Positions 1-23,275 of a DNA stretch of 23,275 nucleotides are shown piece after piece (the first letter of the stretch is position 1; each line of letters opens with the position of its first letter). The position numbers and the translations under genes were made by a program. This DNA comes from a virus. Location: IMG/VR virus record IMGVR_UViG_3300043449_000496, positions 1 through 23,275 of that record, one strand, 5' to 3'. A model generated the notes under the pieces. The model was not told the DNA's origin. It saw nothing but the letters and a program-made list of their open reading frames with translations, and did no database searches.

Positions 1-407
1 ACGTTGAACACGCGGAAGTAGCGCAGGATCGGGATACGCTTGGCCGCCGTGCCCGGCGCGGGCGCGGGCTGGCCCTTGGCGGGCTTGGCGTCGATGAACG
101 TCCAGTAGACGACGACGTGCGAGCGCTCGCCCTTGCGGACGTTGCCGCCCAGCGCCTCCGCTTGGCGGTAGGTCATCCACCAGTTCGAGGCGTAGCCCGC
201 CGACGCGGCGACCATGCCCAGCAGAAACTGGTTGCAGCCCCGGTACGCCTTGCCCGTCGCCACGCTGCGGTGCTCGCCGATGCAGGCGCCGGGCACGTTC
301 CACGGCTTGCGCCACGGGCAGGTGCCCGCTTCGAGGGCGGCGACGACGGCGTCGGTGACGTGCTGGTACAGGTCGAAACGTTCGGACTTGCTGCGTGCGG
401 TTGCCAT
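1..407 (-). CDS. ArdC-like antirestriction protein, N-terminal domain (3' end cut by window edge)
   Basis: The frame reads from ATG at 407 leftwards and stays open to base 1, giving 135 full codons. The residues match the ArdC N-terminal domain (also found in TraC-type primases), a single-stranded-DNA-binding domain tied to protection of incoming DNA from restriction. Visible landmarks are DLYQHVTDAVVAALEAG near residue 13, CPWRKPWN, then a YRGCNQFLL stretch, NWWMTYRQAEALGG, VRKGERSHVVVYW, and RYFRVFNV at the cut end. A GGAG ribosome site lies about ten bases before the ATG, and promoter P1 drives it with a short leader. Whatever follows the ArdC-N domain (a zinc peptidase, a primase domain, or nothing) is outside the window. 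The role in defence evasion is known for the family. That this protein is made early is inferred from the promoter and position. Confidence 0.85.
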   Translation of the reverse strand, partial: MATARSKSERFDLYQHVTDAVVAALEAGTCPWRKPWNVPGACIGEHRSVATGKAYRGCNQFLLGMVAASAGYASNWWMTYRQAEALGGNVRKGERSHVVVYWTFIDAKPAKGQPAPAPGTAAKRIPILRYFRVFN

Positions 408-436
408 TGGTAGGGTGCTCCGATTCGGTGCGATTC

Positions 437-455
437 GCCCGGCGACGTGCTGGGC
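437..455 (-). repeat. Inverted repeat at the predicted 5' end of the P1 transcript
   Basis: Seven-base arms around a five-base centre, gcccggc-gacgt-gctgggc on the plus strand. There is one imperfect pair, which is an A/C mismatch in the minus-strand RNA. It begins nine bases after the P1 -10 box, the same offset as at P2 and P3. It could be a repressor operator or a 5' RNA stem. Confidence 0.55.
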
Positions 456-463
456 ATGCAGGC

Positions 464-492
464 ACCCTACGGTATACGTCCGGTGCCGTCAA
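464..492 (-). promoter_or_regulatory. Promoter P1 (sigma70-type) for the ArdC-like gene
   Basis: The -35 box TTGACG (487-492) and -10 box TAGGGT (464-469) are 17 bases apart. Upstream on the minus strand lie a TTGCACAATCTTCCC segment and a tandem ten-base repeat, gattgtgcaa / gattgtgcac (507-526). The -10 is weaker than in P2 and P3, but the whole arrangement matches those two promoters. Confidence 0.65.
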
Positions 493-543
493 GGTGAATC
501 CGGGAAGATTGTGCAAGATTGTGCACTTCGAGTTATGGGCATC

Positions 544-573
544 AACGCAAACGGGCGCCCCGAAGGGCGCCCG
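544..573 (-). terminator. Rho-independent terminator after the 176-residue gene
   Basis: On the minus strand a perfect nine-base stem, CGGGCGCCC and its complement (552-573), closes a TTCG tetraloop. It is followed by TTTGCGTT, a short and interrupted U tract. The stem starts 28 bases beyond the stop codon of the gene at 601-1131, so it should end that transcript before P1. Confidence 0.75.
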
Positions 574-600
574 CTGGTCGTCGGTCGTCGTCGGCTGGCG

Positions 601-1131
601 TCAGTAGCCCAGCAGGCGCCGCATGCTCGCGAGGTCGTCGACGACGTCGACGTGCGACACCGTCACGCCCGTATCGTCGTCCCAGCGGTACGTCGCATCG
701 GACTGCACCGCGACGCGCCAGCCGCCCGCCGTGACGACGGGCCACGCCGCATGCCCATGCGAGCGGGCGAACGCGACCAGCGCCGTGCACGCGGTCGGCA
801 CGTCCTGCACGTCGGCGTCGCACGCGCCCCGGTTGTAGTCGAACGATTCGATGCGCCACGCCACGCCGGGCCGCGACGTCGCCGCGCGGCGGTACTGCGC
901 ATGCTCGCCACGCTGGCGAGCGTTCGCGTAGTCCATTGCGGCCTCCATCGTCGAGAACACCAGCGCCCTGCCCGCGTCGACCCAGTAGGGCGCCATCGTC
1001 CGGTCGTCGCCAAGGTAGCGCCGCTCGCCGTCGCCCGCAGGGTCGCAGCAGATGCGGTAGGCGGTGCCGCGAGCGATGGCGATATGCGCGGCGCTGAACT
1101 GGGTCGAGTGGTCGAGGAAAGTAGCGATCAT
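601..1131 (-). CDS. Unknown 176-residue early protein
   Basis: The start at 1131 is chosen because a GGAG site lies eight bases upstream and promoter P2 sits just behind it. The same frame stays open further upstream but would run through the promoter. The product is alanine-rich and mixed in character, with no signal peptide, membrane segment or motif I recognise. It contains several Trp/Tyr-rich short strands (such as YRICCDPAG, WRIESFDYNRG and WRVAVQSDATYRW), which suggests a small alpha/beta or beta-rich fold. It is a single-gene unit with its own promoter and terminator, next to an antirestriction gene. That makes a small host-takeover or anti-defence role plausible, but this is a guess from context only. 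Confidence 0.7.
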   Translation of the reverse strand: MIATFLDHSTQFSAAHIAIARGTAYRICCDPAGDGERRYLGDDRTMAPYWVDAGRALVFSTMEAAMDYANARQRGEHAQYRRAATSRPGVAWRIESFDYNRGACDADVQDVPTACTALVAFARSHGHAAWPVVTAGGWRVAVQSDATYRWDDDTGVTVSHVDVVDDLASMRRLLGY

Positions 1132-1156
1132 GGTGCAGTCTCCGGTGGGTTGCGAA

Positions 1157-1174
1157 GCCCAGCACGCGCCGGGC
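1157..1174 (-). repeat. Inverted repeat at the predicted 5' end of the P2 transcript
   Basis: Seven-base arms, gcccagc-acgc-gccgggc on the plus strand. In the minus-strand RNA it pairs fully, with one G.U wobble. It starts nine bases after the P2 -10 box, matching the copies at P1 and P3. Confidence 0.6.
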
Positions 1175-1182
1175 ATGCCATG

Positions 1183-1211
1183 ACGATACGGTAGGCTTCC
1201 GGTGCCGTCAA
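1183..1211 (-). promoter_or_regulatory. Promoter P2 (sigma70-type) for the 176-residue gene
   Basis: The -35 box TTGACG (1206-1211) and -10 box TATCGT (1183-1188) have a 17-base spacer. The segment CTTGACGGCACCGGA is almost identical to P1. The upstream element AATCTTTCC (1221-1229 on the minus strand) sits at the same distance from the -35 as in P1. Confidence 0.7.
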
Positions 1212-1383
1212 GTGCAATCGGGAAAGATTCTGCACAATCGCACCGGGCAGGCTTCGAGCGCTCGACCTGCGCAGCGTGCGAACGTGCGGACGTCCGGGGC
1301 GACGTGCGTGCGTCGCACGTTCGGCCCGACGTCGGCGCCCGGCTGGCGCTCGACGACGACGTGCGGCGCTGCGGCGCCCCGCT

Positions 1384-1416
1384 GCCCGGTGCGAGTCCCG
1401 GCACGACTCGCCGGGC
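1384..1416. repeat. Long bulged inverted repeat in the non-coding region
   Basis: GCCCGG (1384-1389), a two-base bulge, then CGAGTC (1392-1397) pair with GACTCG (1405-1410) and CCGGGC (1411-1416) around a seven-base loop. Twelve pairs is a strong structure even for GC-rich DNA. No U tract follows on either strand, so it does not look like a terminator. Confidence 0.5.
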
Positions 1417-1623
1417 TGCCCGCTCGCGCTGCCCGCGCGCATCGCGTGGGTGCGTGCCCGCGCGTCGCGCGCGCGTCACGCGCAGGCGCGCCCGCGTGCG
1501 CGCTCGCCCGCGCCCACACGCGAGGCGGGGGGCACGGGGGGGCCGGGGTGTCGGACGTTCTACGTACCACCTCTCACAAGTTCCTGCACCTAACATTCCG
1601 ACCTACCCGACCTCCCCGTCCTC

Positions 1624-1641
1624 TGTGCAATGCGTTGCACA
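1624..1641. repeat. TGTGCAA dyad upstream of P3
   Basis: A perfect seven-base inverted repeat, TGTGCAA-TGCG-TTGCACA. The same half-site core (TGTGCA or TGCACA) also occurs twice upstream of P1 (511-526) and once upstream of P2 (about 1230-1236), so it may be a protein-binding site associated with the three promoters. Confidence 0.45.
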
Positions 1642-1729
1642 TCGGGGTGGGTTGTTGGAGTAGGTGGGATGGGGTTCGCTCGCAGCGGCTCGCTCACCCC
1701 ATCTCTCCCTATTTACGTGACGGTGAACG

Positions 1730-1777
1730 AATCTTTCCATTCTGCCACTTGACAGCACGGCAGGCGTATGGTATGAT
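1730..1777 (+). promoter_or_regulatory. Promoter P3 (strong sigma70-type) for the plus-strand gene
   Basis: TTGACA (1749-1754) is a perfect -35 box and TATGAT (1772-1777) is a near-perfect -10 box, separated by 17 bases. The shared upstream element AATCTTTCC is at 1730-1738. This is the closest of the three promoters to consensus and should be read by host RNA polymerase. Confidence 0.8.
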
Positions 1778-1786
1778 GCCTGTACA

Positions 1787-1803
1787 ACCAGCGACGTGCT
1801 GGT
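1787..1803 (+). repeat. Inverted repeat at the predicted 5' end of the P3 transcript
   Basis: A perfect six-base stem with a five-base centre, ACCAGC-GACGT-GCTGGT. It occupies the same position relative to the -10 box as the repeats at P1 and P2 and shares their CAGC/GCTG core. Confidence 0.6.
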
Positions 1804-1829
1804 GGTCGAAACCCCTACCGGAGGTTCAC

Positions 1830-2279
1830 ATGTCAGAGTTCCCAGTTCGGTTCATCAGGACGGATGGCGGGCGTTCCGCTGCCGGGTACGTCGGCGAGGC
1901 AGGCGACTGTGTGGCTCGCGCCGTGGCGGTTGCCAGCGGTCGGTCGTACCAAGAGGTCTACGACGCGCTGTCGGTTGGCTGTCGCGGCCAGCGCCTGACC
2001 CGTGGCCGACAGCGAAGTGCAAGTGCCCGCAACGGCGTCGACACCAGCCGCAAGTGGTTCAAGGACTACATGCGCTCGCTGGGGTTCCGCTGGGTGCCGA
2101 CGATGCAGGTCGGTCAGGGCTGCAAGGTGCACCTGCGTGCGGAGGAACTGCCCAGCGGCAGGCTGGTCGTCGCGGTCAGCAAGCACTACGTCGCGGTGCT
2201 CAACGGCATCATCCACGACACCTTCGACCCGTCCCGTAACGGCACTCGCTGCGTTTACGGGTACTGGGTCTTGACCTGA
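1830..2279 (+). CDS. 149-residue protein with a possible papain/C39-like cysteine-peptidase pattern
   Basis: The start at 1830 follows a GGAGG site by five bases and lies just downstream of P3. The same frame is open for another 200 codons upstream, but there it crosses P3 and has no ribosome site. The protein has an early Cys in GDCVARA (Cys27), a helix-like SYQEVYDAL, a WVPTMQVGQGCKVHL segment, then SKHYVAV (His119) followed by IIHDTFDPS (Asp130, Asp133), and ends near YGYW. Cys, then His in a hydrophobic strand, then Asp in a DP-like turn is the order seen in papain-fold C39-type peptidases. From memory, similar small proteins occur in other phages and plasmids without a proven function. 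It is the only plus-strand gene seen, with its own promoter and terminator. The catalytic role is inferred, not shown. Confidence 0.8.
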   Translation: MSEFPVRFIRTDGGRSAAGYVGEAGDCVARAVAVASGRSYQEVYDALSVGCRGQRLTRGRQRSASARNGVDTSRKWFKDYMRSLGFRWVPTMQVGQGCKVHLRAEELPSGRLVVAVSKHYVAVLNGIIHDTFDPSRNGTRCVYGYWVLT

Positions 2280-2321
2280 CGCCTGTCACCCGATAGGGTG
2301 GTCATCATCTTTTCCCCCATG

Positions 2322-2357
2322 CACAGCGCCCGGAGCCGATCCCGGGCGTTGTGTTTT
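2322..2357 (+). terminator. Rho-independent terminator of the plus-strand gene
   Basis: A twelve-base stem (2322-2333 with 2342-2353, one G.U pair) is followed directly by TTTT (2354-2357). The last T is also the final base of the stop codon of the oncoming minus-strand gene at 2357-2983, so the terminator sits exactly at the convergent junction. The minus strand has no U tract after the stem, so it should stop the late operon less well. Confidence 0.8.
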
Positions 2358-2983
2358 CAGGTGCGCCTGAAACCACGGTACATGCCGCTTGGCCGGGTGC
2401 GCATGGATCGAATGCCAAGCACCAGTTTCAGCACGGGCCTGTTGGCGACGATGGTGGCGTTGTCGGAGTTGTACGTCGTCGTCGGCACTCCGAAGGTGCC
2501 GCCCTCGAACGACCACTTGAACAGGAACGCCGGAGGCCAGTCGCCAGCCTTGGCCGCTGCGTAGGTCGCGACGCGCGTCAGGTCGTAGGTGTGCGTGACG
2601 GCGGCTCCGTCGGCCACGACCGTCGGCTTTCGTGCAGCCTCATACCAAGAGCCGCCGATCCACAGCAGCCCCGGCCCCGCTTGGTTCCATGTCGGCGCCT
2701 TGACCTGATACGAGTTGAACATCAGCGGATGTGCGTCGATGGTGAACAGGCCGCTGACGGAATCGGATGTAGTGGCGACCATCACGGCCCGGACGCAATG
2801 CACGGCCTTGAGCCTCTTGAAGAGGTTGGCGTCGGCGTCCTTGGGGTACATCAGACCGCGAGTCGTTCTCGCGCCAGCATCGTTGCCAATCACCTGCGCC
2901 GTGACCGCAGACTCGTATGTCGTGGATGGCGAACGGACGTTGATGTACGTCAGTTCAGGCGTGATGGTGAACGCACGTGGCAT
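2357..2983 (-). CDS. Unknown 208-residue protein, last gene of the late operon
   Basis: This is the most downstream late gene. Its ATG overlaps the previous stop by one base (TGATG), which indicates translational coupling. The product has many short Thr/Val/Tyr-rich strands (ITPELTYINVRSP near the N-terminus, TYDLTRVATYAAAKAGDWP near residue 140) and a basic C-terminus. It has no membrane segment or signal. I do not recognise a family. The beta-rich look and the late-operon position fit a virion or tail-associated protein, but it may instead be an accessory late protein. Confidence 0.75.
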   Translation of the reverse strand: MPRAFTITPELTYINVRSPSTTYESAVTAQVIGNDAGARTTRGLMYPKDADANLFKRLKAVHCVRAVMVATTSDSVSGLFTIDAHPLMFNSYQVKAPTWNQAGPGLLWIGGSWYEAARKPTVVADGAAVTHTYDLTRVATYAAAKAGDWPPAFLFKWSFEGGTFGVPTTTYNSDNATIVANRPVLKLVLGIRSMRTRPSGMYRGFRRT

Positions 2984-3126
2984 CAGCGTCCTCGCTTCTT
3001 CTTGGTGGCCTTCTTCTTGACGCGCTCAATGCGGATCGGCCCCTCCTGCTCCTTGTCCCACTTCTTGGCAATCTGCGGGTGGGCTGCGTGCATGTATCGC
3101 GACTGGGCCTTGCTCTTGTACGGCAT
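2983..3126 (-). CDS. Small basic 47-residue protein
   Basis: The frame runs MPYKSKAQSRYMHAAHPQIA, then KKWDKEQ, and ends in a lysine/arginine-rich tail (VKKKATKKKRGR). It starts one base after the previous stop (TGACATG) and its stop overlaps the next ATG, so it fits tightly into the operon. Short proteins beginning with a similar SKAQ.R(F/Y)MHAA-type motif are common in phage genomes, but I know of no firm function. The basic tail suggests nucleic-acid contact, for example in packaging, which is only an inference from charge and from the terminase neighbours. Confidence 0.75.
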   Translation of the reverse strand: MPYKSKAQSRYMHAAHPQIAKKWDKEQEGPIRIERVKKKATKKKRGR

Positions 3127-3127
3127 G

Positions 3128-3433
3128 TCAGAACTCCATCGGGGTCATCTTCTTGGTGCGGGAATCTCCGGGCGGCAGGGTGAAGACGTTGCCTTGCCTG
3201 TCCTGAAACGGCATCAGGCCGTCGCCCATGTCCCGCATGATCGACGTCCTGAAGTCAGGGTTCCACTTGTGCTGAAGAACCAGCCCTTCGAGCGCGCCGC
3301 CGGGAATGCGGTGCGCGAACGAACCGTCGTCGCGGCGCAGCGACTTGCCGTTGGTCGACTGCCAGCCAAGCGCGGTCTTCGTGTCGAAGTCGGGAACTCC
3401 CATGCGTGCGAGCCAATGCATCGGTGCAGCCAT
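3128..3433 (-). CDS. Unknown 101-residue protein downstream of terminase
   Basis: The start at 3433 is fixed by an AGGAGG site that overlaps the TerL stop codon and lies four bases before the ATG. Longer versions of this frame run into the terminase gene and are rejected. The protein has no membrane segment. It contains TALGWQSTNGKSLRRDDGSF, a GGALEGLVLQHKWNP turn, and RDMGDGLMPFQDRQG near residue 67. It may be a conserved phage family of unknown role. Because it follows TerL by eight bases, a packaging or late accessory role is possible. Confidence 0.75.
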   Translation of the reverse strand: MAAPMHWLARMGVPDFDTKTALGWQSTNGKSLRRDDGSFAHRIPGGALEGLVLQHKWNPDFRTSIMRDMGDGLMPFQDRQGNVFTLPPGDSRTKKMTPMEF

Positions 3434-3441
3434 GCTTCCTC

Positions 3442-5118
3442 CTAGTGCTTGAACCAGCGCGGCGGCGACGGGAACAGTCCTGACGCCTCCATGTGCTCGT
3501 CGAGTTGCCGCTTGAACCATCGTAGTTTCGCGTTGTCGGACGACGCAAGAGGGTCGGTCTGCATTTCGTCCTGCCACATCTTGCAGCACATTGCCAGCGC
3601 GTCGATCTCGTCGTCGTGCCGCAGGCAGTTGCGGAGCCGCGTGATCCTCGTCAACTGGCGCTGCAACTCCTCGTTGCGGGCGACGTCGGGGTGGAACACG
3701 ATGCGGTGCTGATTGAACAGCGGCTCCAGCGTCGTGATGATCCGCAGTTCCTTCTGCCCGCTCACGCGCACGGGTTCGATGCTGGCGCCCCAGCCCTCGC
3801 CCTCCTTGCGCCGCTTCGCGATCACAGGCTCCAGCAGGCGCGCGAACATGCCCGTGCCGAAGTTGTCCTCGACGTGGATGATTCCGGCGCCGTGCAACTG
3901 CGCCTGATAGGCCAGCCCTTCGAGCACTTCCGGCTCGTAGCCGCCATCGAACCCGCCGACGGCCTTGACCCACAGGTAGCCGTTCAAGTGTGCAACAATC
4001 GCGTAGGCGGTCTTGTCGGCGCCCTTGCCCGACGGGTCGATCCACATGCGGCACCCGGTGTACCCGGCCCACTCCGAATCCCAAAAGATTGGCGCGTGGT
4101 AGGCGTCGATGCCGAAGCCAAGCGACGTCACGTCCTCGCACCGCGTGCTCCTGCCGTGGTCGTTGGTCATGCCCCAACTGATCGTCACCGGAGCCTTGTC
4201 CTTGGCGATTGGGAACACGATGACGTCGCGCAACTTCAACGGGTATCGGTTCCCCTCGCCAAGGTGCGTGATCATCATGTACTGCATGGCGAACGTGCTG
4301 CGGCCTTCAGCAGCCTCGCGCTCCAGCAGGTCTTCGTTGTCGAACCGCTCCGGCCACGCGCAGTCGCCCGGCCCGCGCGCGCCGGATTCGAGTTCTGCCT
4401 TCATGTCCTCCGCGAGCGACGGCACGGGTTCGTCTGCCTTCGGGTAGCGCGCAGGCCACGACTGGAACACGTAGCCGCCCTCGACCAACTTGTCGTACAG
4501 CGTTTCCTCATGGTGAGGCGTGCCAAGGAAGATGATGTCGCCGCCCGGGATCAGGATGTTCTCGAACTCCTTGACCTCCTCGCGCAGGCGCTGGCGCATG
4601 TCGAGCGTCAGGGTGTTCTGACTTGTCTCGACGTCGTCGGCGATGATCATGGTCGCGCGGCCACCCGTGATCTGACCGCCGATGCCGTAGGCGCTGAACG
4701 ACGCCACGCGGTCGGACGGTGCGGTCGCGATGTCGAACTGCGTCGCGCTGTCGCGGTGACCTTCAGTCCGCTGCGGAGAGAGGTGCGACAGCCACGGCAC
4801 CTTGTCGATCCACGACCTCACCATGTACAGCGAGTCGCGGCTGTGCTTCTCCGTCTTCGACACCAGCATGATCCGCTCGTTCGGGTTGCGGAACAGGCGC
4901 CACAGGCAGAATGCCAGCGTCACCCATGTCTTGCTGGCGCCACGGAACGCGCGCACGCCACGGCGTCGCGGCCCCTGCTGGAGCCACTTTCCGATCTGAT
5001 GCTGGTGCTTCGCCAGTTTGGGCAGTCCGACGGCAACCCACAGTTCCTCGCAGAAGAACGGGAAGTCCTCCACAAGGCGACCGATGTACCGTTCGAGTTC
5101 CTGCGCATCCTTGCTCAC
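3442..5118 (-). CDS. terL: Terminase large subunit (T7 gp19-like DNA-packaging ATPase/nuclease)
   Basis: At 558 residues it is close to T7 gp19. The ATPase half has a degenerate Walker A, FRGASKTW (residues 58-65), a Walker B MIIADDVE (157-164), and a coupling motif in IFLGTPHHEETLY (196-208). The nuclease half has acidic positions in WIDPSGKGADKT (Asp361), HVEDNFG (Glu417/Asp418) and HDDEIDALA (Asp502/503). It pumps DNA into the prohead through the portal and, in this family, cuts the concatemer. The start is GTG at 5118, overlapping the TerS stop by four bases (GTGA). Together with TerS it follows the internal-protein genes, as in T7. Confidence 0.95.
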   Translation of the reverse strand: MSKDAQELERYIGRLVEDFPFFCEELWVAVGLPKLAKHQHQIGKWLQQGPRRRGVRAFRGASKTWVTLAFCLWRLFRNPNERIMLVSKTEKHSRDSLYMVRSWIDKVPWLSHLSPQRTEGHRDSATQFDIATAPSDRVASFSAYGIGGQITGGRATMIIADDVETSQNTLTLDMRQRLREEVKEFENILIPGGDIIFLGTPHHEETLYDKLVEGGYVFQSWPARYPKADEPVPSLAEDMKAELESGARGPGDCAWPERFDNEDLLEREAAEGRSTFAMQYMMITHLGEGNRYPLKLRDVIVFPIAKDKAPVTISWGMTNDHGRSTRCEDVTSLGFGIDAYHAPIFWDSEWAGYTGCRMWIDPSGKGADKTAYAIVAHLNGYLWVKAVGGFDGGYEPEVLEGLAYQAQLHGAGIIHVEDNFGTGMFARLLEPVIAKRRKEGEGWGASIEPVRVSGQKELRIITTLEPLFNQHRIVFHPDVARNEELQRQLTRITRLRNCLRHDDEIDALAMCCKMWQDEMQTDPLASSDNAKLRWFKRQLDEHMEASGLFPSPPRWFKH

Positions 5119-5390
5119 ACGGCTTCCTTGTCGTCATTCGCCAGCGGAGTTCCGATGCGCAGTTGACGCCTGCGCATCTCCTCGACGATGTTCTTGATCG
5201 GGCTGGCCTCCTCCGTCGCCACGGTCATGCCGCAGTCCTTGAGCCGCTGCCGGATCACGTTCAGGTCTGCCGCCGTCGCGTCGATGGTGCGCTCCTCGCC
5301 GTCGGGGCCGATGATGGTTCTGCCATCCTTCAGCACCTTGAGAAGCGCCCGGTCGAACTGGTCGGCCATGTCGCGCATCGTGTCGCTCAT
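5115..5390 (-). CDS. terS: Terminase small subunit (T7 gp18-like)
   Basis: The 91 residues are almost the length of T7 gp18. LKVLKDGRTIIGPDGEE near residue 18 and AADLNVIRQRLKDCG (residues 40-54) are typical of small terminase subunits of T7-type phages, which bind DNA and present it to TerL. Its ATG overlaps the stop of the giant upstream gene by four bases (ATGA), and its stop overlaps the TerL GTG. The three proteins are therefore translationally coupled. Confidence 0.88.
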   Translation of the reverse strand: MSDTMRDMADQFDRALLKVLKDGRTIIGPDGEERTIDATAADLNVIRQRLKDCGMTVATEEASPIKNIVEEMRRRQLRIGTPLANDDKEAV

Positions 5391-8300
5391 CGTGTCGCCG
5401 CCTCCACGGCTGCCTCAAGTTCGGAGTTGCGGTTCTCGTTCATGCGAGCCGCGTCCTTCTTGCGAGATTCGATCAGGGCGCGTCGGCGCTCGTCGTACAC
5501 GGCGCGAAGTTCGGGGCTTGCGACCAGCGTCTGCTGCCACGCCGCAGTACGGTAGCGTTCGATCACTCGCACGAACATGGCGATGTCGGGCGGGTTCTCG
5601 CCCGGGTAGTTCTCCGGGTTCGTGTCCGTGAACGACTTGAACATGCGGCCTTCGGCTCCCTTGCCTTCGACGATGTGCTGCAACGCCTGACGCAGAGTCA
5701 GTTTCTTCTGCGTGCCGTCGCCCATCGGGAACGGCATGGTGACCGAAGCGATGTTCTCGTTGTACAGGTCGTATGCAGTCCTGCTCGTCTGCGGCACGCG
5801 AACCTGCTTCAGGTTGACGCCGTCCTTGTTCGGAGGCGTGCTTCGCCAAATGTGCGGCATGTTGACCATCGTTTCGATGACAGCGTCGTCCTGCGCCTTG
5901 CGGCTGACGACCGGAGAAACGATGTCGACCCACGGGTAGTCCTGCATCGGATCGAACGTCCTGATCGGCTCGCCAAGAGCGCTGTACCTGCGCGCCATGA
6001 CGTCGCGACCGCCTGCGGCCTGACCCCACCAACTCTTGGCGCGCATCTCGTTGAGAAGAACCTCGACCTCCTTGCCAAGACCCTCGTCTGCCTTGACGCC
6101 GCCAAGCGGATCGACGGCATACGGGTCTGATGCGCGAAGCACTCCGGCCTGAAGGCTGGACGCAATGCTCGTCGGAGGAAGCGCGGTCAGTCCCATGCGA
6201 CCAATGACTTGCTCCATCTTGACCGGGTCGTCGTTTGCCTCCATCAGCATGTCGAGGTTCATCATGTACGACTTGTTGATGGTCGTCATGGTGAGCGCGT
6301 ATGCGATGGCCGTTGCCGGGCCGATGACCTCTTCCTCGTCGTTCTCGTACATGCCCGACGTAAGTTCGTGGTAGTCGGCCATCCATCCAAGCATCATGCC
6401 GAACGGGTCGAGTTTGTTGTACACGTACCAGCGGTCGCCAATCTTGACGGAGTACGGCTGGCGGCCAGTCTGCTGCCACATCCTGCGCTGCTCCGGGTCG
6501 GCAGGCCCGGCTCCCGTGAGCCGTCCATCCTGAAACAGCGCATATCCGGTTCCAAGCGCAGTCATGCCGACAAGCACCTGACCCTGCGCGCGCGAGATGC
6601 GCGCCGGATCGCCTGACGCCATGTCGAGCATGGTCTGATGATGGAAGCGGTACAGGCGGCTGTTTGGATTGATGCGGAGCCGACGTTCGGTCGCAAGTCC
6701 GACGGCAACATCGCCGCCCACCATGATCGGCGACGTCAGGTAGCCCCACGCGCGACGGAGGATGTTGACCGGAGCCGTGTAGAACGGAACGACCAACTGC
6801 AACCACCAACTCTGCTGAAGGTGATGCCTGACTGCACCGCCAAGACCGGGGATCGGTTCCGTGAACGACTGGCGGTTCGCGGCTTCCGCGATTCCTGCGG
6901 TGGTCTGCTGCTGATCCTGCGTCCAATGCTGGTTGACGTAGTCGTGCATCATTGATGCGCGGCGCAGCGGGTCTTGCTCTGCTGCGATGCGCGGATCGTT
7001 GAACGCCTCGCGACCGATCATCGTCCTGTCACGGATCGCACCGTCGCGGATGTACCGCTGGCCCATCGCGTCCGCTTCCTGCGAAACTGCACGATGGTTG
7101 GCACGCATGAACGCCAACTGATCCCGCCATCCTGTCACGCCAGCGGCTGTCATGCGCTCCTGCATCAGGCGTCGGTACAGACTGCTGTGCATCTCCGTGC
7201 GAGCCGTGACCTGCTTCCAAAACTCGTCGATGGTCGCGATGAACGTGGACGGCAGACGAACTCCGCGTCCTCCTGCATTGATCATCGTTCCAAGGATGTT
7301 CTGCTGATCGGAGTGAATCGCAGGAACAAACGTGTCCTGAACGATGCCCGTGCCATGAGGCATGAGCGTCGGCCTCTCCTCGACGAACGTTCGGGCTGCA
7401 AAGCGCAGGCCGTGGTTCATGTTCGCGATCATGCGCGGCAGATTGCGCAGGGTTTCCGTAGCGGTCAGCATGTCGCCACGGATTCCGGCGACCGCGAGTT
7501 TCTGCAAACCCTCGACTCCAAGAACCAACGGCGGGCTGATGACCTGAAGTCCGAACCAAGATCGCGGAAGCGACAGCAGGCCGTTGCGGTACACCTCAAG
7601 CAGCAGGTTGCCGCGACGCATCTCGCCGGGACGCCACACGTCGTTGAGGATGCGCACCGCAGCGTTCGGATCGACGTCGGGGTCGATGCGGGCAAGCGTT
7701 TCGGCGAGCGGCCTTCCGATGTCGTCGACAAAGCCATTCTGCTCAAGGAAGTTGCGGGCGTTGCGAAGATCGCGGAGTTCCGCTGCGTTGGGCAGCATCT
7801 GCGGATCAAGAGCCTTGAGGCCACGACCCATCGCCGTCTTCGTGTTGCGCATGTGGAAGCGCAGCATCTGAAGGTCGAAGAACGAACGCTGAAGCAGCGC
7901 GAAGTCTGCCGGGTTGTTGGTCTGAACGGCGCGCTGCGCAAGCCTGTGCACCTGACGCAACTGTCCCTGAACCGCCAACTGCACCGTGCTCACGAACGCA
8001 GGCAGTTCGGTGTCGATGCGGCTGACATCGTTCATCCGTGCCCACATCGAAGCGATGCCCTGCGACAGGTCGTCGGCATTGTTCATCAGCAGTTCGTTGA
8101 ACAGGGACAGCGAGCGACGGGTCAACTGGTCGCGCGTCGCCGGGCCGCCAAGCATGTTGCGGGCCTCCATCTCCCGCGCCAGCGACTCGAAGTACGCCAT
8201 GTAGATCAGCGGATCGTCCGGGTTCTCGAAGAACCGGAGGTTGTCGCGGATGTGCTCGCGGCGCGCGTCGATGTCGGCAAGTTGCCGGGTCGCGTCGGCG

Positions 8301-11300
8301 TCGCCAGCGGCTGCGCGCGTGCGCAGGTCTGCCATCTCCGTCGGCGTCAGGTTGCGGCCATCGGGCGACGCAAACGCGCGCTCGCGGTCGGTTCCACGAC
8401 GGAATCGGCCCGTGGCCGGATCGCGCATCGTCGGCCTGCCGTCGAACACGTGCATGCGCGCCGTGCCAAGCGCGTCGTTCGGGTTGATGACCTGAAGCCA
8501 GTCCTCGCCGTTTGACTGCGCCTGCTGGATTCGGGCGATGACCGCAGAGTGGTCAATCGGCATCAGGTATCGGCCCGGCGCGTACTGGATCGGCAGGTCG
8601 GTTCGGTAGTACAGGTTCTCAAGCAGGCGCCGCGTGTCGGTCGGCACGCCAGTAGACGCAGGTGCGTTGCGGGCGACGCGCCATTGGTCGCGCAGCCACG
8701 ATGCCATGATCAACTGCTCGTCGCGTCCGACGCCAGCAAGCCGGGCCGGAACGGCAGTACCGTCCTGCAACAGGGAGACAAGGTCGTCGGCGAACGCCTC
8801 TTCCTGATCGCGAGTCCACGTGCCATTGACGACGCCGTATGCCTGCTCGAATGCGTCGATGGTCGTGTCGGGGATTCCAGCGCGACGCTCAATCGGAAGG
8901 TTGCGGTTGAGCAACTGATTGCGCAGAGCGTGGCCGAACTCATGGGTTGCCGACACGATGTCGGGCATGTTCAGCCCGGCGATGAACGCGATGCCAGTCT
9001 GCTCTTCGATTGCAGCCACGGCGCGCGCCTGTGCGCCCGACGTGTTGAAGAGAATCTTGGTGCCGTCGTTCGGGTTTACATTCGGCGCTTGGGCAGAAAC
9101 ATCACCATCAGTCGCTCTGACTGCTCCGGCTCCGACTGCGTCTTCGACTGACTGTCCATCGGGGCTTGCGTCGATGCCTGTGGCTGCATCTCGCTTCCGC
9201 TGGGAGTTGCGGTAGATTCGATCTTGAGGGCTGTCGGGCTGCCACTTGCGGGCGACTGCTTCGGTTGCATTCTCCGTTCCTTCTGCCGCAGACTGCGGCC
9301 CAATCAGTTCATCGAACTGATGCGAATGATAGACGTCGATCTCGACGTCGAGCGACGTTGCGCGTCCACCGTTATTGAGGAACGGCTTCTTCTTCGTCCG
9401 TTCGACAAGCGCGGTGAACTGTCGCTTGCGCTTGGTAATCATCGACGCAATCTCCGCAGCCGTTGCTCCGCTATCGGACATGGCGATGATCTGCGGATCG
9501 AAGTCGGGAACGTAGATGGATCGCGCTCGCGTGATTCCGTTGACGTTGTTCGTCGCGCGTTCGGCGGCTGACTCGAACTGCATGCCGAACTCCGCAAACG
9601 AATCGCGAAGACGCTTGACTTCGGGCGAGGTTTCGGACAGCGGATTCGCGAACTCAAACTCGACGCCGATGGTTCGAGCGGCATCGACGGTCGTTCCTTC
9701 AGCCACCGTGACTGGCTGAACATCGGCAACCTTCTGACCACCCTTCGCTGCCGGAGTCACCTGAACTTCTGCTCCGGTCAGCGGCGTGACGATGCGGGCG
9801 ACGTAGAACGCCTCGCTGTCAGACTCCTTTGCGTGCTTCGCCATGCGGCTGACAACCGCGTCAGCGCTGGCCTGATTCAGTTGCCGCTTGTTGCCAGTCT
9901 TCGGGCCGACGATGTTCGTGCCCTCGAAAGGCCCGCCTTCAAGCGGCATCTCGTAGTTGACGATGCCGACGTCGACAATGAAGCCGTTGGCATCGCGACC
10001 AGCAACCGTGCCGTTCGCAAGCGTCGCGCGCTTGAACAGCATGTTCGGGTCGCCAGCCATCGACTCTTCCATTGCCTTTGCGCCAGCCTCTGCGACATCG
10101 CGGCCCGGCTGGCCTCCAAGCGTGCCGGAGATGTACCTGCCGCCTTCGCCAGCAAAGTCGCGGCGAAGCCCCTTCTCGAAACTGCCAAGGTCGAGTTTCT
10201 GACCAAGGTTGTAGTGCCAATGATCCTTCTCTGCGAACCACATGATCGCCTGAAGGTCTGCCGCCGTAATGCCCGGGACGACGTCGTTCAGTCGCTGCGC
10301 CGCGAGCGAGAACGCTTCCGCGCCGACTCCATACGCGCCGCTGATGCCGAATCCGCGAGTGGCGCCAGTAACCGCTCCGGTGGCCGGGTCGACAATCGCG
10401 CCCGCTTCCTTGCCGTAGGTTCCCTGAACGCCCTCTTCTGCCGATGGGGCGATTCGGCCACTCTCCTGACGACGTGCTTCGCCAAGACGCTCCCACAGCG
10501 TTCCGGCAGCGGACTCGTCCATTGCCACACGCGGCATGTTCGCAAGGCGCTGCAACGTTCGAGCCGCCCAAACGTCGACGGTCGCCATGTTGAAGTCACC
10601 AAGCAGGTTCTTGGTGAAGTTGCGCGTCTTCGGGTTGCTGCCGTACTTGACGGTTGCCCACATTCCGGCAAGAACGCGCATGGCCGATTCGGTGTTGCTT
10701 CCGAACAGGTTGCCGACGTCGCTGCGAATCTTCAGTTCTTCGGCGAACTCCGGCTTGAGGCCGACTTCCTTCTCGACAAGAGAAGCCACTTCCGCAGCGC
10801 TGGGCGCCGAAAACTTGCCCTTGACTTCTTGTACTGCTTGGGCATACGTCATGCCCTGCTCGCGAAGTTGCGCGATGGCAGCCTTGCGTGCCTCGCCTCG
10901 CTCTGCCGAACCAGCCTCACGAATGCGCTTCTCTGTTTCAGCGTATCGAACGTCGTATGCCTGCGACTCTTCGAGGTGGGCGACGTACTTCGCCATCTGA
11001 TCGTCGTACATCCCGCTTGTGAACTGTCGCAGGATGTCGGTCGCATAGCGCCAGTTAGTGGCAACCGGAGTCTTTGCGCTGGTAGCACCAAGCAGTTCGG
11101 CGAAGATGTCGGAGTACGGCCCGTACAGGCCACGCACGTTCTCCGCAATGTCGCGATACCAGCGCCCGGCAGACATGACCGCAAGCATGCGAGTCTTGAT
11201 CGGGCTGTCGCCCGACTGCTGCGCGACGGACTGCATCACGCGGACTTCGTCGACCATCTTGGCCGCAAGGTCTTCAACGCGAGCCTGCCACTTCGGAGAG

Positions 11301-13558
11301 CCGGGCTGTAGCGCATCCCCCATTTCGTCGAGATGGAACGTGTGGCCCTGCTTCTCGAACTTCCATATGGCCTTGAAGTTGCCTTCGTCGTCGATGTCGA
11401 ACTTGAGCGACGGCTCGTCCTTCGTTCCGGCTGCGATGGTTGGCGTAGACCATCCGTCCTGCGGCGAATACTTGTCGCGCAGTTCACGCAGGGCATCCTC
11501 TGCCATCGTGCGCAACTGGCCCGGAAGGCGCTGGACATCGGCTTCAGTCAGGGATTCGGGAACGACGCCTTCGGGCCACAGTTCCTTCTTCTTCCACCAG
11601 TTCTTCTTGGTCGAGAATACGGCAACCGCATCGTTGATCAGCAGGCCCATGTCCTCGCCTACACCGCCTCGAACGATTGCGCTTGCCCCTTCCTCTCCAG
11701 CCTGACGCATCTGCTCCGCGCCTTCGTAGAGCAACTTGTGCATGCGCTCGCTGACGTTGTCAGGAAGCGTGAAGAAGATGCGCTCCCAGTCAAGACCAGC
11801 AGCCGTGAATCGACGGAACAGCACGTCGGCCTGATCGGGCGCAACGTTGAACGAACTGGCGATCATGGCGCGCGTGACGCGGCGAACGCCATCGACGTAC
11901 TGGCCCAGCGGGAACTCCTGCTGAACCTTGACCAGCGCTTCCTCATGGGTCATGCCGTCTTTCAGCAGTTGCCCCATGCGTCGGCTTCTCTCGACGCCGT
12001 ATGCGGTAAGTTCCGCAACAGCGCGCGCGGTGTCCTTGCTGATCGCCGCCTCGCGAATGGGGCGCGGCATCGTCTTGAGGATCGAATCGGGGTCGAGGCC
12101 GCCGATCTTCTCCAAGTACCTGATGGTGTTTGCCATCGTCGCGCGAGAGCCACCTCCAGCAGCGCGGGCCGCCGCCTTTATGCCGGGCGTCGCTACCTCG
12201 ACAACGCCGGAAAGAATGGCTCCTTCAAGGAAACTGACGAGTCGGCCACGGAATCCCTTGCCTTCCTCCGTCAGTTCCTTCGCATCGAACGCAGCCAGCG
12301 CTTCCTCGCCGATGCCGAACTCACGAAGCATGGTCGAGAGGTTGCCAAGTCGAGGGTCAAAGACGACCGCTGCGGCGATCTCTCCTGCGGCGGCTGCGCG
12401 AATCAGGTTGCCTGCGGTTCCAGCCTTGCCGACCTTCATCAGAGCAGCAGCAGGCCCGTACCCGACGTAGAACTGCGCGATTCCTCCAGCAAGTTGCGGG
12501 ATCACGTACTCTGATGAGTACATGTTGTCGGTGTACGTCAGGGGTGTCCCACCAAAGACATCCCTGACGATGAGGTTGTATACCGATTCGCCAGCGCGCT
12601 GCGGAGCCTGCAAGGCCATGCCTGCGGCATCGACGACGTTGTTCCACACCCATCCCGCTCCATATGAGCCGGAGGTACGGTTGGGGTCGCCAGCGTCGCC
12701 AACGGTCAGGTACGAAGGCCACTTCGTCCACGACGAGAGGAAACTGTCCTTGCCTTCCGTCTTGTAGTACCACGCGATGTAGTCGTCGTATGTGAAGTAC
12801 CCGGTTCGCTTCTTCGCAAGATTGACGGCAGCCTGACGCTCCATCACGTCGCGACCCGGAGCGGTTTCGCGGTCAATGCGCATCCACTCCGTCAGAGCAG
12901 CGAGCCTGTCTTCGGGCGAAGTGTTTGGGTCAAGGACGATATCACCATAGTCCTTGAGCGCACGCCGCTCCTTGTCACCAAGAACCTCCGCACGGTACGG
13001 ATTGAGCCGCGAAAGTTGCTTGGATTCGATGGCGCTTTCGTATGTAGCCGGAGCGTTCGCGTCATCGAATGCCGTGCTTGCCCGGATGTTGTTGAGGACT
13101 GCCGTAGCCTCGTTCTGATCGTCGGTGCCTGCAACCTGCATGACGAGTGGAAGCATGCTTGCGTCCTGCCGCATCTGTGCCTGCAAGAGGCGCATTGCCG
13201 CAATCTCGTCCTGCGGGTACATCGGGCTGCCACGCTCGCCCATTCTGACGACGTCGCGCATGGCCTGCTCTTGCGTTCGATCAAGCGACGGCGGCGCTCC
13301 GTAGCGCTGCTGAAGGTTGTTCTGCGCGAGTCGAGAGCGTGCCACGCCAGCCGCAAGCGCCGGAGTGTCTGCACCGGAAGCAGCGAGTTCTTCGGTCGCA
13401 GACATCTTGCCAGCGGCGCGGAGTTCTTCTGCCCAAGCCTGCTCTGCTGGAGAGTTGAGCGGAGTCTGCGACAACGACGTTCCGCGAGCCAAGTCTGACG
13501 GCGTTCCCGCTTGCTTGCTGAACACGCGGTCAATGTTGTCGTTTGGAGGAACGTTCAT
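5387..13558 (-). CDS. Giant 2723-residue internal virion / polyvalent protein with zinc-peptidase motif (gp16 position)
   Basis: This gene lies exactly where T7 gene 16 lies, between a gp15-like gene and terminase, so it is probably a core protein ejected into the cell with the DNA. I see no lytic transglycosylase at its N-terminus. Landmarks: hydrophobic or amphipathic stretches about 350-455; a WYRDIAENVRG...LLGATSAKTPVATN block about 790-835; NFTKNLLG...VDVWAAR about 975-999; ITAADLQAIMWFAEKDHW about 1090-1110; a low-complexity linker about 1440-1525; zinc-peptidase motif HEFGH at 1539-1543 with a likely third ligand in DQEEAF near 1586; and C-terminal DEFWKQVTAR (about 2110) and YSVKIGDRWYVYNKLDPFGM (about 2365-2385). 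Several of these blocks recur in large phage 'polyvalent' proteins. It is roughly twice the length of T7 gp16. The ATG overlaps the upstream stop (ATGA). Structural role likely; peptidase and anti-defence roles inferred. Confidence 0.85.
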   Translation of the reverse strand: MNVPPNDNIDRVFSKQAGTPSDLARGTSLSQTPLNSPAEQAWAEELRAAGKMSATEELAASGADTPALAAGVARSRLAQNNLQQRYGAPPSLDRTQEQAMRDVVRMGERGSPMYPQDEIAAMRLLQAQMRQDASMLPLVMQVAGTDDQNEATAVLNNIRASTAFDDANAPATYESAIESKQLSRLNPYRAEVLGDKERRALKDYGDIVLDPNTSPEDRLAALTEWMRIDRETAPGRDVMERQAAVNLAKKRTGYFTYDDYIAWYYKTEGKDSFLSSWTKWPSYLTVGDAGDPNRTSGSYGAGWVWNNVVDAAGMALQAPQRAGESVYNLIVRDVFGGTPLTYTDNMYSSEYVIPQLAGGIAQFYVGYGPAAALMKVGKAGTAGNLIRAAAAGEIAAAVVFDPRLGNLSTMLREFGIGEEALAAFDAKELTEEGKGFRGRLVSFLEGAILSGVVEVATPGIKAAARAAGGGSRATMANTIRYLEKIGGLDPDSILKTMPRPIREAAISKDTARAVAELTAYGVERSRRMGQLLKDGMTHEEALVKVQQEFPLGQYVDGVRRVTRAMIASSFNVAPDQADVLFRRFTAAGLDWERIFFTLPDNVSERMHKLLYEGAEQMRQAGEEGASAIVRGGVGEDMGLLINDAVAVFSTKKNWWKKKELWPEGVVPESLTEADVQRLPGQLRTMAEDALRELRDKYSPQDGWSTPTIAAGTKDEPSLKFDIDDEGNFKAIWKFEKQGHTFHLDEMGDALQPGSPKWQARVEDLAAKMVDEVRVMQSVAQQSGDSPIKTRMLAVMSAGRWYRDIAENVRGLYGPYSDIFAELLGATSAKTPVATNWRYATDILRQFTSGMYDDQMAKYVAHLEESQAYDVRYAETEKRIREAGSAERGEARKAAIAQLREQGMTYAQAVQEVKGKFSAPSAAEVASLVEKEVGLKPEFAEELKIRSDVGNLFGSNTESAMRVLAGMWATVKYGSNPKTRNFTKNLLGDFNMATVDVWAARTLQRLANMPRVAMDESAAGTLWERLGEARRQESGRIAPSAEEGVQGTYGKEAGAIVDPATGAVTGATRGFGISGAYGVGAEAFSLAAQRLNDVVPGITAADLQAIMWFAEKDHWHYNLGQKLDLGSFEKGLRRDFAGEGGRYISGTLGGQPGRDVAEAGAKAMEESMAGDPNMLFKRATLANGTVAGRDANGFIVDVGIVNYEMPLEGGPFEGTNIVGPKTGNKRQLNQASADAVVSRMAKHAKESDSEAFYVARIVTPLTGAEVQVTPAAKGGQKVADVQPVTVAEGTTVDAARTIGVEFEFANPLSETSPEVKRLRDSFAEFGMQFESAAERATNNVNGITRARSIYVPDFDPQIIAMSDSGATAAEIASMITKRKRQFTALVERTKKKPFLNNGGRATSLDVEIDVYHSHQFDELIGPQSAAEGTENATEAVARKWQPDSPQDRIYRNSQRKRDAATGIDASPDGQSVEDAVGAGAVRATDGDVSAQAPNVNPNDGTKILFNTSGAQARAVAAIEEQTGIAFIAGLNMPDIVSATHEFGHALRNQLLNRNLPIERRAGIPDTTIDAFEQAYGVVNGTWTRDQEEAFADDLVSLLQDGTAVPARLAGVGRDEQLIMASWLRDQWRVARNAPASTGVPTDTRRLLENLYYRTDLPIQYAPGRYLMPIDHSAVIARIQQAQSNGEDWLQVINPNDALGTARMHVFDGRPTMRDPATGRFRRGTDRERAFASPDGRNLTPTEMADLRTRAAAGDADATRQLADIDARREHIRDNLRFFENPDDPLIYMAYFESLAREMEARNMLGGPATRDQLTRRSLSLFNELLMNNADDLSQGIASMWARMNDVSRIDTELPAFVSTVQLAVQGQLRQVHRLAQRAVQTNNPADFALLQRSFFDLQMLRFHMRNTKTAMGRGLKALDPQMLPNAAELRDLRNARNFLEQNGFVDDIGRPLAETLARIDPDVDPNAAVRILNDVWRPGEMRRGNLLLEVYRNGLLSLPRSWFGLQVISPPLVLGVEGLQKLAVAGIRGDMLTATETLRNLPRMIANMNHGLRFAARTFVEERPTLMPHGTGIVQDTFVPAIHSDQQNILGTMINAGGRGVRLPSTFIATIDEFWKQVTARTEMHSSLYRRLMQERMTAAGVTGWRDQLAFMRANHRAVSQEADAMGQRYIRDGAIRDRTMIGREAFNDPRIAAEQDPLRRASMMHDYVNQHWTQDQQQTTAGIAEAANRQSFTEPIPGLGGAVRHHLQQSWWLQLVVPFYTAPVNILRRAWGYLTSPIMVGGDVAVGLATERRLRINPNSRLYRFHHQTMLDMASGDPARISRAQGQVLVGMTALGTGYALFQDGRLTGAGPADPEQRRMWQQTGRQPYSVKIGDRWYVYNKLDPFGMMLGWMADYHELTSGMYENDEEEVIGPATAIAYALTMTTINKSYMMNLDMLMEANDDPVKMEQVIGRMGLTALPPTSIASSLQAGVLRASDPYAVDPLGGVKADEGLGKEVEVLLNEMRAKSWWGQAAGGRDVMARRYSALGEPIRTFDPMQDYPWVDIVSPVVSRKAQDDAVIETMVNMPHIWRSTPPNKDGVNLKQVRVPQTSRTAYDLYNENIASVTMPFPMGDGTQKKLTLRQALQHIVEGKGAEGRMFKSFTDTNPENYPGENPPDIAMFVRVIERYRTAAWQQTLVASPELRAVYDERRRALIESRKKDAARMNENRNSELEAAVEAATR

Positions 13559-15615
13559 CGCTTGTTGGACTCCGTCTGCATGCGGCGCGTTCCATCGGTG
13601 TGGAACTGCTGGATGGTGTCAATGGTAAACAACGGCTCAAGCATGTCGAGCAGTTCCTCGCGAACCTTGAACGGCTCCGTGCGCATCCTCGCCTGAATGT
13701 CGGGGCGCATCAGGAAGTTGTTGACCTGACGGTCGTAGTCGCGCAGCAACTTCTGACGCTTGAGCGTGACGCCCGGCTCTGAAACGGCCTTTAGCGCGCC
13801 AGTCGCCTGATCGACGATGACCCGGCCTTGCTCCTTGGCGAAGGCCAACTCCATCATGTCGAACTCCTGTGCAATAGTTCTGCGCATCTCTTCGACGTCG
13901 ACGTCCTTGCGAATGGACGATCCTGTCTGCCACGCTGACCGGGCATCCTGAACGCGCTTGAACGCCTCCGGCGACAGCATGCCGCTCTGACCAAGCAACT
14001 GCGCGTCCGTTTCGATTGCCTGCATCTCTTCAGCCGTCGTGGCTTCGCTCATGCGCACAAGCATGCGCGTCGCGTTGTCGTCGCGGAACTGGTTGCCTTC
14101 CGTGCCAGCCAGTTTGCGGAACATGATGGTGGCGCTGGGGCCGTACTTGTCGGTCAGTTTGGCGTTGAAGTCGGCGACCTTCTTGGGATCGCCAGTAGCC
14201 GGGCTGGCGAGAAACAGCATGATCTCCGTGGTCATCACGTCGTCACGCTTGTCGTTGTTGTCCTTGATGAACTTCGCCTCCGTGTCGCGAAGCGCCATCA
14301 GCCTGTCGATCCTGATGTTGAGGTTCTGAACCACCTCGTCGCCGGGCTGGAACACCATGCGCGAGTCGAGTTCGACTGGCAAGTCCATGTCGTCCCAATC
14401 CTTGTCGGTCAGTTCTTCGCCAGCCTTGAGGCGGTCGTATGCCGCGTTGTACTGACCCATGATCTTCTGCGCCGCGTTGGGATCGTTTGGGTTTGGGCTG
14501 ATCGCCTCGCGGTCGACGTCGACCGGATACGTGTACAGGCCATCGACAAGCGCCTGCGCAAACGCGATTCGGTCGTCGATTGGAAGCGTGTTGTCAAGGA
14601 TGACTGTGTCTGCGTCGGTGACGAACCTGCGCTGCGCGTCGGCATCCCATCCACCCATGTCCTGCATGCGACCGATGGAGTGCGAGATGGCATCGGCACG
14701 CCTGCTCATCTCCATCCGCGACTCCATGACGGAGCCAGTCGGGTTCTTTTGCAGGTAGTGCAGCGCCTGAATGTTGGCCTTGACGAACTCCTTGTCCTCC
14801 TCGACGGTCGCCTTGCGGAGTTGCGCTTCGAGAGTGCCCCACTTGTCGGGGCTGGCGTCCTTGGCCGCAGCGCTCATCAACTGGCTCGTCTTGATGTAGT
14901 CGCCTTTGTCGAAAGCCAGCCGTGCGGCAGGAAGCAGGATCGTGTCGGCGTACATCTGATCGTTCCAGTTCTCGCGCATCCACTCGTACTCATGCTGCGA
15001 CTGTGGATTGCCTTCGCGCGGAGCAGGGAAGATTTCTCCGAAAGCCTGATCGCGTGACGGGATTGCTGGCTGCGACGTGACTCCCTTGACGAACGCATTC
15101 ATCCGGTAGTCACGCTCGTCCTTACGCATGTTGGTGCGCATCTCAATCGCCGCATCGACGGCATGAGGAACGAACGCGCTGGCAAAGCCGGAAACGACGA
15201 GCGGATCAGCGCCTTCGCCCATGATCTGCGTCGCAACAACCTGATACCAAGCGGGCAGGTCTTCGTCGCGCACGGCGTCGGGTGGAGCGTACTTGGCGAC
15301 GTTGGGATCGAACGGTGCCTTCGGCAACTGCTTGACGACGGCAATGTCATCAATAGCAGCGTCGGCACCCTGCCCTTGCTTCATCGTCGCATACTCGCGC
15401 TTTCCCGCGCGCTCCTGCGCGTAGAACTGACCAAGTTCGTTGAACGCGCCTTGCGCCGACCGCAGGGCGAGCATGATCTGCTGCAACTGGTCGGGAATGT
15501 TGACAGCGAACACGGGCACCGGATCGGTGCGAAACCGATAATCGGGCGGCGGCGGCAGTTCGTTGCCTTGCAGCAGCGTCGTCGGCAGTCGAGGTATTTC
15601 GTTTCGCTGTGGCAT
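13555..15615 (-). CDS. Internal virion protein, gp15-like (686 residues)
   Basis: Assigned by position and size: it sits between a gp14-sized and a gp16-position protein, and 686 residues compares with about 747 in T7 gp15. The N-terminus is proline-rich (IPRLPTTLLQGNELPPPPDY). The rest is largely helical and charged, with many DKY, RRxD and Q-rich helices and no catalytic motif that I can see. In T7, gp14, gp15 and gp16 form the inner core and are ejected to build a channel across the envelope. It starts five bases after the upstream stop and overlaps the giant gene by ATGA, so the two are probably made in fixed ratio. Sequence similarity to T7 gp15 itself was not evident by eye. Confidence 0.75.
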   Translation of the reverse strand: MPQRNEIPRLPTTLLQGNELPPPPDYRFRTDPVPVFAVNIPDQLQQIMLALRSAQGAFNELGQFYAQERAGKREYATMKQGQGADAAIDDIAVVKQLPKAPFDPNVAKYAPPDAVRDEDLPAWYQVVATQIMGEGADPLVVSGFASAFVPHAVDAAIEMRTNMRKDERDYRMNAFVKGVTSQPAIPSRDQAFGEIFPAPREGNPQSQHEYEWMRENWNDQMYADTILLPAARLAFDKGDYIKTSQLMSAAAKDASPDKWGTLEAQLRKATVEEDKEFVKANIQALHYLQKNPTGSVMESRMEMSRRADAISHSIGRMQDMGGWDADAQRRFVTDADTVILDNTLPIDDRIAFAQALVDGLYTYPVDVDREAISPNPNDPNAAQKIMGQYNAAYDRLKAGEELTDKDWDDMDLPVELDSRMVFQPGDEVVQNLNIRIDRLMALRDTEAKFIKDNNDKRDDVMTTEIMLFLASPATGDPKKVADFNAKLTDKYGPSATIMFRKLAGTEGNQFRDDNATRMLVRMSEATTAEEMQAIETDAQLLGQSGMLSPEAFKRVQDARSAWQTGSSIRKDVDVEEMRRTIAQEFDMMELAFAKEQGRVIVDQATGALKAVSEPGVTLKRQKLLRDYDRQVNNFLMRPDIQARMRTEPFKVREELLDMLEPLFTIDTIQQFHTDGTRRMQTESNKR

Positions 15616-15620
15616 GGTGT

Positions 15621-16208
15621 TTACGCCGGAAGTGCGTTACCGAACATGTCCTTATTCGCGCCTTGAAGTTGCCGCATGCCGCCAGCGATTGACAGTCCAG
15701 TACCAAGTCCCTGAAGGCCACCCGTGACGCCCGAAAGGAACGGGTTCTGCGCCTGCATGGAGTAGTTCATCGCCTGCGACTGGTACGCCTGCGTGCTAGA
15801 CAACTGCTGCTGCTGGTAGTCAAGGTTGGCACGGCGCACGGCTTCGTATCGGCCACGGTCGATCATGTCCTTGGCGAACGACTCATCGAAGAACAGTTGG
15901 TTCATCATCTGCTCGCCGACGCCGCTTCCGGTCGACAGGCCAGCCATAGCCGCTCCTGCCCGCAGTCGTCCGCGCGCTGCCGCTGCCTCGCGTTCCTTCA
16001 TGCGAGACTCTGCCGCAGCGCGGTCGGTGATCTGCGATTCGATGAGATTGCGCTGGGATGTCAGTTGCTTCTGACGATCTTGATTCGCTGCGGCCTGCAT
16101 GGCGATGCCCTGCTTGATCCGCTGGTTCATCATCACGGCGCTGGCCGTGGAGGCCGCAGCGCTTGCCGCCGTGATGGCGATTACTGCTCCGATTTCTGCG
16201 CCTGTCAT
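15621..16208 (-). CDS. Internal virion protein, gp14-like (195 residues)
   Basis: The start at 16208 is chosen because its ATG overlaps the gene 12 stop (ATGA), like other junctions in this operon. An earlier in-frame start at 16262 would reach inside gene 12. The length is almost the same as T7 gp14 (196). The N-terminus is a small hydrophobic segment rich in Ala (EIGAVIAITAASAAASTASA, residues 5-24), followed by long Gln/Arg/Ala-rich helices (about 30-150) and a Gly/Leu-rich C-terminus. T7 gp14 inserts into the outer membrane when ejected, and the N-terminal apolar stretch fits that. Confidence 0.8.
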   Translation of the reverse strand: MTGAEIGAVIAITAASAAASTASAVMMNQRIKQGIAMQAAANQDRQKQLTSQRNLIESQITDRAAAESRMKEREAAAARGRLRAGAAMAGLSTGSGVGEQMMNQLFFDESFAKDMIDRGRYEAVRRANLDYQQQQLSSTQAYQSQAMNYSMQAQNPFLSGVTGGLQGLGTGLSIAGGMRQLQGANKDMFGNALPA

Positions 16209-18580
16209 TGCTTGTACTCCCGCAAAGTCGAGAACGAACCGTGGTATTCGACGCCGCTCCAAGTGACTGGAAGCACGGTGTCAGAAGTAAGACTGATGGT
16301 GCACCTGTCTGCCTGCGTGCTGACCCAGCACGTGAACTTTCCGTAGTCGGATACTCCTCCGGCTGGCGTGTACGTCGATGATGTCGACAGTCCGACATCC
16401 CTGTTGATGTCGACCCTGTATGCACCGCTGTCAACATGGTCGACAACCAACTTGTGGATTGTCGTCCGTCCTTCGATGACTGGCTTGTCGTCAGCCCGGA
16501 AGATGACCTCGCTCAACTCAAGCGACGCATCGTACTTCCTTCCAAGGATGACCTTCTTGGCAGAATGGTTACCTGTGACACGAATGCTTCCATTGACGTG
16601 CGTTGCCGCAGCGGTCGTGAAGTCGTCGAACACGCAGGTGTCGATTGACGAGTCGTAGTACCCAAGGCTCCACGACGTGTAGTTGCCGCCAGCGTTGTAG
16701 GTTCCCTGCCCAGCGCTGAACATGCGGTAGTGGTCAAGTTGAACCTGATACGCCCACCCGTCCTGCGGAGATGATTCGTCCGTCAGGTTCATCTTCTCGA
16801 TGATGATTGCCGACGTGCCTCCAACCTGCGTGTCGTCCCGGCGCATGATGAACAGTTCGTCGTCGATGATCTTTGCGTCCTGAACGTTGTCGGTTCCAAA
16901 CTGCCAAACGCTCCAAGCGCTTTGCTTACGCTCGTTGCCGACGTTGTACGAACGGTACACGTACATGTACGAGGCGGGCAGGGTTCCCTTCGGAGCAGGC
17001 GCCGGATACGAGTCGAGCGTCACCGTGTGGCCCGACGTGATGACTGCCGTGTCGTATGGCTGCGGCGCAACGGCTCCGACCCAAGTCGTCGACGTGCTCC
17101 AGTTTCCGGTTTGCGCGCTGATGACGACGCGCTCGACGTCGTCGGCGTCAGGTCGCGCGATGCAGCAGACCATGTCGCTGTTTGCGCTTGCGTCCATTCC
17201 GATGACGGCGTTTGGCATCAGGTCATCGACGTGCTTGGTGACGTCTGCCGCGACGTTGCTGACCGCCGTGTCGGAGTAGAAGTATTCGTACAGCAGCGTC
17301 TTGCTTGGATGGTCGCCAAGCATGTAGATGCGCTCGCCGACAGCGACTGGCCTAATCGCCTTGGTCGAATACCGGGTGCTGGGGCTGACGGCAACCTGAC
17401 CCGGGCCAAAGACGTCACCGCTGGTGACCTCGAACTGCTGCCCGGCACGGGTCAGGACAAGAACGGATCGTCGGTAGGGTACAACGTGATCGACGATTGT
17501 GACGTCGTTGGCGCTCAACTGAACTTCGATTGGATCGGCGTCCGTGAGGATGTCGGCGCGTTCCTTGAACAGGTTGAACAGGTCGTCCGTCGCGCTGAAG
17601 AAGACGAAGTCGTCGCTGCACAGGATGAGTCTGTTCCTGAAGTATCCGATGTCGATGATCTTGCGGCCATCCTTGGCAAACTTCGGCGCTGGCTGCGAAA
17701 AGTCCTCGCCTCTCTCGACCGTGTATGCAGAGCCGTTCATCGTGCTCGCGGTGACGCCGATGAGGCTGTCGACCTTGAGGTCGGGAGACAGGTCGATGTA
17801 GATGTCCTTCTGCGGGAGAGGCCCGCCAGTCACGATGATCTTGCCACGGACGAGCGATTGAATGCCCGTGATGTAGTCATCGGGATAGTCGTCGGGGTCA
17901 AGGCCGTTTCCGGTCAGGCACTCGTCGATCTGCTTCGAGTTCGCGTTCCACGGAACGGTAGAAGGGGTCGTGTACCCAAGGTACGTCATATTGAACGTAC
18001 CAGTCGTCGGAGCCGTTGTTCCTGCTTTGATGACCTGCCTGTAGAAGGGTCTTTCCTTCCATGTGCACAGGTCGATGCTGAATGCCAGCGGACTCGTCGT
18101 CGTGCGCTGCATGCGCACGGGCATCGTGTTGGCGTCAATCCCAGTACCGTTGCCCGTGGTCGCGGTAGAGCGAAGCGAGTTGGCGATGAACGTGTTGTCA
18201 GCGACCGTCACGAACCGAAGGTTCTCTGCCTTGGCTCCTCCGTAGGAAAGGTAGGACTGTGCCGCTGCGGTAATCGTCGGAGTGACGACTGTTCCCGTGT
18301 TGACGTCAATGATCCTGATGAATCCGCTTGACCCGGCGATGACGATGTATTCCTCCGCGTCGTCGCGTTCGATGCGATGCATGCGGTACTGCTGGTTGTA
18401 CGTTGCACCGCTGATGAACGCGACGAACTTCGTTCCGCTGCGCTTTCGGGCGCCATCAACAATGTTGAAGTTGACGTTCAACGCATCAGAAACCTGACCC
18501 GGATACCGGATCGTCGGAGACTGCCTGCTGATGCCGTGCATCAACCCGGGGATGCGCTGAAAGAGGTTTGACGTAGGCAT
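16205..18580 (-). CDS. Tail tubular protein B (T7 gp12-like) with an inserted module
   Basis: At 791 residues it is close to T7 gp12 (794). Matching landmarks are ISRQSPTIRYPGQ (residues 17-29), RKRSGTKFV (46-53), LRFVTVADNTFIAN (121-134), FRNRLILCSDDFVFFSATDD (314-333) with ADPIEVQLS (348-356), VGERIYMLGDHPS (414-426), and KQSAWSVWQFG (552-562). Gene 12 products form the nozzle of the short tail and contact the fibres. Between VERVVI (482-487) and YMYVYRSYNVG (538-548), where T7 runs straight on, there is an extra stretch containing GNWSTSTTWVG and SGHTVTLDS, which resembles a motif of beta-helix surface proteins. A GGGAGG site lies before the ATG, and the gene abuts the upstream stop codon. 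Confidence 0.92.
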   Translation of the reverse strand: MPTSNLFQRIPGLMHGISRQSPTIRYPGQVSDALNVNFNIVDGARKRSGTKFVAFISGATYNQQYRMHRIERDDAEEYIVIAGSSGFIRIIDVNTGTVVTPTITAAAQSYLSYGGAKAENLRFVTVADNTFIANSLRSTATTGNGTGIDANTMPVRMQRTTTSPLAFSIDLCTWKERPFYRQVIKAGTTAPTTGTFNMTYLGYTTPSTVPWNANSKQIDECLTGNGLDPDDYPDDYITGIQSLVRGKIIVTGGPLPQKDIYIDLSPDLKVDSLIGVTASTMNGSAYTVERGEDFSQPAPKFAKDGRKIIDIGYFRNRLILCSDDFVFFSATDDLFNLFKERADILTDADPIEVQLSANDVTIVDHVVPYRRSVLVLTRAGQQFEVTSGDVFGPGQVAVSPSTRYSTKAIRPVAVGERIYMLGDHPSKTLLYEYFYSDTAVSNVAADVTKHVDDLMPNAVIGMDASANSDMVCCIARPDADDVERVVISAQTGNWSTSTTWVGAVAPQPYDTAVITSGHTVTLDSYPAPAPKGTLPASYMYVYRSYNVGNERKQSAWSVWQFGTDNVQDAKIIDDELFIMRRDDTQVGGTSAIIIEKMNLTDESSPQDGWAYQVQLDHYRMFSAGQGTYNAGGNYTSWSLGYYDSSIDTCVFDDFTTAAATHVNGSIRVTGNHSAKKVILGRKYDASLELSEVIFRADDKPVIEGRTTIHKLVVDHVDSGAYRVDINRDVGLSTSSTYTPAGGVSDYGKFTCWVSTQADRCTISLTSDTVLPVTWSGVEYHGSFSTLREYKQ

Positions 18581-19201
18581 TTAGCCTCCCTGATCTCGCT
18601 GCTGGCCTCCGGTGTTTGGGAACATCGGCTGCGTGTTTGGAGGAAGGTCGCTTCGAGAAGCCTCGTTGCGATCCGCTCGCATCTCCGACTGCACGTACTC
18701 CTGTTGCATCTGACTGTCGGCCAACTGACTGTTCTGAAGCCTGCGCTGGAACAGCAACTTGGCCTGCGCGATCACGACGTCGGCCAACTTGACCGGGAGG
18801 TCTTCCCAAGCAAGCAGCACCGTGACGTCGAGGAAGACGGTTGTGCTGGCACCAAGGTTGAACGTGCGCTTGTCGGCGTCGTACACCGTCGGCGTGCCTG
18901 CGTTGTTTCTTATCACCAGCGTGCGGTAGTGGTCAGGCCCGGTTGCCTTGATCGACAGGATGCCCGTCAGGGTCACGAAGCCCGAACCGCTTGCCGTGAA
19001 AGAGCGTGCGCGCTCCGTGTTCTCCGGCCAGCCTTGCGCCAGCACCTGATACAGGGCGCGGTCGATGAACGTTTCAGCGCGCCAGTAGATCGACGTCGTG
19101 TCGCCCCCGGCGCTTGGTCGGGTCGTGCCGCCCATCGGGAACTCGCCGATGGTTTCGACCACTTGGTTGATGGCGTCGACGATTGTGTATGGATTAGGCA
19201 T
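18581..19201 (-). CDS. Tail tubular protein A (T7 gp11-like), second copy
   Basis: A 206-residue protein with the gp11 pattern. It has an N-terminal INQVVETIGE helix, a TFIDRALYQVLAQGWPENTE segment (about 42-62) matching the 'R.Q..GW.FN' region of gp11, a central YDADKRTFNLG strand pair, and VTVLLAWEDLPVKLADVVI followed by a Gln-rich helix about 130-180. Gp11 forms the gatekeeper ring between portal and nozzle. It is clearly paralogous to the gene just upstream. The C-terminus (about 185-206) is a disordered-looking Pro/Gln/Gly tail. It overlaps the upstream stop by eight bases. Confidence 0.85.
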   Translation of the reverse strand: MPNPYTIVDAINQVVETIGEFPMGGTTRPSAGGDTTSIYWRAETFIDRALYQVLAQGWPENTERARSFTASGSGFVTLTGILSIKATGPDHYRTLVIRNNAGTPTVYDADKRTFNLGASTTVFLDVTVLLAWEDLPVKLADVVIAQAKLLFQRRLQNSQLADSQMQQEYVQSEMRADRNEASRSDLPPNTQPMFPNTGGQQRDQGG

Positions 19202-19811
19202 CTACGTACCCTTCGATGTACTGGAAGGCCGGGCGGCCCTTGACGGAGCGGACGTCTGCGGTGGACAGGACATTCACGTCGCTGGACAGAATCTCCTCGC
19301 GGTTGACCTGCGCCTGCGCGAGCATGATCTCCTGCTGCAACTGGGCGTCGCGCGCCTGATTGCCGACGAAGTGTCGGTTGAAGTTGAACGCCGCGTGGGC
19401 GATCACCAACTGCGCGAACGAGTCAGGCAGGTCTGTGACCGGAAGAAGCAGCGTCACCTGAAGGTAGAACGCCGTGTCCTTGTCGAACGTGCTGGTGTTC
19501 AGTTCGATGTCGAACAACTTGCCGTCCCTGATGGTGTAGTTCTTGTACATGTAGTCGTCAGCAGCATCGACGTGCAGAATCGGAACAGCGGCGATTTCCG
19601 CAGTAGTCAAAGCATTGTTGGCGACGACCACGTACTTGGCCTTCGGGATGTGGTTGAACAGCCATTGCTTGGTCTGAAGCCGCCTGCTTGCATCGCTGAT
19701 GCAACGCTCAACTTCCGATTGCGTCGACGTTCCGCTGGTGTCAAGCGCGGCCACGCGCGGCTTGCCAAGCCTGCGCAGCGTGTCATTGACCATTTCAAGC
19801 ATCGTCATCAT
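19194..19811 (-). CDS. Tail tubular protein A (T7 gp11-like), first copy
   Basis: The start is placed at the first of three clustered ATGs (19811, 19808, 19802), because the upstream gene stops at 19814. An earlier in-frame ATG at 19886 would lie inside that gene. The 205-residue product has LEMVNDTLRRLGKPRVAALD at the N-terminus, EVERCISDASRRLQTKQWLF (about 30-50), YTIRDGKLFDIELN in the centre, and VTLLLPVTDLPDSFAQLVIA followed by a long Gln-rich helix. This is the classic gp11 layout, and it aligns block by block with the next gene. The tail role is secure. Why two copies are kept is open. Confidence 0.87.
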   Translation of the reverse strand: MMTMLEMVNDTLRRLGKPRVAALDTSGTSTQSEVERCISDASRRLQTKQWLFNHIPKAKYVVVANNALTTAEIAAVPILHVDAADDYMYKNYTIRDGKLFDIELNTSTFDKDTAFYLQVTLLLPVTDLPDSFAQLVIAHAAFNFNRHFVGNQARDAQLQQEIMLAQAQVNREEILSSDVNVLSTADVRSVKGRPAFQYIEGYVDA

Positions 19812-19813
19812 GG

Positions 19814-20524
19814 TTAGACGCTCTGTGTGACCATGAACATGATCTTCGACGCATTGGCGCCGTTGATTGGATTGGTTACTACGCAATCGACGAACGTCGT
19901 TGCGCGAGTCGCCGACCTTGGAAGGATTTGATTTGCAATCAGCGCGGAATCATGGTTGTCCTGAAACAGGACGATGAAGTTGGTTCCCGACTGCGCGGTG
20001 GTAAAAGTCAGTCGGAATGTTCCACCTACGCCGCTGTTGGTGATTGCAGCCGTGACGCCGCTTGAGTTTGTCCCAAGGGTCAGGGCGGTGATCGTCGTAT
20101 GCGGAGCGGTGGCGCTGAACGTGATGTCGATTGAACCCCACGCCTTCAGCAGCGCAGGGCTGGTGGCGCTGAAGTTTGTGCCTCCGACGGTGAGCGACGT
20201 GCATGAAAGCGCCTGCGTCGACGTGCTGCCCGACGATACGGTAAGTCCGCTGGTAGACGTCAGGCCAGCCGATGCCGTGATCAGACCTGATGCAGTCACG
20301 GTTGACGAGAACGATGTCGCCGGAGCGATGGTCACGGCGCTGTTGCTCACGGCGATGCGCGATGCATCAGTTGTTCCCGTGTCGACAATGCTTCGCGACG
20401 TAAACTGCTCGACGGTCGTCTGCGTGCCGTTGACCGTCAGACTGCTGCTCATCGCAACAGGTTCGGAGAACGTGACCGTTCCGGCGGTGTTCGATTGAAT
20501 GGTGTTGACCTTGAGTGTGCTCAT
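19814..20524 (-). CDS. Small fibre-like / virion-attached protein (236 residues)
   Basis: The ATG at 20524 overlaps the upstream stop (ATGA), which decides the start over a longer frame. It begins STLKVNTIQSNTAG, an opening often seen in short-tail fibre and appendage proteins of marine and freshwater podoviruses. Ser/Thr/Gly-rich short repeats follow, of the TASGLITASAGLTSTSGLTV type (about 77-96), as in beta-stranded fibre shafts. The second half begins LLKAWGSIDITFSA (about 125-138), and the rest looks like a compact beta domain. It probably sits on the tail or as a fibre adaptor. The exact place is inferred from the tail-gene neighbours. Confidence 0.75.
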   Translation of the reverse strand: MSTLKVNTIQSNTAGTVTFSEPVAMSSSLTVNGTQTTVEQFTSRSIVDTGTTDASRIAVSNSAVTIAPATSFSSTVTASGLITASAGLTSTSGLTVSSGSTSTQALSCTSLTVGGTNFSATSPALLKAWGSIDITFSATAPHTTITALTLGTNSSGVTAAITNSGVGGTFRLTFTTAQSGTNFIVLFQDNHDSALIANQILPRSATRATTFVDCVVTNPINGANASKIMFMVTQSV

Positions 20525-22182
20525 ACCTGCCTCGTTGGCCCTTGGTACTGGAAGTAGCGACGCGGAAGCCTGTGGTTGAAGCGGTGACGGTTGCCACGGA
20601 TTCCCTTCCACACGCGGAACAACTTGTTGATCTGACTTCCGGTCAGCCTTGTCGGAAAGAATGCAAAAGGCCCGCTTGTCACTCGCGGTCGAAGATAGGC
20701 GCTTCCTTGGCTTGACTCATTGCGAGAAAGTCCAATCGGCTCATGCCAAGACGGGATGATCACGTTGGCCGATCCAAGCCCTGTGTTCGGGCTGGTCTGA
20801 ATCGGGTGCTCATGCCGCAGCACGCCGTTGACGTAGATGCCAAGCCTGTTGGTGCTGTTGGTGTTTGTTCCGAACACGACAGCGATGTGACTTCGCGATG
20901 AAAGCGATATGCCCGAACTGGTCGACAGCAAGACGCTTGAGGAAGGAGTGCCGCCTCCGTCGCTTCCCCAGTCTGCTTCAAGTCTGACGGTTGTCGAGTT
21001 GATTTTGTTGAGGTAGACCGTTCCGAAGGAGTACGACACGAAGATTCCACCAATGCCTCCTCCGTTGCTTGCTCCGCTGCTCAACATGTCAAACAGCGTG
21101 TGTTTCGACCCGGTGGTCATCGCCGCAATGTTGATCTTGTCCAGTTCCATGACGACCGTGAACCCACGGTTGCCATCCTCCCTGATCTCGTAGCAGAACA
21201 CGCCGGAGTTCTGCTTTGGATGGCGCGTGAACTTCAAGTCGCTGTTGACAAGCGAACCCTGCGCCTGCCTGTCAAACGGAGAAGAGAACGGAACGACCTG
21301 CGCATCGCTCTGCATCTCGCAGTCCTTCAGCCGTACTCCGCATGCTGCGATGCTTGCGATCTGCGCGCGAGTCAAGGCAGCCTTGAATATGGCTGCATTT
21401 GTGAACGTCGCTTGCGATCCAAGTGTGACGGTAGTTCCGATCCTGCGCGCTCCGATTGACACCGTCCGCGCGCCCATTGTCTGCGATGCGCCGATTCCAC
21501 CAGTCGCCTGCAACTGCCCGTTGACGTACAGTTTTGCGTCCGTCGATCTAATGACTGCCGCAACGTGAACGAAGTTGAACTCGCCCAAGTACGCCGGGCT
21601 GACGGCATACGAATCGTTTGATCCTGTGCCGTTTACGGTGTCGTCAACGAGTCCAGCGACGGAGTTTGGCGTGCCCCATCTGAACGCTGGACGATGTCCG
21701 GTTCCATCATGGGTCATGTACAGTTCAATGAACGTCTGCGTGCCAGCCGTTCCGTACAGGCCCATGATGACCTGCTCTGCGTTAGTGTTCGATGGATTGA
21801 CCTTGACAAACGCGGAAAGCGTCAGCGGGTTTGAGTCGCTGATCGTCTGCCACGTCGGGCTTGTGGACGAATAGCAATGCGACGTGCTGGACGTGTACTG
21901 CGATCCACGGATGGTCACACTTGGGGTAGCAAGGCAGTTGACGACGCTTCGCGTTCCGCTGTGAAAGAAGACCAGCCCTGACGGCCCGTATGCGAACTCC
22001 GACGTAGCCGCCGACTCAAGCACCATCATGGTGTCGTAGCCAGTAGTGGCTACGTGCTGCTCTAGCAGCGGCCCGTCAAGTTCGTTCTTGAAGCGCGTGA
22101 TCCCGTCAAAGCCAAGCCACGACTGCCGCCAGTATCCGGTGGCGCCGTATGCCTTGGAGAGCGAGATACCGGGAAGTTGCAT
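20521..22182 (-). CDS. Tail adhesin with two LamG/concanavalin-A-like domains (553 residues)
   Basis: Two jelly-roll lectin-like domains can be seen. The first (about 115-285) carries FNFVHVAAVIRSTDAKLYVN and GQLQATGG; the second (about 335-520) carries RSHIAVVFGTNTN and RLGIYVNGVLRHEHP. The pattern 'HVA-x-V ... LYVNG' is diagnostic of the LamG superfamily, which often binds glycans. The C-terminus (about 520-553) is strongly basic and aromatic. It has no signal peptide, as expected for a phage virion protein. The TGATG junction with the upstream gene and ATGA with the downstream gene show tight coupling. Host-surface recognition is the likely role. A decoration protein on the capsid is the alternative. 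Confidence 0.8.
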   Translation of the reverse strand: MQLPGISLSKAYGATGYWRQSWLGFDGITRFKNELDGPLLEQHVATTGYDTMMVLESAATSEFAYGPSGLVFFHSGTRSVVNCLATPSVTIRGSQYTSSTSHCYSSTSPTWQTISDSNPLTLSAFVKVNPSNTNAEQVIMGLYGTAGTQTFIELYMTHDGTGHRPAFRWGTPNSVAGLVDDTVNGTGSNDSYAVSPAYLGEFNFVHVAAVIRSTDAKLYVNGQLQATGGIGASQTMGARTVSIGARRIGTTVTLGSQATFTNAAIFKAALTRAQIASIAACGVRLKDCEMQSDAQVVPFSSPFDRQAQGSLVNSDLKFTRHPKQNSGVFCYEIREDGNRGFTVVMELDKINIAAMTTGSKHTLFDMLSSGASNGGGIGGIFVSYSFGTVYLNKINSTTVRLEADWGSDGGGTPSSSVLLSTSSGISLSSRSHIAVVFGTNTNSTNRLGIYVNGVLRHEHPIQTSPNTGLGSANVIIPSWHEPIGLSRNESSQGSAYLRPRVTSGPFAFFPTRLTGSQINKLFRVWKGIRGNRHRFNHRLPRRYFQYQGPTRQV

Positions 22183-22712
22183 CAGAGCGTCGAGAAGGCA
22201 AAGTTGGCGTTGGTGCTCTGCGAGGCAAGCGAAGTCCAGTCGAACTTGACGGCGAGGTAGTGCGCGCCTTCGAGGTCAACGAGAACCGACGCGACGCGAT
22301 TGTTGACGTCGCTGACGATCTTGATGGTCGGATCGCCTTCGACCAGCGAGATGGAGTCGCAAAGTTTGTCGGTGTCGACGATCTGCTGGCCCGCAACGCC
22401 GACGGTGGTCGAGAGCGTGCACAGCAGTCGGCAGATGAGCGTCGGCACCCACAGCGTTCCGCTGGCTCCACCCTGCACGGGCGCGAAGCCGTAGACGTTG
22501 GCGTAGAACTGCGCGTTCTCGTTTCCGGCTCCGAAGAAGATCAACTTCGCGAGGTTGCGCTCTGCGATGTGATGCACGCCAAGCGTGTTGGCAGCCGGGA
22601 CGTTCGTCGAAAGCGTGGCGACGTCGGAGTCGTTGGCGCTTGCCACAGCAAGGTTCGTGCTGTAGCCCTTCATCCAAAAGCGCGGAGTGGTGGTAAGTGC
22701 AACGCTTGGCAT
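22182..22712 (-). CDS. Putative virion structural protein (176 residues)
   Basis: The product has alternating strand and turn segments without membrane helices. It includes a hydrophobic LAKLIFFGAGNENAQFYANVYGF block (about 54-76), GTLWVPTLICRLLCTLS (about 84-100), and a Ser/Asn/Phe-ending C-terminus. I do not recognise the family by name. The composition and the place between a lysis cassette and tail genes suggest a beta-rich decoration, cement or tail-attached protein. Its ATG shares a base with the upstream lipoprotein stop. Confidence 0.72.
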   Translation of the reverse strand: MPSVALTTTPRFWMKGYSTNLAVASANDSDVATLSTNVPAANTLGVHHIAERNLAKLIFFGAGNENAQFYANVYGFAPVQGGASGTLWVPTLICRLLCTLSTTVGVAGQQIVDTDKLCDSISLVEGDPTIKIVSDVNNRVASVLVDLEGAHYLAVKFDWTSLASQSTNANFAFSTL

Positions 22713-22966
22713 TACTTTGTTTCCTCAACGAAAGAGGGCGGCACGACGTACCACCCTTCAGGGATCGTGACGTGGTTGGGAGACAGTTCCCAGCCTGTAT
22801 CAGTCATCACGTACACCTTGGTCTTGCATTCCGGCCCCAGCCGGATCGGACTTCCCTCGCTCACTAGCACGACGCGAGTGCATCCACTCGCGAATGCGAA
22901 CACCAGCCCTGCGAAGAACAGAAGGGCGACGAATGCCGTCCTCCGCAACCGTTGGCGTGCGATCAC
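22712..22966 (-). CDS. Small phage lipoprotein, spanin-like (84 residues)
   Basis: The N-terminus is basic (RQRLRR), followed by a hydrophobic run FVALLFFAGLVFAFASG ending at Cys29, a plausible lipoprotein signal. The mature part (56 residues) contains VLVSEGSPIRLGPECK and IPEGWYVVPPSF, a pattern I associate with small lysis-region lipoproteins of phages. The start is uncertain. GTG at 22966 is preferred because it gives a normal signal length. TTG a few codons later and a longer GTG start at 23041 are alternatives, and none has a good ribosome site. It overlaps the gene at 22800-23024 in another frame. It may act as an outer-membrane spanin, but that is inferred. Confidence 0.7.
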   Translation of the reverse strand: MIARQRLRRTAFVALLFFAGLVFAFASGCTRVVLVSEGSPIRLGPECKTKVYVMTDTGWELSPNHVTIPEGWYVVPPSFVEETK

Positions 22967-23024
22967 CGTATTTGTCGAGGATCGCGCCGAACAGCGCTTT
23001 GAGGATGTCTGCGAACCACGACAT
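22800..23024 (-). CDS. Small protein with amphipathic N-terminus, overlapping the lipoprotein (74 residues)
   Basis: The frame begins MSWFADILKALFGAILDKYG, then has an AEDGIRRPSVLRRAGVRIREW segment. Both resemble small proteins placed just before such lipoproteins in other phages. The remaining 28 or so residues are Arg/Gly-rich and overlap the lipoprotein signal region, so the C-terminal half may be only loosely selected. It starts six bases after the holin-like stop, without a clear ribosome site, so coupling is likely. An inner-membrane-associated lysis role is possible. It could also be a non-functional frame. Confidence 0.55.
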   Translation of the reverse strand: MSWFADILKALFGAILDKYGDRTPTVAEDGIRRPSVLRRAGVRIREWMHSRRASERGKSDPAGAGMQDQGVRDD

Positions 23025-23030
23025 GATTGG

Positions 23031-23231
23031 TCAGCGTGCACCGACGTCCTCTGACGACTTGTCGTTGTCGCGTGCGAGGATCAGGCCGACTCCAGCCATG
23101 ATCGCGGCAACGGTTGCGCCGATGTCCATGACGGTCGCCGGATCGTTGTCGAACATTGCAGTCAAGGCAGAGCCGACAGCGGTAAGGATTGCAGCGATGC
23201 CAGCAACGGTGGTCTTCCAACTCTTGGTCAT
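23031..23231 (-). CDS. Holin-like protein with two transmembrane helices (66 residues)
   Basis: Two apolar stretches, about residues 8-25 (VAGIAAILTAVGSALTA) and 36-53 (DIGATVAAIMAGVGLILA), are joined by an acidic FDNDPATV turn. They are followed by a charged RDNDKSSED tail, the usual layout of a class II holin. A GGAGG site lies ten bases before the ATG, inside the end of the upstream gene. Holins open the inner membrane at the end of infection. No endolysin is visible in the window and it may lie to the right. Confidence 0.75.
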   Translation of the reverse strand: MTKSWKTTVAGIAAILTAVGSALTAMFDNDPATVMDIGATVAAIMAGVGLILARDNDKSSEDVGAR

Positions 23232-23275
23232 GGCTTGTACGCCTCCAGTTTGGTTTCGATCTTGGTGAGCCGACG
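23228..23275 (-). CDS. C-terminal end of an upstream gene (partial)
   Basis: Fifteen residues (RRLTKIETKLEAYKP) then TGA, with the stop overlapping the holin-like ATG (ATGA). The heptad-like spacing of Leu/Ile suggests the end of a coiled coil. Too little is present to name it. Confidence 0.6.
   Translation of the reverse strand, partial: RRLTKIETKLEAYKP

Follow-up and report, generated by a model that had tools for sequence, protein, structure and literature searches.

The internal virion protein D of phage T7, gp16, is 1318 amino acids long; among the gp16-like proteins that the available part of a review mentions, the longest contains 1337 amino acids (PMC8954989). According to the same part of the review, the size and domain content of gp16-like proteins are highly variable, and the N-terminal transglycosylase is phage-specific and missing from P22-like phages. 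The polyvalent proteins, as described in the accessible sections of Iyer et al. (2017, PMC5512222), are large chains with several unrelated domains that resemble enzymes and are encoded together with virion genes, and a zincin-like segment was proposed there to act in processing; the word glycosylase is absent from the main text of that paper. The N4 virion RNA polymerase and T4 Alt are covered by the same sections as virion-carried enzymes that are active at the start of infection.

Here, we compare these systems with a 2723-residue protein encoded in a virus contig of 23,275 nucleotides (IMGVR_UViG_3300043449_000496), the whole of which we refer to as the window. The gene resembles T7 gene 16 in its position after gp14 and a gp15-position ORF and in its homologous C-terminal region (gp16-C), but the product is about twice as long, has no match to a transglycosylase and contains a DUF7178 domain, an alpha/beta domain and a candidate zincin ahead of gp16-C. 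Also, the window lacks the fibre gene that T7 has between gp16 and the gp18-like gene. The protein shares with the polyvalent proteins the presence of unrelated domains predicted to be enzyme-like and a zincin-like segment in a large chain with virion-gene neighbors, and related loci match ART-PolyVal, whereas the carrier here is the gp16 protein of a T7-like ejectosome and the zincin has no match to MPTase-PolyVal. The likeness to the N4 virion RNA polymerase and T4 Alt is one of working principle; the enzymes and carriers differ, and delivery by the window protein is inferred.

Organization of the gp16-Position Gene

The genes of the operon are all located on the minus strand in the order nozzle, gp14, gp15-position ORF, 2723-aa ORF, DNA_Packaging_2 and TerL (Table 1). 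The 2723-aa ORF is encoded among virion genes, as identified by the Pfam and PHROG matches of its neighbors, and within the tail/core operon it comes after gp14 and gp15. The latter is assigned by position only, and a PHROG search with the 686-residue product gave no match. The ORF has an ATG start codon and no internal stop codons, and it overlaps each neighbor by 4 bases. The single open frame, the T7-like operon and the gp16-C homology bear out the sequence-only reading, which had placed a gene for a 2723-residue protein in the T7 gene-16 position, and the published lengths given above agree with its description of the product as about twice the usual size.

Table 1. Coordinates of the genes, domains and residues discussed in the text
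Feature	Position	Strand	Basis
Nozzle / tail tubular protein B	16205..18580	-	PF25675, E 6.5e-94
gp14 (T7_gp14), matched stretch	15621..16205	-	PF24072, E 1e-7
gp15-position ORF, 686 aa	13555..15615	-	Position only; TPR_21 match below cut-off
Fused gp16-position ORF, 2723 aa	5387..13558	-	Single open frame; homologs L001, L002/L003, L284
N-terminal region, aa 1-679, without family match; shared with L284 from aa 343	11522..13558	-	blastp
DUF7178 region, glycosylase-like, ~aa 680-1117	10208..11521	-	Pfam PF23802, hhalign, VIA
Lys977, candidate AP-lyase lysine	10628..10630	-	Aligned with Lys of Nth/Ogg profiles
Asp995, candidate catalytic aspartate	10574..10576	-	Aligned with Asp of VDTH / DRH motifs
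Alpha/beta domain, aa 1234-1422	9293..9859	-	hmmsearch E 3.4e-5, two stretches
Candidate zincin metallopeptidase, aa 1501-1640	8639..9058	-	HEFGH + downstream Glu1587
HEFGH motif, aa 1539-1543	8930..8944	-	H1539-E1540-H1543
Glu1587, candidate third zinc ligand	8798..8800	-	Aligned Glu in L001, L002, L284
gp16-C (internal virion protein D family), ~aa 1902-2646 (~745 aa)	5621..7855	-	phrog_6651, E 3.7e-22
gp18-like DNA packaging protein (DNA_Packaging_2)	5115..5390	-	PF11123, E 1.8e-6
Terminase large subunit (TerL)	3442..5118	-	phrog_38, E 8.1e-104

The gp16-C region produced tblastn matches in 30 phage records and aligned with the separate gp16 ORFs of related loci at 99.1% in hhalign. Pfam searches of the chain gave no match to a transglycosylase (SLT), but since this domain is not universal in gp16-like proteins, we retain the protein in the gp16-like group. 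No Pfam match and only one weak PHROG match (E 0.011) were obtained for residues 1-690, and a tblastn search of phages with residues 1-790 gave no match at E <= 1.

The sequence-only reading also described repeated blocks, which it associated with large multi-domain phage proteins. However, each of the 4 quoted strings occurs exactly once in the protein: ATSAKTPVATN (aa 825), VDVWAAR (aa 994) and DLQAIMWFAEK (aa 1101) are parts of one DUF7178 domain, and YSVKIGDRWYVYNKLDPFGM (aa 2369) is located inside gp16-C. A tandem repeat finder listed three short arrays, two of which were within the gene span (5369-5398 and 6056-6095), and none of the arrays contained the quoted strings. Internal repeats were therefore rejected, while the multi-domain part of the description held, in that gp16-C is joined to two segments predicted to be enzyme-like in a single chain.

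A Putative Cargo Slot Upstream of gp16 in Related Loci

Of 316 gp16 loci, the best 80 were fetched for analysis. In 44 of these 80 loci, the gene immediately before gp16 was an ORF of the DUF7178 type, another 26 had no DUF7178 match at E <= 1e-3, and the remaining 10 lacked room upstream. In the split loci that were mapped, the cargo gene was situated just before gp16 and after the gp15-position ORF. All of the 70 loci with room shared an N-terminal module in the slot ORF (E <= 1e-3), a few of them over about 60 amino acids only. This carrier module was not detected in the N-terminus of the window protein, of which only residues 360-459 resemble L094 (84%). A search of phages with the carrier/DUF7178 ORF of L016 gave no match at E <= 1e-3.

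The slot contained an ART-PolyVal match in 12 of the 26 loci without DUF7178 (E <= 0.01), 2 of which exceeded the Pfam cut-off, and one slot ORF also had weak matches to GNAT. Other combinations were found within single chains: L286 encodes an ART domain (E 1.2e-23) and a DUF7178-like domain in one large protein, and L028 encodes an SLT and a DUF7178 domain in a single ORF. In the window protein itself, ART-PolyVal was rejected, as no match was obtained. The ART-PolyVal matches in the slot and the combination in L286 fit the interpretation as a polyvalent protein, an idea that is largely supported by the sequences. The sequence-only reading as a whole, in which the protein would also be ejected with the genome, protect the incoming DNA and carry an anti-defence cargo, is partly supported.

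Fusion to gp16 together with the zincin motif was seen in the window, in two close relatives and in L284. The same frame is found in L001, in which the best segment is 79% identical to the window ORF, and in contig 3300044681_000334 (L002/L003), where it is cut by the contig ends and shows 98% and 94% identity. The homolog in L284 is 2431 amino acids long and collinear with the window ORF at an identity of 25.7% (blastp).

Similarity of DUF7178 to DNA Glycosylases

Membership in DUF7178 is indicated by a match to PF23802 (E 6.6e-10, 39.7 bits against a curated cut-off of 27), and the domain aligned with the separate DUF7178 ORFs at 99.9% in hhalign. It belongs to the same Pfam family and has the same Lys/Asp motif as the DUF7178 proteins of actinophages, but the three of these that were translated consist of the domain alone and contain 191-205 amino acids, whereas the window domain is embedded and carries a helical insert at about residues 851-940 in the model (dN/dS ~0.57). 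Some of the standalone actinophage relatives are annotated as glycosylase, and in the three actinophages examined the gene is small and situated among hypothetical genes, outside any recognized virion operon. A search of genome_contigs identified 8 stretches that matched the DUF7178 pattern, none of which was confirmed as a relative.

DUF7178 is most likely a divergent DNA glycosylase of the HhH-GPD type that has the same Lys/Asp pair as bifunctional glycosylase/AP-lyases, as suggested by its likeness to archaeal Ogg and Nth-type (endonuclease III-like) enzymes. The spacing between Lys977 and Asp995 is 18, a value shared by the printed motifs of Ogg and by several of those of Nth, and the 2 residues are in register with those of known members; in three divergent groups the spacing, as judged by eye, ranges from 17 to 23. 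Most DUF7178 members have VDVW rather than the VDTH or DRH of the known enzymes, but L094 and L118 have VDTH, as do the Nth proteins that were fetched.

Both residues were kept in 44 of the 44 DUF7178-type slot ORFs, many of which are near-identical and 9 or 10 of which had helped to build the extended alignment. The threshold for this count (E <= 0.01) returned 46 ORFs, and the additional two, in L121 and L127, aligned only partially, with the Asp present and no aligned Lys. The early DUF7178 loci were found with search patterns that included the Lys and Asp motifs, and the invariance of the residues among these loci is therefore partly built in. The 44 slot ORFs, for their part, were recruited with gp16 patterns, for which the gp16 query came from DUF7178 loci, and were recognized by the DUF7178 profile; 9 of them were located on contigs already found by the DUF7178 patterns and 35 elsewhere.

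In hhalign, the extended DUF7178 family matched the Nth-type profile at 51% (score 38.0) and the Ogg-type profile at 14% (score 30.3), which is modest in strength but above the controls: reversed profiles scored 10-12, the best of 15 other phage families scored 24.6, and 0 of 100 column shuffles reached the real score for either Nth or Ogg. The unextended family matched the glycosylases weakly, at 1-5%. The top VIA match of the window model was 3knt_A, an archaeal 8-oxoguanine glycosylase (Z 9.0, rmsd 3.9, 175 residues aligned over model positions 7-351; next row Z 6.3), for a model with a pLDDT of only 71.6 and under a VIA warning that Z values below about 13 can arise by chance in helical proteins. 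The VIA list for a second model, of L016, was filled by porter domains of RND pumps, mostly matching the alpha/beta half, so that this list speaks neither for nor against a glycosylase fold of the first half. Foldseek gave no match at E <= 0.001 for either model. The Pfam glycosylase families had no match in the window. Membership in Ogg-HhH (PF22175) was rejected, as this family did not match the window record; it matched 3 of 14 controls. PDB sequence searches with the whole protein and with DUF7178 profiles gave weak matches only, none of them to a glycosylase.

A Candidate Metallopeptidase between the Cargo and gp16-C

The alpha/beta domain that follows DUF7178 is also found at the C-terminus of the separate DUF7178 ORFs, and as modelled in L016 its top matches are the RND-pump porter domains. 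Further downstream, between the DUF7178 cargo and gp16-C, is a HExxH motif with a downstream candidate third ligand, both of which are kept in L001, L002 and L284; in the latter, at 26% identity, HEFSHAL and E.FA.D align with the motif of the window. The motif was absent from all of the separate gp16 ORFs in the best 80 of 316 loci. Searches of Pfam, PHROG and MPTase-PolyVal gave no family match for the region, and MPTase-PolyVal (PF18818) was thus rejected for the HEFGH segment; this profile matched 1 of 50 records, in the ArdC protein of the L002 record. A scan with the zincin region recovered only the already known lineage, and L284 was found separately.

Of the two domains of putative catalytic type in the chain, DUF7178 is present by family membership, and its identity as a glycosylase and the zincin are predictions. 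Going by these predictions, the chain would not consist solely of structural helical folds.

Proposed Mechanism and Alternatives

The ORF, the gp16-C homology, the DUF7178 membership and the split and fused forms rest on data presented here, as do the conserved Lys and Asp, the exchange for ART-like cargo and the zincin motif at 26% identity. On balance, we lean towards an ejectosome with an enzymatic cargo of the glycosylase type fused to gp16 and possibly freed by the zincin, with a host-side target favored. The gene would represent a fusion of two adjacent ejectosome genes that are separate in relatives, one for the DUF7178 cargo and one for gp16, and its product would be located in the internal core of the virion. 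At infection, the chain would unfold and exit via the portal, and gp16-C would thread the membrane. The glycosylase would reach the cytoplasm with the first DNA, and base excision would precede the expression of any phage gene. The position of the zincin-like domain corresponds to a gene boundary in relatives, and the domain therefore probably cleaves the chain to release the cargo, either before packaging or after entry. In what is the least certain step, the target would be host DNA or a host defence rather than the repair of phage DNA, a preference based on the presence of host-modifying types of enzyme in the same slot elsewhere.

Alternatively, the cargo may be delivered in the service of the phage, removing damaged (oxidized or deaminated) bases from the incoming DNA, in which case the anti-host interpretation is wrong. 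The nearest fold match is to an 8-oxoguanine glycosylase, and the standalone relative in the three actinophages is encoded by a small, unremarkable gene with hypothetical genes around it. However, the same slot in related loci contains ADP-ribosyltransferase-like and GNAT-like domains, which are not repair enzymes. Moreover, a DNA glycosylase alone leaves abasic sites, and further enzymes are needed to complete repair, which also argues against this explanation, and we consider it unlikely.

We consider it quite unlikely that the extra domains are purely structural, with DUF7178, the alpha/beta domain and the HExxH segment lacking any enzymatic function and serving as spacers or rings in an enlarged channel. 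A structural role would suit the variability of gp16-like proteins in size and domains, as noted in the available part of the review (PMC8954989), and the helical, fast-evolving insert in the DUF7178 region, but not the retention of active-site-like residues in every slot ORF of the DUF7178 type, the occurrence of DUF7178 on its own in actinophages, its replacement by an ART-like domain in the same slot, or the conservation of HExxH and the downstream Glu in a homolog as distant as L284.

It is also very unlikely that the zincin works in the producing cell and removes the cargo before packaging, so that virions contain only gp16-C and the glycosylase acts late, in the first host. The accessible sections of Iyer et al. 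(2017, PMC5512222) report such processing before packaging for P1 DdrB but uncut packaging for the N4 virion RNA polymerase, and both the position of the split cargo gene before gp16 and the conserved N-terminal module fit a virion part better. Finally, the window is a public-collection contig and apparently not an isolate genome, but an assembly chimera is refuted by further contigs with the same fusion, which recurs in L001, in the distant L284 and in L002/L003, there to either side of the contig ends, and by purifying selection on the ORF (dN/dS ~0.19 against L001; 0.159/0.858), and we therefore take the fused frame to be real.

A Possible Effector Slot in the Ejectosome

Literature searches found no reports on DUF7178, on a DNA glycosylase as a phage ejection protein, on a helix-hairpin-helix DNA glycosylase of a mycobacteriophage, or on a podovirus internal virion protein with an ADP-ribosyltransferase; most subscription papers are outside the coverage of these searches, and this absence is therefore weak evidence. 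Where DNA glycosylases and internal virion proteins occurred together, the accessible parts of the literature dealt with pyrimidine dimer glycosylase genes separate from those for virion proteins.

We tentatively suggest, as a reading that falls a little short of probable, that this group of T7-like phages has an effector slot in the ejectosome, in which a conserved carrier and exchangeable enzymes, namely a DNA glycosylase/AP-lyase, an ADP-ribosyltransferase and others, are encoded before gp16, and that in one branch the cargo is fused to gp16 and released by a zincin. If true, this would be a DNA glycosylase delivered by the virion, and our searches found no report of injected effectors of this class. 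The vague idea of effectors on podovirus ejection proteins is hereby turned into a concrete, testable locus with a slot, a carrier, exchangeable enzymes and a fused variant. If this reading is right, a Pfam domain of unknown function would gain a mechanism, and a single machine would deliver both the entry of the DNA and the first enzymatic attack on the host.

A gp16-position protein of double length

The sequence-only reading had placed an unusually long gene in the gp16 position, and the gene is both real and unusual, an open frame of 2723 amino acids in a T7-like operon. The product is about twice the usual length: in excerpts of PMC8954989, T7 gp16 has 1318 amino acids and the longest gp16-like protein named has 1337. 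The ORF overlaps the gp15-position ORF by 4 bases and the gp18-like gene likewise by 4 bases, and its neighbors encode a nozzle protein, T7_gp14, the gp15-position ORF, a DNA packaging protein and TerL. The virus is T7-like, given that the 41.5-kb contig of a close relative (loci L002 and L003) carries genes for a single-subunit RNA polymerase, a Gp10A-like capsid protein and a head-tail connector as well. The start of L002 and the end of L003 overlap by about 50 codons inside the gp16 gene, with one residue different, which is consistent with a complete genome.

Other features of the window and of related viral loci (L-numbers) are listed in the table. The two adjoining tail-tube-A-like ORFs, each of which matched the other's copy in the close relative L001, are, as judged from their sequences, a duplicated gp11-like gene. 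The Laminin_G_3-containing protein, possibly a fibre, is encoded upstream of the tail tube genes and not after gp16.

Coordinates of the fused gene and of other features in the window and related loci
Feature	Record	Position	Strand	Remarks
Fused gp16-position ORF	window	5387..13558	minus	2723 aa, open frame
ArdcN domain	window	3..407		PF08401, E 3.9e-37; cut by contig end; full ArdC in L002 is 397 aa and also carries MPTase-PolyVal
Low synonymous divergence	window	9059..9298		aa 1421-1500
Tail-tube-A-like ORFs	window	18581..19201, 19194..19886		phrog_446 matches both
Laminin_G_3-containing protein	window	20521..22182
Carrier module alone beside gp16	L116	3215..4135		307 aa; separate 590-aa ORF upstream
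Carrier module alone beside gp16	L117	8835..9755		separate 590-aa ORF upstream
SLT and DUF7178 ORF	L028	7199..11656
DUF7178-like domain near C-terminus	L286	3..6209		at least 2069 aa; cut by locus start
DUF7178-like domain near C-terminus	L287	3..6227		at least 2075 aa; cut by locus start; Phage_L5_gp82 match
DUF7178-like ORF	L288	1033..5603		1070 aa; adjoins ORF with NAT10/TcmA helicase match; L289 and L290 have similar ORF sizes

Fusion of gp16 with an upstream cargo

When the whole protein was searched with tblastn, 30 of 50,697 phage records matched, all below 60% identity; the matches were confined to aa 1773-2719, and none spanned 80% of the protein. The matched proteins were annotated as internal virion or core proteins (17), hypothetical (9), or other or unannotated (4). 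Residues 2325-2461 matched phrog_6651, an internal virion protein (E 3.7e-22), and profile comparison aligned approximately aa 1902-2646 with six separate gp16 ORFs (99.1%). Three gp16 homologs, in ProddE, CRP-114 and ctgrD200, have 1268, 1334 and 1142 amino acids. Approximately aa 680-1117 aligned with separate DUF7178 ORFs (99.9%), with which the window also shares an alpha/beta domain behind DUF7178. The fused ORF scored 39.7 bits on Pfam DUF7178 (cut-off 27). Cargo and gp16 form one chain in the window, L001, both contig ends L002 and L003, and the distant homolog L284, which was 25.7% identical to the window protein over aa 343-2722.

A search with gp16 of the split relatives retrieved 316 loci, and the following counts refer to the best 80. 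A DUF7178-type ORF was located directly upstream of gp16 in 44 loci, none was detected at E <= 1e-3 in 26, and upstream room was missing in 10; DUF7178 and gp16 within one ORF occurred in none of the 80. A common N-terminal module, about 350 amino acids at most, was present in this slot in all 70 loci with room (E <= 1e-3), and in 70 of 72 slot ORFs, the two exceptions being additional ORFs in L116 and L117; for L119, L120 and L125 the match covered only about 60 amino acids. Reduction at 90% identity left 47 modules. ART-PolyVal was searched for in 49 records (the 26 loci without DUF7178, the window, L001, L002 and 20 others) and matched 12 of the 26 at E <= 0.01, 2 of them exceeding the cut-off; L092 also gave GNAT matches below the cut-off. 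Since a common module is combined with differing cargo, these sequences make the slot look like a carrier whose cargo can be exchanged. Where loci were mapped, the slot comes after a nozzle ORF, a gp14-like ORF and a gp15-position ORF. Judged by gp16, the closest isolates infect mostly marine bacteria. Another cargo cluster, of 464 to 481 amino acids, stands behind the carrier in L059, L075, L080 and L114; L059 and L114 were scanned, with a weak repeat match as the sole result in L059 and no match in L114.

The cargo as a probable DNA glycosylase

Lys977 and Asp995 are spaced by 18 in the window, as they are in printed archaeal Ogg motifs (GYKE...DRH; five motifs) and in several of Nth type (GRKTA...VDTH), enzymes in which the Lys and Asp are catalytic. 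Both residues were present in all 44 cargo ORFs, which were recruited via the neighboring gp16, with VDTH at the Asp in L094 and L118 and IDTH in L101 and L115; by eye, the spacing was 17 to 23 in three divergent groups. These 44 were recognized by a DUF7178 profile and include many near-identical ORFs, and 9 of them are on contigs that a scan with patterns containing the Lys and Asp motifs had also picked up. In hhalign comparisons, the extended DUF7178 family matched Nth-type proteins at 51% (score 38.0) and Ogg-type proteins at 14% (score 30.3), against scores of 10-12 for reversed profiles and 24.6 for the highest-scoring of 15 other phage families, and none of 100 column shuffles of either profile attained the observed score. 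The unextended family gave a weak match only (1-5%). The best fold match of a model of aa 780-1130 (pLDDT 71.6) was the M. jannaschii 8-oxoguanine glycosylase 3knt_A (Z 9.0, rmsd 3.9, 175 aligned; runner-up Z 6.3), a Z of a kind that can arise by chance in helical proteins. Foldseek gave no match to this model at E <= 0.001, and no Pfam glycosylase family matched the window protein. We consider it probable, rather than proved, that DUF7178 is a DNA glycosylase.

A tblastn search with aa 791-1252 (E <= 1) identified 48 phage records, 46 from Mycobacterium and 2 from Rhodococcus; most are annotated as hypothetical, and the labels glycosylase, DNA glycosylase and N-glycosylase/DNA lyase occur among the rest. 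Scanning viral contigs yielded 38 DUF7178 loci, 2 of which belong to the window's lineage. The domain was located inside ORFs of 910 to 1512 amino acids, some cut by contig ends, in 19 loci (L014-L032), and the 9 ORFs measured among the remaining 17 were all 191 to 263 amino acids. In another phage type, an SLT transglycosylase (PF01464, E 7.7e-28) and DUF7178 share one ORF of L028, and the DUF7178 part is alike in L028 and L029-L032. The L286 chain contains both ART-PolyVal (E 1.2e-23) and a DUF7178-like domain, the latter recognized by our own profile (E 3.7e-32) and below the Pfam cut-off. Independently of the window, L286 and L028 support a multi-domain, possibly delivered setting.

A candidate zincin at the joint

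L001 and L002 retain both HEFGH (aa 1539) and Glu1587, and the counterparts in L284 are HEFSHAL and E.FA.D. HExxH was found in none of the 80 separate gp16 ORFs, none of 25 other slot ORFs examined, and 2 of the 44 DUF7178 slot ORFs (L104 and L112), as HEQNH in a context judged by eye to be unlike that of HEFGH. The HEF.HAL motif thus accompanies the fused form, a pattern seen on four contigs from two lineages. Family searches with the candidate zincin region gave no match. Such peptidases are proposed to process polyvalent proteins in excerpts of Iyer et al. 2017 (PMC5512222), and the placement of the putative zincin at the former gene boundary would suit cargo release.

The dN/dS value relative to L001 was 0.19 for the whole ORF. 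Within DUF7178 it was 0.12 in the core (aa 941-1006) and 0.57 in the insert, and it came to 0.07 in the candidate zincin part and 0.14 in gp16-C. Synonymous divergence dropped to 0.32 at aa 1421-1500, compared to 0.86 overall, possibly due to recombination or hidden constraint.

Possible delivery and target

In the T7 model, as described in excerpts of PMC8954989, gp16-C enters the cytoplasm and binds to DNA. A domain fused ahead of gp16-C could ride along. We lean towards host DNA or defence, rather than phage DNA, as the target of the predicted enzyme because the slot elsewhere contains ADP-ribosyltransferase-like domains. On the host side, DNA glycosylases are known as weapons; a preprint (PMC13160076) reports that a 5hmC glycosylase of bacteria acts against T-even phages.

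The sequence-only reading guessed the kind of gene well, and the anti-defence role that it proposed is a hypothesis; the repeated blocks were a misreading, as each of the four named occurs once. New here are the cargo's probable identity, the apparently exchangeable slot, and a fused form with a candidate zincin at the joint.
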